A DNA stretch of 61,195 nt from Fibrobacter sp. (GCA_012511955.1 JAAZFC010000035.1:1-61195); one strand, 5' to 3'; numbered from the stretch's first letter, positions 1-61,195 are shown. Numbers and translations: made by a program. Notes: generated from the letters alone by a model not told the origin.

Positions 1-138
1 GCTAACACGCAATATAGCAAAAAGCGGTGAAGTGCTTAATTGGAACGGCTTTAGCCCGTTCCAACTTCATCTCGGCTTGATAAGGTATCACTCGCAATCC
101 GCTTCATGCCATATTGCCATCCGTTGGTGGCTATGCTA
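1..138. repeat. attC-like imperfect palindrome upstream of the R-M cassette
   Basis: No gene is seen in positions 1-213. Positions 1-138 fold as a long imperfect palindrome. Outer arms are GCAATATAGC (9-18) and GCCATATTGC (108-117), inner arms AAGCGG (22-27) and CCGCTT (99-104), and there is a perfect central stem TTGGAACGG (40-48) with CCGTTCCAA (56-64). The ends carry GCTAAC (1-6) and GTTGG (123-127), which recall the RYYYAAC and GTTRRRY core boxes of integron attC sites but do not match them fully. The site lies upstream of the restriction-modification gene and a second palindrome lies downstream. The palindrome is seen directly; the attC reading is inference. Confidence 0.5.
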
Positions 139-213
139 AATCAACGTTTCGGCTAAAAATCAAAACTTCGGAACGAAATTAAAAATTGCATTCCACCGTA
201 AAACGGAAAGGCA

Positions 214-2730
214 ATGCAAGAATTAGAAACAAAGGAATTAAAGGAAGGGTATATTTTAGACTATATCTCAGGAACTGAAGTTAAAGGAACACCAGAAGAA
301 GTTCAAGCAGTTCAAGTTTATTCAAAAATTTTAGTTGAAGATTATAACTACCCAAAAGAAAACATACAAACTCACCCACAATTCAGAGTAAAAGGAAGCC
401 CTTCGGATACTTCGTTTAAGTTTCCAGTTGATATTGTGGTATTTAAAACATCAGAAAAGAAACGAGGTGACGAAATAATTGTAATCGAATGTAAAAAGAA
501 AACAAGAGAGGACGGTATTGAACAACTAAAAGATTATCTGAAATTTTGTGAGGCAGAATTAGGTGTATGGTTCAACGGTGAATCCACACATTACATAAGG
601 AAGTATATCAAAAACGGCAGAATTCATTTCGATGAAAACCTTACTAACATCCCAATATTTGGGCAAAGAGTCGAAGATATCGGCTTATTTAAACGAAAAG
701 ATTTAAAAGCAACTCATAATTTAAAATCAAAGTTTATATCTATTCGAAATTATCTTTCCGGAAATACTGTAGGAACAACAAGAGACGAAGAATTTGCAAG
801 GCAAATAATAAACATAATACTATGTAAGCTGTACGATGAAAAATACACGAAATTGGACAATATAGTTCAATTTCGAGCAGGTTTAAATGAAGACCCTAAA
901 GAAGTTGCACAAAGAATTAAAGAAAGATTTCAAGAAGCAAAAACAGTCTATAAAGATATTCTTGACGAAAAAGACACAATTGAACTTGATTCCAAGTCTC
1001 TAAAATATGTAGTAGGTGAATTGCAAAACTATTCTTTGATGTCAGCCCAAAGAGATGTTGTGGGAGATGCTTTTGAAGTATTTATTCACAGAGCTTTAAA
1101 AGGTGGGCAAGGTCAATATTTTACACCAAAAAATGTAGTTAGAACTGCTATTGAAATTATAAACCCCGAAATTGACGATAAAATAATAGACCCTGCTTGT
1201 GGGTCAGGGGGATTCTTAATTGAAAGCTTGAAGTTTTTACACCATAAAATCGAGAAAAAAGGAAGCGAGTTTAATTGGCCTGAAAACGAAATTGAAGCGG
1301 AGAAAATCGCAAAAGCTAATATAAATCTAAGAGGAATAGAAAAAGACACATTTTTAAGTAAGGTTGTTAAAGCTTATATGGTTATAATGGGAGACGGGAA
1401 AAGTGGTATTTTTTGTGAAGACAGTTTAGAGCCCACAAAAAATTGGCATACAAAAACTCAATCGAACGTGCAATTAGGTACGTTTGATATATTATTAGCC
1501 AATCCGCCTTTTGGGGCTAAGATACCAGTAAAAGGTGATTATAAATTATCCCAATACCCTTTAGGACATAAATGGAAACTAAATAAAAAGGAGAAAAAAT
1601 GGGAAATGGGCAAAATCAAAGATAAAGAGGCCCCACAAGTTTTATTTATAGACCGTTGTTTAGATCTTGTTAAAGAAGGTGGTAAATTAGCCTTGGTTCT
1701 TCCTGATGGTATCCTAAGTAATCCAACAGATGGTTATATTGTCCAGCATATAATGTCAAAAGCAGAAATTTTGGGGATGATAGATTTACCTATGAGTACA
1801 TTTTTACCTTACACGCCAACAAAAACTCATCTTTTGTTTCTAAAACGGACAGATAACCCAAAAGAAGATTACCAGCTATTTATGAGTTATGCTAAAACTT
1901 GTGGACACGACAAAAGAGGGCGAGAAATTTATGAAGATGAAATACAATTAATACCTGAATATTTAAAAAGTATAGACAAGGAAACAAAAGACAATCATTT
2001 AGCTTGGAAAATGAGGCTTAGTGAGATAAAAAACAATATTTTACTTCCTAAATATTATAACCCTGACATAGAAAATGAATTAAAGGAATATGAAGATACA
2101 GGTAAATTTATAATAAAAACCATAGGTCAACTACAAAAGGAAAAGATTTTAAAGATAAGCCGTGGTAATGAAGTGGGTAGTCATAATTACGGAACAGGTG
2201 AAGTTCCATTTGTAAGAACATCAGAAGTAGCAAATTGGGAGATTATAGCAGATTGTACTCATTGTTTATCAGAGGAGGTTTATAATGAATATAAAGAAAA
2301 GCAGAAGATAGAAGAACAAGATATTTTAGTTGTAAATGATGGTACTTATTTAATGGGTAGAACAGCAATGGTTACAAAAGCTGACTTAAAAATAGTAATA
2401 CAAAGCCATTTTAGACGGATAAAAATTATTAAGAAAGACATTCTATCACCATACCTTTTGTTAGCTCTTTTAGGTTTAGAAATCGTGCAAAAACAAATCG
2501 AATCAAAATCTTTCAGACAAGGTACAATTTCCACATTAGGAAATCGAATTTTAGAGGTTAAAATTCCAATCCCTATTGATGAGGAAATAAAATCTGATAT
2601 TGTCGAAAACGTTAAAGAGATTATGACTCAAAAAGAAAATGCGAAATTATTCGCTCAAGAATATAATCTCTTAGGAAAAACAGAAAACCTAATGGGAATA
2701 ATTAACAAAGCAAAATTAGGAAACTTATAA
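214..2730 (+). CDS. Type IIG-like fused restriction-modification-specificity protein
   Basis: A single 838-residue polypeptide combines three activities of type I-like R-M systems. Residues about 1-150 resemble the HsdR N-terminal nuclease domain, with a PD-(D/E)xK pattern at D73 and E92-C-K94. Residues about 170-620 are an HsdM-type N6-adenine methylase with the SAM motif DPACGSGGFL near 326 and the catalytic NPPF near 430. Residues about 640-838 form one HsdS-like target recognition domain. No helicase/translocase domain is present, so it should cut near its site in the manner of type IIG enzymes; this is a family inference. A GGAAAGG ribosome-binding site supports the ATG. The gene is AT-rich, stands alone, and lies between two attC-like palindromes, suggesting acquisition as a mobile cassette. 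Confidence 0.9.
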   Translation: MQELETKELKEGYILDYISGTEVKGTPEEVQAVQVYSKILVEDYNYPKENIQTHPQFRVKGSPSDTSFKFPVDIVVFKTSEKKRGDEIIVIECKKKTREDGIEQLKDYLKFCEAELGVWFNGESTHYIRKYIKNGRIHFDENLTNIPIFGQRVEDIGLFKRKDLKATHNLKSKFISIRNYLSGNTVGTTRDEEFARQIINIILCKLYDEKYTKLDNIVQFRAGLNEDPKEVAQRIKERFQEAKTVYKDILDEKDTIELDSKSLKYVVGELQNYSLMSAQRDVVGDAFEVFIHRALKGGQGQYFTPKNVVRTAIEIINPEIDDKIIDPACGSGGFLIESLKFLHHKIEKKGSEFNWPENEIEAEKIAKANINLRGIEKDTFLSKVVKAYMVIMGDGKSGIFCEDSLEPTKNWHTKTQSNVQLGTFDILLANPPFGAKIPVKGDYKLSQYPLGHKWKLNKKEKKWEMGKIKDKEAPQVLFIDRCLDLVKEGGKLALVLPDGILSNPTDGYIVQHIMSKAEILGMIDLPMSTFLPYTPTKTHLLFLKRTDNPKEDYQLFMSYAKTCGHDKRGREIYEDEIQLIPEYLKSIDKETKDNHLAWKMRLSEIKNNILLPKYYNPDIENELKEYEDTGKFIIKTIGQLQKEKILKISRGNEVGSHNYGTGEVPFVRTSEVANWEIIADCTHCLSEEVYNEYKEKQKIEEQDILVVNDGTYLMGRTAMVTKADLKIVIQSHFRRIKIIKKDILSPYLLLALLGLEIVQKQIESKSFRQGTISTLGNRILEVKIPIPIDEEIKSDIVENVKEIMTQKENAKLFAQEYNLLGKTENLMGIINKAKLGNL

Positions 2731-2737
2731 AAGCACA

Positions 2738-2880
2738 AGCCACCAACAGCTCGTTTGGCAAAAGCGGCAGGAAACGTCTTCGATTGAACGTTTTTGGTAA
2801 ATTGAAATTTCGTTCTTCAATTGAAGTTTATCGGTAAAATCCGCCACTTCGGCAAGCTGGTCAGACGTTATAGGAAACCC
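2738..2880. repeat. attC-like imperfect palindrome downstream of the R-M gene
   Basis: The gap 2731-3070 holds a second long imperfect palindrome right after the R-M stop. It starts CCACCAACAGCT and ends AGCTGGTCAGACGTTATAGG. An inner stem pairs CTTCGATTG plus AACG (from about 2778) with CGTT and CAATTGAAG (about 2812-2830). GCCACCAAC at its start is the exact reverse complement of GTTGGTGGC at 123-131 in the upstream site, so the same element class appears to bound the gene on both sides. A cassette recombination site is the favoured reading; transcription terminator activity is an alternative. Nothing else is recognised in 2881-3000. Confidence 0.45.
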
Positions 2881-3070
2881 CTTCCTACCGCACATTTAGC
2901 ACATTTGTTTTTTCCCAACGCACAATCCATCCGCAAAAAACAAAAGAGCTAAATTTTTCCAACACTTTTCTCAATCAATCCGAAATATTTTATATTTTTG
3001 AAGAAATCTTCCAGACAAAAACAACAAAATCGGATCATTTGGAGCTTATATAAGAGATAAACGGAAAAAG

Positions 3071-3307
3071 TTGGGACTTCCATTAAGAAAGGTTGCCCCG
3101 GAATTAGATGTCGATACTTCTATACTAAGCAAGATTGAGCGTGATGAAAGAAAGGCAACTAAGGAAATGCTTCCAATATTGACTGATACTCTTGAACTTT
3201 CTCAAAAGGAAATTCAAATTAAATTTATACAATCGACTATCATAAGTGAACTGGGAGATCTAAAATATTTATCGGATGGTATAAAAACTGTTTTAAAGAA
3301 AATATGA
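3071..3307 (+). CDS. XRE-family helix-turn-helix regulator, start uncertain
   Basis: A short HTH_3/Cro-C1 type DNA-binding protein. The segment LRKVAPELDVDTSILSKIER is the typical helix 2-turn-helix 3 pattern, followed by a C-terminal helical tail. The TTG start gives 78 residues but cuts off helix 1. The frame is open from 3002 and encodes GAYIRDKRKK just upstream, which belongs to the fold, yet no ATG, GTG or TTG lies there. The original start may have been lost, for example at the ATC at 3029. The stop overlaps the start of the next gene as ATGA, so the two are translationally coupled. Regulators of this kind commonly sit in front of restriction or other defence operons; the role here is inferred. 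Confidence 0.65.
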   Translation: MGLPLRKVAPELDVDTSILSKIERDERKATKEMLPILTDTLELSQKEIQIKFIQSTIISELGDLKYLSDGIKTVLKKI

Positions 3308-3690
3308 GCACACAATTTTTTACAAATAGGGGAAGCAATAGTCTGTTTTCGAAATTTCAAGGTGTATTGGAAAACATTCCAAACCTTCAAACTTTTGATA
3401 CCTTAGTTGGATATTTCCGTTCTAGCGGTTATTTTAAGTTGCGTCCTTATCTTGAAAACATTAAAGAAATCAGAATTTTAGTGGGAATAAATGTAGATAA
3501 CCTAGTAGCTAAATACAATGCAAAGGGACAGCAATATCTAAAAGATCCTAATGAAACTAAGGAGGCCTTTTTGAAAAGATTAAAAAATGATATTGAAAAT
3601 GCAGCTTATCAAAAAGATGTAGAAGAAGGAATATTTCAATTTATACAGGATATAGGTACCCGTCTGAGGAACTGCATGTTTCTAGGGTAA
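3304..3690 (+). pseudogene. Truncated helicase/PLD-like defence protein, N-terminal fragment
   Basis: The first about 118 residues (FFTNRGSNSLFSKFQGVLE, then LVGYFRSSGYFKLRPYL and IRILVGINVDN) look like the start of large phospholipase-D-like/SF2 helicase proteins that accompany XRE regulators in defence loci; this is recognition from memory. The frame runs into the left inverted repeat of the IS66-type element at 3656 and stops 11 codons later, so only the N-terminus remains. No continuation is recognised on the far side of the element. It is coupled by ATGA overlap to the HTH gene. It is probably non-functional. Confidence 0.65.
3656..3677 (+). repeat. Left terminal inverted repeat of IS66-like element
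   Basis: The 22 bp repeat begins GTACCCGTCTGAG and ends GAACTGCAT. It matches the right repeat at 4540-4561 in inverted orientation with two mismatches. It is also the point at which the helicase-like reading frame loses similarity to its family. Confidence 0.8.
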
Positions 3691-3722
3691 TATTTTAACT
3701 AAATATGCGTGAGTGGTTTAAT

Positions 3723-4215
3723 TTATAGGGGTTTTGGGGGATTTTCGCTATTTATTTGCGCGGCGTAAGCATTTGGCAATAAACTTTGCATACCTTCGCC
3801 ATCTTCATAATCTGGGAGTGCTTTGATCACTTGATCTAAATATTGGCTAGGTTCAAGACCGTGAAGCTTAGCAGTTTCAATCAAAGAATAAAAACCTGCA
3901 GCCCACTCAGCACCTTCGGGGCTACCGGCAAAGAGCCAGTTTTTGCGACCTAAAGCCACGGGTCTGATGGCTCGTTCTACAATATTATTGTCAATATCAA
4001 GTTCGCCATCTTCGCAGTAGCGTTGCAGAGTTTCCCACTGATTTAAAGCGTAATATACCGCTTTACCCATAGCGCTTTTGGGCAGTGCAGTTATAACTTC
4101 TTTATCTAAATATGTTTATACCCCAGTTGTTTTTGTATAGATTTATACACTTGGTAGCCGTCGCTTTGCAAGTATTCACCAGTAAAATCCTGTAAAATTT
4201 CGAGCGGCCTTGCTT
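3723..4215 (-). pseudogene. IS66 transposase TnpC, C-terminal remnant with frameshift
   Basis: The part 3723-4070 encodes 115 residues typical of the IS66 DDE transposase C-terminus: a DNNIVERAIRP segment with the catalytic Glu, then GRKNWLFAGS and the SLIETAKLHGLEP tail. Upstream, about 4105-4198, another frame encodes DFTGEYLQSDGYQVY, the preceding part of the DDE domain, ending at an in-frame TAG. The two parts lie in different frames and the first two thirds of the protein are absent. The gene is therefore dead. Confidence 0.8.
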
Positions 4216-4288
4216 ATAGCATTATTGGTTACTAAAAGTGTGGTTTCATCACAGTTTAATATCCGTGCATTGCTAAAGCTTCCCAGCA

Positions 4289-4522
4289 TCAGAACTCCAA
4301 TATGCGCAAGGTGCGGTAAAGAGTTTCTTCATTGAAATCTGCTGGTATTCTAAGGGTAAAACCTTTAGGGGTTATTACTTCTATTATTCCAGGGTTTTTG
4401 GCCGCAAAATCGCTTAGTAGTGCAGCATCAAAATCGCTGGTTTTGGGTTTAAGTAGTTTCTTAAATGCCACAGGATCCATTTTAGCCTCCAAATTTAAGG
4501 TGAGGCCAAAGTTTAAATCCAC
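4289..4522 (-). CDS. IS66 TnpA-like accessory protein, probably a remnant
   Basis: A 77-residue ORF with a GTG start, or an internal ATG at residue 15. Its C-terminal half, GFTLRIPADFNEETLYRTLRILE, fits the conserved end of IS66 accessory protein TnpA. In complete elements the order is tnpA-tnpB-tnpC; here tnpB is missing between it and the tnpC debris. Without the transposase it is probably functionless. Confidence 0.6.
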   Translation of the reverse strand: MDLNFGLTLNLEAKMDPVAFKKLLKPKTSDFDAALLSDFAAKNPGIIEVITPKGFTLRIPADFNEETLYRTLRILEF

Positions 4523-4539
4523 TAAATCAATTTTGCACT

Positions 4540-4561
4540 ATGCAGTTCGTCGGACGGGTAC
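4540..4561 (-). repeat. Right terminal inverted repeat of IS66-like element
   Basis: Reading the minus strand, the repeat begins GTACCCGTCCGAC and ends GAACTGCAT, matching the left end at 3656-3677 at 20 of 22 positions. Just outside it, a short frame up to TAG at 4628 (MIGESAFDKIIKKFASV) may be the tail of an interrupted gene, but this cannot be shown. Confidence 0.8.
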
Positions 4562-4680
4562 GCAACAACAAAAAATGATAGGAGAAAGTGCCTTTGACAA
4601 GATAATCAAAAAATTTGCATCAGTTTAGGCAAATTTCTATATTCACCACAATCTAATCTTTTGATAAAAAAGGAGTTCAA

Positions 4681-5112
4681 ATGCAAAAATTAATGATTTT
4701 ATTGGCAACCGCTTCACTGTTCTGGTCTTGTACATCCTCTGATGAACCATCTCCGGTTAAACCGCCTGAACCCGTAACCATTCACTGGTCTTTGTCGGGC
4801 ACCTTTGGGAACGCACAAATTGATTCCGTAAGCGAGGACACAGAGCTTCCTGGAATGGTGAACCGCTCAGGAACATCAACCGTGAACCTGAATGGCTTTG
4901 ATACCACATACTTTAAAAATCAGATTATCCTAACCCATTTGCAGTTTAGCACCAGCGCAACTGTTGACATTGATGATGACGGAAGTTTTACTTTTGACAA
5001 CATGGAAGTCTTTGGGATTCGAGATGGAACTAACTCTATCAGAATCAGCCCCGAAGCTAAAGAAAATGTTGTTTTACAACCAAATTCTTTCATTTTATAC
5101 TCTAATAGGTGA
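4681..5112 (+). CDS. Small lipoprotein of unknown function
   Basis: A 143-residue protein with a lipoprotein signal: MQKLMILLATASLFWSC, with lipobox FWSC and Cys17 as the predicted lipidated residue. A short Ser/Pro-rich linker follows, then a beta-rich domain (HWSLSGTFGNAQIDSV, VDIDDDGSFTFDNMEVFGI). No family is recognised. The start is well supported by AAGGAG seven bases upstream. It lies alone downstream of the IS66 remnant. It is probably exported and anchored in the envelope; whether it is native or part of the accessory region is unclear. Confidence 0.75.
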   Translation: MQKLMILLATASLFWSCTSSDEPSPVKPPEPVTIHWSLSGTFGNAQIDSVSEDTELPGMVNRSGTSTVNLNGFDTTYFKNQIILTHLQFSTSATVDIDDDGSFTFDNMEVFGIRDGTNSIRISPEAKENVVLQPNSFILYSNR

Positions 5113-5197
5113 TCTGCTATAACGAGTATCGCGCAATTGAGGTATTAGTCTCCATTCTGTTGGGGCAATGTTACTAAAACTCATAAATGAGTTAAAT

Positions 5198-5713
5198 ATG
5201 ATAAATAGCATTAAATTAATTATCGGTAGCTTATTATTATGTAGTTGTGCAGGAACAATACACACAGTAAAACACGACAATACGCAAACCGTGTACAAAA
5301 AAGCTATAATCATTTCTGCTGAAAGTTCAAATTACATTAGCTTTCAACCAGGAGCTATTATCTCTCCCGGAGTGTATGTACCTTTATTTGATGACCCAGC
5401 AGCTGAAAAACATGAAGTAATCGGCAATACCGATATGGTTATCAAACAAGAACTTGAAAAGCATGGCATTTACGCTGAAATTGTAAAAAAAGGAGAGATT
5501 GCCGAAGAATTTGATTTTATTGTGGGGTATTATGACACCTGGCGATGGGATTTCAAACAAATTTTAGATAAGCTTGAAATTATTTTTGTTTCTCCCACAG
5601 GAACACTGCTTGCGAAATCTACTTATAACATTTACAAAAACAAGGAACTACACAATTTTCCTTCGCCAGAAAAAGAAGTTCCCAAAATGATTAAAGAATT
5701 ATTGGGTAAATGA
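5198..5713 (+). CDS. Hypothetical lipoprotein
   Basis: From the ATG at 5198 the 171-residue product starts MINSIKLIIGSLLLCSCAG, a typical lipoprotein signal. An upstream ATG at 5168 would place ten charged residues before it and is less likely. The mature part has a motif-like run PGAIISPGVYVPLFDDPAA and an alternating alpha/beta pattern ending in PKMIKELLG. No family is recognised. A 7 bp inverted repeat, AACTCAT/ATGAGTT, sits just before the start and may be an operator or may block the ribosome site. The gene lies between IS debris and a DUF285 fragment, so horizontal origin is plausible. Confidence 0.65.
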   Translation: MINSIKLIIGSLLLCSCAGTIHTVKHDNTQTVYKKAIIISAESSNYISFQPGAIISPGVYVPLFDDPAAEKHEVIGNTDMVIKQELEKHGIYAEIVKKGEIAEEFDFIVGYYDTWRWDFKQILDKLEIIFVSPTGTLLAKSTYNIYKNKELHNFPSPEKEVPKMIKELLGK

Positions 5714-5723
5714 GCGCACATTA

Positions 5724-5897
5724 CCTGATAAGCGGTTTTTTGTGGGCAGAACCCATGCTATTGCATTTTGGAATGCTAAAACTTTCAACCAAGATCTTAG
5801 CGACTGGGATGTAAGCAAGGCCACGGATATGGAAGACATGTTTGAAGGTAGCGCTCTTTCCTCCGACAATTACCATAAAATGTTATTTTTTATATAA
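5724..5897 (+). pseudogene. DUF285 (BspA-like) repeat-protein fragment
   Basis: No complete gene lies between 5714 and 5925, but the frame ending at TAA 5895-5897 encodes AFWNAKTFNQDLSDWDVSKA followed by TDMEDMFEGSAL. This is the unmistakable DUF285 surface-repeat signature (FNQDLS-WDVS-VTDM--MF). Only about one repeat and a partial lead-in (LPDKRFFVGRTHA) remain and no start codon or signal peptide is seen. It is the decayed end of a once larger cell-surface repeat protein. Confidence 0.7.
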
Positions 5898-5925
5898 TTA
5901 AAGTGTCTGTAATTACGGAGGCTTT

Positions 5926-7152
5926 ATGTTTTACAACTTATTAAAACCTTTTGAACTGGGTTTAGAACTGGACAGCGCCATTATTGTAATGATATTAATC
6001 ATTATTGCCATTGGCATAAAGTATTTATTAGCTGCTGTGGCGATCCCTATTATAAGCAAATTAGTGCGCAAAACTCCCACAGACTGGGACGATATTCTAT
6101 TTGAACAAAAGTTTTTTGACCGCGCCAGTTTTGTGGTGGCAATTTTAGCCTTTTTAGCCATGCTGCGCACTTGGGTAAATGACTTTAGCACCACTTTTGA
6201 CTTCAGTTTTGCTTTGGGTAGATTGACTTTAACGCTATTTATACTGCTAACTGTACTTTCCTTAATCAAAACCATGCAGATAATAGCCAAAAAGCGCTTT
6301 CCCACCTCTCCCCTTTTGATCATTTTCCAAGTTTTAAACATTATTGCCATTAGCATTGGGGTCATTGTTTCACTTTCCATCGTGGCAGGCAAATCCCCCG
6401 GCATTATAGTCAGTGGTTTTGGTGCGCTGGCGGCTGTGCTTATGTTGGTTTTTAAAGATCCCATTATGGGTTTAGTGGCGGGAATCCAGCTTTCTTCCAA
6501 TAAAATGCTCGCCGTGGGCGACTGGCTCGAAATGCCCAAATACAACGCCGATGGCGATGTGATCGAAATTTCCCTTACCACGGTCAACGTTCTCAACTGG
6601 GACAAAACCATCACCACCATTCCCACTTCTGCCCTAATCAACGACTCTTTTAAAAACTGGCAAGGTATGTTCGACACTGGCGGTCGCCGCATTAAAAGGT
6701 CTGTTTTTATTGAAGCCGCTTCGGTGAAGTTTTTGGATGAAAATGACATCGCCAAACTCACAGAATTGCGCTTAATCAAAGATTATATGCACGATAAAAT
6801 TGAAGATGTGGAAAAACATAACCAAGAGCTTGGCTTAAGCCCCGAGCAAGCTATTAATGGTCGTCAGCTTACTAATTTGGGTACTTTTAGAGCATATTTA
6901 ACCCATTATATTAACAATCACCCCGAAATACACAGAGAACTCATCTCCATGGTGCGCCAACTGCAATCTACTCCCGAAGGTATTCCCATGGAAATCTACT
7001 GCTTTACCGCCGATACTCGTTGGGTAGAACACGAAAGAGTTCAAGCCGATGTTTTTGACCATATTTTTGCCATTGCCCCCGCTTTTGGCTTGCAAATTTT
7101 CCAAAACCCCAGCGCAAATAATATGCGTATAAGTCTAAATAGCGACAAATAA
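5926..7152 (+). CDS. mscM: MscS-family mechanosensitive channel, YbdG type
   Basis: A 408-residue inner-membrane channel that opens under membrane tension to release solutes on osmotic downshock (family knowledge). About five membrane segments fill residues 15-190. The pore-lining helix is visible around GFGALAAVLMLVFKDPIMGLVAGI. The MscS beta-domain follows (VGDWLEMPKYNADGDVIEIS, then TTIPTSALINDSFKNWQGM) and then a long cytoplasmic domain. Length and the NADGDVIEI insertion match E. coli YbdG (415 aa) better than MscS (286 aa). An ACGGAGG site precedes the ATG. It is the first conserved gene after the accessory region. The symbol is by similarity of architecture. Confidence 0.85.
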   Translation: MFYNLLKPFELGLELDSAIIVMILIIIAIGIKYLLAAVAIPIISKLVRKTPTDWDDILFEQKFFDRASFVVAILAFLAMLRTWVNDFSTTFDFSFALGRLTLTLFILLTVLSLIKTMQIIAKKRFPTSPLLIIFQVLNIIAISIGVIVSLSIVAGKSPGIIVSGFGALAAVLMLVFKDPIMGLVAGIQLSSNKMLAVGDWLEMPKYNADGDVIEISLTTVNVLNWDKTITTIPTSALINDSFKNWQGMFDTGGRRIKRSVFIEAASVKFLDENDIAKLTELRLIKDYMHDKIEDVEKHNQELGLSPEQAINGRQLTNLGTFRAYLTHYINNHPEIHRELISMVRQLQSTPEGIPMEIYCFTADTRWVEHERVQADVFDHIFAIAPAFGLQIFQNPSANNMRISLNSDK

Positions 7153-7173
7153 AATTGTTGCTATTTTTACACC

Positions 7174-7767
7174 ATGTATTCTCCTCCTTCTCTCGAAAGG
7201 TTGATAAACGAATTTGCCCGTTTACCTAGCATTGGTCGCAAGTCAGCACGGCGTTTGGCTTATCATATTTTAAACCAAAAAGCTGAATCTGCCCAGAACT
7301 TAGCCCATGCTTTAGTAGATGCAAAAGACAAGATTAGACCTTGCAGCCGTTGTCGCCATTATTCAGAAAGCGAATTGTGCATTATCTGCAGCAATCCCCG
7401 TCGCGAACAGAACAAAATTTGCGTGGTAGAAAAATCCGCTGATATCGAAGCTTTTGAAGCCAACGGCATTTATCGGGGATTATATCATGTTTTAGGCGGC
7501 ACGCTTTCGCCCCTCGACGGCATTGGCCCCCAAGAACTGCATTTACCCCTGCTTTTGGAAAGAATCAGAGGAGGCGTAAACGAAATTATCTTCGCTTTGG
7601 GCTCTAGCCCCGAAGCGGATTCCACAGTGTTACTTATAGATCGTATGTTAGGGGATACTCCCCTTAAAAAAACACGCTTGGCACGGGGAATCCCCATGGG
7701 TAGCGATTTAGAATTTATAGACGAATTAACCATGTTACGCGCTTTTGAAGCTCGGGAGCAAATATGA
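7174..7767 (+). CDS. recR: Recombination mediator RecR
   Basis: A 197-residue DNA-binding protein that works with RecO, loading RecA at gaps. The N-terminal helix-hairpin-helix (LPSIGRKSARRLAYHIL), the zinc finger C57-C60-C69-C72 and the Toprim domain (ICVVEKSADIEAFE, HVLGGTLSPLDGIGP) are all present in order. Length is normal. The stop overlaps the start of engB by ATGA. No Shine-Dalgarno is seen; TATTTT lies at -12 to -7 before the ATG, so a leaderless transcript is possible. Confidence 0.97.
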   Translation: MYSPPSLERLINEFARLPSIGRKSARRLAYHILNQKAESAQNLAHALVDAKDKIRPCSRCRHYSESELCIICSNPRREQNKICVVEKSADIEAFEANGIYRGLYHVLGGTLSPLDGIGPQELHLPLLLERIRGGVNEIIFALGSSPEADSTVLLIDRMLGDTPLKKTRLARGIPMGSDLEFIDELTMLRAFEAREQI

Positions 7768-8363
7768 AATCTCCACGCATTATTTCTGCAAACTTTGTGA
7801 TTGGCGCGGTAAATATGGAGCAAGTCCCCGACGATGGCTTGCCCCACCTAGCTTTTTTCGGGCGCTCTAATGTGGGAAAATCATCTTTACTCAACGCTTT
7901 GATGGGTAGAAGAGGCTTAGTAAAAGTCAGTAGAAGACCTGGTAAAACTCGAGAAATCAACTTTTTCTTGGTAAACGAAGCTTTTTACTTTGCGGATCTA
8001 CCCGGCATAGGCTACGCCAGAGTTGCTCCCCATATCAAAGAAAAGATGGAAAAAATAATCAAAGATTATGTGGAAAACAGCCCCCATTTGCGCGGAATCG
8101 TTTATCTTATAGATATGCGTAGAGCTGGTACATCTTTAGATATAGAAACCGTAAATATTTTACGGGATTTAGGTAGGCCAGTGCTAATCGTGGGCGGTAA
8201 AAGGGATAAACTAAACCGCAAAGAGTTTGTGCAGGCAAATAAAGATATGCGCCAGCGATTTAATTTAGAACAAGATCCCATTGCTGTTAGCGTAACGCGG
8301 AAAATTGGTTTAGATACTTTATGGTCTTCCATGGTAGAAGCTATTGCGCAACCTGATATATAA
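7764..8363 (+). CDS. engB: Ribosome-biogenesis GTPase EngB/YsxC
   Basis: A 199-residue TRAFAC GTPase needed for large ribosomal subunit assembly. The G1 motif GRSNVGKSS (33-41), switch region KTREINFF, G3 DLPGIGYA, G4-like GGKRDKLN and a G5-like VSVTRKIG are visible. It is translationally coupled to recR upstream and is two bases from mlaE, so this looks like one operon. Confidence 0.96.
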   Translation: MKSPRIISANFVIGAVNMEQVPDDGLPHLAFFGRSNVGKSSLLNALMGRRGLVKVSRRPGKTREINFFLVNEAFYFADLPGIGYARVAPHIKEKMEKIIKDYVENSPHLRGIVYLIDMRRAGTSLDIETVNILRDLGRPVLIVGGKRDKLNRKEFVQANKDMRQRFNLEQDPIAVSVTRKIGLDTLWSSMVEAIAQPDI

Positions 8364-8365
8364 TT

Positions 8366-9238
8366 ATGCCTTTAGAAGAAAAACAGCACTATAATCCTCT
8401 AGGACGATTGTTTTATCGTCTGGGAAGACTTTGGATTAATTCTTATGTAGGAAAACTATTAGGCATTATCTTTAAAAGCATAGGGGCTCTTTTTAGCATT
8501 GACAGAAAGCGTTTTCGCACTGAATTTCGGCAAATTGTAATGCAGGTTTTTTTCACGGGCATTGAAGCTCTCCCTCTAATTGCCCTTATTGCCATAGTTT
8601 TGGGGACTTTAACTATCACCCAAGCCTTAACAGTTATGCCTAAAATGGGTTTTACTGATTTTTTTGGCAATTTAATGGTAATAATTATCATCCGAGAACT
8701 AGGTCCAGTACTCACCGCTTTTTTAATCGCTGGCCGCACTGGTTCAGCCTTGGCAGCTTATGTAGGCAATATGAGAGTTGAATCTGAGGTTGATGCACTA
8801 GAAACCATGGGTATAGACCCCATTAAATATCTAGTTATGCCCGCTATGGTGGGAGGGATCTTTGCCCTTATCATTTTAAGTACGCTATTTAGCACCATCG
8901 CTATAGTGGTGGGTTTTTTTGTAGCTAAAGGCCTTGTAGTGGTGATGCAATCCATGCTCGAAGGGAAGCTGATGTGGGATCATTATTTGGACAGCATTTT
9001 AATGAGTTTGCAAGCTATGGATTTTGTCATGATAGTTTTAAAGCCTTTGGTTTTTGGTGCTCTTATCACCAGCAATGCTTGCTTATTTGGCATGAGTGTA
9101 GAAAAAGACATTAGAGAAGTTCCCAAGTCTATTTCTCGCTCAGTGGTATATTCATTTATCACTATTATTATAGCGAACTTAATTTTGTCATTGGCTTATT
9201 TCGTGGGCTATATTCAAACTATTTCTACGGTAATTTAA
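8366..9238 (+). CDS. mlaE: Mla lipid transport permease MlaE
   Basis: A 290-residue integral membrane permease of the MlaFEDB-type complex that moves phospholipids between inner and outer membranes. It has about five membrane spans. The conserved core RELGPVLTAFLIAGRTGSALA is followed by GNMRVESEVDALETMGIDPI, the MlaE signature. It is followed two bases later by the ATPase gene. A longer polar N-terminus (about 45 residues) is typical of non-enteric MlaE. Confidence 0.95.
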   Translation: MPLEEKQHYNPLGRLFYRLGRLWINSYVGKLLGIIFKSIGALFSIDRKRFRTEFRQIVMQVFFTGIEALPLIALIAIVLGTLTITQALTVMPKMGFTDFFGNLMVIIIIRELGPVLTAFLIAGRTGSALAAYVGNMRVESEVDALETMGIDPIKYLVMPAMVGGIFALIILSTLFSTIAIVVGFFVAKGLVVVMQSMLEGKLMWDHYLDSILMSLQAMDFVMIVLKPLVFGALITSNACLFGMSVEKDIREVPKSISRSVVYSFITIIIANLILSLAYFVGYIQTISTVI

Positions 9239-9239
9239 T

Positions 9240-10007
9240 ATGGAAAGTATTTCTTTACGCAATATTAAATACAGTATTCCTGATTGGAAAGACTCAAAAG
9301 TTATACTCAAAGATATAAACCTGCAGTTACAACAAAGTTCCGTATTGTGTATAGGTGGGCAATCAGGTCAAGGAAAAAGCACTCTTTTAAGACTAATTGC
9401 CGGTTTACTTCAACCCGATTCTGGGCAAATATTTTTTTCTGGGATAGAATCAAAACTTCACGAACACAATGCTTTAAACATCGCTTTGGTTCATAAAGTA
9501 GCCTTTGTCTTTCAAAACTCCGCTCTAATTTCCAACTTAAAAGTTTTTGACAATGTGGCACTGCCCATAAGATATCATCACCCTGATTTACCTAGTAACG
9601 AAGTAACTGACCGTGTAATGCAAATTTTAGAATCCATGATGGTTGATGAATATAAAGATTTCTTTCCTTATGCAATTAGCATGGGAGCTCAAAGACGAGT
9701 TGCCATTGCCAGAGCCTTGGCTTTAGAGCCGCGCATTTTATTGATGGACGAGCCCACATCGGGATTAGATGCCAAAAACCGACGCTCGCTTTTAGCTTTA
9801 ATAGAAAACCAAAGAGTTTTGCGCCATGCAAGCATACTTATTGCCACTCATGACTTGCGCATTGCCCAAGAACTTAACGGCCAAATTATAGCATTGCATA
9901 AAGGAGTTTTGTCTGAACCACAGTTTTATGACGATTTTGTAGAGTCTCCCGAAGGTTATATTAGAGATTTAGTTTATGAAAGCTCTGAAAACAATGATAT
10001 TTTATGA
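9240..10007 (+). CDS. mlaF: Mla ABC transporter ATP-binding protein MlaF
   Basis: A 255-residue ABC ATPase that powers lipid transport with MlaE and MlaD. Walker A is GGQSGQGKST, the Q-loop is VAFVFQNSALI, Walker B is ILLMDEPTSGLD, and the switch His is in IATHDLR. The signature motif reads ISMGAQRR where most ABC ATPases have LSGGQ/M, so the first Ser-Gly-Gly is altered. A perfect 12 bp palindrome overlaps the stop codon. No MlaB-type STAS gene is adjacent. Confidence 0.93.
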   Translation: MESISLRNIKYSIPDWKDSKVILKDINLQLQQSSVLCIGGQSGQGKSTLLRLIAGLLQPDSGQIFFSGIESKLHEHNALNIALVHKVAFVFQNSALISNLKVFDNVALPIRYHHPDLPSNEVTDRVMQILESMMVDEYKDFFPYAISMGAQRRVAIARALALEPRILLMDEPTSGLDAKNRRSLLALIENQRVLRHASILIATHDLRIAQELNGQIIALHKGVLSEPQFYDDFVESPEGYIRDLVYESSENNDIL

Positions 10008-10089
10008 TATCATAGAATAAGCGTAAAGTTTAATATTAATGTTAAAGTAATAGAGTTATATTTTTATTGATGTTTTTATAGGTAATAAG
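10003..10089. promoter_or_regulatory. mlaF-mlaD spacer with a 12 bp palindrome
   Basis: The otherwise tight mla operon has an 82-base gap here. It starts with the perfect palindrome TATGATATCATA (10003-10014). TATCATAGAATAAG (10008-10021) recurs with one change at 23880-23893. It could be a protein-binding site, a processing hairpin or an internal promoter; the sequence does not decide. Confidence 0.3.
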
Positions 10090-11073
10090 TTGCAAGTTTT
10101 AAAAAAAATTAAACACTTCCGTTGGAATGACTTTGCAGGGCTTTTGGTAGGCGCTGCCATAGCAACTTCTGCCATAATTTTAGCTGCAACTATTTTTCTG
10201 ACGCTTCAGGTTAAGGGTGTTATTGGAGTAGATGAATATCAATTGCACTGCTTATTCGATAAAGGCTTAGGCTTACGAGTAGGTACTAAGGTCCAAGTTA
10301 ATGGCGTAGAAGTAGGGCGTGTTAGTAACTTAGAACTCACTAAAACTGGGAAAGTTAAGCTCACTTTTACCATAAAAAAAGCATATCAGCCATGGATCAC
10401 TTCTGACGCTACAGTTTATGCCACTAGGGATCAAAACTTAATTGCCGAAAGAGTGATAAACATAGACCACCCATCTCAAATCCCCTTAAACCCTCAACAT
10501 ATATTACAAGATGGCCAAGAAATCCATGCGGGACAAGCCCAAGATATTGAAACCGTAGTGGAAAAAGCCATAGAAATTCTGGATATGGCGGAAAGAGTGG
10601 CTTTAAATATTGATAAAATGCTATTAATGGCCTTAGACTCTAACACTACCTTAGGATTGTTATTAAATTCACGGTTAATTTACGATAAGCTACTTGAACA
10701 AGTAGATAAATTAGATTTGATTACAACTAGTACAGATGATTTACTCAAAGATTTAAAAATCAAAATCCCAACCTTACTGGATTCCACCGAAAGCGCAATT
10801 AATACTGTGGCAGAAGTGGGAGAAAAGCTTAATACATTTAGTGATGGCGCCATAGAAATTTTAAATTCCTTGGACACTACAATTTATGCAGTAAATCTTG
10901 TACTTAATGACTTGCAAATAATTACTAAAAGCGCTGGAGAATTGCTTACGGATGGAGAAATGAAGCTGGAAAGAATAGATGGCTTAGTTTCTGGACTTTC
11001 AAACTTTCGATTTATACAAAAACGCATACCCCAAAAAGATACTATTCCCATTTTTAGTGAGGAACAATGGTAA
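10090..11073 (+). CDS. mlaD: MCE-domain lipid transport protein MlaD
   Basis: A 327-residue membrane-anchored periplasmic substrate-binding ring subunit. One transmembrane helix lies at about 18-42 (LLVGAAIATSAIILAATIFL). The MCE domain follows (about 48-130), with FDKGLGLRVGTKVQVNGVEV and GRVSNLEL. A long coiled-coil C-terminus completes it. The start is TTG with only a weak AGGT site; the ATT-rich upstream frame offers no better codon. The next gene overlaps it by seven bases. Confidence 0.92.
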   Translation: MQVLKKIKHFRWNDFAGLLVGAAIATSAIILAATIFLTLQVKGVIGVDEYQLHCLFDKGLGLRVGTKVQVNGVEVGRVSNLELTKTGKVKLTFTIKKAYQPWITSDATVYATRDQNLIAERVINIDHPSQIPLNPQHILQDGQEIHAGQAQDIETVVEKAIEILDMAERVALNIDKMLLMALDSNTTLGLLLNSRLIYDKLLEQVDKLDLITTSTDDLLKDLKIKIPTLLDSTESAINTVAEVGEKLNTFSDGAIEILNSLDTTIYAVNLVLNDLQIITKSAGELLTDGEMKLERIDGLVSGLSNFRFIQKRIPQKDTIPIFSEEQW

Positions 11074-11915
11074 AAGTACTCTTAACATTCGCTTTGGCGA
11101 TCGCTTTAAATGCTTGGGGTAATTATTCTGGTTTATATAGCCATAAAGCCCAACAGTCTTTTTATAATGGCAATTACAATTCCGCCCACCACGACTTAAA
11201 AAAAGCCTTGCGTTATAGTAAAAAAGAAGCAAACACTGATGCCGAGGCCAATATTTATGTCGCCTTAAGTGAAATTTATTTACAACAACACAATTTTGCC
11301 AAAGCTGAAAAAACACTTGAAAAAGTCAAGTTAAACGAAGTTAGTGATCACACTAAACTTTCTTTTGTTTATACATCATTGCGTTTATACAACCAACAGC
11401 AAAAGTTCTCTGAAGCTCAAAAATTTGTGCAAAACTTCCAGCATATAATCAACGACAAAAAACTTTCCTCTAGTTTGCGAGCTTTTTGTCTTTTAGAACA
11501 AGGTGTCATTAATGCAGCACAAAAAAAAGACTATGAAACACCTATAAAAGCTGCACAAAAAACATTAAAAAAGAAATCTGCTGGCCAAATTGCATGGACC
11601 CAAGCTAAAATCTCTCATTTAAATAATGATTTAAGCTCTGCCCTTGAACTTTACCAAGAAGCTTTTAAACACGCTCAAAACCACAGCAAATATTGGGAAA
11701 CTGCGGAAATTTTAGTCCATATTTCTCGAGTTTATGAACAGCAAAATCAAAACACCTTAGCAGCACAAAATTTATTTAGAGCAATTCAAGTTTATGAACA
11801 ACTAGATTTAAGCAAGGCTTTTTTATTAAATGCAGAAAAATGGAAAGAACTTACTGGTAAGAATGATTTAGATTATAAAATACAAGTGAAAAGAAAACGC
11901 ATGGAATCTCCTTGA
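11067..11915 (+). CDS. Exported TPR-repeat protein of the mla operon
   Basis: A 282-residue protein with a hydrophobic N-terminus (KVLLTFALAIALNAWG) that looks like a signal peptide. Helix-turn-helix repeats of about 34 residues follow (AQQSFYNGNYNSAHHDLKKA, LSEIYLQQHNFAKAEKTLEK, ISRVYEQQNQNTLAAQNLFR), characteristic of tetratricopeptide repeats. It overlaps mlaD, so a periplasmic scaffold role with the Mla complex is a reasonable guess. It is not a recognised Mla component, and its position where mlaC is often found is notable. Confidence 0.8.
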   Translation: MVKVLLTFALAIALNAWGNYSGLYSHKAQQSFYNGNYNSAHHDLKKALRYSKKEANTDAEANIYVALSEIYLQQHNFAKAEKTLEKVKLNEVSDHTKLSFVYTSLRLYNQQQKFSEAQKFVQNFQHIINDKKLSSSLRAFCLLEQGVINAAQKKDYETPIKAAQKTLKKKSAGQIAWTQAKISHLNNDLSSALELYQEAFKHAQNHSKYWETAEILVHISRVYEQQNQNTLAAQNLFRAIQVYEQLDLSKAFLLNAEKWKELTGKNDLDYKIQVKRKRMESP

Positions 11916-11928
11916 CAGGCTAAAAGCT

Positions 11929-13623
11929 ATGACTCTTAACAAAACATTATTGTCCAAAATTTTCATGAGATCAGCCCAACCTATGGTGTTAACCAGCTCC
12001 ACAGGTACTGTTTTGGCTCTAAATGATGCGTTCACTGACTTAACCGGATATACCTCTAAAGATTTAGTGGGAAAACCACCGCTGGCTTTCAATTTTAAAA
12101 GCAGGGCAAATCAAACCTACGAAGACCTAGAGCAAGCTTTAGTAGATACTGGTTTTTGGGAAGGCGAAACCCTAGAAAAACGCATAGATGGAGAAGCTAT
12201 CCCCTGTTGGGTTAAAATTGAAAGAATTGATGAAAAAGATGATAAATCAGGAAGTTTTTTATACTTAGGTTCGCTTAAAGATTTAAGCGATGATAAACTT
12301 GTAGAAAGAAATCTCTACCGAGCTAGTAATTACGATTTACTAACTAGAATTCCCAACCGCAACTTATTTTTAGACCACCTGCGTAAAAACACTTATGATG
12401 CAAATATAAACAAAGGGCAATTCGCAATTATTTGCCTTGATTTAGATCAATTCAAAAGCATTAATGAATCTTATGGTATGAGAGTTGCTGACGATATTTT
12501 ACTTATTGTAGGCGATAGATTATTACGCAATTTTGCAGAAAACAGTCAAGATAAGACCTTTATCGCACGCATTGGTGGTAATGAATTTGCCATTTTTGTT
12601 AATAATCTTTACTCTAAAGAAGAAATGTTTGCTTATGCGCGACAAGTGCAAAATGTATTGGCAGAACCTTTTAACGCCAGAGGTAAACCCATCACTCTAA
12701 CTTGTAGTTGTGGCGTCAGTCATTTTCCCAGCTCTGCCACTGATGCCGATGAACTTATGCGCAGTGCCCAACACGCTTTGAGTATCGCCAAAGAATCTGG
12801 CAATAGTAGCGTAGTTTTTTATGATCACTCCATGGCAAAAAAGGCCCAAGAGCAAATGCAAATAAGCTCTGGTTTACGCAGAGCCGCAACCAACAATGAA
12901 TTTGAACTTTATATACAACCTAAGTTTTCTTCAGAAAAAAAATTAACCAGCGCAGAAGCTTTATTAAGATGGAATGATCCAGTAAATGGTATTATTGGGC
13001 CCGATAAATTTATACCTATTCTAGAAGAAAGTGACTTAATTCACGAAGTGGGCCAATGGGTTGTTGACGAAGCTTGTAAATTGGCCACTAAAATTCACGC
13101 TTTAGGCTTAAAAGACTTTAAAATAGCCGTAAATATCAGTCAAAAACAGTTTGAAGCTTTTGATTTTTACAAAAACATTATGAAAGTTTTAAGTGCTAAT
13201 GGTTTTGATGGCGATAAACTGGAATTAGAACTCACTGAAAGCACTATTGCGCAGAGCCCAGACTTCGTTGCTGAGACCTTAGGTCGCCTTCGTAAAGCTG
13301 GTATTAGCATAGCCATTGATGATTTTGGCACAGGCTTTTCCTCTTTAGCAAGCCTTTCACATTTCCCCCTAGATACCCTTAAAATAGATAGAGCCTTTAT
13401 CAAAGGAATTGGCGCTGGAAAAAACAGCGAAAACATTATTTCTACCATTGTAGCCATTGCCGAAGCATTGAATTTAAACATCGTTGCTGAAGGGGTGGAG
13501 ACAGAAAGACAGCTTAAATTTGTGCTTAATAATAACATTGATGAAATACAAGGTTTTTACTTTAGCAAACCATTGCCATATCAAGAATTTATAGATTATA
13601 TCAGCAGTTTAGGCTTTATTTAA
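11929..13623 (+). CDS. PAS-GGDEF-EAL c-di-GMP phosphodiesterase, probable
   Basis: A 564-residue cytosolic signalling protein. A PAS domain (about 10-120, NDAFTDLTGYTSKDLVGK) is followed by a GGDEF domain (about 130-300) whose signature is GGNEF at 215-219 instead of GG[D/E]EF, so cyclase activity is doubtful. The EAL domain (about 315-560) retains SAEALLRW, NISQKQF, ELTES, IDDFGTGFSSL, KIDRAFI, AEGVE and QGFYFSKPL, consistent with active c-di-GMP hydrolysis. The likely net role is a PAS-controlled phosphodiesterase. Its 3' end overlaps the convergent uvrC by eight bases. Confidence 0.9.
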   Translation: MTLNKTLLSKIFMRSAQPMVLTSSTGTVLALNDAFTDLTGYTSKDLVGKPPLAFNFKSRANQTYEDLEQALVDTGFWEGETLEKRIDGEAIPCWVKIERIDEKDDKSGSFLYLGSLKDLSDDKLVERNLYRASNYDLLTRIPNRNLFLDHLRKNTYDANINKGQFAIICLDLDQFKSINESYGMRVADDILLIVGDRLLRNFAENSQDKTFIARIGGNEFAIFVNNLYSKEEMFAYARQVQNVLAEPFNARGKPITLTCSCGVSHFPSSATDADELMRSAQHALSIAKESGNSSVVFYDHSMAKKAQEQMQISSGLRRAATNNEFELYIQPKFSSEKKLTSAEALLRWNDPVNGIIGPDKFIPILEESDLIHEVGQWVVDEACKLATKIHALGLKDFKIAVNISQKQFEAFDFYKNIMKVLSANGFDGDKLELELTESTIAQSPDFVAETLGRLRKAGISIAIDDFGTGFSSLASLSHFPLDTLKIDRAFIKGIGAGKNSENIISTIVAIAEALNLNIVAEGVETERQLKFVLNNNIDEIQGFYFSKPLPYQEFIDYISSLGFI

Positions 13624-15421
13624 TACCCTTAAGCTTTTCCCAAACTTTAATTCCTAAATACTCGACTTTCTCCGCTTCACTAGCCGCTAAAAAGCCTCTT
13701 TTAGTTTTCCATTTACGGAGAATTTTGTTTTGAGTTTTAGGCCCGACTCCCGGTATATTTTGCAACCATTGTACTTGCATACGCTTCATGCGTAGCTTGC
13801 GCTGGTAACTTAAAGCAAATCTATGGGCTTCATCTCGCATTTTTTGCAAAAGTTTTAAAGCGGGACTATTTCGCTTCAAACTTAGCACATCTACAGTGCC
13901 GGGACGATAAACTTCTTCTAAACGCTCCGCCAGTCCTATCACCGGCAACTCCGCAATTCCCAAAGATTTCACCACCGCCCAAGCTGCCTCCACCTGCCCT
14001 CGCCCTCCATCTATCACCAACAGATCTGGCAGAGCTTTTTCTTCGTTAAGCAATCTTTCTAAGCGGCGACCCACCACTTCGCGCATACTGGCGTAATCAT
14101 CTACCCCATCGACGCTTTTTATCTTATAACGCCTATAACCAGATTTGTACGACCTACCATTTTTAAAGCTTACCATAGAAGCCACGGTATCTGTGCCCTG
14201 CAAATGGGAAATATCAAAGCATTCGATGTTCAAAGGGGTATGCGCCAGCTGCAACTCATTTTGCAATTCAAAGACCGCGCGGTTTATTTCGTCATATTTT
14301 ATTTGCTGGGCTTTTTGCTCTACCAAAATCATCTCCGCATTGGCTTGAGCCAGGCGCAAATAGCGTACTTTTTCTCCCCGCTGGGGTATATGCAAGCGCA
14401 CTTTGCGACCCGCATGGGCCGAAAAAGTCGCGGCGGTGAGCTCCATATCTTCCCAACCCACTTCTACCACTAGCTCTCGGGGAATTGTGCCCGCATCTAA
14501 ATACCAGCCAGGCAAAAATTCTGCTAAAATCTCCCCTTCGTCTTGTTCGAGCTCGCAATCCAAGACAAAATGGCGACGACCGGCCAGCTTACCGCTACGA
14601 TATTCTAAAATCACCACACAGCCGATAGTGCCGCTGCGGCGGACAGCCACCACATCTAAATTTACCCCCGCATCGGCCACATCGGCGTCTTGTTTTTGCG
14701 TGAGCGCATTTAACGCGGCAATCTGATCGCGCAAACGCGCCGCCTCTTCAAAAGCCATTTTTTGGCTGGCGCTTTGCATTTGCTCGCGCCATTCAGTGAG
14801 CAAATCTTCGCGTTTACCTTCTAATAAGCGCATAGCCAAGTCCACTTGCATCGCATATTGCTCTTGGCTAAATTTGTGAGCGCATGGCGCATCGCAACGC
14901 TTAATATGCCAAGCTAAGCAAGGCCGTATAGGGGACTTTAAAGGCAGTTTTAAATCGCATTCCCTGATGCGAAACAAGCGGGGCAAAAGCTCTAGCAACG
15001 ATCTCATGGCGCGAGAGTTTAAAAAAGGACCGAAATAAGCATTGCCATCGTCTCGCACTCGTCGCACCACTAGCACCCTGGGAAAAGCTTCGTTGAGCGT
15101 AACCATCAAATAAGGAAAGCGTTTATCATCTTTTTGGCGCACATTGTAGCGCGGACTATGCTTGCGTATTAAGTTCGCTTCTAAAACCAAAGCTTCTTGT
15201 TCAGTTTCCGTAATAACCCACTCAATATCTGCAATATGAGGCAACATTAATCCAGCGGCACGATGCCCGCTTTTTTGTCTGCCATCAAAATAGCTGCGCA
15301 CCCGTTTATTTAAGCTCTTTGCCTTGCCAATATATATGATTACTCCGCGCTAATTTTTCATCAAATAAACGCCAGGCAGGGCTGGTAGCTCGGCTAAACG
15401 CGTTTTTAAATGGTGGCTCAT
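13616..15421 (-). pseudogene. uvrC: Excinuclease ABC subunit UvrC, interrupted by an in-frame TAG
   Basis: UvrC makes both incisions in nucleotide excision repair. The full frame runs from ATG 15421 (MSHHLKTRLAELPALPGVYL) to TAA 13616, 601 codons, the usual size, with UVR, RNase H-like and C-terminal HhH (NIPGVGPKTQNKIL) regions. Codon 24 is TAG (15350-15352), inside the GIY-YIG nuclease domain just before RGVIIYIGKAKSLNKRV. A restart at GTG 15301 would give 561 residues lacking the Tyr-Ile-Gly core. TAG closes other genes here, so recoding is unlikely. It is either real loss of the 3' incision domain or a base error. ATG directly follows the TAA of the cotH-like gene. Confidence 0.85.
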
Positions 15422-18208
15422 TTAATCAAAATTAGCAACTAATAGCCCTCCAGGCACAGGCACCCACAATCTTTCCGCCGCGGTTTCGCCATCGCTCCAG
15501 CCTGCAAAGCTCCGCCCCGTTGGGGCCACCGCTTTTAGTCGCAAAGCTTGGTCGGCATACCAAGTTCCATGAAATTCATCTAGTGGCAAAGTCAAACCGT
15601 TGACCTGAATAAAGCCGCCTGCGCTTTGCAAAGTGGCGCTCACATCTGGCCCTAAATCAAACTGCTGTCTGGTAAAATCACGCAAATATCCCGGTCTAGT
15701 CATGGCAAAATTGCGAATTTTCTGTTCTTCTTCTTTAAAAGTGCTGGCTTTTAGATTCCAGCGTTGCTGATCTCGTTGGGGCTCGTTGCCCAAAGCAGCC
15801 AACATATTGTCTATTATACCATTGATGCGTTCCCCGGTAAAATGCCAAGACAATAGCACCGCCATTCTATTGCTAAAATCTTCCACAAATTGCATGTCTT
15901 CAAATAATTTGCGAAACAGCAAAGTATGTTGGGGGCCATTGGGCCAGTCAGGTCCATTGGTGGCCGTAATAAAGTTATAGGTATTGAAATTAGCGCTAGG
16001 TCTTGCATTACCGCCAGCATAACTATCAAAACCAAAATCCATATCGTACATTATCCAGCGCCAGCGATTATGAGGATAAACCGCACTCCAAAACTTCATA
16101 TTATTGCCTGGCCAATCAGTGTTATTTGTAAACAATTCCAGCGATAAATAATCCATGAAATTATCCATATCAATAGTAGCGCGCACTCTTTCCCTATTAG
16201 CTGTGGCGTTCATATCTGCGGTTTCTAGCCATTCTGCAAAGTCACGCCAATCCACTGCCGAGCCTCTCTTTAATGACCCTCCTGCTAAGAGCATATTCAC
16301 CACGCTCTTGTCGTAACCGTAATTGGTGGGAATATAGTTGCTGTTGCTTTTTTCTCGCAAACCATATATACCCCAATACTCACCATTTATATAAACCACC
16401 GCAGGACGGTAATTTTGACAGTCAATCTGCAAACCTTGGGCGAGTTCCACAGCTAAATGATCGCGCAAATAATCCCTTTCAGTATTATTGCCCCCATTGC
16501 GTAAAACTAAGGATTTGAATTCTTTTAAGTGTTTATGTTGGGGGAAAACTGGGTAAGTTAAACTTTTAAGCCCGTACTTTTCTCTAAAGTGCAAAGACAA
16601 GCTTTTCTTTTTAAAAGATTTACTCCAGTTTCCAAAAATCTTTAAACCCGCAGGAGCAGAAAAACCTTTTTGACCATTAGCTTCAAATAAGCTTACATTT
16701 GCGGATATTTCTATATCTTTCCAAAAATTTGCCCCAAAGTGCGGTTGTTTAGCCTCAGCATTAGGTCCCATACTGTAAATCCCTGTATCGGGGTCAAACA
16801 TCGTATGTGGATCCACAGCAATGGAAATCACAGGTACCGTAGTCTGGTCAGCAATAAAGTAAGTTCTACTTTCCACGGGCCCTGGCATCCCTTGATCGGG
16901 AATGCTACGCATACGCACCACTGTAGTTTTATTAATCGCTATGGCTTGGGAATACAGCTGTGAATTAAGATTGGGTTCTGACCCATCGGTGGTATAATAA
17001 ATGTTCTCTCCTGCTTGGGTATTGAGTTCTAACAAAACTGGTTCCGGATAAAAGCCCTCATCTAAAGCGGCAATCACCCTAGAACCCTTTTGGCCAAAAA
17101 CAACCTCGTTAGCTTCACTAGGAGTACAGGGATCTTGATATCCCCATTGGCCTGCGCTATTCATGGCCCAGGACATATCTACTCCTAGCTCGGGATAACT
17201 AAGAGTATCGCGAATAAAACCGTCGGGGTCGCTTAGCCATAAATAACCGCCTTTTTTACTTAGCTTAAAGTTAGTATGGGGGTAGCCCACTTGCCCTAAA
17301 GCTCTTATATCATTAAAAACAAAAGAAATGGTATCTTGCCCTGCCGGGGCTTCTATAACTAGAGCCCATAATGCGGAAATATCTGGGTAACCACTTTTAG
17401 GTAACTCAATGGTATAAACTCCGTTGGAATCCCCCGTGCCATCAATATAAGTCACCCAACTTTCCCACTCTTCTAAGTCCGCTTGAGCCAAACGAATCCC
17501 CAATCTTTTGCCTTTTTGCAAATACCCTTTGAGCTCCACAACTCCGCGCTGACCAAAATCTATACTTTCTTTCCCATTCCAACTTAAAAAGTTCATCACT
17601 ACCTTACTAGCGGTCCAACCTAGCTGAGTGCGAGAATTGTCCCCCACCATTAAGGTAGCAGAAAGCCCACGTTTGCCTGCAATGAGCCCTGTAACTGATT
17701 CGGGAAAGTAATTAAACCAAACCTCACTATTACCAGGGGGATCATTTTGGCCGTCTGCCCACGAATATGCAAATTCTGTAAGAAGATTAATATCTTCTTG
17801 GGGCGGCGGCATATCCACCAAATTCTTTTTAGACATAAATACCGTAATGTAAGTCTGAGGCGGAACTATCACATTACCAAAAACCCAACGGCGCTTTTGA
17901 TCGAAACGGTCTGTTAGCGCATAACCCGACATATCCACAGGAATTTCGTGGGGGTTATAAAGTTCAATCCAGCCGGGATCATTGCCTTCAAAATCTTTAT
18001 AAGACGCATTAAAAGATGCAACTTCAGTGATAAATACAGGCGCATTACCTATAAAAAACGAATCCAACACCGATTGCTTGGTGTTAGAATTATAATCTAA
18101 AGAAGAATCTTCCACATTAGGAGGATTATCAACATCAACCTCTGCAGGTTTTTTGTCAGCGCAACTCCACAACAAAAAAACCAGCCAAAAACTTAGCCAT
18201 AACTTCAT
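15422..18208 (-). CDS. CotH kinase-like lipoprotein with lamin-tail and chitobiase-like domains
   Basis: A 928-residue surface lipoprotein. The ATG at 18208 has GGGATGAG upstream and gives MKLWLSFWLVFLLWSC with Cys16 lipidated; the upstream ATG at 18217 lacks a ribosome site. Visible domains are a lamin-tail domain (about 45-155, DPGWIELYNPHEIPVDMSGY), a jelly-roll carbohydrate-binding-like region (about 195-300), a chitobiase/beta-hexosaminidase C-terminal-like fold (about 385-455, YYTTDGSEPNLNSQLYSQ), CotH (about 500-760, YINGEYWGIYGLREK and IMYDMDFGFDSY), and an InlB-like repeat tail (TGRSFAGWSDGE). CotH proteins are atypical kinases. It is divergent from the VTC operon and abuts uvrC. Confidence 0.88.
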   Translation of the reverse strand: MKLWLSFWLVFLLWSCADKKPAEVDVDNPPNVEDSSLDYNSNTKQSVLDSFFIGNAPVFITEVASFNASYKDFEGNDPGWIELYNPHEIPVDMSGYALTDRFDQKRRWVFGNVIVPPQTYITVFMSKKNLVDMPPPQEDINLLTEFAYSWADGQNDPPGNSEVWFNYFPESVTGLIAGKRGLSATLMVGDNSRTQLGWTASKVVMNFLSWNGKESIDFGQRGVVELKGYLQKGKRLGIRLAQADLEEWESWVTYIDGTGDSNGVYTIELPKSGYPDISALWALVIEAPAGQDTISFVFNDIRALGQVGYPHTNFKLSKKGGYLWLSDPDGFIRDTLSYPELGVDMSWAMNSAGQWGYQDPCTPSEANEVVFGQKGSRVIAALDEGFYPEPVLLELNTQAGENIYYTTDGSEPNLNSQLYSQAIAINKTTVVRMRSIPDQGMPGPVESRTYFIADQTTVPVISIAVDPHTMFDPDTGIYSMGPNAEAKQPHFGANFWKDIEISANVSLFEANGQKGFSAPAGLKIFGNWSKSFKKKSLSLHFREKYGLKSLTYPVFPQHKHLKEFKSLVLRNGGNNTERDYLRDHLAVELAQGLQIDCQNYRPAVVYINGEYWGIYGLREKSNSNYIPTNYGYDKSVVNMLLAGGSLKRGSAVDWRDFAEWLETADMNATANRERVRATIDMDNFMDYLSLELFTNNTDWPGNNMKFWSAVYPHNRWRWIMYDMDFGFDSYAGGNARPSANFNTYNFITATNGPDWPNGPQHTLLFRKLFEDMQFVEDFSNRMAVLLSWHFTGERINGIIDNMLAALGNEPQRDQQRWNLKASTFKEEEQKIRNFAMTRPGYLRDFTRQQFDLGPDVSATLQSAGGFIQVNGLTLPLDEFHGTWYADQALRLKAVAPTGRSFAGWSDGETAAERLWVPVPGGLLVANFD

Positions 18209-18217
18209 ATAACTCAT

Positions 18218-18379
18218 CCCAAAACAATACTATTTTATAATTATACTACTATTTTATAAAAAAGCACGATATATTAGTGTTGTCTATTTAGTCAACCCTT
18301 TTATGTAACTATATTGTTTATCCATTGTTTGTTTCTAAAAATAACCTATTTTGCCAATGTAGTTTAAGTTGGAGTATTC
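18218..18379. promoter_or_regulatory. Divergent promoter region between cotH-like and DUF4956 genes
   Basis: This 160-base AT-rich spacer separates two divergent transcription units. ACTATTTTATAA occurs twice (18229-18240 and 18248-18259), 19 bases apart, close to the start of the cotH-like gene. TTGGAG before the ATG at 18380 is the ribosome site of the + operon. Promoter hexamers are plausible in several places (TATAAT-like runs), but none can be chosen with confidence. Confidence 0.45.
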
Positions 18380-19063
18380 ATGATTGACCTACTAGCATTG
18401 CAGTCAAGTTCTGCGCACCCGACCATTATAACTCTGGTCTATACTTTGCTTTTGGCCTTTTCTTTGTCTAGTGCTATAGCCTATGTCTATGAAAAAACTT
18501 TTATGGGCTTGTCCTATTCACGAAATTTTGTGCAGGCTTTAGTTTTGAGTTCCATTGTCGCTGCCACTATAATGCAGGCCATTGGCGACAATGTGGGTCG
18601 AGGTTTGGGTATGATGGGGGCTCTCGCCATCGTGCGTTTTAGAGCGAACTTTAAAGACCCGCGCGATATTATGTTCCTTTTTGCCAGTTTGGGCGCAGGA
18701 ATTGGATGTGGTGTTTTTGCATGGGGAATAGCTATTGGCGGAACCATCGCTTTTATAATAGCTGCTTTTATAGTTTCTCGTGCCGGTTTAGGAAATCGTC
18801 ACTTTTTTGATGGTTTATTGCGTTTTAGCATGCCCAATGAATCTGAAGCCCGCTTAGAATTAGAGAAACTACTGAAAAAACATTTAAAGATATTTGTCCT
18901 AGTTACCATGCGAGAACTAGAAGGCGGTAAGCGTTTAGATTGCGCTTATCAAATCCGCCTTAAAAACAAAAAAGGTGCTGCGGACATGTTAACAGATTTA
19001 GCAAAAATTGATGGGCTTTCAGGGACGCATTTTTTAATGCAAGAAGCCACTACGGAGATGTAA
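18380..19063 (+). CDS. DUF4956 membrane protein
   Basis: A 227-residue protein with three or four membrane spans in residues 15-140 and a soluble C-terminal domain. The conserved DUF4956 core is visible: GALAIVRFRANFKDPRDIMF followed by LFASLGAGIGCGV. This family is repeatedly found beside VTC-domain polyphosphate polymerase-like proteins and CotH proteins, exactly as here; its biochemical role is not established. It is the first gene of a tight five-gene operon, one base before the HlyD-like gene. Confidence 0.85.
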   Translation: MIDLLALQSSSAHPTIITLVYTLLLAFSLSSAIAYVYEKTFMGLSYSRNFVQALVLSSIVAATIMQAIGDNVGRGLGMMGALAIVRFRANFKDPRDIMFLFASLGAGIGCGVFAWGIAIGGTIAFIIAAFIVSRAGLGNRHFFDGLLRFSMPNESEARLELEKLLKKHLKIFVLVTMRELEGGKRLDCAYQIRLKNKKGAADMLTDLAKIDGLSGTHFLMQEATTEM

Positions 19064-19064
19064 A

Positions 19065-20243
19065 ATGCGCCGATTTATAGCTTGGATTATTGCCATTGGT
19101 GGAGTGTTTTTTATTTCATGGATGTATCAAGGTGAAGCCACTAATTTTTATGGTATTGCCGAAGCCACTGAAACCACAGTAAGCGTACAAAATGCCGTGG
19201 ATGTAATTAGAGTCCATGTGGTTCCTGGACAAGAGGTTAATAGTGGCGACACCTTAGCCGAACTCAGCAGACCTGACTTGACTATGCGCATAAACGAAGT
19301 CAGCCGCGAACTCGATGCGTTGCAAGGTCGGACTGGACTTTCCACAGCGGGTATAGACCAAAGGGTAGCTGAGGTTAAAGCAGACCTACAAAGTCGTCGC
19401 AACTCACTCTTATTTGAAATCGAAAAGCTTAAAAATGAACTCGCTCGCAACTTAGAACTAGCTTCTAAATTAAAAAGCCTTTCTTCGGGTAGCATTCCCA
19501 CTCCCAGTGGCGGAGATGCCATGTCTTTGCGCATTCAAAGCCTGGAACGCGAACTAGAAATGGTGGAGCAAAACGCCGAAAGTCAAATTAAACTTTTGAG
19601 TGGCAGTCGCGGCTTGCAACATCAAAGTAGCAGAGCCGAAGTTGATGCTCTACAAAAAGAAATGGAATTGCTGCTCTTAGAGAAAAAAGCCTTAACTATT
19701 ATTTCTAATGGTAATTGGGTAGTTGCTACGGTTAGCGCTCGTGAAGGAGAAAAGATATCATCTTTTAATCCGATTTTAACCTTAACTCGTAAATCTCCCT
19801 CCATTGTTCGTGGTTTTATCCACGAACAAGTTTATAACAAAATTAGCGTAGGCGATTCTGTAGAAGTTCGTTCATCTGCCGATCCTAATTCCCGCATGCA
19901 AGGGGAAGTGGTAGGCATGGGTAGTCGAATTGTGGAATTTCCCGAAAGATTGCGCAAAGTTCCCGAAATCTTAGTTTATGGGCGAGAAGTTACTATAAAA
20001 ATCCCTGAAGATAATGATTTCTTGCTAGGAGAAAAAACGGCTATAGCTGTTAAAGCATGGAAAAACATAATTCAACACGAAAAAAGCCAAGCAGAAAAAG
20101 TCATATCCGAAAAGCCACAACCTGAGAACGCTCTGCCTGAAAAGATTCAAACCGAACCGGTTCAATCCGTGAATACTAAATCAGAGAAGCCTAAAACTGA
20201 ATCGGTTAAATCAGAGAATATTCAACCTGAGTCTGAAGAATAA
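19065..20243 (+). CDS. HlyD-like periplasmic adaptor protein
   Basis: A 392-residue membrane-fusion protein linking an inner-membrane exporter to an outer-membrane channel. It has an N-terminal anchor (FIAWIIAIGGVFFISWMY), the first half of a biotinyl-lipoyl domain (VHVVPGQEVNSGDTLAELSR), a coiled-coil hairpin (about 75-200), the second lipoyl half and a barrel (VRGFIHEQVYNKISVGDSVE). The last 55 residues are a degenerate Glu/Lys/Pro/Gln repeat tail (SEKPQPE, PEKIQTE, SEKPKTE). GGAG precedes the ATG. It pairs with the outer-membrane gene downstream; no ABC or RND pump gene is in the operon. Confidence 0.88.
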   Translation: MRRFIAWIIAIGGVFFISWMYQGEATNFYGIAEATETTVSVQNAVDVIRVHVVPGQEVNSGDTLAELSRPDLTMRINEVSRELDALQGRTGLSTAGIDQRVAEVKADLQSRRNSLLFEIEKLKNELARNLELASKLKSLSSGSIPTPSGGDAMSLRIQSLERELEMVEQNAESQIKLLSGSRGLQHQSSRAEVDALQKEMELLLLEKKALTIISNGNWVVATVSAREGEKISSFNPILTLTRKSPSIVRGFIHEQVYNKISVGDSVEVRSSADPNSRMQGEVVGMGSRIVEFPERLRKVPEILVYGREVTIKIPEDNDFLLGEKTAIAVKAWKNIIQHEKSQAEKVISEKPQPENALPEKIQTEPVQSVNTKSEKPKTESVKSENIQPESEE

Positions 20244-20245
20244 TT

Positions 20246-21532
20246 ATGAGAGTAACTTTTTTGACATTTTTGTTTTTCTCAAGCCTAGCTTGGTCAGTTC
20301 CCCTCACCTGGGAAAACTTATTGGCATCAGCACTAAATGACCCTTCTATGGAAGCATCAGAAAAAAAAATGCAGCTGCTGAGCACTGGGCCTACTCCTAA
20401 ATTATGGAGTGACCTAGAGTTGCGTTATAAAGCAGAAATGGGTATGATGAATCATAAATTTGAAGCCCGTTTAAAGCCTGCTAAAATCGGAGAAAATGCT
20501 GCGCTTAAAAATTACTGGGCAGCTTTGGGTAATTACCACAAAGCTCAAGCCACAAGCACGCTATCAGAACTTATACATAGGCGCTACAATTTAGCTTTGC
20601 GCTACTTAACTCAACAAGCTGAAATTGAAATTCACGAAAAGTTGTACCAAGCTAACCAAGATCGCATACAAGTCTTGCTAGCTCTTAGCGGCACTGAAGA
20701 CTTTAATCCTTCGGATTTAGTAGAAGCACAAGAGAAAGACGCCGAGCTTAAAGCCAAAGTTTATGAATCTCTAAACACCCTCAACGAAATTGCCTTGCGC
20801 CTACAAGTTTGGGTTCCAGAGTCTGACACGGTTATTTTAGATACATCTTGGCTGCCACCAGTGGAAAGCATTCAACAGCGCATAACCGCAGCCCCCCCTG
20901 TGGTAGATAGTACTTACCCTTTGCTTTCTCGTGCTCATACCAAATACAAAGCCAATGAGGCTCGTATTGATTTGGAAAATGTGGGAGACAACTCTGTTTT
21001 AAAATATGTAGGAGTTCGTTATAATTGGACTGTGGCCAAAAAGAAATATGAATACATTGGCAATCAGCTTACCAACACTTTGGTACGCAAAGATGATAAC
21101 ACTCGCATCATAGACCGCTGGCAACTTAGCGCTGGTTTTACCGTACCCTTTTTCGCTAGCAAAGGCGATTCTAAAATGCGCCGTCAATTAGATCAACTAG
21201 ATCGAGAAAGCGATTATTTAGCTGACAAATACTCTTTAGAGCAAGAAGTTTCCCGTTTACGCGAAGAAATTGGTGCTTTATTCCAACAGCGCACCATACA
21301 ACAGGAGTTCACCGAAAGAGTAGATGCGGGTAGTCTCTTCCAGGATTTCGCTGTACACGCTGGTTCAAACCCCTTGTTGCTTCTTAAAGCTTCAGAAAGC
21401 TCACTTAGCAGTACATTGCGCAGCATTCGCTTAGAACATGAAATATATAGACGATATTTAGTGTTATTGCAGCTAACTGGTGCATTTAGCGACAAAAAAG
21501 TAACCAACCATCTCAAGGCAGGTTTAGAATAA
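20246..21532 (+). CDS. TolC-like outer-membrane efflux protein
   Basis: A 428-residue protein with a cleavable signal (MRVTFLTFLFFSSLAWS), alternating long coiled-coil helices (NYWAALGNYHKAQATSTLSE, EAQEKDAELKAKVYESLNTL) and beta segments (KYVGVRYNWTVAKKKYEYIG, RWQLSAGFTVPFF), matching outer-membrane efflux (OEP) architecture. It follows the adaptor gene by two bases and shares its last base with the VTC gene. It would supply the outer-membrane exit duct of the system. Confidence 0.85.
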   Translation: MRVTFLTFLFFSSLAWSVPLTWENLLASALNDPSMEASEKKMQLLSTGPTPKLWSDLELRYKAEMGMMNHKFEARLKPAKIGENAALKNYWAALGNYHKAQATSTLSELIHRRYNLALRYLTQQAEIEIHEKLYQANQDRIQVLLALSGTEDFNPSDLVEAQEKDAELKAKVYESLNTLNEIALRLQVWVPESDTVILDTSWLPPVESIQQRITAAPPVVDSTYPLLSRAHTKYKANEARIDLENVGDNSVLKYVGVRYNWTVAKKKYEYIGNQLTNTLVRKDDNTRIIDRWQLSAGFTVPFFASKGDSKMRRQLDQLDRESDYLADKYSLEQEVSRLREEIGALFQQRTIQQEFTERVDAGSLFQDFAVHAGSNPLLLLKASESSLSSTLRSIRLEHEIYRRYLVLLQLTGAFSDKKVTNHLKAGLE

Positions 21533-22335
21533 TGTCAGCTAAAGCTCGTGGATTTAGTTTGCTAGAGCGTTTTGAGCTCAAGTACCACATCCCCGTGGAA
21601 TGGGCTGATGATATTGGTAGGTTTATCGCTCCATATTGCGAAGAAGATCACTATTCGCAAATCACCCCAGGAAACTTCTATTGGATAACCAACCTATATT
21701 TAGATAGTAATAGTTGGACTTTCTTTAACTGGCGCAAAAGGGGTCTTTGGGATAGATTTAATATGCGCATTCGCACCTATGGAATACAGCCTGACCCCGA
21801 AGGTATTTTTCATTTTGAAGTAAAAAGAAAGCTTGGTCGTATAAGCACCAAAAGCCGCGCCACCCTCAAAGATAAAAACCCCATACATATATTTGAGACT
21901 CCAGAACCAGACTGGGAAGTAGAAGAAAAACACCGAGCTTTTCTAAAAGATTTTATGTTTAGAGTTGAGACTCATCAAGCACGCCCCCGTTTGCTTACCC
22001 AATATAAACGCCGTGCATGGTTTGGACTCAACGAAGAGTATTCTCGTGTTACCATCGACACCAGTATGCGCTGGCGCGAAGAAAACGGTTTTAATTATCA
22101 TGTAGATCCCGCAAAAATGAATGATTCGGGCTATCCACGCTACTTTTTACCAGGCACCGATGCGGTACTTGAACTGAAAGCTCCAGCTAAGCAAGTCCCT
22201 TATTGGATGGTTGACTTAATTAGACATTTTGATTTGCGTTTACGCAGTTTTTCCAAATTTGGTTCCGCCGCCCAAGAATTTATGAATATATATGGAGTAG
22301 ATGGACATTCGCACAGAACCCCTGTTTATGCCTAA
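21532..22335 (+). CDS. VTC-domain (TTM superfamily) polyphosphate polymerase-like protein
   Basis: A 267-residue cytosolic protein of the triphosphate tunnel metalloenzyme fold. Tunnel-lining residues are visible in the expected order: RFELKY near the start, YLDSNSWTFFNWRK, FNMRIRTYG, FHFEVKRK, TQYKRRAW, RVTIDTSMRW and ELKAPAKQVPYWM. The eukaryotic VTC4 relative makes polyphosphate from ATP; bacterial members often sit with DUF4956. The gene lacks membrane spans of its own, so DUF4956 may be the membrane partner (inference). Start and stop overlap the neighbours closely. Confidence 0.88.
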   Translation: MSAKARGFSLLERFELKYHIPVEWADDIGRFIAPYCEEDHYSQITPGNFYWITNLYLDSNSWTFFNWRKRGLWDRFNMRIRTYGIQPDPEGIFHFEVKRKLGRISTKSRATLKDKNPIHIFETPEPDWEVEEKHRAFLKDFMFRVETHQARPRLLTQYKRRAWFGLNEEYSRVTIDTSMRWREENGFNYHVDPAKMNDSGYPRYFLPGTDAVLELKAPAKQVPYWMVDLIRHFDLRLRSFSKFGSAAQEFMNIYGVDGHSHRTPVYA

Positions 22336-22345
22336 GGAGATAAGC

Positions 22346-23845
22346 ATGTTAAAAAAAATCTTAATTCCACTTACCACTTTAATGTTTCTATTTGCTTGCC
22401 AACAAGGCGGTGCAGATCCTGGGGAGATTATTGAAGAACAAAAAAATGATCCCAAAGCCACAAAACTGCAATGCAACGAAGTAATGTATTTCGCTGGTGA
22501 ATACGATGAACTTGAATGGATAGAAATTGAACTAGTTCAAGGGGAAGATATTAAAGACATGGCAGAAAAGCTTATGCGTTTAGAAAAAGCCGTAGAGTTC
22601 CAATTTCCCGCCGAACCACTTAAAGTTAATGAAAAAATAGTCGTTACTAACGATACCAACGCGTTTAGAGCTAGATACCCTGTTGCTGACTACCCAGTAC
22701 GCTTATTTGGTCCCTTTGAAGGCCGTTTAGATAATGCAGGTGAATTAGTGGATATAAAAATTAGTGGAAAAGGCGATGCTAGTTGTCAATTTAGCCCAGA
22801 ACCACCCTGGCCAACTTTAGCAGCTGGCTATGGACATAGTTTAATTTACATTGATGGAGATGAATCTCGTCCTGAATCTTATGGCGCTAGTGTCGCTCAA
22901 GGGGGTTATCCTGGTTTAGAAAAGCAAGTGGTGGAATCCATTGGCGTTTTGGTTAACGAAATCATGCCTTCTGGCACTGCGACTAATCCTGGTTGGGTAG
23001 AAATATACAATCCTACGAAAAACAGCATTGATATTAGTGGTTGGGAATTAACAGAAAGTATAAATGTCAGTGGTTTTAATTTGCCTGCCAATACTATTGT
23101 TGAAGCAGAGGGCTTCTTAGTTATCGAAGAAGCTGATTGGGCTGATAACTTCTACCCTCCCCCCAATGGTGGCGAAGTTGTGCTCAAACAAATAGTTAAT
23201 GGTGATTGGACTGGAGTCACCACTGGTCTAAGCTATCCTGCACTAGCAGAAAACCAAACTGCTGGAGTAATAGAGTTAAGCGACGGTAATTTATCTCGTT
23301 CAATTTTAAAAACAGCAACCAAAGGAAAAGCCAACTCAGAAGTATTCGCTGGTCCTATTCGCATTTCAGAATTCCATTATAACCCCCCTGAAGCTTATGC
23401 TGAATATATGGAGTTAGTTAATGCTAGCGAAGAAGATGTGGTACTAACCAACCCATGGCGTATCAAAGGAATAGCCTTTACTTTTGATGCCGCAGACAAC
23501 TATGTGGTTCCCCCCCAAGGAAAACTACTAATGTTTCGCTTAGATCAAGCAGGATCTGAAGAAAACTTTAGAAATATGTACAATATCCCAGAAGATATTA
23601 TATGCATTCCCTATGAGAGTCGCCTTTCTAACCGCGGTGAATTAATTACCCTTATTATGCCCATAACCCATGCAGGCGGAGGCATTGGTTTAAGCTGGTC
23701 AGATGTGGTAAATTATTCTGACCGTGGTTTTTGGCCTGGTGAAGCAGATGGTTACGGTAAGGCACTGAAAAGAGTGGATTTACACGCTTCTGGCGAGGAT
23801 TCAAAAAACTGGGTAGCAGCTGATCCAGCCCCCGCTCAAAAATAA
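22346..23845 (+). CDS. Lamin-tail-domain lipoprotein
   Basis: A 499-residue lipoprotein. The ATG at 22346 has AAGGAGATAAGC upstream and gives MLKKILIPLTTLMFLFACQQ with Cys18 lipidated. Three lamin-tail-like units are visible: about 37-145 (ending GRLDNAGELVDIK), about 190-310 (NPGWVEIYNPTKNSIDISGW) and about 335-470 (ISEFHYNPPEAYAEYMELVN, ending RLSNRGELITLI). The same fold occurs in the divergent CotH-like protein. It is probably a surface-exposed structural or binding component of the operon. Confidence 0.82.
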   Translation: MLKKILIPLTTLMFLFACQQGGADPGEIIEEQKNDPKATKLQCNEVMYFAGEYDELEWIEIELVQGEDIKDMAEKLMRLEKAVEFQFPAEPLKVNEKIVVTNDTNAFRARYPVADYPVRLFGPFEGRLDNAGELVDIKISGKGDASCQFSPEPPWPTLAAGYGHSLIYIDGDESRPESYGASVAQGGYPGLEKQVVESIGVLVNEIMPSGTATNPGWVEIYNPTKNSIDISGWELTESINVSGFNLPANTIVEAEGFLVIEEADWADNFYPPPNGGEVVLKQIVNGDWTGVTTGLSYPALAENQTAGVIELSDGNLSRSILKTATKGKANSEVFAGPIRISEFHYNPPEAYAEYMELVNASEEDVVLTNPWRIKGIAFTFDAADNYVVPPQGKLLMFRLDQAGSEENFRNMYNIPEDIICIPYESRLSNRGELITLIMPITHAGGGIGLSWSDVVNYSDRGFWPGEADGYGKALKRVDLHASGEDSKNWVAADPAPAQK

Positions 23846-23877
23846 TTTCACAAAGCTTGCACCACCATAATTATATT

Positions 23878-23910
23878 GGTATCATAAAATAAGTTTTATG
23901 GTACCTTTTT
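23878..23910 (+). terminator. Probable intrinsic terminator after the VTC operon
   Basis: GGTATCATAAAA (23878-23889) pairs with TTTTATGGTACC (23894-23905), 12 bp with one G-T wobble and a four-base TAAG loop, followed by TTTTT. This has the form of an intrinsic terminator for the upstream operon, though the stem is AT-rich. It ends only eight bases before the next ATG, so it could also control that gene. Confidence 0.55.
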
Positions 23911-23913
23911 AAT

Positions 23914-25185
23914 ATGTTTTTGAGTAAAAGAATAATTTCCAGCTTTAGAACCCAAGAGCTCTTATTAATGTGCTTGGTGGCTATCACCATAGCTGCGCCC
24001 ATTTTACATCATTTTAGTTTAAATAAAAGCGTAGTTTGGGAGTTTCCCACAACTATGAAGACTGAAATAGTTAATGACCATGCTGATGGTGGAAGTTCAA
24101 TCGCACAACTAATTTACACAGACTCTTCTCTAATTTTAAGCTACTCATTGCAACCTGGTTCTAACTTTCCTTTGGCTGGTATAAAATTTCATACCGCAGA
24201 AAACGAAAAAGGGAAAAACCTCACTAATTTTGATAGCGTCAAAGTTTGGCTTAATAGCACTGATACCATCAATACGGTAAAGATTATTTTCAAAAACTAT
24301 AATCCTGCATACTCCACCATTGACGATCCAGTCTCTTTCAAATACAATGAAATAGAATATAAACCAAACACCCACGAATCTCCTTTTTCTTTTGCCATAC
24401 AAGATCTTACTGTACCTTCTTGGTGGATAGGACAAAGACAGATTCCCATTGAACATATACGCCCAGACCTGTCAAATATTGTAGAGTTAGAGATCCCCAC
24501 TGGTTCCACTCATAAAATTAATAACGCTCAAATTGAGTTATCAAAAATTGTGCTTTCTGGTAAATATATAGCCGCAGAAGTTCTGTATTTATTTATCCTT
24601 TTTATATGGATGTTTTCTGCTGTGGCCTATCTAGTTTTTAGATTTTTGCATCAAATTTCATTAAATAAGGAATTGAAAAAGCAATCAGAAAACCTGAAAA
24701 CAGCTGCAGAACGAGACAGTCTAACCCAAACTCTCAACCGTAATGGTATGTTCAATAAAATAGAAGAGCTAAAAAACCTCCCTCCTGAACACAGTTTCCC
24801 CATTTCTGTAATTATGATGGATATAGACTTCTTTAAGAAGATTAATGACACTTATGGACATGCTGTGGGGGATGAAGTTCTTAAAAACTTTACTGTACGC
24901 ATTCAAGGTACTATTCGCAGCAGAGACTTACTGATACGCTGGGGAGGAGAAGAATTTATTGTTATTTGCCTTAACACTCATTTGAAACAAGGGGTGATTT
25001 TAGCTGAAAAACTTCGCCAATCTCTGATAGACACCCCCATACATAATCTAATGTCAGTGCGCATAAGTTGTGGCGTAGCTTCCACTAGTCATTGGGATAT
25101 CGAAGAAGTTATAGAAAAAGCAGATATGGCTCTTTATCAAGCTAAAAGTCAAGGACGCAATAAAGTGTGCCATACTCCAGTGTAA
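23914..25185 (+). CDS. Membrane diguanylate cyclase with periplasmic sensor domain
   Basis: A 423-residue protein that should make c-di-GMP. A membrane helix lies at about 14-33. A periplasmic beta-rich domain of about 180 residues, resembling carbohydrate-binding jelly-rolls (DSVKVWLNSTDTINTVKIIF), is followed by a second membrane helix at about 222-247. The GGDEF domain has DSLTQTLNRNGM, MDIDFFKKINDTYGHAVGDE and intact GGEEF at 344-348, preceded by the RSRD inhibitory site at the canonical five-residue spacing. The periplasmic domain may sense a sugar or an envelope ligand (inference). No Shine-Dalgarno is seen. Confidence 0.9.
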   Translation: MFLSKRIISSFRTQELLLMCLVAITIAAPILHHFSLNKSVVWEFPTTMKTEIVNDHADGGSSIAQLIYTDSSLILSYSLQPGSNFPLAGIKFHTAENEKGKNLTNFDSVKVWLNSTDTINTVKIIFKNYNPAYSTIDDPVSFKYNEIEYKPNTHESPFSFAIQDLTVPSWWIGQRQIPIEHIRPDLSNIVELEIPTGSTHKINNAQIELSKIVLSGKYIAAEVLYLFILFIWMFSAVAYLVFRFLHQISLNKELKKQSENLKTAAERDSLTQTLNRNGMFNKIEELKNLPPEHSFPISVIMMDIDFFKKINDTYGHAVGDEVLKNFTVRIQGTIRSRDLLIRWGGEEFIVICLNTHLKQGVILAEKLRQSLIDTPIHNLMSVRISCGVASTSHWDIEEVIEKADMALYQAKSQGRNKVCHTPV

Positions 25186-25209
25186 AGAAATTTGCTAAAT
25201 TTTATATTT

Positions 25210-26550
25210 ATGGAACCAAAAATACACAACTTTAATTGTCCATACCCCATTGAAAGTACAGACTTTAACATAGCTGATATAGGCGAACCTACTCTTAAAT
25301 CGCCCATTATAGGACAAAAATTTATTGACCCCAACCACCGAGTGTCGCTTTTTACCGACGAAAGAGATTTAAACCAGTGGCAAGAACGCAATCTTCCCAT
25401 ACCTTCCCTGGAAAGAGCAGGCCCTCGAGAAAAAATCTACCACGATTCCGCTTGGGCACGGGTGGGCATTGTAACTTGTGGCGGCTTATGCCCCGGTTTA
25501 AATAATGTCATCAAAGGTTTAGTACAGGTTTTATGGTTTGACTACAATGTACGCCATATTTTTGGTATCCCTTATGGTTATAGAGGCTTAAACCCCTCTT
25601 TTGCCCATGCCCCCATAATACTCAACCCCGAATATGTGGACTCTATCCACGAAGTGGGAGGGACTATTTTAGGTAGTTCTCGTGGTATGCAAGATACCGC
25701 CACCATGGTTGATACCCTTATGCGTTTAAATATAAACATCCTTTTTGCCATTGGCGGAGATGGTACTTTGCGAGGCGCTCACGCCATAGCCGAAGAAGTT
25801 AAAAAACGCAATCAACGGATTTCTGTGATAGGGGTGCCCAAAACCATAGATAACGATCTAAACTTAATTGATAGAACTTTTGGTTTTGAAACCGCTGTAT
25901 ATATAGCTTCCGATATAATTGCCAACTCTCATGTAGAAGCCAATGGAGCCTATAATGGCTTAAGCATTGTGAAACTTATGGGTAGAGATTCTGGATTTAT
26001 CGCCGCCTATGCTAGTTTAGCTAATACTGTAGTAAATTTTTGCTTAATTCCCGAACATCCTTTTGAATTAGAGGGGGAAAACGGCTTGTTTAAGGCACTG
26101 GAAGAGCGATTTGCCATAGGTAAGACCCATGCAGTACTAGTAGTGGCCGAAGGCTCAGGACAGCATCTTTTCGAAGCAGGAAACACTCAAACCGATGCTA
26201 GTGGCAATATTTTACACAATGATATTGGCGACTTTTTAGTGAAAAAAATTAACAAGCACTTTAAAAGCATTGGTAAAGAGCTTAATATCAAATATTTCGA
26301 CCCCAGCTATATAGTGCGATCCGGACCTGCCAAGGGCACCGATGCTATTTTCTGTTACCAATTGGCTGAAAATGCCGTGCATGCAGCAATGGCAGGAAAG
26401 ACTGATATGGTGGTGGGCTCTTGGTCTGGTCAATTCACCCATGTGCCTATTGAATTGGCTGTCTGTGAACGCAAAAAACTTGATACCACTGGTCCTTTAT
26501 GGAATGCGGTGCTTAGTGCTACTCGCCAAAGAGATTACGGTTTAAGATAA
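25210..26550 (+). CDS. pfkA: 6-phosphofructokinase, plant/TP0108-like clade
   Basis: A 446-residue glycolytic kinase converting fructose-6-phosphate to the 1,6-bisphosphate. The ATG at 25210 is preferred over a TTG 18 bases upstream. Motifs include GIVTCGGLCPGLNNVIKGLV, GGDGTLRGAHAI, PKTIDNDL and MGRDSGFIAAYA. Gly follows the Asp in GGDG (E. coli position 104), which favours ATP, while Lys in PKTIDND (position 124) is the residue of PPi enzymes and of long ATP-PFKs. ATP dependence is most likely but unproven. No good ribosome site is visible. Confidence 0.9.
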   Translation: MEPKIHNFNCPYPIESTDFNIADIGEPTLKSPIIGQKFIDPNHRVSLFTDERDLNQWQERNLPIPSLERAGPREKIYHDSAWARVGIVTCGGLCPGLNNVIKGLVQVLWFDYNVRHIFGIPYGYRGLNPSFAHAPIILNPEYVDSIHEVGGTILGSSRGMQDTATMVDTLMRLNINILFAIGGDGTLRGAHAIAEEVKKRNQRISVIGVPKTIDNDLNLIDRTFGFETAVYIASDIIANSHVEANGAYNGLSIVKLMGRDSGFIAAYASLANTVVNFCLIPEHPFELEGENGLFKALEERFAIGKTHAVLVVAEGSGQHLFEAGNTQTDASGNILHNDIGDFLVKKINKHFKSIGKELNIKYFDPSYIVRSGPAKGTDAIFCYQLAENAVHAAMAGKTDMVVGSWSGQFTHVPIELAVCERKKLDTTGPLWNAVLSATRQRDYGLR

Positions 26551-26551
26551 T

Positions 26552-26785
26552 TTAATCTGCTTGATAGCCTTCTGTTGCCAATATTTCTTTTATTTTATCT
26601 ACATCTACTTCTTGAAATAGTTGCAAACGACGGTTTTTAATATCGATACGATATTTTTTCACCCTATTATTTTTTAAAATGGCATCTATGCGTCCAGCAC
26701 AATGATGGCAACTCATAGACGAAATGTGCCAATCGTGAATTGGTGTTTTAGCTGTGGTGTTTTTCTTAAAAAATCTTTTTAACAT
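26552..26785 (-). CDS. HMA-domain metal-binding protein
   Basis: A 77-residue protein with the heavy-metal-associated fold. The metal-binding CxxC is C26-H-H-C29 in SSMSCHHCAGRI, and the beta-alpha-beta-beta-alpha-beta pattern ends with VDVDKIKEILATEGY. It resembles copper chaperones such as CopZ, but the basic N-terminal 15 residues are extra. No copper ATPase is nearby. It is three bases downstream of mutM and probably co-transcribed. Confidence 0.75.
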   Translation of the reverse strand: MLKRFFKKNTTAKTPIHDWHISSMSCHHCAGRIDAILKNNRVKKYRIDIKNRRLQLFQEVDVDKIKEILATEGYQAD

Positions 26786-26788
26786 AGC

Positions 26789-27592
26789 TTACTCTTTTTG
26801 GCATTGAGCGCAGTAAAAAGTGCTACGCCCATTTTGGTTAATTTTTGTAATGATATTTTCACATTTAGGACAAGGCAAGTCTTCTTTTTGAAATACCTGG
26901 AGAAAATTCTGAAAACCGCCACTTTTCCCATCGCTTAGCCTATAATCCGAAAAAGTAGTTCCCCGGTTTTCAATGCTTTTGCGCATAATGCGTCTAAGCT
27001 CTCTGACCAAAGCTCGACTTTCTGCTTCGCTCAGACTGTTTGCGGGCCGCAGGGGATTTATGCTAGCAGCAAACAGCGCTTCGCTGGCGTAAATATTCCC
27101 CACTCCCGCCACATTGCGTTGATTTAAAATCCAGCCTTTGATATGCACCGCGCTGCGCCGACTTTTTCCGTATAAATATTTGCCGCTAAAGTTCCGAGCT
27201 AAAACATCGGGGCCAAGATTTTCCCAACGAGGAAATTTGTGCTCCATTGGCATCAAATTCCAATAGCCAAAACGACGCGGGTCGGTATAAATAAGCTGCC
27301 CCCCAGACTTAAAATCTAAAATCAAATGGCTATGCTTTTCTATTTCTCCATTTACTCGCAAAACGCCACTCATACCCAAATGCAGTAAAAACTTGTAATC
27401 ATCTAGGATAAACTGCAAATATTTACCATGGCGGAGTATTTCTCTTAAAGTTTGCTTTTTTAGCAAACTTAAATCCAAAGAATTCGGATCCAAAAGAGAA
27501 TCTGTCTTATATGCACGCACTTGATTTATCTCGTTGCCTATTAAATCAACTAAGCCCAAACGGATGGATTCAACTTCAGGTAATTCTGGCAT
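26789..27592 (-). CDS. mutM: Formamidopyrimidine-DNA glycosylase
   Basis: A 267-residue base-excision repair enzyme that removes oxidised purines such as 8-oxoguanine. The start is fixed by MPELPEVE, where Pro2 and Glu3 are catalytic, with GAGAGG as ribosome site; a longer frame upstream overlaps the neighbouring gene and is not used. LHLGMSGVLRV, the helix-two-turn-helix (NQRNVAGVGNIYASEALF) and the C-terminal zinc finger (CPKCENIITKI, then CAQC) are intact. Confidence 0.96.
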   Translation of the reverse strand: MPELPEVESIRLGLVDLIGNEINQVRAYKTDSLLDPNSLDLSLLKKQTLREILRHGKYLQFILDDYKFLLHLGMSGVLRVNGEIEKHSHLILDFKSGGQLIYTDPRRFGYWNLMPMEHKFPRWENLGPDVLARNFSGKYLYGKSRRSAVHIKGWILNQRNVAGVGNIYASEALFAASINPLRPANSLSEAESRALVRELRRIMRKSIENRGTTFSDYRLSDGKSGGFQNFLQVFQKEDLPCPKCENIITKINQNGRSTFYCAQCQKE

Positions 27593-27594
27593 AA

Positions 27595-28767
27595 CTAGCC
27601 TCTCTGCAATACCAGTACGGGAATATGGGCGGGGGCAAAAAGCCGCATGGGAGGTCCCCAAAAGCCCGCACCATTACTTACAAAGACTCTTATATCGCCG
27701 ATTTTCCCAAAACCTGCGCGAATGGGTTGCTGTAAATAAATAAAGTGGTGAAAAGGCCAAAACTGTCCGCCATGGGTATGACCACTGAGCTGTAAAGCAA
27801 TATCGTAACCTTGGGCGCTTTCTGCCTGGTTGGGTTGATGGGCCAAAAATATACGTGGGGCTTGGGCAGCAGGAGGCGCATTTTTAAAAGCTTGACCCGG
27901 ATCTGGAGCCATGCTCAGACTATCTTTGCCACTATGTTTATCAGAGATGCCAGCGACCACAATACTTGATTCCCCTCGTTTCACCACTATGTGTTTATTA
28001 TCTAAAAGATAAAGGCCTAAACTTTTCAAATGCCTTAGCCAGGGTTTGCTCAGAGAATAAACTTCGTGATTGCCGCTGACAAAAAGCACACCGTCAGGGG
28101 CGCGAAGTTCAGTTAAAGGGCGAACCATGGGGCCAACTTTTTCCACGCTACCATCAATAATATCTCCACTATGCACAATCAAATCGGGCTTAGCACTGTT
28201 GGTAATTTCTACTAATTGCTGCGCCCAGCTTTCGCGCAAAATAGGGCCAATATGAGTGTCTGTTAGGTGTGCTATGCGATACCCCTCAAACTCTTGAGGC
28301 AAATTTGCGATGCTAACAGGGATTTCCTCGATTTTTGGAAGTTTTGCCCCTTCAATTAATGCTGTCACGCCCAAAATTAAAGTTATGCCATAAAAAGCTA
28401 TACGGACTCGAGGAATCCATAAGTCAGCAGAAACTGGCAACCATTTAGCAGCAAGCCATATCCCACAGCCCACTAAATCTGATGCAAAAGTGGCTATGGT
28501 AAACAAAAACATAAAGCCAAACCACACAAAGCCTAGCCATATAAATTTGTCTGCAAAAAAATTACCTAATAAATCACTGCGAGAAAGTAGCATTGCCACT
28601 ACAACACTTAACAACAAGACTAGCATTATTAACCATGCTATCTTTAACGCTCCTCCAGTCCATGAGAAAAAAGCAAAAAATCTTTTAGCTATATAAAAAT
28701 GACTGCCTACTAATATGCTTAGTACCATGCCTAAAAATAAAAACTGCATAAAAACCTCAAGGATCAA
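27595..28767 (-). CDS. Membrane-anchored metallophosphoesterase, YkuE-like
   Basis: A 390-residue protein with four N-terminal membrane helices (about 5-130) and a calcineurin-like phosphoesterase domain. Metal-binding motifs occur in order: LTDTHIGP, HSGDIIDG, SGNHEVY, LAHQP and SGHTHGGQ. Relatives act on envelope lipids or nucleotides; the substrate here is unknown. The start overlaps the end of the methyltransferase gene by 11 bases and the stop is two bases before mutM. Confidence 0.88.
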   Translation of the reverse strand: MILEVFMQFLFLGMVLSILVGSHFYIAKRFFAFFSWTGGALKIAWLIMLVLLLSVVVAMLLSRSDLLGNFFADKFIWLGFVWFGFMFLFTIATFASDLVGCGIWLAAKWLPVSADLWIPRVRIAFYGITLILGVTALIEGAKLPKIEEIPVSIANLPQEFEGYRIAHLTDTHIGPILRESWAQQLVEITNSAKPDLIVHSGDIIDGSVEKVGPMVRPLTELRAPDGVLFVSGNHEVYSLSKPWLRHLKSLGLYLLDNKHIVVKRGESSIVVAGISDKHSGKDSLSMAPDPGQAFKNAPPAAQAPRIFLAHQPNQAESAQGYDIALQLSGHTHGGQFWPFHHFIYLQQPIRAGFGKIGDIRVFVSNGAGFWGPPMRLFAPAHIPVLVLQRG

Positions 28768-29374
28768 TGCGAGTTTCTAAAATAGCAATTACTACCTCTC
28801 TGAAACCAGCATTTTCATCGTCTTGGGCGACTTGTTCACTAGTTTGGTCAACTATATCAAAACCTAAGCGTTCTAACACTAATTGATACTGATCAATTTC
28901 TCGTTGACAATACAAAACTCCATGCTCATCTCGACTCTTTTTATCCAGATTAGCTATACCTCTAAGTGTAGAAAGAGCCAAATACCCTCCCACTTTTAAG
29001 ATTTTTTGAAACTGATGAAGCATTTCAAAAATTCGATGCTCAGATATATGCATCAAAAAATCAACGCAAAATAAAAAGTCATATTTCTTATCTGCCTGCC
29101 ACAAATCATTATCTGAAGCCAAAGGAAAGACACCTTGCCTATGCACAATAGAATCTTGTTCATCATTAGAAGATTCTATTAGCGTAGGAGATATTGTCAA
29201 GACTTGAGTGTTTTTAGAGGCTAAATATTGGGGGAATTTATTGGCTATTTTATCTACTACAATAATATTATCACCCGCGCGCACATATTTATCAGCAATC
29301 GCCTTTAACCAAGAGGCTACGCCATCTTCAACTTTTTGTTGTTTTTTAAAAAATTCTAAACTCGCTAAATCCAT
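28757..29374 (-). CDS. SAM-dependent methyltransferase, class I
   Basis: A 205-residue protein with a Rossmann-type methyltransferase pattern. Motif I is atypical (NIIVVDKIANKFPQYLA). YDFLFCVDFLMHISEHRIFE corresponds to motif IV and is followed by LKVGGYLALSTLRG, a common post-IV strand. The substrate is unknown. It is coupled to the phosphoesterase gene downstream. TATAAT lies at -12 to -7 before the ATG with no ribosome site, suggesting a leaderless message. Confidence 0.7.
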   Translation of the reverse strand: MDLASLEFFKKQQKVEDGVASWLKAIADKYVRAGDNIIVVDKIANKFPQYLASKNTQVLTISPTLIESSNDEQDSIVHRQGVFPLASDNDLWQADKKYDFLFCVDFLMHISEHRIFEMLHQFQKILKVGGYLALSTLRGIANLDKKSRDEHGVLYCQREIDQYQLVLERLGFDIVDQTSEQVAQDDENAGFREVVIAILETRIDP

Positions 29375-29440
29375 GCTCTAATTATACATAAACTAAAGCT
29401 ATTATGCATTATTTGCTCCATAGATTTAAATCATTTAATA

Positions 29441-30208
29441 CTAACGCACCCCAACTCTATCCCCAGGCAGGCGAATTTCCCAATTACAAGGACTTACACC
29501 GCACAAATGACGAGCTTTTGCAAAGATATATTCACGCACGCCTAGTTGCACACGCACATTTTCATATTCCACATATTGCGCATTATTTAGCAAAAATTGA
29601 TGTATAATTTCTGCTAAGGATTCTGCCGCTACGGGATAGACACTCAAACGGCTTAGTCTTCCCTTTTCTGCGAGATGGCTACTAAATTCATTTTGCAAAC
29701 TATCCAACATCTTTGCTTTTGTCATACCCAACCACTCCCGCTTTGCTGTAGCGCTCACGGTTTGGGACTCATAAGCTACCGGCAAAGATAAATCTAAATC
29801 TGGAGCTTTCATGCATAAATCTCTTCCACATAAATCTAAGTGCAACTGCGAAAGTTGGGTGTAAAACTTATAATGCGCCACCGCCGAAAACTCCCCTGAA
29901 CTTTCTCCTAAGGTTATTCCTTTTAATTGGGTAAAACTTTGTTTATTAAGAGTTTCACGGGTGGTTAATTGGGCTATGACCAACTCTTCTGTGCCTTTTA
30001 ATTCCACAAATTGGGCAAAACTTTGGCTTAGCATTTCAACTTGCACCGATTTATTAACCCACTTAAAAGCATTATTCAAAACAAAAATGCCAGCTACTAT
30101 GGCAGCCAGCATTATGAAAATCGCATATTTGCGTATTTTGGTCCACAAAAACCAGATTATAGCACCTATAACAACTCCAATTATGGCTATTATAATATAG
30201 GTGCTCAT
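29441..30208 (-). CDS. DUF4230-like membrane protein
   Basis: A 255-residue protein with two close N-terminal membrane helices (about 3-21 and 28-48) and a soluble, probably extracytoplasmic domain. Segments such as ELVIAQLTTRETLNKQSF and SAVAHYKFYTQLSQLHLDL resemble DUF4230 proteins, though the match is from memory. Function is unknown. It follows the GH5 gene by seven bases on the same strand, with AGGTAAAAG before its ATG. Confidence 0.55.
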   Translation of the reverse strand: MSTYIIIAIIGVVIGAIIWFLWTKIRKYAIFIMLAAIVAGIFVLNNAFKWVNKSVQVEMLSQSFAQFVELKGTEELVIAQLTTRETLNKQSFTQLKGITLGESSGEFSAVAHYKFYTQLSQLHLDLCGRDLCMKAPDLDLSLPVAYESQTVSATAKREWLGMTKAKMLDSLQNEFSSHLAEKGRLSRLSVYPVAAESLAEIIHQFLLNNAQYVEYENVRVQLGVREYIFAKARHLCGVSPCNWEIRLPGDRVGVR

Positions 30209-30215
30209 CTTTTAC

Positions 30216-31379
30216 CTAGCGCATACGACCTTGGGCATCGTGATTTTGATCATAAATCAATACACCTTTATTAGCATCGAAAACCCCGTGGGGCAATTCC
30301 ACCGCTTCATTAGGAATTTTCTTTAAAATAGGTACTGGAGTAGGCTCCCAAGCTGGATTATATTGGCGCATTTTTTCTCGCACATATTTACCTGACTCGC
30401 TCAAATCGTTTTCACTCCAACCTCCTTGAGTGCTGGCGCTATGCACAAAATTGCCATCTTTATCAAAAGAACCTGCTTTTAGCGCGGCACTACTCTCACC
30501 CTTGCTCACAATGGACCAATTACACCAACTCAGCTGCCTTTCTTGCATCCAGTTCATAAAAGTATCCATATTGGAGCGCTTTAAAGCTCCATCACCACTG
30601 GCATCGCTATTGCCCCATTCGGTGACAAACACCGCCACTCCATTGTTGAGAGCTGCATCAGCCTTTTGGCGGTATTCTTGATGATGATGAGCGTCACTAG
30701 CATAAAAGTGAAATGAATAAGCCAGGTTTTCATAGCCTCTAATAGGATCTTGACTAGCAACATCCACTTCGCTAGACCACTTAGGGGTTCCCACCACAAT
30801 AATATTTTTACTATCGTGTTTGCGAATAGCTCCAATTACTGCTTCGGAATATCTTTTTACCGTACTCCATGATTGGCTAGTAGGCTCATTAAAAGTCTCA
30901 TAAATAATATTGGGTTTATCGCCGTAAAGTCGTGCCATTTCTTCGAAAAAAGCAATGGCCTGGGCTTGGTGTTTATCGGCATTGTGATCGTGCCAGTCAA
31001 TAATCACATAAATTCCCTTGGCAATGGCTGCATCCACCACAGTTTTCACCCGTTGTTTATGTACTTCAGGATTAGTCAAATAAGCTTCGGCGCCTGGTCC
31101 CCAATCGCCCTCCACACCCATGGCTATACGGATAATATTGGCATGCCAATCTTCGGCTAGCCAATTCACCACATCGGCATTGTAAAAGTCTCTACCTTCA
31201 GCTGCTTGGCTCCAAAACAAACTCATACCGCGCAAAACCACCACATCGCCGTTTTTATCGACAATCTTATTGCCTTTCACTGAAAGTTGCCCATGGGTAT
31301 CCACTGGCGTAGCATAAGTCACGCTTACAAGTGCAATTGCCAACAGGCAACACTGAATTAATTTGATTTTTTTACCCAT
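30216..31379 (-). CDS. Secreted endoglucanase, glycoside hydrolase family 5
   Basis: A 387-residue beta-1,4-glucanase that should cleave cellulose outside the cell. A signal peptide (IKLIQCCLLAIALVSVTYA) is followed by a short linker and one GH5 barrel: VLRGMSLFWSQ, NIIRIAMGV, IDWHDHNAD, TFNEP with acid/base Glu165, YSFHFYASDAHHH, and VTEWG with nucleophile Glu254. About 50 C-terminal residues after the barrel (PTPVPILKKIPNEAVELP) are not recognised. TAGGAG precedes the ATG. It has no separate binding module. Confidence 0.92.
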   Translation of the reverse strand: MGKKIKLIQCCLLAIALVSVTYATPVDTHGQLSVKGNKIVDKNGDVVVLRGMSLFWSQAAEGRDFYNADVVNWLAEDWHANIIRIAMGVEGDWGPGAEAYLTNPEVHKQRVKTVVDAAIAKGIYVIIDWHDHNADKHQAQAIAFFEEMARLYGDKPNIIYETFNEPTSQSWSTVKRYSEAVIGAIRKHDSKNIIVVGTPKWSSEVDVASQDPIRGYENLAYSFHFYASDAHHHQEYRQKADAALNNGVAVFVTEWGNSDASGDGALKRSNMDTFMNWMQERQLSWCNWSIVSKGESSAALKAGSFDKDGNFVHSASTQGGWSENDLSESGKYVREKMRQYNPAWEPTPVPILKKIPNEAVELPHGVFDANKGVLIYDQNHDAQGRMR

Positions 31380-31405
31380 CTTTATCTCCTACTTTTTAGT
31401 TTAAA

Positions 31406-33460
31406 TCACCTTTTAGGACCTACTCTTTGAATGCCATCTTCTTCCCATTCTTTTAAATCTAAGCGCTTAGCGGTGGACGCTTCAGAATCTGTGCGCGCTA
31501 AAATGGCTAAATCTACCTCGCCTTTAAGGGGATTTACCCGCAGCACTTGTACCACCACTTTATCGCCACGGAAATAAGTGCGCCGAGAGCGTCGGCCTAC
31601 TACGCAGCTTTTTTCACGGTTGAAAAACCAAAAATCATTGCCAGGCAAGTCGCGAAAGCGCACTAAACCATCGGTGGGAGGGTCATCGAGGGTTACAAAC
31701 ACCCCCCATTCTTCCATGCCGCTTATGGTTCCTGTCATTTCATCGCCAATGCGTTCTCGGAGCAGCCAAGCCGCACAAACCTTCATAGCATTGCGCTCAT
31801 TTTTTAAAATCACAATCTCGTTGGCGCTAACTAAATCACATAATTCCACCACATCGTGGGCACGGGGATTTTTAGCTTCTTCGACACTACGCGCCAACTC
31901 GCGATGACACCAAAGGTCTGTATAACGGCGAATGGGCGCAGTAAAATGTGCGTAATCTTGCCAATTAAGAGCCCAATGCCCAAAAGGATTGGAGTCGTAG
32001 TGGGCTTTTTGCATGGAACGCAAAATTCTATTGATTTTGCTGGGATTTCCCTTAGCTCTTTTCACCAAGTGTAAATAAAGCTTAAATCCTGGCTCATGCA
32101 AATTGCTATCTGCCCTTCGGGCGGCGCTAAGCTCCTGCAAACTCACCGGTGAGCGAATAAACAAGTCGGGCTCGTTGGTGCGTAACTCGGTAACATCTTT
32201 GACATCAGGTGGTTCATGAAGACGATAGACTCCCTGCAACTTGCGTTTTTGCAATTCTAAAGCACAACATTGGTTGGTGATTAGCATGCACTCTTCTATC
32301 CAGGAATTAGATTCTTCATTACTGCGAGGGACTATTTTCACTGGCTCGCCAGCCTCATCAAACTTTACTCCATATTCCGTGGTGTCTAGCTCTAAAATCC
32401 CCGATTTACCCCGCACTTGCCGCAATAATCTCGCCACTTCGGCCAAAGCCTTAAGTTGAGGATCTTTTTGGGTTAAAAGGTGCACCGCTTGCTCATAGGT
32501 TATGGAACGGCTAACTTTTACCACCGAACGCTTAAATTCGTAATTTTGCACCTGACCTTTGCTGTCTAAATCCATCATACAAGAAAAGGCCAAACGGTCC
32601 TCTCCCTCACGCAAAGAGCATAGATCTGAAGACAAACGCGCAGGTAGCATGGGAATTGCCACCCAAGGCAAATATTGAGTAAAAGACCGCTCTAAAGCCT
32701 CATTGTCCAAGGGACCATCTTCTTTAACATAATAGCTTACATCGGCGATATGCACGCCTAATTTCCATCCCTTTGCGGTCTTTTCTACACTAATAGCATC
32801 GTCATGATCTCGAGCGCCTTCAGGGTCTATGCAAATCAACTCTAAATTGCGAAAATCTACTCTTCCTTTAAAATCTTCGGCGCTGGGGGCTTTTAGAGCA
32901 TTGACTTCATCGTAAACTTGATCCGAAAAATCGTAATTTAAATCGTTATCTTCTTGATATTGACGAGTTAATTCGGCAAAAGTTCCATAATCTTCTACGC
33001 CTGCCACGACTTTAGCTAAATACTCGTTTTTAAACTTTGGATGGGGATAAAGTTCAAACATCACCATTTGTCCCAACTTGCCAGGAGCTCGACGACGATG
33101 AGAAATCTTATAAGTTTTACGACTCTCAGGGTCTCGGACTAACCACTGTTTGTTTTCTTGAAAAAGCATGCCTTTGTGAATACGGCTAACATTGAATTTT
33201 GCCTTTTGCCTGCGACTACGAGCAGCGGGCCGTTGCTCATTTTTGCCTTTTCTTATTTGTTCTTCGGTGCTAGGCACATAAAATTGCTTTTTATTGTTGC
33301 GCGCTAAAGTTCCCGCACGCACCATAGCCAACAAAGATGAACTAAAATTCATTTTTTGCTTTTTAGTAATCCCGAACTTTCTCCGCAACTGAGTTCTTGT
33401 TAGGGATTCTTTAGATAAAACTCGTAAAATTTCTTCACGGCTAGGTAAGGACTTTGACAT
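31406..33460 (-). CDS. rnr: Ribonuclease R
   Basis: A 684-residue 3'-5' exoribonuclease that degrades structured RNA. It has an N-terminal winged helix (about 5-60), cold-shock domains, the RNB catalytic domain with CIDPEGARDHDDAISVE (metal-binding Asp cluster) and HIADVSYYV, the GHWALNWQDYAHFTAPIRRY signature, and a C-terminal S1 domain. A C-terminal basic tail is short compared with E. coli RNase R. GGAG precedes the ATG. Confidence 0.95.
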   Translation of the reverse strand: MSKSLPSREEILRVLSKESLTRTQLRRKFGITKKQKMNFSSSLLAMVRAGTLARNNKKQFYVPSTEEQIRKGKNEQRPAARSRRQKAKFNVSRIHKGMLFQENKQWLVRDPESRKTYKISHRRRAPGKLGQMVMFELYPHPKFKNEYLAKVVAGVEDYGTFAELTRQYQEDNDLNYDFSDQVYDEVNALKAPSAEDFKGRVDFRNLELICIDPEGARDHDDAISVEKTAKGWKLGVHIADVSYYVKEDGPLDNEALERSFTQYLPWVAIPMLPARLSSDLCSLREGEDRLAFSCMMDLDSKGQVQNYEFKRSVVKVSRSITYEQAVHLLTQKDPQLKALAEVARLLRQVRGKSGILELDTTEYGVKFDEAGEPVKIVPRSNEESNSWIEECMLITNQCCALELQKRKLQGVYRLHEPPDVKDVTELRTNEPDLFIRSPVSLQELSAARRADSNLHEPGFKLYLHLVKRAKGNPSKINRILRSMQKAHYDSNPFGHWALNWQDYAHFTAPIRRYTDLWCHRELARSVEEAKNPRAHDVVELCDLVSANEIVILKNERNAMKVCAAWLLRERIGDEMTGTISGMEEWGVFVTLDDPPTDGLVRFRDLPGNDFWFFNREKSCVVGRRSRRTYFRGDKVVVQVLRVNPLKGEVDLAILARTDSEASTAKRLDLKEWEEDGIQRVGPKR

Positions 33461-33572
33461 AAAACTCCAAAACTTGATACTAAAACAGCACCAAGTAATT
33501 AAACTAATTCGAAAAAAGGCAGTTAGTTAATATATTTTTTAACCTCTGTACACCAGAGTAACCCTTTTATAC

Positions 33573-34580
33573 TTAAACTATATCTTTAACTTGCCACTGC
33601 AAAGTCTTTCCTGCAGCTAAAGGCACTACTCCACTCACTTCTTTGGGGACTTCCCAGGCTTCTTTTTGCATGATTAAGCTACGATTTGATCTTTCTAACC
33701 CATAAAAATCTGCTCCAAAACCCGCCACAAAATTTGGTAGATATTGCAATTTATCGGCTTTTTCAAATATTTCCATCAACAACGGCATGGCAACTGGTGC
33801 AGAATAAATTCCAGCCGCTCCTCCATTAATCTCTTTTTTAGCTTTAATATGAGGTGCACTATCCGAACCAAAAAAGAACTTGGAACTCCCCGAAAACGCA
33901 GCTTTTAACAAAGCATCTCTATCTTGAGGTCTTTTAACTATGGGTTTACAAAAATGATGGGGCATTAAATTCGCACCCAAAATATCGTCCAAAGTCAAAA
34001 GCAAATGATGTACCGTAATGGTAGCGGCCACGGTCTCTGGCCATGTTAGTACAGCTTCCACCGCTGCTGCCGACGATAAATGTTCTACCATAATGCGCAA
34101 CTTAGGGAATTTTTTAACTAAGAGATCTATTTTAGGCAAGAACTTTTCTTCTCGCTCCAAACTAAAAGCACCAGGTTCTTCGGCATGAATACTTAAAACT
34201 ATATCTAACTCTTCCATGGCTGCCAAAACAGGAAAAATGCTCTCTATTTCACTTATGCCATCTTGGGAATTGGTGGTAACACCTTCTGGATAATATTTTC
34301 CTGCCAAAGCCCCCACCCTTTGCAATAGTCTTAAATCCTCTATGCCAAAACTCGGGTTTAGCTTAAAAGTCATTAAGGGAGTTAAATTTGGTGCAGCCTC
34401 TTCAATGGCGCGCTTATATTCGCGCAAATGTAATGGTTCACTAATGGCTGGCAAAGTATTGGGCATAACCAAAGCTCTACCAAACTGCATAGCAATATCT
34501 CGGGCATAATCTTCTAAAACATCACCTTCGCGTAAATGTACATGAAAATCATCGGGTAAAGGCAATTCAAAACTTTTCAT
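33573..34580 (-). CDS. pyrC: Dihydroorotase, PyrC type
   Basis: A 335-residue class II dihydroorotase of pyrimidine synthesis, cyclising carbamoyl aspartate. Zinc ligands are in DDFHVHLREG; GKYYPEGVTTNS supplies the modified Lys of the family. HAEEPG, EHLSSAAAVE and GSDSAPHIKAKKE complete the site. GAGGATTGA precedes the ATG. It is one base from the YggU gene, so it belongs to the divIVA-yggU run. Confidence 0.95.
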   Translation of the reverse strand: MKSFELPLPDDFHVHLREGDVLEDYARDIAMQFGRALVMPNTLPAISEPLHLREYKRAIEEAAPNLTPLMTFKLNPSFGIEDLRLLQRVGALAGKYYPEGVTTNSQDGISEIESIFPVLAAMEELDIVLSIHAEEPGAFSLEREEKFLPKIDLLVKKFPKLRIMVEHLSSAAAVEAVLTWPETVAATITVHHLLLTLDDILGANLMPHHFCKPIVKRPQDRDALLKAAFSGSSKFFFGSDSAPHIKAKKEINGGAAGIYSAPVAMPLLMEIFEKADKLQYLPNFVAGFGADFYGLERSNRSLIMQKEAWEVPKEVSGVVPLAAGKTLQWQVKDIV

Positions 34581-34805
34581 TCAATCCTCAATATCTATAA
34601 TTTTTTGGTTGCTTTTATGGCCTCTATGCACAGTTACTGAACTTTTTGCAGTATTAAAGTGCTTGGCTAACAATTCACAAACTGCTTTATTTGCAGCACC
34701 ATCCACAGGAGGCACTGAAACATAAACTCTATAAGAACCATCTTCCAATGGCCCTACAACTTTTCTTTGACTGGATCTAGTTATAACCTTTATATTTATG
34801 CGCAT
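34581..34805 (-). CDS. DUF167/YggU family protein
   Basis: A 74-residue protein with the conserved family segment VPPVDGAANKAVCELLAKHF. Family members are small alpha/beta proteins of unknown biochemical role, often beside yggS, yggT or divIVA as here. It ends immediately before pyrC and starts one base after divIVA. Confidence 0.85.
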   Translation of the reverse strand: MRINIKVITRSSQRKVVGPLEDGSYRVYVSVPPVDGAANKAVCELLAKHFNTAKSSVTVHRGHKSNQKIIDIED

Positions 34806-34806
34806 A

Positions 34807-35469
34807 TTAGCTTTTGCTTTCCGTTCCTTTATCTCCTTTTTCGAGCCATGGGCTAGGGTTTACAGCTTGCTCAGCTTTTTGGGCAAAACGGGGATTCCGT
34901 GGCGGAACAATGGTTTGACTACCTGTTTTCTTTTGATTTGTCTGCTCCATGCGCTTATTGCGAAAAGCCATAGCTTCAGTGGAGGTTAGTTCTGCGTTTA
35001 GCCCATCCTCTCCATGCTGCTCGAGTTCCATTGCCTCCAACAATTCCTCTTGGCTACGCAATAATGCCCTAATACGTATAAAATAGTTAGTGCGTTGTTG
35101 CTTAAGCACCTCTATTTCGGCGCGCAAATCTGTGGCATTCTTTTTGGTTTCTTCCACTTCACGCAAAGCTCTTGCTTTAGCTTCAGCAATAATTAATTCC
35201 GCTTCACGCTCAGCGTTAAACTTAGCTTCATCGGTGGTTTTTTGCATAGTAACCACGCTATCTTGCAATGTTTTTTCAATTAATTTGTAATAATTAACGC
35301 GCTCTTCAGCTATTTTCAATCTCTCAGTAAGCTCTGTACGCGCACGAGCTTGTTTTTCCATATCAGTAGCTACTTGATTTAAAAAAGCGCTAACTTCTTC
35401 GGGATCCAAGCCTCCCAGTGTTTTTTTGCGAAAACTTTGATTGCGGACATCTAAAGGTGTTAAATCCAT
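34807..35469 (-). CDS. divIVA: DivIVA-domain protein
   Basis: A 220-residue coiled-coil protein. The N-terminal membrane-curvature-binding segment is conserved (MDLTPLDVRNQSFRKKTLGG followed by LDPEEVSAFL), and heptad-rich coiled coil spans about 35-165. The C-terminal 50 residues are polar and low in complexity. In other phyla DivIVA organises poles or septa; in this group its role is not established. GGAG precedes the ATG. Confidence 0.88.
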   Translation of the reverse strand: MDLTPLDVRNQSFRKKTLGGLDPEEVSAFLNQVATDMEKQARARTELTERLKIAEERVNYYKLIEKTLQDSVVTMQKTTDEAKFNAEREAELIIAEAKARALREVEETKKNATDLRAEIEVLKQQRTNYFIRIRALLRSQEELLEAMELEQHGEDGLNAELTSTEAMAFRNKRMEQTNQKKTGSQTIVPPRNPRFAQKAEQAVNPSPWLEKGDKGTESKS

Positions 35470-35489
35470 GATTACTCCATACGGATATG

Positions 35490-36779
35490 CTATTTTTTAT
35501 GAAATATAGACATTATGTTTTTGCGCCAGTATATGATATAAAAACCTAAAGTAATAATTAACTCTGTAATTAGTACAGTTATCGCTGTTCCCACTTCAAA
35601 GTACCAACGACTAAGCAGTATATTTAAAGATATATTAAATATCGCTCCAGCAATTACCAAAAAGCTTAACTCTGAATTTCTTTTAAACATTAAAAGCATT
35701 TGATAGGGCGGAATGTTTAACAACACAATCACAGGCACAAAAGCCAATATTTTTAACACAGTGGCGGATTGAGGTACATATTTTCCACTAATTAGCCATA
35801 TAATTTGCGGAGCAAAAAACCACATCAATAGTGCCACAGTTCCGAACAGCAAAGCCGACATTAATATTATCTTCTTGTAATAAGTCTGCAATGATTTTCC
35901 TTTGTGGGCGCGCAAACAAGCACGAGGATAGATAGATTGAAATAATATCACTAAAACTCCACGCACACTACTCACTAACTTTTCTGCCACGGCATAAAAG
36001 CCCACCGCACTGGGACTAGCTACTAAACCTAATATCACGATATTGGAATTTATATAGGTATTTATACCAAAATTCGACAAAAACACTGGCCAACCATTTT
36101 TAAGTTGAGATTTTATTAAAGATAAAGTTGGGCGCACCAACCGCAAGCCTAAAGATTTCCACGCAACTATAATTCCCAATAATCCAGAAACTATTCCACC
36201 TAAACCTTGCAAAGCAGGCACCCAAAACACATCTGCCGGCTTTTTAATCAAAATAAACACCGCCGCCGCAGCTAAAATGCGGGGAATAACACTAAATAAG
36301 GTAAAAGCTCGCATGCGTTCCAAACCTTGAAACAGCCAAGCAGGAAACAATGCTTGCCCTAATACCACTGAATAAGCAGCAATTAATATTTTAAAGCCAC
36401 CACCAAACTCTGGAAATAGGTAACTGACACCCATCAATACAGAAAATCCCAACAAAAGCAATATAAACTTAACGCTCATTACCGCTGCATAAAGCTGAGA
36501 TAAATAGCCCATATCGGATCGATTTATAGAAGCTTCTCGGGTGGCGGTTAAATTAAAACCATAATCCACAATCACAGTAAAAAAAGCTGCCACGGCTAGA
36601 GCAAAAGCCGCTGTACCGTAGAGTTCTGTGCCCACCACCCGCACCACATAAGGTATAGTGAGTAATGGTAAAGCATAACCAAATGCTTGGATAGTAGAAA
36701 GTGAGAAAAAGTTTGTCCACAAAGCTTTTTTTTCTTCGGAATTGGTGAAATTCTGCCAAAGTTTGTGCAACTTTTTCAA
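35490..36779 (-). CDS. Polysaccharide flippase, MOP/Wzx-like
   Basis: A 429-residue integral membrane protein with about 12-14 helices, beginning NFFSLSTIQAFGYALPLLTI followed by PYVVRVVG, the hallmark of oligosaccharide-lipid flippases. It likely moves lipid-linked sugars across the inner membrane for O-antigen or another glycan. The start is TTG with AGGG upstream. It ends in TAG, which shows that TAG is a normal stop in this genome. It lies between yggS and divIVA. Confidence 0.87.
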   Translation of the reverse strand: MKKLHKLWQNFTNSEEKKALWTNFFSLSTIQAFGYALPLLTIPYVVRVVGTELYGTAAFALAVAAFFTVIVDYGFNLTATREASINRSDMGYLSQLYAAVMSVKFILLLLGFSVLMGVSYLFPEFGGGFKILIAAYSVVLGQALFPAWLFQGLERMRAFTLFSVIPRILAAAAVFILIKKPADVFWVPALQGLGGIVSGLLGIIVAWKSLGLRLVRPTLSLIKSQLKNGWPVFLSNFGINTYINSNIVILGLVASPSAVGFYAVAEKLVSSVRGVLVILFQSIYPRACLRAHKGKSLQTYYKKIILMSALLFGTVALLMWFFAPQIIWLISGKYVPQSATVLKILAFVPVIVLLNIPPYQMLLMFKRNSELSFLVIAGAIFNISLNILLSRWYFEVGTAITVLITELIITLGFYIIYWRKNIMSIFHKK

Positions 36780-36788
36780 AAGAATACC

Positions 36789-37490
36789 CTACTTATAGTT
36801 GCGCTCACCAAATAGAGCTGTACCCACACGCAACATAGTGCTGCCTTCTTCCACAGCTACTTCTAAATCCCCAGTCATTCCCATGGATAATTCCGTGAAT
36901 TTTTGAAATTGCTCTCCGCCTTCTGCCTTTACTTCATCTCGCAATTGACGCAACCAAGCAAAGCCCTCACGACTATCTTCCGCCACTCCAGTATTTATCC
37001 CAATGGTCATCAAACCGCGATAATGCACACGGCTTAGTTCAGGAAGACCCAAAATAAAACTTTTAGCTTCTTTCATGCTCAAACCGCTTTTAGATTCTTC
37101 TAAAGAAGTATTTATCTGAAAAAGCACATTTATTTCTTTATCTTCTTGTACACAGACTTCTTGGAATTTTAACAAAGCTTTTAGCCTGCTCACACTATGT
37201 ACCCATTGGGCAATTTGTGCAGTTTTACGCCATTTATTGCTTTGTACTGGACCTATAATATGCAAATCAGCCTTTGGAAAAGGCTTGCTAAACTTTTTTT
37301 CGGCTTCTTGAATGCGATTTTCACCTAAATGCTTAGCCCCTGCAGCTATGGCCGCTTCCACCGTTTCTACAGGATGTGTTTTTGTCACCCAAATTAATTC
37401 CACATCATCGGCCGACCGCCCGCTTTTTTGAGCAGCTATTTCAATGCGTTTACGCAAGAGCTGTTCTCTTTTGCGCAAATCTTCTATCAT
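36789..37490 (-). CDS. yggS: PLP homeostasis protein YggS/PLPBP
   Basis: A 233-residue protein with the alanine-racemase N-terminal barrel that binds pyridoxal phosphate and buffers it in the cytosol. The PLP lysine is in WVTKTHP. HLGENRIQEAEKK, HIIGPVQSNKWR and ELSMGMTGDLEVAVEEGSTM are conserved family motifs. GAGG lies before the ATG, and it starts 11 bases after lon. Confidence 0.95.
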   Translation of the reverse strand: MIEDLRKREQLLRKRIEIAAQKSGRSADDVELIWVTKTHPVETVEAAIAAGAKHLGENRIQEAEKKFSKPFPKADLHIIGPVQSNKWRKTAQIAQWVHSVSRLKALLKFQEVCVQEDKEINVLFQINTSLEESKSGLSMKEAKSFILGLPELSRVHYRGLMTIGINTGVAEDSREGFAWLRQLRDEVKAEGGEQFQKFTELSMGMTGDLEVAVEEGSTMLRVGTALFGERNYK

Positions 37491-37501
37491 AGTAGCCTCA
37501 C

Positions 37502-39853
37502 TTATTTCTTTTTAAATTCAAATAACGCTTTGATTGCGTCACTTATATATTCACAATAGTAAATTTTTAAACCCTTGCGCACAACACTGGGCAATTCGCT
37601 CACATTTTTTTCGTTTTCTGCGGGCAAGTAAATAGTGTGTGCTCCCGCCTCAAAGGCTGCAATGGCTTTCTCTGTTAAACCACCTATGCCCAGCACTTTT
37701 CCACTTAAAGAAACTTCACCAGTAAAAGCAATTTTAGGATCCACTGCTTGTTTGCTAAAAGCCGAAACTAATGCCACAGTTAGACCCAAACCCGCCGAAG
37801 GCCCATCTTTAGGAGTAGCGCCTTCAGGAACATGTATGTGAATATCAGTTTGCCTAAACATTTCGGGATCCCATCCAAATTTTGGGCAAAAACCCCTAGT
37901 TAAGCTAAGCGCAATATGAGCAGACTCCTTCATTACTGCACCTAAAGTACCTGTTAATTGCATTTTTCCTTTACCAGAAAGCAAATTACTTTCTAACAGC
38001 AGAATTTCGCCACCTACCGCAGTCCAAGCTAAACCCGTTACTACCCCTGGTCGATGCTTAGCAGATAAGCGATTGGCCCTAAAAGGCGGCACACCTAAAT
38101 ATTTTGGTAAGTCTTTAGGGCTAATCCTAGCAGTGTATTTCTTTTTAGACACGATTTCCATAGCTCTTTTACGACATAAATTGTCTAGCTCGCGCTCTAA
38201 ATTTCGTACCCCAGCTTCCCGAGTATATTCACTTAAAATTCGGTTTAAAGTTGCTACAGAAACAAAAATCTGCTCACCTAAAACCACGCCATTGCGCTCA
38301 CAAACTTTTTGCATCAAGTGCCTTTGGGCTATTTTGTGCTTTTCAAAACGATGATAACTGCTTAAACGCACAATTTCCATGCGATCCCGCAAAGGACCTG
38401 GGATTCTTTCTTCGGAATTTGCCGTGCAAATAAATAAAACCCTAGATAAATCCACTCCTGCTTCTAAAAAATGATCTTGAAAGTCATGATTTTGCTCAGG
38501 ATCTAACACTTCGAGCATGGCGCTGGCAGGATCACCACGAAAATCATTGGACATTTTATCAATTTCATCCAATAATATCAACGGATTCATGGTTTGGGCT
38601 TTGCGCAGGGATTGTATAATGCGTCCGGGCATGGAGCCAATATAGGTGCGTCTATGGCCGCGAATTTCCGCTTCATCGCGCACGCCTCCCAAAGTAATAC
38701 GCACAAATTCTCTATTCATAGCTTGGGCTATGGATTGCCCCAAAGAAGTTTTTCCCACCCCAGGAGGCCCCACTAAGCATAAAATAGGGGTACGCTTTTC
38801 TACCTGGGTCAATTTTAGCACCGCCACATGTTCTAAAATGCGTTCTTTAACTTTATCTAAACCGTAATGTTGGGAGTTTAGCGCCCGGCGAACCTTGGGG
38901 ATGCTCAATTCATCTTTAGTATATTCTCCGAACGGCAAATGCAAAAACCATTCTATATAGTTGCGTACCACAGAATACTCTGGACTAGATTGATGCAAAT
39001 TAGGCAAACGTTCTAGTTCAGCTAATACTTTTTTAGCAATTTCTTCAGGAAACTCTTTGCTTTTGATGCGACCGTGTAATTCTGCCAATTCTGGGCTAAG
39101 CGCATCAATATTCCCCACCTCTTCTTGAAGCAGACGAATTTGCTCTTGGATAAACCACTCTCGCTGGTTTTTTTGGGCCGCATGGCGCACATCTTGTTCT
39201 ATGCGGCGATTGGTTTCAATGGAATCTAAGGCACCATCTATTAACCTTAAAATTTGCGCCCCAATTTCTTCTAAACGAGTGAGGGCAAGCATTATTTGAC
39301 GATCTTCCAAAGAAGCTTTTACAAAGGGTAAAATAGACTGAATGGCATCTAAAGGTTTTTTAATTTCAGACAAATTATGCAAGATTTCTATGGGAATATC
39401 ATTGGCTTTTTCTGCGTAAACCTCAAAAGCTTCTAATATTTGGTGGCGTATAGCTTCAGCCTTTGTCTTCGGGCCTTGCACATACTTTAAAGGTCTAACT
39501 CTAGCTTCCCAAAGTTTATTTTTAAGCCGAGGTTTTTGCAACTTTACCGCCACCACACCTTCCACCAAGGCTTTGACATAACCATTGGCCAAATAGCTCA
39601 GGTTTATTAGGCGAACTATAACTCCCACATCGTGCAACTGCTCTGCGGAGCTAACCTCTTCTAACTCCTGATCTTTTTGCAAGACCAAAAGCATAAAACC
39701 ATTAGTTTCGCGAACTCCTTCTATAATGCGTAGAGAATACTCTCTCCCCAACAATAAGGGAACAGTTGCTCCAGGAAATACTACGGTATCTCTAATTGGT
39801 AAAACGGACCATTTTTGGGTCATGTCGAGAACGATAGTTTGCGTTTCCTTCAA
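37502..39853 (-). CDS. lon: ATP-dependent protease Lon
   Basis: A 783-residue protease that degrades misfolded and regulatory proteins. It has a LON substrate-binding domain (LPIRDTVVFPGATVPLLLGR), AAA+ module with GPPGVGKTSLGQSIA and ILLDEIDKM, and a C-terminal Ser-Lys protease with PKDGPSAGLGLTVALVSAFS and the Lys in GGLTEKAIAA. The start is TTG, supported by AGGTGG; an internal ATG at residue 11 has no ribosome site. It starts directly after clpX. Confidence 0.96.
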   Translation of the reverse strand: MKETQTIVLDMTQKWSVLPIRDTVVFPGATVPLLLGREYSLRIIEGVRETNGFMLLVLQKDQELEEVSSAEQLHDVGVIVRLINLSYLANGYVKALVEGVVAVKLQKPRLKNKLWEARVRPLKYVQGPKTKAEAIRHQILEAFEVYAEKANDIPIEILHNLSEIKKPLDAIQSILPFVKASLEDRQIMLALTRLEEIGAQILRLIDGALDSIETNRRIEQDVRHAAQKNQREWFIQEQIRLLQEEVGNIDALSPELAELHGRIKSKEFPEEIAKKVLAELERLPNLHQSSPEYSVVRNYIEWFLHLPFGEYTKDELSIPKVRRALNSQHYGLDKVKERILEHVAVLKLTQVEKRTPILCLVGPPGVGKTSLGQSIAQAMNREFVRITLGGVRDEAEIRGHRRTYIGSMPGRIIQSLRKAQTMNPLILLDEIDKMSNDFRGDPASAMLEVLDPEQNHDFQDHFLEAGVDLSRVLFICTANSEERIPGPLRDRMEIVRLSSYHRFEKHKIAQRHLMQKVCERNGVVLGEQIFVSVATLNRILSEYTREAGVRNLERELDNLCRKRAMEIVSKKKYTARISPKDLPKYLGVPPFRANRLSAKHRPGVVTGLAWTAVGGEILLLESNLLSGKGKMQLTGTLGAVMKESAHIALSLTRGFCPKFGWDPEMFRQTDIHIHVPEGATPKDGPSAGLGLTVALVSAFSKQAVDPKIAFTGEVSLSGKVLGIGGLTEKAIAAFEAGAHTIYLPAENEKNVSELPSVVRKGLKIYYCEYISDAIKALFEFKKK

Positions 39854-41137
39854 TTAGGCCACCTGTAAGTCTTCATTTGAACTTAATTTTTTCTTGTTTT
39901 TTTGAGTTTTCGTGTTTTTTATCCCAAACACTTTTCGGGCATAAGCAGCAGTAACCGTATAAGTTTTAGTATCTGTCCCCGGTAAATCAAACATTGGCTG
40001 CTGTAAAACCCTTTCCATCACCGAACGCAAGCCTCTAGCCCCAGTTTTGCGCTCTAAAGTTTGCTCAACTATGAGTTTTAAAGCCGCATCTTGGAACTTC
40101 AATTCTATATCGTCTAAAGCAAATAGCTCTTGGTATTGTTTTAGCAAAGCATTATTGGGCTTGGTTAGAATATCTAGCATAGCTTTTTCATCTAGCTCAT
40201 CTAATCCCACAATCACAGGCAGACGACCTACCAATTCTGGTATCAATCCAAATTCTATTAAATCTTCAGCTTCGCATTGCCTGTATAAATCGCCAATGGA
40301 CTGCTCTTTTTCAGAGCGCACATCGGCACCAAAACCTAGACCACTGCTGCTAATGCGACGAGCAATAACTTTCTCTAAACTTTCAAAAGCCCCACCACAA
40401 ATAAAGAGAATATTTCTGGTATTTAGGTGTATAAGGTTTTGTTCGGGATGTTTGCGTCCACCTTTAGGAGAAATTGCTGCCACGGTGCCTTCGAGCAACT
40501 TCAGCAAGCCTTGTTGCACACCTTCGCCAGAGACATCGCGAGTTATGGAGGGATTGGCACTTTTGCGAGCCACTTTATCCACTTCATCTACGAAAACTAT
40601 GCCTCTTTCTGCCTTTTTTACATCGTAATCGGCAGCTTGTAATAGGCGCACCAATATACTTTCCACATCTTCTCCCACATAGCCAGCTTCAGTCAGCACG
40701 GTAGAATCTGCGATGGTGAAAGGAACATCTATAAACTTAGCTAAAGTCTGCGCTAACAAAGTCTTACCCGAACCCGTGGGACCAATTAACAACATATTAG
40801 ACTTATCAACTTCTACTTTAGCATCAGGCTTTTGCTTATGCACTCTTTTGTAATGATTGTAAACCGCCACAGCCAAGGCAGTTTTCGCATAATCTTGACC
40901 TATGACAAACTCATCTAAATGAGCGCGAATTTCTGCGGGCTTTGGCAGCGGTTTAGTATTTTGAGCTTCTGCGGCAGCCTCTTTAGAAACCTCATCTAAT
41001 AAAATTGTGTTGCAAGTATAAACGCATTCGTTACAAATATTTGCCTGCGGGCCTGTGAGAATCTTTTTAACTTGTTCTGCGCCCTTCCCACAAAAAGAAC
41101 AAGCTACTTTGGGATGATTTTTACCTTTGCGGTACAT
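39854..41137 (-). CDS. clpX: ClpXP unfoldase subunit ClpX
   Basis: A 427-residue AAA+ ATPase that unfolds substrates for ClpP. The N-terminal zinc-binding domain ([18 protein letters not shown]), Walker A GPTGSGKT, Walker [10 protein letters not shown], sensor region [20 protein letters not shown] and the IGF-loop region (GLGFGADV) are seen. AAGGGGGA precedes the ATG. It lies between clpP and lon, the classical order. Confidence 0.97.
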
Positions 41138-41153
41138 TATTCCCCCTTAAAAA

Positions 41154-41738
41154 TTATTTTTTACGCGGCTCAAAAATCTCATCAATAATGCCAAAATCCA
41201 AGGCATCTTGAGCACTCATATAAAAGTCGCGATCGGTTTTTTCTCGCACATCTTCAATTTTACGGCCTGTATGATTAGCCACAATCTCGTTTAATTGTTC
41301 CCTAGTGCGCACTATTTCTTTGGCATGGATTTGAATATCCGAAGACTGTCCCGTGGCCGCACCCATGGGTTGATGCAACATAATGCGGGAATTTGGTAAA
41401 GCATAACGCTTTCCTTTGGTTCCAGCTCCTAAAAGCACCGCTGCCATGGAAATACATGATCCCACACAAATAGTTACCACATCGGGGCGTACATGTTGCA
41501 TAGTATCGTATATGGCCATACCCGCTGTTACATAGCCTCCTGGGCTATTAATATAAAGTACTATATCTTTTTCAGGATTTTCGTATTCCAATAAAATCAT
41601 CTGCGCCATAATGCTATTGGCCACTTGATCATTTATGGGATTTCCTAAAAAAATGATTCTTTCTTTTAGCAAACGCGAATAAATATCATAAGCGCGTTCA
41701 CCTCTACCCGTATTTTCAATAATTGTTGGTATAATCAT
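41154..41738 (-). CDS. clpP: ATP-dependent Clp protease proteolytic subunit
   Basis: A 194-residue serine protease forming the tetradecameric chamber of ClpXP. The catalytic Ser is in [14 protein letters not shown], His in MLHQPMGAA, and Asp in the [17 protein letters not shown] region. The length is normal and there is no long propeptide. It sits between tig and clpX. Confidence 0.97.
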
Positions 41739-41756
41739 GGTATAAACCCTTAAACT

Positions 41757-42989
41757 TTAAGCGCCTACAATTAAATCTAATGCTTTTTGGATTTTTAAGT
41801 CCTCTCGTATATCAATAACGCGACCGCTTTGTCTTAATTGTGCTTTAAGAGTATTAAAATCTATGCCATAGGCGGTGGCCATTTCTTGTATTTGCTTATC
41901 CACATCATCTTGGGTGGGTTTTAACTTCTCTTGTTCCACAATAGAATCTAAAATGCGATATTTACGAATTTCTCGTTCTGCATTTGGACGCATTGCTTCA
42001 ATTTGTTCTTCTGTGGGCTCTATTTCTTCGGCACCTTGAGCTTGTTGCTGCAGAGTATGGCTAACCCATTGTACAATTCTAGCTTCTGGCACATCAAAAG
42101 GATTCTTTTCTATTAAATAATCAATAGCTTCTTCTTGTACCTTGTTTTTTGCTTGTTGACTTTTGTGATTAGCTATGGTTTCTTCTAGTTGCTCATTTAG
42201 TTCTTTAAAAGACTTCATGCCTAATTTTTCTGCAAAAGCATCGTCCAGTTCTGGTAGAACCACTTCGCTAACACTATCTACCCGCACGGTAAAACTGGCA
42301 GTTTTACCTCGATAATATTCGTCTTTATGGTCAGCAGGGTAAGTAAAAAGAACTTCTTTCTCATCGCCTGCAGTCAAGCCAATCAACCCCTCATCAAATC
42401 CAGGAGTAGTGGAATCGCCAATTATGGCGCGAAACTGAGGATTTTCTGGTAAAGCACTTTCTTCACCATCAATAATAACCTTAAGGTACATCCCTTCTAC
42501 AGAATCTCCTTTTTTTGCCTCTCTTTCCACTTTATTGTGTTCGGCATACATGTTTTGCATTTGATTAAGTTCATCGCTTACTTCAGTAGTGCTAATAATC
42601 ACTTCCGGAACAATAAATCCTGTGTCAGTGTAACCTTCGACTTTAATTTCAGGATCTACTTCTACTATTAATTTAAAAGTAATATCATTTTCTTTGTCAT
42701 CTTTAAAGTCTTCCATTTTGCCAGGTGCCACTGGAGTAATATCCGCTTCGCTTAACTCTTTTTGCAATTCAGAGTTGATAACAGCATCTATAACTTCGTT
42801 GCGAATAGATTCACCAAAACGCTGTATAACTACATTGCGTGGAACTTTTCCTGGCCTAAAGCCTTTAAGATGAATTTCTTTACGATACTCCGAAACTTTC
42901 TTATTAAAAGCTTCGCTTACGACTTCTTGGGGAATGGACACCTCAAGGGTGCGCACTGTAGAACTAGTTTCTTGAATAACAACGCTCAA
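41757..42989 (-). CDS. tig: Trigger factor
   Basis: A 410-residue ribosome-bound chaperone with peptidyl-prolyl isomerase activity. The N-terminal ribosome-binding signature is present as GFRPGKVPRNVVIQRFG, followed by the FKBP-like domain (AKKGDSVEGMYLKVIIDG) and C-terminal arm helices. The start is TTG with GGAG upstream. Lengths of 430-450 are usual, so it is slightly short. It opens the tig-clpP-clpX-lon cluster. Confidence 0.95.
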   Translation of the reverse strand: MSVVIQETSSTVRTLEVSIPQEVVSEAFNKKVSEYRKEIHLKGFRPGKVPRNVVIQRFGESIRNEVIDAVINSELQKELSEADITPVAPGKMEDFKDDKENDITFKLIVEVDPEIKVEGYTDTGFIVPEVIISTTEVSDELNQMQNMYAEHNKVEREAKKGDSVEGMYLKVIIDGEESALPENPQFRAIIGDSTTPGFDEGLIGLTAGDEKEVLFTYPADHKDEYYRGKTASFTVRVDSVSEVVLPELDDAFAEKLGMKSFKELNEQLEETIANHKSQQAKNKVQEEAIDYLIEKNPFDVPEARIVQWVSHTLQQQAQGAEEIEPTEEQIEAMRPNAEREIRKYRILDSIVEQEKLKPTQDDVDKQIQEMATAYGIDFNTLKAQLRQSGRVIDIREDLKIQKALDLIVGA

Positions 42990-43015
42990 AATGAAACTCC
43001 ATTGAATTAGCTTAA

Positions 43016-43096
43016 TGCGAAAGGAGGGAGTTGAACCCTCACGCCAAAGGCGCCAGATCCTAAGTCTGGTGCGTCTGCCAATTCCGCCACTTTCGC
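43016..43096 (-). tRNA. tRNA-Leu (anticodon UAG)
   Basis: On the minus strand the sequence folds as a class II tRNA. The acceptor stem is GCGAAAG with CTTTCGC and discriminator A. The D-arm is TGGCGGAATTGGCAGACGC. The anticodon stem CCAGA/TCTGG encloses loop CTTAGGA (anticodon TAG), followed by a variable arm GCGCCTTTGGCG and T-loop GGTTCAACTCC. The 3' CCA is not encoded. It lies upstream of tig and decodes CUA and related Leu codons. Confidence 0.95.
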
Positions 43097-43154
43097 AGTT
43101 TGGACAAAGATATAAATTTTATCCAATTTTGCGATATAGGTTTACATTTATATT

Positions 43155-44204
43155 ATGAATTCTACAAAAATTAGCGCTGGTATTGTAACTTACAACAGCA
43201 AAAAGCACTTAAAATCATGTTTAACCAGTCTGGCTAAGCAAAAACACCCCCTTTCTCAAATCATTATTTTTGACAACAATAGCCCTGATTTTAAATATGA
43301 TGAGTTTAAAAACATTGTAGATTCCATACCCGAACTTCCGGTCACAGAAATAATTTCTTCGCCCCAAAATATCGGTTTTGGCTCTGCTCATAACAAAATC
43401 TTATCAAAAATAGATGGCAATTTTTACTTAATGCTTAACCCCGATGTGGTTTTAGAAGAAGATTTTCTCTTAGAAGCCATAAATTCTTTTACTAAAAACC
43501 CAGAAATTTCTGCTTTAAACGCGCAGATTTTATATTCCCAATACGAAAAACCTACAATTTACTCCACTGGTCACACTTTGTTTAAAGAACGCCGTTTTGA
43601 AGATATTGGCATTGGAACTCCTGCTTCTGAACATCAAAAATCTCGCATGGTTTTAGGTTTTAACGGCGCTTGTCCTGTAATTAAAACTAAAGCCTTGAAA
43701 GATGTTAGCTACCCCGAAGGTCCTTTTGATAAAGCTTATTTTTTGTATGGCGAAGATGACGATTTAAATTGGCGCATGGCTCTAGCTGGACATTTAACCA
43801 TTTACGAACCTAAATGTTTAGCGCATCACATTGCAGGAGCTTCTGGAGCGCATAAAAACCCCATAGCCAGGCGTAGTGCTCTATACAATAGGTGGCTTAC
43901 TATTGTAAAGAACGATAAACTTCTTTTTTTCTGCTTAGATTTACCTTTTATTATCGGTGGGGAATTGTTTTACATATTAATACGAACTATTAAAAAACCT
44001 TCTTTTTTACCTGATTATTTTATTTCCATAGTTAAGTTTTTTACCCTTTTGCCCCATGCTCTAAAACGCAGAAGGATCACCCCTATACGTTTAAATCGCG
44101 CTACAGAAAGACAACTTTTTGAGAAAAATTATTTCACTCGTTTCACCACTGTTTTCAAAAGGTCTTTTTTAAAATCAAAGCACAAATCTATTTGGAACCA
44201 TTAG
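43155..44204 (+). CDS. Family 2 glycosyltransferase, rhamnosyltransferase-like
   Basis: A 349-residue cytosolic/membrane-associated GT-A enzyme. VTYNSKKHLKSCLTSLAKQK begins the nucleotide-binding fold, LMLNPDVVLEEDFL carries the DxD-like site, and FLYGEDDDLNWRMALAGH is the acceptor/base motif shared with WbbL-type rhamnosyltransferases. It probably adds a deoxysugar to a lipid-linked glycan. There is no ribosome site; TACATT at -12 to -7 before the ATG suggests a leaderless transcript. Confidence 0.85.
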   Translation: MNSTKISAGIVTYNSKKHLKSCLTSLAKQKHPLSQIIIFDNNSPDFKYDEFKNIVDSIPELPVTEIISSPQNIGFGSAHNKILSKIDGNFYLMLNPDVVLEEDFLLEAINSFTKNPEISALNAQILYSQYEKPTIYSTGHTLFKERRFEDIGIGTPASEHQKSRMVLGFNGACPVIKTKALKDVSYPEGPFDKAYFLYGEDDDLNWRMALAGHLTIYEPKCLAHHIAGASGAHKNPIARRSALYNRWLTIVKNDKLLFFCLDLPFIIGGELFYILIRTIKKPSFLPDYFISIVKFFTLLPHALKRRRITPIRLNRATERQLFEKNYFTRFTTVFKRSFLKSKHKSIWNH

Positions 44205-44249
44205 CATATATTTTGTTAAGTTTGCACTAAGCTCAAAACCCTTAACGCT

Positions 44250-45638
44250 TTGGAGGCATTTATGAGCCAAGCTAATCCTCTTTTAGTGCCTGAACTTCGT
44301 GAAATGCTCGATACCAACGATGTGGAAAACATCAAACTATTTTGCGAAGCCGAACATCCTGCCATAATTGCTGATTTTCTCTCTGCTTTAGAACCTGTAG
44401 AAATATTTGAAATTTTAAAACACACCAACTTACAACTTCAAGCAAAAATAATAAGCCATTTAACAGAAGATACTCAAGTAGCTGTAGTAGAAATCATGGG
44501 CAAATTGGAAATTGCCAAACTATTAGGTGAAATGGCACACGATGACAGGGCTGACATTTTTAAACAGCTTTCTAAAAAACTACAAAACTTGATTTTACCT
44601 GCATTGGCCCAAGCTGAACGAGAAGACATTCGCCGATTGGCATCTTATGAAGAAGGCACCGCAGGCGCAGTAATGACCTCAGATTATGCTACTTTGGCTT
44701 TGCATTTAACCACTTCCGAAGCTGTGGAAGTATTGCGCCAAGTAGCCCCTGACAAAGAAACTATTTATTACACATATATTTTAGACGATAACCGCAAACT
44801 TTTGGGAATGGTTTCCCTAAAAGACATTATTGTCGCCACCAAAGACACGCCTTTAAGCGAGATTATCGAAACTGATATAGCCTATGCCATGGTTTCAGAT
44901 CACCAAGAAGATGTGGCCCATAAAATGCGAAAGTATGATATCATCGCTTTGCCTGTTTTAAATGAAGACGAAAGCATGGTGGGAATCATAACTTTTGACG
45001 ATATTGAAGATGTTATAGTAGAAGAAGCCACCATTGACTTTCACAGTTTAGGAGCAATTTCACAACCCACCGACGGAGAACTTAGCGGTATTGATATGCG
45101 CGACACCAGTATTTTATTGATGGTGCGCAAGCGTCTGCCTTGGTTGTTGATTTTGGTCTTTGTCAATATTATTTCCGGAGCTGGCATAGCCCATTTTGAA
45201 TCCACCATCCAAGCCGTAGTAGCCCTAGTGTTCTTTCTACCATTACTAATTGATAGCGGCGGCAACGCCGGAAGCCAATCTTCAACTTTAATGGTGCGCG
45301 CTTTGGCCACAGGGCAAGCAAAAATGTCTGATTGGCTTTATTTATTGACCAAAGAAGTTTTAGTGGCAAGTATTTTAGGTCTAGGCATGGGTTTAGCAGC
45401 TTCTGTACTTGGATTTTGGCGTGGCGGACCAGAAATAGCACTTATTGTTTCTCTTACCATGGCCTGCATAGTGGTGTTTGGCAGCTTGGTGGGCATGTCC
45501 CTCCCTTTCCTTCTCAATAAACTTAAACTCGACCCTGCCACAGCAAGCGCCCCTTTAATAACCTCTCTGGCAGATATTGGTGGTATTCTAATTTATTTTA
45601 ATATCGCCACTTACTTTTTAAAAGATAAAATTGGCTAA
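44250..45638 (+). CDS. mgtE: Magnesium transporter MgtE
   Basis: A 462-residue Mg2+ channel. It has an N-terminal superhelical domain (about 10-130), paired CBS domains (about 135-260, GAVMTSDYATLALHLTTSEA, IIALPVLNEDESMVGIITFD) that sense Mg2+, and a five-helix pore domain with the family motif PLLIDSGGNAGSQSSTLMVR, then LGFWRGGPEIAL. TTGGAGG precedes the ATG. It converges with the lipoprotein gene downstream. Confidence 0.96.
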   Translation: MEAFMSQANPLLVPELREMLDTNDVENIKLFCEAEHPAIIADFLSALEPVEIFEILKHTNLQLQAKIISHLTEDTQVAVVEIMGKLEIAKLLGEMAHDDRADIFKQLSKKLQNLILPALAQAEREDIRRLASYEEGTAGAVMTSDYATLALHLTTSEAVEVLRQVAPDKETIYYTYILDDNRKLLGMVSLKDIIVATKDTPLSEIIETDIAYAMVSDHQEDVAHKMRKYDIIALPVLNEDESMVGIITFDDIEDVIVEEATIDFHSLGAISQPTDGELSGIDMRDTSILLMVRKRLPWLLILVFVNIISGAGIAHFESTIQAVVALVFFLPLLIDSGGNAGSQSSTLMVRALATGQAKMSDWLYLLTKEVLVASILGLGMGLAASVLGFWRGGPEIALIVSLTMACIVVFGSLVGMSLPFLLNKLKLDPATASAPLITSLADIGGILIYFNIATYFLKDKIG

Positions 45639-45640
45639 GT

Positions 45641-46381
45641 TTACTGCTCATCAATAAAGGTTAACAATTTATCAATCCACTCCAATTGATTGTCATATCC
45701 TATAAGCCGCCAAGCTTTGCCGTAGGAATCAAACACTATTAATATTGGTACAAAACCGGTGCCAAATAAGTCAGAAAACACCCAAGTAACATCCCTATAA
45801 ATTGGAATCTCCACTTGACTTTCACTCAAATAGGCATCTAAATTTCCCAATGGACTTGTAGCAGTTACAATGCCTAAAATCTCTACATGGCGATTAAACT
45901 TCTTATGCTCACCTCCGTCCATATATGCTTTAATATCTTTGAGAATCTTTATACATGGTTCACCAGGTGCTTTAAAGAAAACTACGAAAGTTAAAGAATC
46001 GTTCCAATCGGCGAATTCAGCTTTAGTATTTGCATACAGCTCTGCATTATACACCCCATGAAATGAACCTTCAAAATCACCTAATTTAATTTCGTGAAAA
46101 TAAGGAGCTAAATCTTCTGGAAGGTTTATTGCTATAATCTCTTCCTTTTTTTCTTCATCATCATCTTGTTCACTTTGTGAGCTAGATGAAGGCTTCCCAA
46201 GATTAATGGGCGGAATATTGGTTGTTGTGGATGAACTCGATTTAGTCGTAGCGGAAGAATAACTCTGGGAATTATCGTCTTGCGATTCATTTTCAGTGAT
46301 AAGACACGAACTCAAAATGAATAAACTCAAAAACATCCAAATTAGCAATGCTCTATAATCTTTAATTTTCCTATTACACAT
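45641..46381 (-). CDS. Thioredoxin-fold lipoprotein, TlpA-like
   Basis: A 246-residue lipoprotein from ATG 46381 (a TTG six bases upstream is possible). The signal ends LFILSSC. A Ser/Thr-rich linker (TTKSSSSTTTNIPP) leads to a thioredoxin-like domain with FVVFFKAPGEPCIKILKDI and a cis-Pro region GTGFVPILIVFDSYG. The usual CxxC is GEPC here, so only one Cys remains and classical disulfide exchange is unlikely. It is divergent from the beta-barrel gene by a 37-base spacer. Confidence 0.75.
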   Translation of the reverse strand: MCNRKIKDYRALLIWMFLSLFILSSCLITENESQDDNSQSYSSATTKSSSSTTTNIPPINLGKPSSSSQSEQDDDEEKKEEIIAINLPEDLAPYFHEIKLGDFEGSFHGVYNAELYANTKAEFADWNDSLTFVVFFKAPGEPCIKILKDIKAYMDGGEHKKFNRHVEILGIVTATSPLGNLDAYLSESQVEIPIYRDVTWVFSDLFGTGFVPILIVFDSYGKAWRLIGYDNQLEWIDKLLTFIDEQ

Positions 46382-46418
46382 ATTCAACTCAATTAGTTAC
46401 TTTATATTATAATAATAC
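46382..46418. promoter_or_regulatory. Divergent promoter with near-palindromic TATAAT box
   Basis: ATATTATAATAATAC just before the + strand ATG contains TATAAT at -11 to -6, and the complementary strand reads ATTATAATATAAAG, giving a second TATAAT pointing the other way. Both genes could be driven from one bidirectional core. The + gene has no room for a leader with a ribosome site. Confidence 0.4.
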
Positions 46419-47918
46419 ATGATATATCATTTTTTAGCAATTTTTTTGTTTCTTCTTAACACATTGGTGTATAGCCAAAAAGTTGATTCTATACAATTAA
46501 TCAATAAGCGCTTTGCTGAAGAGCAAGATTTTTTTGCTGTTATGGCCCTTGATTCCTATTTGGACAATAAAAGCGACCTTAATTTAGAGTTTTGGCGAAT
46601 TTGGGGTGATATAAGTACAGAAAACTTAATCGGAGCCGAAAAACACTTACATGAAATCAGTGAAAAGTTCAAAATACAGTTAAAAGAAAATCCTTGTGAT
46701 TATAGTCGTTTTTTGCTTTTAGAAGGTTTAAATCTCTTTTATAAGCAGCAAGCCCAACTTGTTAATATAGAACAAATTTCTGATAAAAAAATCCGCAATA
46801 ACTTAAAGAAAATCCATAATTCTAAATGCTTTTATGCTGAAGATCTGAAGCTTTTACACTTCTTAAAAAATTTCAACAAATCTCGTTGGCATAAAAACCA
46901 CCATGGAAAAATTAGCACAAGCTCGGGTTATAGCACTAACCCGCTCCGAGATGAAGATAATTTACAACAAAGTGATGCCAAGGCATTTCAAGAGTTTTCT
47001 GCTTACTATTCTTACACGCCATGGCTAAGTCACCCAATCTCTCCTTATCTCAACATTTCAACAAACTATTCACATTTTTACCCCAAGGCGCACAACTTAC
47101 TACATAAAGGCAATATTCAAACCCAAGTTGGAAGCTTCTATGATTTCACTAATCTAAGCTTAGACTTTAGACTTTTGGGAAGTTTATTTTTACAAGCTGA
47201 CACTCTTTTTCCAAACCAAAGCATTGCCCAAGAGCTTAAATCAGTGCAGTTATCTATATCTTTTATGAATAAATTAAACTTTAGAATAACCCCAGGGCAA
47301 CGGTTATTTCGAGAAAAAAAACATTCTCGTAATAAAGTGAAAATTGAAGCGTTTCTTTATGATGCGCTAACTGAAAAGTTACTGCTTTCTGTAGGTGGTG
47401 GCTATGCCAATTACAACACAAATGATTCTTGGTATAACTTTACAGCTCAACAAGTTAACATATCTGTATTTTACAACTTAGGGACCAAATTGGAGTTAAT
47501 GAGTCTTATTAATTTAAGTCACCGCAAATTTCCCTAAGAATCAGGCATAGAAAGGCATGATTGGATAATAAATTGGCATAATATCTTCAATATTAAACTA
47601 AGTGATTACTTTAATGTTTCCCTCAATTACAACTTTTTCAACCATAAAATTGAAAATTATAAGGTTTCTGAATTTAGTTTAAATGAAAACATACACTTAA
47701 CCGATCATGTTTTGTCCATAAACTTTGAATATCAACCTAAGCTATATATAAACCATTCCGAACAATACAGGGATAATTATGAGTACGCACCGCCATGGAG
47801 CGTAAAAAACTCTTTTAAAAACCAAAGTAATTTAGATGAAGTTTTGGATAAGTTTGAGTCTAAAATACAACAACAAGAGACCCAAATTCAAGGGCGTGGG
47901 GGCGGCTGTAAAGAATAA
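46419..47918 (+). pseudogene. Outer-membrane beta-barrel protein interrupted by in-frame TAA
   Basis: The frame from 46419 has a signal peptide (HFLAIFLFLLNTLVYSQ), about 130 helical residues, then alternating amphipathic strands typical of an outer-membrane barrel (PYLNISTNYSHFY, TNLSLDFRLLGSLF, KLLLSVGGGYANYN). TAA at 47535-47537 stops it at 372 residues, but the same frame continues at once with further strands (DYFNVSLNYNFFNHKI, DHVLSINFEYQPKLYIN) and ends at 47918, 499 codons in all. One base change explains the break. The family is not recognised; it may be a pseudogene, or the stop may be an error. Confidence 0.7.
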
Positions 47919-47940
47919 AAGCCACGCCTAGGCGTGGCTT
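47919..47940. terminator. Bidirectional terminator hairpin
   Basis: AAGCCACGCC (47919-47928) and GGCGTGGCTT (47931-47940) form a perfect 10 bp GC-rich inverted repeat around TA, in the 39-base gap between the convergent beta-barrel and rplQ genes. It can end transcription from both sides. The U-tract is poor on either strand. Confidence 0.7.
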
Positions 47941-47957
47941 CATTATAACTTTATGTA

Positions 47958-48563
47958 TTACTCTGAAGTTTTTTCTTCAGTATTCTCAGTTTCTTCTACA
48001 GCTTCTGTGCTTTCAGCATCATCTTTGCCAGTTTCAATAGCTGTAGCTTCTTCGGGAGTTTCAGCTTCTGCAACCACATCTTCCTCTTTAACTTCTTCCA
48101 CAGCTTCACTTCCGACAATATCGATTTTTTTATTAGAAGTATTTTCAGATTTTTGTGGGGCTTTGTTTTTTTCAACAACGGTATCTTCTACTAAACCAAT
48201 TAACGCCATTTCAGCGTTATCGCCTTTGCGTGCAGGTCCCAACTTCATTATACGAGTATATCCACCTTGTCGGTCAGCATATCTTGGACCGATAACATCA
48301 AATAATTCTCGTAAAACTTCGGGATCTTTGACAAACTTAGCAGCTTGACGACGAGCAGCCAAATCACCTTTTTTTGCATAGGTAATCAAACGCTCTACAT
48401 GGGGACGAACAATTTTAGCTTTAGTTAATGTTGTTTTAACTTGTCTATCTATGGTCTCTTCGGCCAATCCTTGACGCAATATCGAGGTTGCCATATTATT
48501 AATTATAGACTTTTTGTGCTTTGCATTAGCACCTAGCTTTTTTGTTTTGACTCTATGTCTCAT
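47958..48563 (-). CDS. rplQ: 50S ribosomal protein L17 with acidic C-terminal extension
   Basis: The first about 122 residues are standard L17 (MRHRVKTKKLGANAKHKKSI, YTRIMKLGPARKGDNAEMA). They are followed by about 79 residues rich in Glu, Val, Ala and Thr (VKEEDVVAEAETPEEATAIE), absent from E. coli L17 (127 aa). The tail should be disordered and exposed. It is the last gene of the ribosomal operon, two bases after rpoA. Confidence 0.95.
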   Translation of the reverse strand: MRHRVKTKKLGANAKHKKSIINNMATSILRQGLAEETIDRQVKTTLTKAKIVRPHVERLITYAKKGDLAARRQAAKFVKDPEVLRELFDVIGPRYADRQGGYTRIMKLGPARKGDNAEMALIGLVEDTVVEKNKAPQKSENTSNKKIDIVGSEAVEEVKEEDVVAEAETPEEATAIETGKDDAESTEAVEETENTEEKTSE

Positions 48564-48565
48564 TT

Positions 48566-49543
48566 TTATTGATCCTTAATAAATTCATCAATATCCATAC
48601 CAAAGCCTAAGCCCATGGAAGTCAACACCTCTGTTAATTCTACCAGAGATTTGCGACCAAAGTTTTTGTACTTTAGCATATCAGTTTCTTTATTTTGAAC
48701 TAAATCAGCGATTGTGTGTATATTAGCCATTCTCATACAGTTGCTTGAACGCACAGATAATTCTAGTTCATCTACACGCATGCGCAATAAATTAGAAATC
48801 CTTTGTCTTTCTTCATCTTGAGCAGTTTCTTCAGGAGATTCTAACTCACCTTCAAAGTTGATAAACATTTCCAAATGATCAACTAAAAGTTTTGAAGCAT
48901 AGGCCAAAGCATCTTCAGGGTCGATGCTTCCATCAGTATTAATTTCTAAAGTGAGCTTGTTAAAATCAGTTCTTTGTCCAACTCGTGTATCAACAACTTT
49001 AACAGCTACATTTTCCACTGGACTAAAGTTAGCATCAATATAGATTACACCGATAGGTGCATCTTCTTCTTTTAACTCATCAGCTAAGACATAACCTCTT
49101 CCTGAGTTAACACCAATCTCTATGCTTAAAGAAGAACCAGCGTTTAAGGTAGCTATATGCAAGTCAGGATTTAGAATAACCAAATTGGGATTGGTTTCGA
49201 TATCACCAGCAGTTACTTTACCTTCTCCAGATACATCTAATTGTAAAATTTCAGGATTATCGCTTAGCATTTTTACCCTTAAAGCCTTAAGGTTTAGGAT
49301 AATATCAGCTACATCTTCTTTAATCCCAGGTATGGTAGAGTATTCATGGGAAACTCCATCAAAACGAGCTGAAACAACAGCAGCACCTTGTAGAGATGAA
49401 AGCAGAACACGTCTTAAGGAATTACCTAAAGTAATCCCCCAACCTCGTTCTAAAGCTTCTATTTCAAATTTTGCATAACGCCCATCTTCGGAAAATTCAA
49501 CTTTTTCGAAGGTTTTAGGCATTTGAAGGGACTTCCACATCAT
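48566..49543 (-). CDS. rpoA: RNA polymerase alpha subunit
   Basis: A 325-residue assembly platform of RNA polymerase. The N-terminal dimer domain has ALERGWGITLGNSLRRVLLS and GIKEDVADIILNLK, and the C-terminal UP-element/activator-binding domain has NCMRMANIHTIADLVQ and KNFGRKSLVELTEVL. Two adjacent ATGs (49543, 49540) follow GAGGATAG; either may be used. It follows rpsK directly, with no rpsD between. Confidence 0.97.
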   Translation of the reverse strand: MMWKSLQMPKTFEKVEFSEDGRYAKFEIEALERGWGITLGNSLRRVLLSSLQGAAVVSARFDGVSHEYSTIPGIKEDVADIILNLKALRVKMLSDNPEILQLDVSGEGKVTAGDIETNPNLVILNPDLHIATLNAGSSLSIEIGVNSGRGYVLADELKEEDAPIGVIYIDANFSPVENVAVKVVDTRVGQRTDFNKLTLEINTDGSIDPEDALAYASKLLVDHLEMFINFEGELESPEETAQDEERQRISNLLRMRVDELELSVRSSNCMRMANIHTIADLVQNKETDMLKYKNFGRKSLVELTEVLTSMGLGFGMDIDEFIKDQ

Positions 49544-49558
49544 AGTTCTATCCTCTAA

Positions 49559-49987
49559 TTAAATTCTTCTCTTCTTCTTAGGACGGCAGCCATTATGAGC
49601 GATTCCAGTTACATCGCGAATGGTTAACACATCTAAACCAGCAGCTTTTAAGGCCCGCACTGCAGACTCTCTACCGGCACCTGCACCACAAACTCTAACA
49701 TCAACTTTACGCATTCCTAATTCGTAAGCTTTCACAGCTGAACTTTCAGATGCGAGTTGGGCTGCAAAAGGAGTGCTTTTACGAGATCCTTTAAAGCCTA
49801 CATTACCTGCAGAACTCCAAGAAACAACGCCTCCACGAGTATCTGTTATGGTTACAATAGTGTTATTAAAAGTAGCGTTTACATGAGCTATACCATGTAT
49901 ATCAGCTCGTTTTCTGCCTTTTCTAATTTTGATTTCTTCGCCGCTTTCACTTGCGGGAGTTTCTGTTATTACTTCATTATCAGCCAC
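49559..49987 (-). CDS. rpsK: 30S ribosomal protein S11
   Basis: A 142-residue platform protein. [29 protein letters not shown] and [19 protein letters not shown] are diagnostic. About 15 residues at the N-terminus are extra ([18 protein letters not shown]), acidic and unlike the E. coli protein. Confidence 0.97.
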
Positions 49988-49998
49988 AGACTATTCTC

Positions 49999-50367
49999 CT
50001 AATTCCTTTTGTTAGCAACAGTTTTCTTAGGTCCTTTGCGAGTGCGAGCATTAGTGCGAGTCCGCTGTCCATGCACTGGCAAATTGCGCCTATGACGCAA
50101 ACCACGATAAGAATTTATATCAGTTAAACGCTTTATGTCTTGAGTTTTTATTGCGCGCAACTGACCTTCTACAGCATATTCTTCTTCAAGAATTCTGCGA
50201 ATTTTACCTTGCTCTTCTTCGGTAAGATCAGAAACTTTTTTGTTCAAATCAATTTCTAACTTTTCACAAATAGTGCGAGAGGTATAAAGTCCTACGCCAT
50301 AAATAGCTGTTAAGCCATACTCTACTGTTTTATTTTTGGGTAAATCTACACCAGCAATTCGTGCCAT
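49999..50367 (-). CDS. rpsM: 30S ribosomal protein S13
   Basis: A 122-residue head protein contacting the 50S subunit. [32 protein letters not shown] and the basic tail [18 protein letters not shown] are conserved. Length is normal. Confidence 0.97.
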
Positions 50368-50375
50368 ATTAACTC

Positions 50376-50492
50376 CTATCCCTGTTTTTGTTTATGACGA
50401 GGGTTTTTTTCACAAATTACACGCAAAACGCCTTTTCTGCGTATAATCTTACAGCTTTCACAGCGTGCTTTAATAGATGCTTTTACTTTCAT
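50376..50492 (-). CDS. rpmJ: 50S ribosomal protein L36
   Basis: A 38-residue ORF between infA and rps[21 protein letters not shown], ending [12 protein letters not shown] and TAG. It is of the zinc-binding type, with C11, C14, a third Cys and His forming the C4-type site. It ends in TAG, further evidence that TAG is an ordinary stop here. Confidence 0.95.
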
Positions 50493-50503
50493 GTCCGAAC
50501 CTT

Positions 50504-50722
50504 CTATTTATACCTATAAGTTATGCGACCGCGAGCCAAATCATAAGGCGAAACTTCAACTAAAACTTTATCATTAGGTAAAATTCGAATAAAATGACGT
50601 CTCATTTTACCAGATATATGCGCTAAAATTTCGTGGCCATTTTCCAATTCAACTTTAAACATTGCGTTTGGCAACGCTTCTCTTACCACACCTTCTACTT
50701 GGATTCCTTCTTCTTTTGACAT
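50504..50722 (-). CDS. infA: Translation initiation factor IF-1
   Basis: A 72-residue OB-fold protein occupying the ribosomal A site during initiation. [35 protein letters not shown] and the end [12 protein letters not shown] are diagnostic. It overlaps the last base of secY; adk and map, common here in other bacteria, are absent. Confidence 0.97.
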
Positions 50723-52092
50723 TATGAAGCATTCCTTCCGCGTAAGCGACCATGTTTCAAAAAACCATCATAGTTTTTTGTATGAAGTTGTGACTCAATT
50801 TGGCGAAGCGTATCAAGAGCTACACCAACGACGATTAGTACAGATGTACCACCTAAATAAAAACTCATATTTAAATATTCTTTCAAATGTAATGGAACTA
50901 CACTAATCAAAGCTAGAAAAATAGCTCCTGGAAGTGTAATTCTCGTTAATATATGATCAATGTATTCAGCTGTTTTGCGGCCAGGTCTTATTCCAGGAAT
51001 AAATCCCCCAGACTTCTTCAAATTATCAGCTATATCGTTTGGATTATATTGTATAGCTGTATAAAAATATGTGAAGAAAATTATCAACAGTGCAAAAATA
51101 ATTGAATACGAAATGTGCCCTGGTAAAAATGCTATTGCAAATGATTGTACCCAAGAAATATTGGGAATCCAAGATCCAATCATCGCTGGAATGAACATAA
51201 TGGAAGATGCAAAAATCACAGGAATAACACCTGCAGTGTTAACTTTAAAGGGCAAATAACTAGATTGAGCTCCCATCACTTTTCTTCCCACCACTCGGCG
51301 GGGACTTTGTAAGGGAATCCTACGCGTGGCTTGTTCCATAAACACTATAAAAGTAACTATAGCAAGCACTACTGCTATGATAATCACTTCAGTCATTAAA
51401 GGGTTGTTACCCGCTCTAAACTGCTCAAATTCATGAATAATTGCTCTAGGTAAATTAGAAACAATACCTGCAAAAATAATCAAAGATATTCCGTTGCCCA
51501 CCCCTCTAGCCGTAATTTGCTCACCCATATACATAATAAAAATGGTTCCAGTCGTCATGGTTAAGGTTGTTAGCACCTTAAAGCCAAAGTTACCCCATCC
51601 ATCGCCAGAGGCAAAAGAATCAAGTAATACAGAAACCCCTTGCATACCAGCATAATTTATACGAATGCTAGACAACCAAACAGCAATTCCCCAAGATTGG
51701 ATAATTGCTAAAACTACGGTGAAATATCTTGTCCACTGATTTAACTTGGCTCTGCCTTCTGCTCCTTCTTTTTGAAGCATCTGAATAGTGGGCACAACTG
51801 ATCCTAAAAGCTGAATAGCGATACTTGCTGATATATAGGGCATTATACCAAGTGCAAAAATAGTTGCCTTAGCAAAAGCACCACCTGTAAAAGAGTCATA
51901 CAAGCCGAATAAGTTGTCTTTATTGTGGGCAAAGAAACTTGCCAAACGCTGGGGGTCAATACCAGGAACGGTAATATGGCCACCGACTCTATAAAGCACC
52001 AGAATTCCTAAAGTAAAAAGTATTTTTTTCCTTAAGTCTTCAATGCGTAGAGCATTTGAAAAAGCGTTTAATGTCTTCTTGATTGTTTCCAT
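50722..52092 (-). CDS. secY: Protein translocase subunit SecY
   Basis: A 456-residue, ten-span channel of the Sec translocon. The [15 protein letters not shown] segment, GQWTRYFT-like cytoplasmic loop ([14 protein letters not shown]), [13 protein letters not shown] and the C-terminal [20 protein letters not shown] are conserved. It overlaps rplO by one base. Confidence 0.97.
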
Positions 52093-52547
52093 TAGACGAT
52101 TTCTACCTTTCCTCCAGCAGCTTCAATAGCCTTGCGGGCGGTATCACTGATTGCGGAAACCTTTAAAGTAATAGGCTTAGATATGGAGCCATAAGCTAAG
52201 ACTTTTACAGGTTTATCAATGCGTTTAATACAACCATTATCGAACAAAACAATTGGATCAATAACATCGGCAGAAAGATTTTCTAATTTTTTGAGATTAA
52301 CAATCTGCATTTCGTTTTGAACATTACTGCTAAAACCTCTCTTGGGAAGTCTCCTTTGAATGGGAGTTTGTCCACCTTCAAAAGCCACTCTGCCTTTTTT
52401 AGCGCTTTTTCTTGCACCAGCGCCTTTTTGGCCACGACCAGCTGTAGTTCCCCAACCAGAGCCAATTCCTCGCCCTACTCTTTTTGATTTTGCTACACCT
52501 GTTTTTCCAGGTCTAAATTCATTTAAGCGCATATCAAATTTCCTCAA
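52092..52547 (-). CDS. rplO: 50S ribosomal protein L15
   Basis: A 151-residue protein. The Gly/Arg-rich N-terminus (KSKRVGRGIGSGWGTTAGRG, QKGAGARKSAKKGRVAFEGG) and the globular C-terminus ending ARKAIEAAGGKVEIV are typical. The start overlaps the end of rpmD by 14 bases. Confidence 0.96.
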   Translation of the reverse strand: MRKFDMRLNEFRPGKTGVAKSKRVGRGIGSGWGTTAGRGQKGAGARKSAKKGRVAFEGGQTPIQRRLPKRGFSSNVQNEMQIVNLKKLENLSADVIDPIVLFDNGCIKRIDKPVKVLAYGSISKPITLKVSAISDTARKAIEAAGGKVEIV

Positions 52548-52719
52548 CTTTCACTAAATGCCTAACTTTAGACAACATACCGTTAATGGCAGGATTAAGT
52601 GTGTGTTCTACTGATTTACCAATTTTGCCATGTAAGCCCAAAGCTGCCAGACTCTTCCTGTGTTCAGGGAGAATGCGAATACTACTTATAACCTGTGTTA
52701 TGCGAACTTTATTTTTCAT
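52534..52719 (-). CDS. rpmD: 50S ribosomal protein L30
   Basis: A 61-residue protein: KVRITQVISSIRILPEHRKS, HTLNPAINGMLSKVRHLVKV. Order rpsE-rpmD-rplO is conserved. It starts eight bases after rpsE. Confidence 0.95.
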   Translation of the reverse strand: MKNKVRITQVISSIRILPEHRKSLAALGLHGKIGKSVEHTLNPAINGMLSKVRHLVKVEEI

Positions 52720-52727
52720 ATTAACAC

Positions 52728-53396
52728 CTATTCAATCTCACCACTCTTAGTGGACGATTCTACAGATTTTTCTTTTGTTTCTTCTGTTGCTAAAGATTCG
52801 TTTTTAGACTCTTCTTTGTTTTCAACAACTTTTTCTACAGCTTCTTCAGGGACCTTCTCAGCAACTTTCTCAGTGACTTTATCAGCTACTTTTTCAGGCG
52901 CATTTTGTGCAAAGCCCACATTACCTCTAAGAGCAGCAAACTCTTGCTGATTTCTTTGAGATGTTAAGCCTTTAATACAAGCTCTTACCACTGTAAGCGG
53001 ATTAGTTGAACCATACACTTTAGTTAAAATGTTGTTAATCCCTGCTAATTCCAAAACTGCACGAGCTGCTGCTCCAGCAATTACACCTGTTCCAGGGGCA
53101 GCTGGCAAAAGCAACATTTTCGTAGCACCAAATTTAATAATAATGTCGTGCGGAATAGTTCCATCTTGCACATGCACTTCTATTAAATTTCGATGGGCAG
53201 CTTCGCCTGCTTTTCGTATAGCTTCAGCAACTTCTTTAGCTTTACCAAGCCCCATACCGATTTTACCGTTTTTATTACCAACAACTACCAAAGCAGCAAA
53301 GGAAAATCTACGGCCACCTTTTACCACTTTAGCACAGCGATTAACATTAACCACTCTTTCTTCAAACTCTGTAACTTGAGCTTCGCGTTCCAACAT
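52728..53396 (-). CDS. rpsE: 30S ribosomal protein S5 with repetitive C-terminal tail
   Basis: The first about 165 residues are standard S5 ([51 protein letters not shown]). They are followed by about 57 residues of degenerate KV repeats ([20 protein letters not shown]) and a Ser/Glu-rich end. E. coli S5 is 167 aa. The tail resembles the extra tail on L17 in style. Confidence 0.95.
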
Positions 53397-53407
53397 AAAC
53401 CTCTGGA

Positions 53408-53779
53408 TTAGAATTGCAGACCAGCTTGGCGCGCACCTTCAGCAAATGCTTTGACGCGTCCGTGAAAAATATGACCACCGCGGTCGAATACCACAGAATT
53501 AACTTGTTTTTCTTTCGCAACTTCGGCAACTAGTTCACCTAATTTACGACTTTGCTCTACTTTATTAAGGTCTCCAAATTTGGTTTGGAAATCCTTAGAG
53601 CTAGTAGAAATTTGACCTATGGATTTATTATTTTGATCATCCACTATTTGAACAATCATGTGTTTTAGCGTACGGCGTACGCATAGACGAGGGAGCTCAG
53701 CAGTACCGGATATGTTTTTTCGTATCCTGTTATGACGAGCATTCCTAGCTTTAAGTCTTTTCTTTGCAATGTCAGTCAT
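53408..53779 (-). CDS. rplR: 50S ribosomal protein L18
   Basis: A 123-residue 5S rRNA-binding protein: [39 protein letters not shown] ending REAGLQF-like RQAGLQF. Normal length and position. Confidence 0.96.
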
Positions 53780-53792
53780 TTCTTACCTTTTA

Positions 53793-54329
53793 TTAACCAG
53801 TTTTCTTACCTTGTTTGCGACGCACAACTTCACCTTCATAACGAATACCCTTGCCTTTGTAAGGTTCTGGACGACGCCATTGACGAATTTCAGCTGCAGC
53901 TTGACCTACTTTCTGTTTATCATTTCCTTCAACGATTATTTTAAGCTGGCCATCTGCCTTTAGTGTTACCCCTTCAGGTGGTGAATACACCACGGGGTGA
54001 GAAAAGCCCAAAATCAAATTAAGATCAGGACCCTTTTGTTCTACTCTATAGCCTACTCCTACGATTTCAAGCACTATCCGATAACCTTCACTAACTCCGG
54101 TTATTAAATTAGAAATGATCGCAGTGGTTGTTCCATGAATAGAACGAGTAAACTTCTCATCATTTGAACGGTCAACAACTATGGTATTCCCATCTTGTTT
54201 AACTGTTAAATTCTCATGTACCTCATGGTTTAATTTACCTTTGGGGCCTTCAGCAATTAAATTTTGGCCATTAATGGTAACTTTTACACCTTCAGGTATT
54301 TGAACTGGGTTTTTACCTATACGAGACAT
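53793..54329 (-). CDS. rplF: 50S ribosomal protein L6
   Basis: A 178-residue protein starting MSRIGKNPVQIPEGV, with GAGG upstream; a longer frame extending to 54389 enters rpsH and is not the start. The C-terminal RRPEPYKGKGIRYEGEVVRR motif is conserved. Confidence 0.96.
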   Translation of the reverse strand: MSRIGKNPVQIPEGVKVTINGQNLIAEGPKGKLNHEVHENLTVKQDGNTIVVDRSNDEKFTRSIHGTTTAIISNLITGVSEGYRIVLEIVGVGYRVEQKGPDLNLILGFSHPVVYSPPEGVTLKADGQLKIIVEGNDKQKVGQAAAEIRQWRRPEPYKGKGIRYEGEVVRRKQGKKTG

Positions 54330-54336
54330 AGCTACC

Positions 54337-54732
54337 TCACCAAACCTTGCACAATACTTCACCACCCACATTTTGTTGACGAGCCTCATGATCAGTCATC
54401 ACGCCTTGGGGGGTTGAAAGAATTGCAAAACCTAAACCGCTTCGCACTCTAGGGAGCTTTACGGCAGAAACATATTGACGCAAACCAGGACGGCTAAAAC
54501 GAACTAATCCTTGAATAGCTGGTTCACCGTTAGTGTAACGCAATAGTATTTTTATGATACCTTGCTTATTGTCATCTACTACAACAAATTTTTTAACAAA
54601 ACCTTTTTCCATTAATACGCGAGCTATTTCACATTTTACTCCAGAGGAAGGTACATCTACCACTGGTTTTTTTGCCATGGAAGCGTTTCTAATGCGAGTT
54701 AGCATATCTGCGATGGGATCACTTAACGCCAT
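54337..54732 (-). CDS. rpsH: 30S ribosomal protein S8
   Basis: A 131-residue rRNA-binding protein: DPIADMLTRIRNASMAKKP, SRPGLRQYV, and the conserved GLGFAILSTPQGVMTDHEAR, QNVGGEVLCKVW end. Confidence 0.97.
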   Translation of the reverse strand: MALSDPIADMLTRIRNASMAKKPVVDVPSSGVKCEIARVLMEKGFVKKFVVVDDNKQGIIKILLRYTNGEPAIQGLVRFSRPGLRQYVSAVKLPRVRSGLGFAILSTPQGVMTDHEARQQNVGGEVLCKVW

Positions 54733-54744
54733 TTTTAATACTCC

Positions 54745-54930
54745 TTACCAAGACGACTTGGTGATACCGGGAATTTCACCAGCTAAAGCCATTTCACGAA
54801 AACAAATACGACATAGGCCGAAATCTCTCATAAATCCATGCGCTCTTCCACATCTGCGACAACGATTGTGAGCTCTAACTGCATATTTTGGTGTCCTCTT
54901 GGACTTTTCTATCATTCTTCTACTAGCCAT
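54745..54930 (-). CDS. rpsN: 30S ribosomal protein S14, zinc-binding type Z
   Basis: A 61-residue short S14 with a CRRC...CRIC zinc motif ([27 protein letters not shown]). The C+ type contrasts with the long zinc-free S14 of enterics. Confidence 0.96.
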
Positions 54931-54937
54931 AATATCC

Positions 54938-55474
54938 TCACTTCCTAAAAGGCATTCCTAAGCCTTCGAGAAGGGCGCGACCCTCTTCATCATTTTTTGC
55001 GGAAGTTACAAAACTTATATCCATACCAAAGTTATAGTTTACTTTATCAATTTCAATTTCAACAAAAACGGTTTGTTCCTTAAGACCCATGGTATAATTA
55101 CCACGACCATCAAAACCCCGACGAGGTATTCCTCTAAAATCTCGTACCCTTGGTAAACTTATATTTATTAAGCGATATAAGAAATCCCACATTCTGTCTC
55201 CGGTAAGCGTAACTTTACAGCCCACCCCCATACCTTCGCGCAATTTAAAGTTTGAAATTGCGTTTTTAGCACGAGTTACCACAGCTTGTTGTCCACTAAT
55301 TTTTGTTAAAGTTTCTACAGCTTCTTCAAGGATTCTACGATTTCCTACTGCTTCTCCCACACCCATATTAAGAACTATCTTATTGAGGCGTGGCACTTGC
55401 ATTGCGTTGTTTAAACCTAATTCTTTTTGAAGTTTAGGTACAACTGTTTCATTGTAATATTCTTTTAAGTTCAT
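54938..55474 (-). CDS. rplE: 50S ribosomal protein L5
   Basis: A 178-residue 5S RNA-binding protein: [58 protein letters not shown] are all family motifs. Confidence 0.97.
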
Positions 55475-55484
55475 TACTATATCC

Positions 55485-55796
55485 TTAGTCCAATACAGCG
55501 CCGCTTTTCACGCTTACCCTTACACTGGGCTTGCCGGGCTCTCTTTGTCGGCGAATTCTTGTGGTTTCGCCTGTTTTTGAATCCACTAACATTACATTAG
55601 ACACTGCTATAGGCATTTCTTTATTGACTATTCCCCCCGTTTGATTAGTGGGACTAGGTTTTTCGCGTCTATTTTTAATGTTTACTCCAGACACTATAAC
55701 AGATTTAGTTTTAGGATAAACCTTAATGACTGTTCCTGTTTTATTTTTATCAACGCCTGTTATAACTTTTACTGTGTCGTTCTTTTTAATATTCAT
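55485..55796 (-). CDS. rplX: 50S ribosomal protein L24
   Basis: A 103-residue protein with the KOW motif ([20 protein letters not shown]) and [20 protein letters not shown]. Its start shares a base with the end of rplN. Confidence 0.96.
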
Positions 55797-56164
55797 TACA
55801 ACACCTCAGGAGCTAAAGAGATAATTTTCATATAGCTACGATCGCGTAATTCACGAGCTACAGGACCAAAAATGCGAGTACCACGGGGTTCACGGTTATT
55901 GTTGATTATAACTACTGCATTATCAGAAAAGCGAATATAAGAACCGTCTTTACGGTTTATTTCTTTTTTTGTTCGTACCACAACAGCGCGAACGACTGAG
56001 CCTTTTTTCACTTTACTTTGCGGAATCGCATCTTTTACAGTTACAACAATTTCATCGCCAATGCTAGCATAACGGCGCCTTGTTCCACCAAGTACCCGGA
56101 TGCAGGCTACCTCTCTGGCACCGCTGTTATCAGCTACAACTAATCTACTTTCTGATTGAATCAT
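55796..56164 (-). CDS. rplN: 50S ribosomal protein L14
   Basis: A 122-residue protein: [53 protein letters not shown]. Normal length. Confidence 0.97.
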
Positions 56165-56182
56165 AAAGCCTTACTCCAAGTA

Positions 56183-56437
56183 TTATTTCTTCTTTTTAAT
56201 TATGCGAACCAAACGCCAGCGTTTAGTTGCAGATAAAGGTCTAGTTTCCATAATTTCAACAAAATCACCTTTTTCAGCTTCATTATTTTCATCATGAGCT
56301 TTCAATTTAGTGGTTTTTGTCAAAATCTTATTATAAATGGGATGTCTTTTACGACTTTCCACAGTCACAGTTATGGTTTTTTCCATAGCATCGCTAAAAA
56401 CCATTCCTTGTCTGACTTTTCGTAGATTCCTATCCAT
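56183..56437 (-). CDS. rpsQ: 30S ribosomal protein S17
   Basis: An 84-residue OB-fold protein: [60 protein letters not shown]. Confidence 0.96.
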
Positions 56438-56448
56438 AAAAACAACTC

Positions 56449-56652
56449 CTATGAGGCTTTCTCAGCCTTAGCCCTTTCTGTAATAATCGTCTTAATGCGG
56501 GCAATTTCTTTGCGGGCCTTACGCAATGCAGACGGATTTTCTAAATGACCAGTTTTTGCAGTGAAACGATCATCAAACAATGATAATTCAAGCTCTGCTT
56601 GCTTGCTCAATAGTTGCTCGTCAGTCAACTCTCTCAGCTCTTTCGCTTTCAT
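56449..56652 (-). CDS. rpmC: 50S ribosomal protein L29
   Basis: A 67-residue two-helix protein: [20 protein letters not shown] and [19 protein letters not shown]. Overlaps rplP by one base. Confidence 0.95.
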
Positions 56653-57065
56653 TAGATCTCCGAAGCCTCAATAATTTTAACATTCAAAGGTAGCTTTTGC
56701 GACGCGATTCTTAAAGCCTCAGCTGCTAAATCTTTGTCAACACCACCTATTTCAAATAAAATTCTGCCAGGTTTTACCACAGCAACCCAAAACTCTGGAT
56801 TACCTTTTCCTTTACCCATTCTTGTTTCAGCAGGTTTTTTGGATACCGGTTTGTCTGGAAATATGCGAATCCACACACGACCGCCTCGTCGAATCTTGCG
56901 GGTCATGGCAATACGCGCAGCTTCTATTTGTCTAGAAGTTATCCAACATCTTTCAGTTGCTTGAATACCCATATCACCAAAAGCAATATAATTGCCGCGT
57001 TCAGCTTTGCCTTTCATGCGGCCAGTCATCATTTTTCTGTGTTTTGTTTTTCTTGGACTCAGCAT
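56652..57065 (-). CDS. rplP: 50S ribosomal protein L16
   Basis: A 137-residue protein at the A/P tRNA sites: [60 protein letters not shown]. Confidence 0.97.
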
Positions 57066-57067
57066 AA

Positions 57068-57730
57068 TTAAACCTTTAAATTTTGATGGGCCGCAATGGC
57101 TTCTTTACCAATAACTTCACCATGCATAATCCAAACTTTTACACCTATAGAACCATATACGGTATCTGCGGTGGCTGTAGCATAGTCAATATTAGCCCTT
57201 AAAGTGTGCAGAGGTACACGACCTTCAGAATATTTTTCTGAACGAGCAATTTCAGCTCCGCCTAAGCGTCCACCCACTTGCACCTTAATACCTTCAACTC
57301 CCAAACGCATTGCAGTAGAAATTGCTCTTTTCATGGCACGACGATAAGAAATTCTTTTTTCTAACTGTCTAGCAATGTTTTCAGCAACTAATTTTGCATC
57401 AGTTTCTGGTCGTTTGATCTCAATAATATTTATGTAAATATCCTTGCCGGTAAGAACTTGCAATTCTCTTTTTAATCTTTCAACTTCTTCACCTTTTTTA
57501 CCAATTACAATGCCTGGTCTTGCAGTGTGAATGTTTACATTAACTTTTTTTACAGTTCGCTCAATTCCAACTTTTGAAACGCTAGCTCTTTCAAAGCGTT
57601 TCGCTAAATAACGCCTTAAAACTATATCTTCATATAGTAAATCAGCAAACTTATCTTCTGCGTACCACTTGGAACTCCAAGTATTGATAACGCCTAGACG
57701 CAAACCGTATGGATGTGTTTTCTGTCCCAT
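57068..57730 (-). CDS. rpsC: 30S ribosomal protein S3
   Basis: A 220-residue mRNA-entry protein starting [15 protein letters not shown] with GGAG upstream; the in-frame extension to 57754 overlaps rplV and is rejected. The KH domain ([20 protein letters not shown]) and [20 protein letters not shown] are typical. Confidence 0.97.
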
Positions 57731-57740
57731 TAATACTCCA

Positions 57741-58085
57741 TTAGTCCGAAACAACGATGGTTAAGTGTGACATGGGCTTTTCAATGCGGAAAGCTCTACC
57801 TTGTGCCCTAGGCCTAATGCGCTTCATTTTTGGGCCGCCATCAACTTTAATTGTTTTAATTACCAGTGATTCTAATCCAACACCAGCGCCTTCTTCTGTG
57901 TTGCGTAAATTTGCCACAGCAGATTTTAAAGTGTTTTCAATAATTGCGGCTCCTTTTTTGCGCGAACGCAAAATTACTAGGATCGCAAATGCCTCTTCTA
58001 CTGATTTATTACGTAACAAATCAGCAACTTGGCGAAGTTTTCTTTCACCGTATCTGATATTACGAGTTATTGCTACAGCTTCCAT
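57741..58085 (-). CDS. rplV: 50S ribosomal protein L22
   Basis: A 114-residue exit-tunnel protein: [56 protein letters not shown]. Confidence 0.96.
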
Positions 58086-58366
58086 TACCTTCTACCTCCG
58101 GCCATTTCACTTTTGCGGTGGCCGCGGAAAAGTCTAGTAGGTGCAAATTCGCCGAGCTTATGCCCTACCATATTTTCAGTAACATACACAGGAATAAATT
58201 GTTTTCCGTTGTACACTGAAAAAGTCAAACCAACAAAATCTGGTACGATTGTAGAACGACGAGACCATGTTTTAATTGCTTGCTTTTTTTCAGACTTTTG
58301 CATTTCTCTTGCTTTCACTAAAACATGTGTATCAACAAAAGCACCTTTTTTCAAAGATCTAGCCAT
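58085..58366 (-). CDS. rpsS: 30S ribosomal protein S19
   Basis: A 93-residue head protein: [56 protein letters not shown]. Shares a base with rplV. Confidence 0.97.
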
Positions 58367-59200
58367 CTATTTAGCCCTCTTTTTGGTGCGGCGTCTAACA
58401 ATCATATTGTCAGTAGCCTTATTATTACGAGTTTTCTTCCCTTTGGCACATTTACCCCATGGTGAAACTGGATGTCTACCACCTGCTGTTTTACCTTCAC
58501 CACCACCAAGGGGGTGATCTACTGGGTTCATAACAACTCCGCGCACAGAAGGTCTTTTACCTAACCAACGACTGCGCCCAGCAGAGCCAGAAACTACATT
58601 CAAATGTTCACTATTACTAACCTTACCGATAGTAGCAGTACAATCTTCTAAAATTCTACGAATTTCACCAGATGGCATGCGCACTTGCACATATCGACCA
58701 TCTTTAGCTAAGAGTTCTGCGCCGCAACCCGCACTTCGTGCCACTTGACCACCTTTCCCGGGCTTGAGTTCGATATTATAAATCTCTGTATTTTGAGGAA
58801 TATCTCGGAGTGGTAAAGTGTTTCCGACAGATAAGCTAGAATCACTACCTGACTGAATAATCGAACCTACTTTAATACCTTCAGGTGCTAAAATATAAGC
58901 TCTTTTTCCATTATCAAGCTTAACCAAAGCTATGCGAGCTGTGCGATTTGGATCATATTCTATGGTTTCAACCACAGCAGATCCGGCCCAACTTCTTTTG
59001 AAGTCAATCATTCTATAAAGTTTCTTATGCCCACCACCACGGCGGCGAACTGTTATAACTCCACGATGATTGCGACCAGAACTTCTCTTAATACCTTTAG
59101 TCAAAGGTTTATAAGGTTTCTGTTCGGTTATACCTTCGCTAGAAACAATTTGTTTAAAGCGCAAAGTAGGAGTAACTGGTTTAAATTTTTTCATTGCCAT
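58367..59200 (-). CDS. rplB: 50S ribosomal protein L2
   Basis: A 277-residue peptidyl-transferase-centre protein. The start MAMKKFKPVTPTLRF at 59200 is preferred; a TTG two codons upstream overlaps rplW. GRNHRGVITVRRRGGGHKKL and the C-terminal VMNPVDHPLGGGEGKTAGGR are diagnostic. Confidence 0.96.
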   Translation of the reverse strand: MAMKKFKPVTPTLRFKQIVSSEGITEQKPYKPLTKGIKRSSGRNHRGVITVRRRGGGHKKLYRMIDFKRSWAGSAVVETIEYDPNRTARIALVKLDNGKRAYILAPEGIKVGSIIQSGSDSSLSVGNTLPLRDIPQNTEIYNIELKPGKGGQVARSAGCGAELLAKDGRYVQVRMPSGEIRRILEDCTATIGKVSNSEHLNVVSGSAGRSRWLGKRPSVRGVVMNPVDHPLGGGEGKTAGGRHPVSPWGKCAKGKKTRNNKATDNMIVRRRTKKRAK

Positions 59201-59202
59201 TG

Positions 59203-59505
59203 TCAAATACCTTCAAACTCAGAAATTCTTTGCCCAGGAATCAACTTAACATAAGCTTTTTTCCAATTGGGTTTTTTACCAGGGATTAAGCGTACTCTTT
59301 TAATCTTTCCTCGCACTATAATTGTGCGCACTGAATCAACCTCTACCCCAAAGCGAGATTCAATGGCTTCCCGTATTTCTTGTTTATTAGCATCCATTGC
59401 CACTTTAAAAGCATATTGGTAAGCACCAGTTCTTGGGTCAACCATATTTCTCGTTGTGCTTTCTGTGATATGGGGTTCTATAATTACACGATGAAGAGCT
59501 TTCAT
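59203..59505 (-). CDS. rplW: 50S ribosomal protein L23
   Basis: A 100-residue exit-site protein that docks trigger factor and SRP: IEPHITESTTRNMVDPRTGA, YQYAFKVAMDANKQEIREAI, RGKIKRVRLIPGKKPNWKKA. Confidence 0.95.
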   Translation of the reverse strand: MKALHRVIIEPHITESTTRNMVDPRTGAYQYAFKVAMDANKQEIREAIESRFGVEVDSVRTIIVRGKIKRVRLIPGKKPNWKKAYVKLIPGQRISEFEGI

Positions 59506-60128
59506 TGTGCTCCTCCTGTCAAGGCATCCAGTGCAATTTTTGACATAACAACATTTCCAGCGCGAATTAACTCGTAAGTGTTCGCATCAGAAACACGCAT
59601 GGTACGAATCCATGGAATATTCCGAGCAGAAAGTGTTAAATTATCTTCGCCTGGTGCCACTAAAAATAAAGTGTTACGCTCCTCTAAACCTGCAGTTTGC
59701 ACCACTTCGAGCAATTCTTTGGTTTTAGGAGCTTTCAAACTTAAATCTTCGAAAACCACAATTTGATTTTCTTTCGCTTTAACAGTTAATGCACTCAAGA
59801 AAGCCTTTCTTTTAACTTTTTTATTCACCTTTTGAATATGATCTCTCATTTTCGGACCATGGGCTTTGTTACCGCGAACCCAAATAGGAGATGTGTTTGA
59901 TCCAGCACGAGCTCTACCAGATCCTTTTTGACGCCATGGTTTAGCTGTACTACCAGAAACTTGCGAACGAGTTTTAGTAACAGAAGTTCCTTGACGACTG
60001 TTTGAGCGAATAGCTTTGATATCTAAGTACATGCAAGCTTCACTTACTTCCACATTGAAATAAGATTCAGGAAGATTAATATCTTCTTTAAACTCGCCTG
60101 TTTGCGCATACAATTTAGCAGTGACCAT
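59502..60128 (-). CDS. rplD: 50S ribosomal protein L4
   Basis: A 208-residue exit-tunnel protein. The tunnel loop has SNSRQGTSVTKTRSQVSGST and KPWRQKGSGRARAGS, followed by the globular domain. It overlaps rplW by four bases and rplC by one. Confidence 0.96.
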   Translation of the reverse strand: MVTAKLYAQTGEFKEDINLPESYFNVEVSEACMYLDIKAIRSNSRQGTSVTKTRSQVSGSTAKPWRQKGSGRARAGSNTSPIWVRGNKAHGPKMRDHIQKVNKKVKRKAFLSALTVKAKENQIVVFEDLSLKAPKTKELLEVVQTAGLEERNTLFLVAPGEDNLTLSARNIPWIRTMRVSDANTYELIRAGNVVMSKIALDALTGGAQ

Positions 60129-60748
60129 TAACTTTTCCTCACTACAATAATACCGTTTTTAGGCCCAGGAACAGCTCCTTTTAAGAAAACCAGATTCCTT
60201 TCGCCATCAACTTTAACCACTTGAAGGTTTTTCACGGTAGTTTTTTTATTTCCATACTGACCAGGCCCCTTTTTACCGGGAAAAACCCGAGCAGGGTAAG
60301 AGTTAGCACCTATCGAACCTGGTTTGCGAATATTATGGGTTCCATGACTTTGGGGTCCCATCGCAAAATTATGTCTGCGAATGGTTCCTGAGAAACCACG
60401 ACCTTTGGAAACGCCAGAAACATCCACCAACTCATCATCAGACAATATGTCGGCAGCTCCAAACTCTTTTCCTACAGGCCACTGGGCTAAATCCTCAGCA
60501 GCAAACTCTAGTAAATGTTGTTTGGCACCAACGCCTGATTTTTTAAAGTTGCCTAGTTCAGCTTTATTTGCGCGAAACTCTTTTTTATCGCCAAAACCCA
60601 CTTGCACAGCTTCATAGCCATCATTATCTAAGGTTTTGTGACGAATTACCACGCATGGACCAGCCGCGAGCACCGTAACAGGCACTCGTTCACCTTCATC
60701 AGTGAACACTTGGGTCATACCTAATTTTTTAGCCAAAATTCCGTTCAT
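60128..60748 (-). CDS. rplC: 50S ribosomal protein L3
   Basis: A 206-residue protein: [54 protein letters not shown]. The Gln in the MGPQSHG loop is the usual methylation site in E. coli L3. Confidence 0.97.
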
Positions 60749-60750
60749 TA

Positions 60751-61059
60751 CTACACCTTAATTTCAACTTCAACACCTGCAGGCAAGTCTAGCTTCATCA
60801 AAGAATCCACTGTTTGCGGAGTTGCGTCGAGAATATCAATAAGTCTTTTATGTGTACGAGATTCAAATTGTTCACGAGAGTTTTTGTTCACATGAGGTGA
60901 GCGCAAAACCGTGTATTTACGAATCTTCGTTGGTAAAGGGATGGGGCCCGCGATGCGAGCTCCCGTATTTTTTGCTGTACCGACAATATCTTGAGCTGAC
61001 TTATCGATCATACGATGGTCAAAAGATTTTAGTCGAATACGAATGCGTTCTCCAGCCAC
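60751..61059 (-). CDS. rpsJ: 30S ribosomal protein S10
   Basis: A 102-residue protein, also NusE in antitermination: [60 protein letters not shown]. The start is GTG with GGAG upstream. It follows tuf by ten bases. Confidence 0.96.
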
Positions 61060-61069
61060 GAAAAACTCC

Positions 61070-61195
61070 TTACTTAATAACTTCTACAACAGAACCAGCG
61101 CCCACAGTGCGTCCGCCTTCACGGATAGCAAAGCGCAAGTCCTTGTCCATAGCCACAGGTGAAATCAATTCCACTTCAATGGCCACTGTTTCACC
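61070..61195 (-). CDS. tuf: Elongation factor Tu, C-terminal part (runs off window)
   Basis: The last 41 codons of EF-Tu: [40 protein letters not shown] followed by Lys and TAA. The rest lies beyond the window end. Its place before rpsJ matches the str-S10 junction. Confidence 0.95.

Follow-up and report, generated by a model that had tools for sequence, protein, structure and literature searches.

The window (the whole 61,195-nucleotide stretch of Fibrobacter sp. DNA that was analyzed) contains, at positions 18380–23845, five genes on the plus strand that encode a DUF4956 protein, an HlyD adaptor, a TolC-fold channel, a VTC enzyme, and a lamin-tail-domain (LTD) lipoprotein. The first-pass annotation had described these five genes together with a divergent CotH gene, an arrangement that was borne out by open reading frames (ORFs), Pfam searches, AlphaFold/Foldseek comparison of the TolC-like protein, and conserved gene order. 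The features of the locus are:

15422..18217, minus strand: CotH/LTD/CHB_HEX_C surface lipoprotein (Pfam CotH 2.3e-46; lipobox-like ...LLWSC), a recurrent, non-obligatory partner
18218..18379, no strand: divergent intergenic region, A+T-rich, presumed from its sequence to be the home of both promoters
18380..19063, plus strand: DUF4956 membrane protein, 227 aa (Pfam 3.5e-11), the proposed inner-membrane polymer channel
19065..20243, plus strand: HlyD/EmrA-type periplasmic adaptor, 392 aa, with an N-terminal membrane anchor (Pfam HlyD_D23, HlyD_3; TIGR00998)
20246..21532, plus strand: TolC-fold outer-membrane channel, 428 aa, of a divergent family (AlphaFold and Foldseek)
21532..22335, plus strand: VTC-domain triphosphate-tunnel enzyme, 267 aa (Pfam VTC 2.1e-31), the proposed polyphosphate polymerase
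22347..23845, plus strand: LTD lipoprotein, presumed surface partner (Pfam LTD 3.5e-23; lipoprotein signal MLKKILIPLTTLMFLFAC)
23878..23905, plus strand: terminator-like hairpin at the operon end (12-pair stem with a T tract)

The tight packing claimed for these genes was confirmed, with intergenic gaps of 1, 2, −1, and 11 bp when the LTD gene is taken to begin at ATG 22347. This ATG, which is preceded by AAGGAG, is the most likely start; a longer ORF from 22301 overlaps the VTC gene. Across loci, the median gap is −1 between TolC and VTC and −4 between HlyD and TolC, and such overlapping or nearly touching genes suggest translational coupling; no fusions between core genes were found in these loci. 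The divergent CotH protein, given earlier as 928 aa, measures 931 aa from the first ATG and 928 aa from Met4. Consensus promoter matches in the divergent region (18218–18379) showed no excess over shuffled sequence, and Rfam returned no matches over positions 15000–27000. Because the terminator-like hairpin lies ahead of it, a GGDEF gene that starts at 23914 probably does not belong to the operon.

The adaptor and the outer-membrane channel (hereafter, the duct) differ in how readily they are recognized. The adaptor matches Pfam HlyD_D23 (4.2e-8), HlyD_3, and the EmrA model TIGR00998 (9.6e-14), and its nearest solved structure is EmrA (PDB 8zar, 1.8e-7), a protein that normally partners the MFS pump EmrB. 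In some operons, a beta-propeller resembling SdiA-regulated/phytase-like proteins is fused to, or inserted after, HlyD. The TolC-like protein in the window has no Pfam match, and a plasmid search using it found nothing; a relative from another locus matches Pfam OEP (5.3e-5), and the AlphaFold model of the TolC-like protein (pLDDT 86) led Foldseek to TolC, OprM, and SilC (best E: 7.5e-13).

DUF4956 has no sequence match among solved structures. Its AlphaFold model, of moderate confidence (pLDDT 78), comprises several membrane helices followed by a C-terminal ACT-like domain; this model matched no known channel fold and gave only weak ACT-like fold matches, among them an M. tuberculosis MgtC domain. 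A weak similarity to MgtC was also seen. Two arginines (R86, R88) are invariant in all rows of the DUF4956 alignment and four further basic residues (R48, R74, K92, R95) are shared by every, or almost every, duct-class row; these conserved residues sit within and beside the membrane segments. DUF4956 is also the most constant partner of VTC, being present in 132 of the 136 VTC-bearing Fibrobacterota genomes.

The VTC protein scored 109.7 bits on the Pfam VTC model (curated cut-off: 23), and a profile built from 24 VTC proteins matches yeast Vtc4 structures at 3.5e-17. With its 267 aa, it consists of the VTC domain only, with neither an SPX domain nor a fused Vtc1-like membrane domain, and is thus distinct from the VTC complex of eukaryotes, although it may operate in a similar way. 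The register of the comparison was fixed by setting K15 of chain 3g3q at Vtc4 K200, and, given this register, Vtc4 R264 and R266 fall exactly on window residues R79 and R81; Vtc4 E426 aligns with E214. Twelve residues of the window protein (K17, R79, R81, E96, K98, R109, R160, R172, E214, K216, S241, and K242) are kept in all 16 duct-class rows, as are the equivalents of Vtc4 K200, R264, R266, K281, R361, R373, E426, and K458 (16/16). We take K200, K281, R361, R373, and K458 to be catalytic tunnel residues of Vtc4. The combined substitution R264A/R266A/E426N impairs yeast VTC (PMC9911596). Loss of the tunnel Lys, Arg, or Glu residues had been named beforehand as evidence against a polymer-making role; every aligned Vtc4 tunnel residue that was checked is present in the window protein. 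This complete residue set points to a polymerase. We know of no biochemical test of any bacterial VTC-domain protein, and a literature search also gave none.

Among 168 Fibrobacterota genomes, we found DUF4956 in 133, VTC in 136, and the TolC-like protein in 107; all evidence presented here is genomic, and many of the genomes analyzed are metagenome assemblies. DUF4956, TolC-like, and VTC genes lie on one stretch in 100 of the 168 genomes. In the other seven genomes with a TolC-like gene, VTC or DUF4956 adjoins a copy, with the remaining component on a different contig or not found. Fourteen of 15 close relatives share an identical gene order, and a contig end interrupts the locus of the remaining one; further Fibrobacterota families show DUF4956-HlyD-TolC-VTC(-LTD) without variation. 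Fibrobacter genomes usually carry one copy of the system. Most of the remaining Fibrobacterota are accounted for by duct-less VTC-DUF4956(-CotH) clusters (L061, L062, and L077–L086 among them), which suggest that the core pair can work there without HlyD and TolC, and two genomes (G159 and G034) hold clusters of both kinds. The duct-class VTCs of the phylum occupy one side of a branch (support: 96/93). PPK1 and PPK2 were not found in the window genome, leaving VTC as the sole polyphosphate-synthase candidate seen in it. PPK1 occurs in 11 of 107 duct genomes vs. 40 of 61 others, in counts that are dominated by one genus.

A wider genome search, together with surveys for VTC in three further phylum-level groups, provided 63 loci outside Fibrobacterota, whose layouts were scored uniformly in six frames. 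These loci were picked by VTC score, best first, a procedure that may favor some classes, although not HlyD as such. Thirteen contain the full duct, 33 have HlyD-VTC-DUF4956 without TolC (hereafter, the second layout), two show TolC-VTC where a contig breaks off, and HlyD is missing from 15, so HlyD is present in 46 of the 63. The full duct set was recovered from both VTC-bearing genomes of a small phylum, eight loci of a second group, and three of a third; in four phyla, the duct layout places the HlyD/TolC genes between DUF4956 and VTC. The adaptors of the second layout match the HlyD family profile of the window with 98.6% probability, as well as the MacA, AcrA, and EmrA structures, and on these matches are classed as real membrane fusion proteins. 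The gene-neighborhood survey that the first-pass annotation had suggested revealed HlyD recurring beside VTC/DUF4956 in Fibrobacterota and three other phylum-level groups. Its view that adding HlyD and TolC is unusual holds only in part: HlyD, with or without TolC, does accompany VTC and DUF4956 in several phyla, but as a recurrent layout rather than a peculiarity of this locus. On a Hymenobacter plasmid, HlyD-DUF4956-TolC occurs but VTC is missing from the surrounding 15 kb or so, and this trio may therefore carry something else.

In a tree of 82 VTC proteins, the duct-bearing VTCs from four phyla all fell on one side of a single branch (SH-aLRT: 88). The duct layout required one change on this tree, compared to a mean of 24.2 when layouts were shuffled (0 of 500 shuffles were as low), and all three layouts together required three changes (shuffles: 38.7). 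Layout is co-inherited with VTC.

The surface partners of the system are less uniform than its core. In Fibrobacterota, the operon almost always includes an LTD lipoprotein. The divergent CotH protein has LTD and CHB_HEX_C domains in addition to its strong CotH match (2.3e-46), and no PDB match was found for it by sequence. Of 25 Fibrobacterota duct loci, 9 have a CotH gene nearby on the operon strand, whereas that of the window is divergent; no CotH gene was found in the fetched flanks of 15 close Fibrobacter loci. The window genome contains eight CotH genes, the divergent one included. CotH is a recurrent neighbor that many homologous loci lack, and its partnership is weaker than was implied, given 9 of 25 loci, no CotH in the fetched flanks of close relatives, and its eight genomic copies.

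Pfam identified no ABC, RND, or MFS pump inside the window operon. An unrelated transporter using the HlyD/OEP pair in homologous loci had been named in advance as evidence against export by this route, and the flanks were searched for one; no pump family was consistently adjacent. For 26 Fibrobacterota loci and 31 loci of other groups, the tally listed the 25 commonest families of flanking proteins; no ABC, RND, or MFS pump recurred among them, and a rarer pump gene would escape such a tally. Of 110 flanking proteins at the 26 Fibrobacterota loci, CotH was the commonest family and ABC-2 permeases accounted for four. The 98 flanking proteins at the 31 other loci were most often LTD proteins, secretion tails, and CotH, and the only recurring transporter family listed was a sodium symporter (three proteins). 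No consistent glycosyltransferase appeared among the families listed for either set. The ABC-2 permeases, the one candidate to recur, lie a few kb downstream of the operon in some Fibrobacter and were rejected as the pump: those examined have an OEP and HlyD set of their own, and they are absent from the window. An inner-membrane pump may be encoded away from the locus.

Judged from conserved gene content and order, the five genes are well supported as a functional unit. On balance, we lean toward the view that they constitute one trans-envelope system that would make and secrete a phosphate polymer through VTC-DUF4956-HlyD-TolC. In this model, cytosolic VTC would extend polyphosphate from ATP, and the growing, highly negative chain would pass directly into DUF4956 as an inner-membrane channel. 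From there, the adaptor and the TolC-fold protein would lead the chain across the periplasm and outer membrane. At the surface, LTD lipoproteins would receive, anchor, or use the polymer, often together with kinase-like lipoproteins of the CotH family. Chain growth would drive the movement, as proposed for yeast VTC, and hence no ABC, RND, or MFS pump would be needed. In yeast, the ATP-derived chain is fed into a basic membrane channel, coupling synthesis to translocation, and altering basic residues of this channel abolishes vacuolar polyphosphate (PMC9911596). We counted this precedent, along with the conserved basic residues of DUF4956, in favor of DUF4956 as the putative polymer channel. 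Polyphosphate as the polymer, DUF4956 as the pore, the direction and energetics of transport, and what the surface proteins do are all inferred, and use of exported polyphosphate by CotH is speculation. More tentatively, there is an appreciable possibility that the system represents a new class of trans-envelope secretion, spread over at least four phyla, in which a polymerase replaces the pump and polyphosphate is anchored to, or phosphorylates, LTD/CotH proteins.

The duct raises the question of its cargo. VTC and DUF4956 might deliver polyphosphate to the periplasm only, with HlyD and TolC exporting something else through a distant, co-regulated transporter, as could be argued from the duct-less VTC-DUF4956-CotH clusters in the same phylum, from the second layout without a TolC gene, and from EmrA, the closest solved adaptor and usual partner of an MFS pump. 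We consider this unlikely, as the HlyD/TolC genes of four phyla lie inside the duct layout, between DUF4956 and VTC, no pump recurs among the flanking families listed, and the layout tracks the VTC tree. It is distinctly unlikely that the product is instead a glycan, lipid, or protein onto which VTC makes or transfers phosphate, exported via DUF4956-HlyD-TolC and finished by CotH. Gram-positive VTC-DUF4956-CotH genes do adjoin Pel genes (PMC7112168) or a glycosyltransferase (C. perfringens NELoc-2, PMC2879425), and CotH is the most frequent neighbor family in Fibrobacterota flanks; the flanks of duct loci, however, lack a consistent glycosyltransferase, and the complete Vtc4 residue set suggests a polymerase.

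A very unlikely reading treats DUF4956 as an MgtC-like regulator or sensor, within a phosphate- or ion-stress efflux assembly in which VTC would serve as a phosphate buffer. Although the weak MgtC similarity and the ACT-like C-terminal domain, with an M. tuberculosis MgtC domain among its matches, agree with such a role, all of the MgtC/ACT matches are weak and no other gene accompanies VTC as constantly as DUF4956 does (132/136 VTC genomes of the phylum). Operons of unrelated genes that drifted together by chance exist, and the Fibrobacterota operon might in principle be one; the chance is negligible and was ruled out because four phyla share the set of genes and their order, which the VTC tree tracks.

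If the secretion of polyphosphate through VTC-DUF4956-HlyD-TolC is correct, it would supply a dedicated route for placing this polymer on a bacterial surface; to our knowledge, there is no established dedicated route for bacterial extracellular polyphosphate, and a literature search found none. DUF4956 would gain a function, as would a TolC-like family that goes unrecognized by Pfam in the window. The yeast idea of coupled synthesis and translocation would then apply to bacteria and to a two-membrane envelope, and a polymerase would be the power source of a tripartite conduit through that envelope. The proposed system can be tested in cultured Fibrobacter. We found no published version of a VTC+DUF4956 cluster bearing HlyD/TolC; VTC+DUF4956+CotH clusters have been published. 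VTC was not found by that name in the literature mentioning DUF4956, where PMC7112168 uses "poly-phosphate polymerase".

Compared to the eukaryotic VTC complex (Vtc1/Vtc3/Vtc4; PMC9911596), the window system shares the VTC catalytic domain and tunnel residues, and the likeness would extend to coupled synthesis and translocation, for which a basic channel without a separate pump has been proposed. It differs in lacking SPX and the Vtc1-type membrane domain, with DUF4956 as the would-be channel, and its product would cross two membranes and the periplasm to leave the cell rather than enter a vacuole. Gram-positive VTC-DUF4956-CotH clusters contain the same three families in adjacent genes (PMC7112168), and C. 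perfringens NELoc-2 shares VTC and CotH genes (PMC2879425), but these clusters are without HlyD/TolC and adjoin Pel or glycosyltransferase genes (PMC7112168, PMC2879425). A duct added for a second membrane would fit the duct-less clusters of Gram-positive bacteria, whose envelope has a single membrane, whereas the duct-less clusters of Fibrobacterota fit less simply. Tripartite systems have been described with ABC, RND, or MFS pumps, and EmrAB-TolC and HlyBD-TolC share the HlyD/EmrA-type adaptor and TolC-fold channel with the window system (PMC8277102), which has a polymerase and DUF4956 where the pump would be. A similar export logic has been proposed for the cyanobacterial XcsAB-TolC cellulose system, with an inner-membrane synthase, an HlyD-like adaptor, TolC, and no dedicated pump; it makes cellulose, its genes are scattered in T. 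vulcanus, and this route is stated to lack experimental validation (PMC12430437). The operon is best regarded as a variant that brings these two established principles together, and there is a fair likelihood that it represents a secretion system of a new class.

The 2.7 Mb genome that holds the window contains eight CotH-domain genes, distributed over contigs C52, C97, C141, C81, C4, C79 and C86 and the window itself (15683-16645), a large complement of predicted kinase-like surface proteins.

Across loci in other genomes, a beta-propeller-like domain was fused to the operon's HlyD adaptor or encoded by the next gene (L048, L050-L052, L055-L057 and L196). This domain weakly matched the SdiA-regulated, phytase-like, DUF3616 and DUF6929 families, and its role is possibly polymer handling. 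Some Fibrobacter also carry a distinct OEP-HlyD-ABC2 export cluster 3' of the operon.

L048:9391-11367, beta-propeller-like domain in the HlyD gene or in the one that follows
L196:4971-7049, the same arrangement
L007:13371-16763, OEP-HlyD-ABC2 cluster
L015:10625-15654, OEP-HlyD-ABC2 cluster

The Hymenobacter volaticus plasmid NZ_CP095062.1 (L125) encodes a HlyD-DUF4956-TolC trio (4730-7985) with no VTC within ~15 kb, indicating either that VTC is located elsewhere or that the trio's substrate differs. The VTC match at L143 (G425:C35), which has an SPX-like N-terminus and scored far above the bacterial VTC matches, looks like eukaryotic contamination in the assembly.

Other genes in the window include the following.

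214-2730, type IIG-like restriction-modification enzyme, an N6 adenine methylase whose N-terminal domain is of the type I R-type
8366-11073, MlaE permease and MlaD genes of a lipid transport system
11929-13623, PAS-GGDEF-EAL protein, encoded just downstream of the MlaE/MlaD genes
23914-25185, GGDEF diguanylate cyclase

The diguanylate cyclase gene lies directly downstream of the operon, behind the terminator-like hairpin; a c-di-GMP enzyme is also found in bifidobacterial VTC-DUF4956-CotH clusters (PMC7112168).
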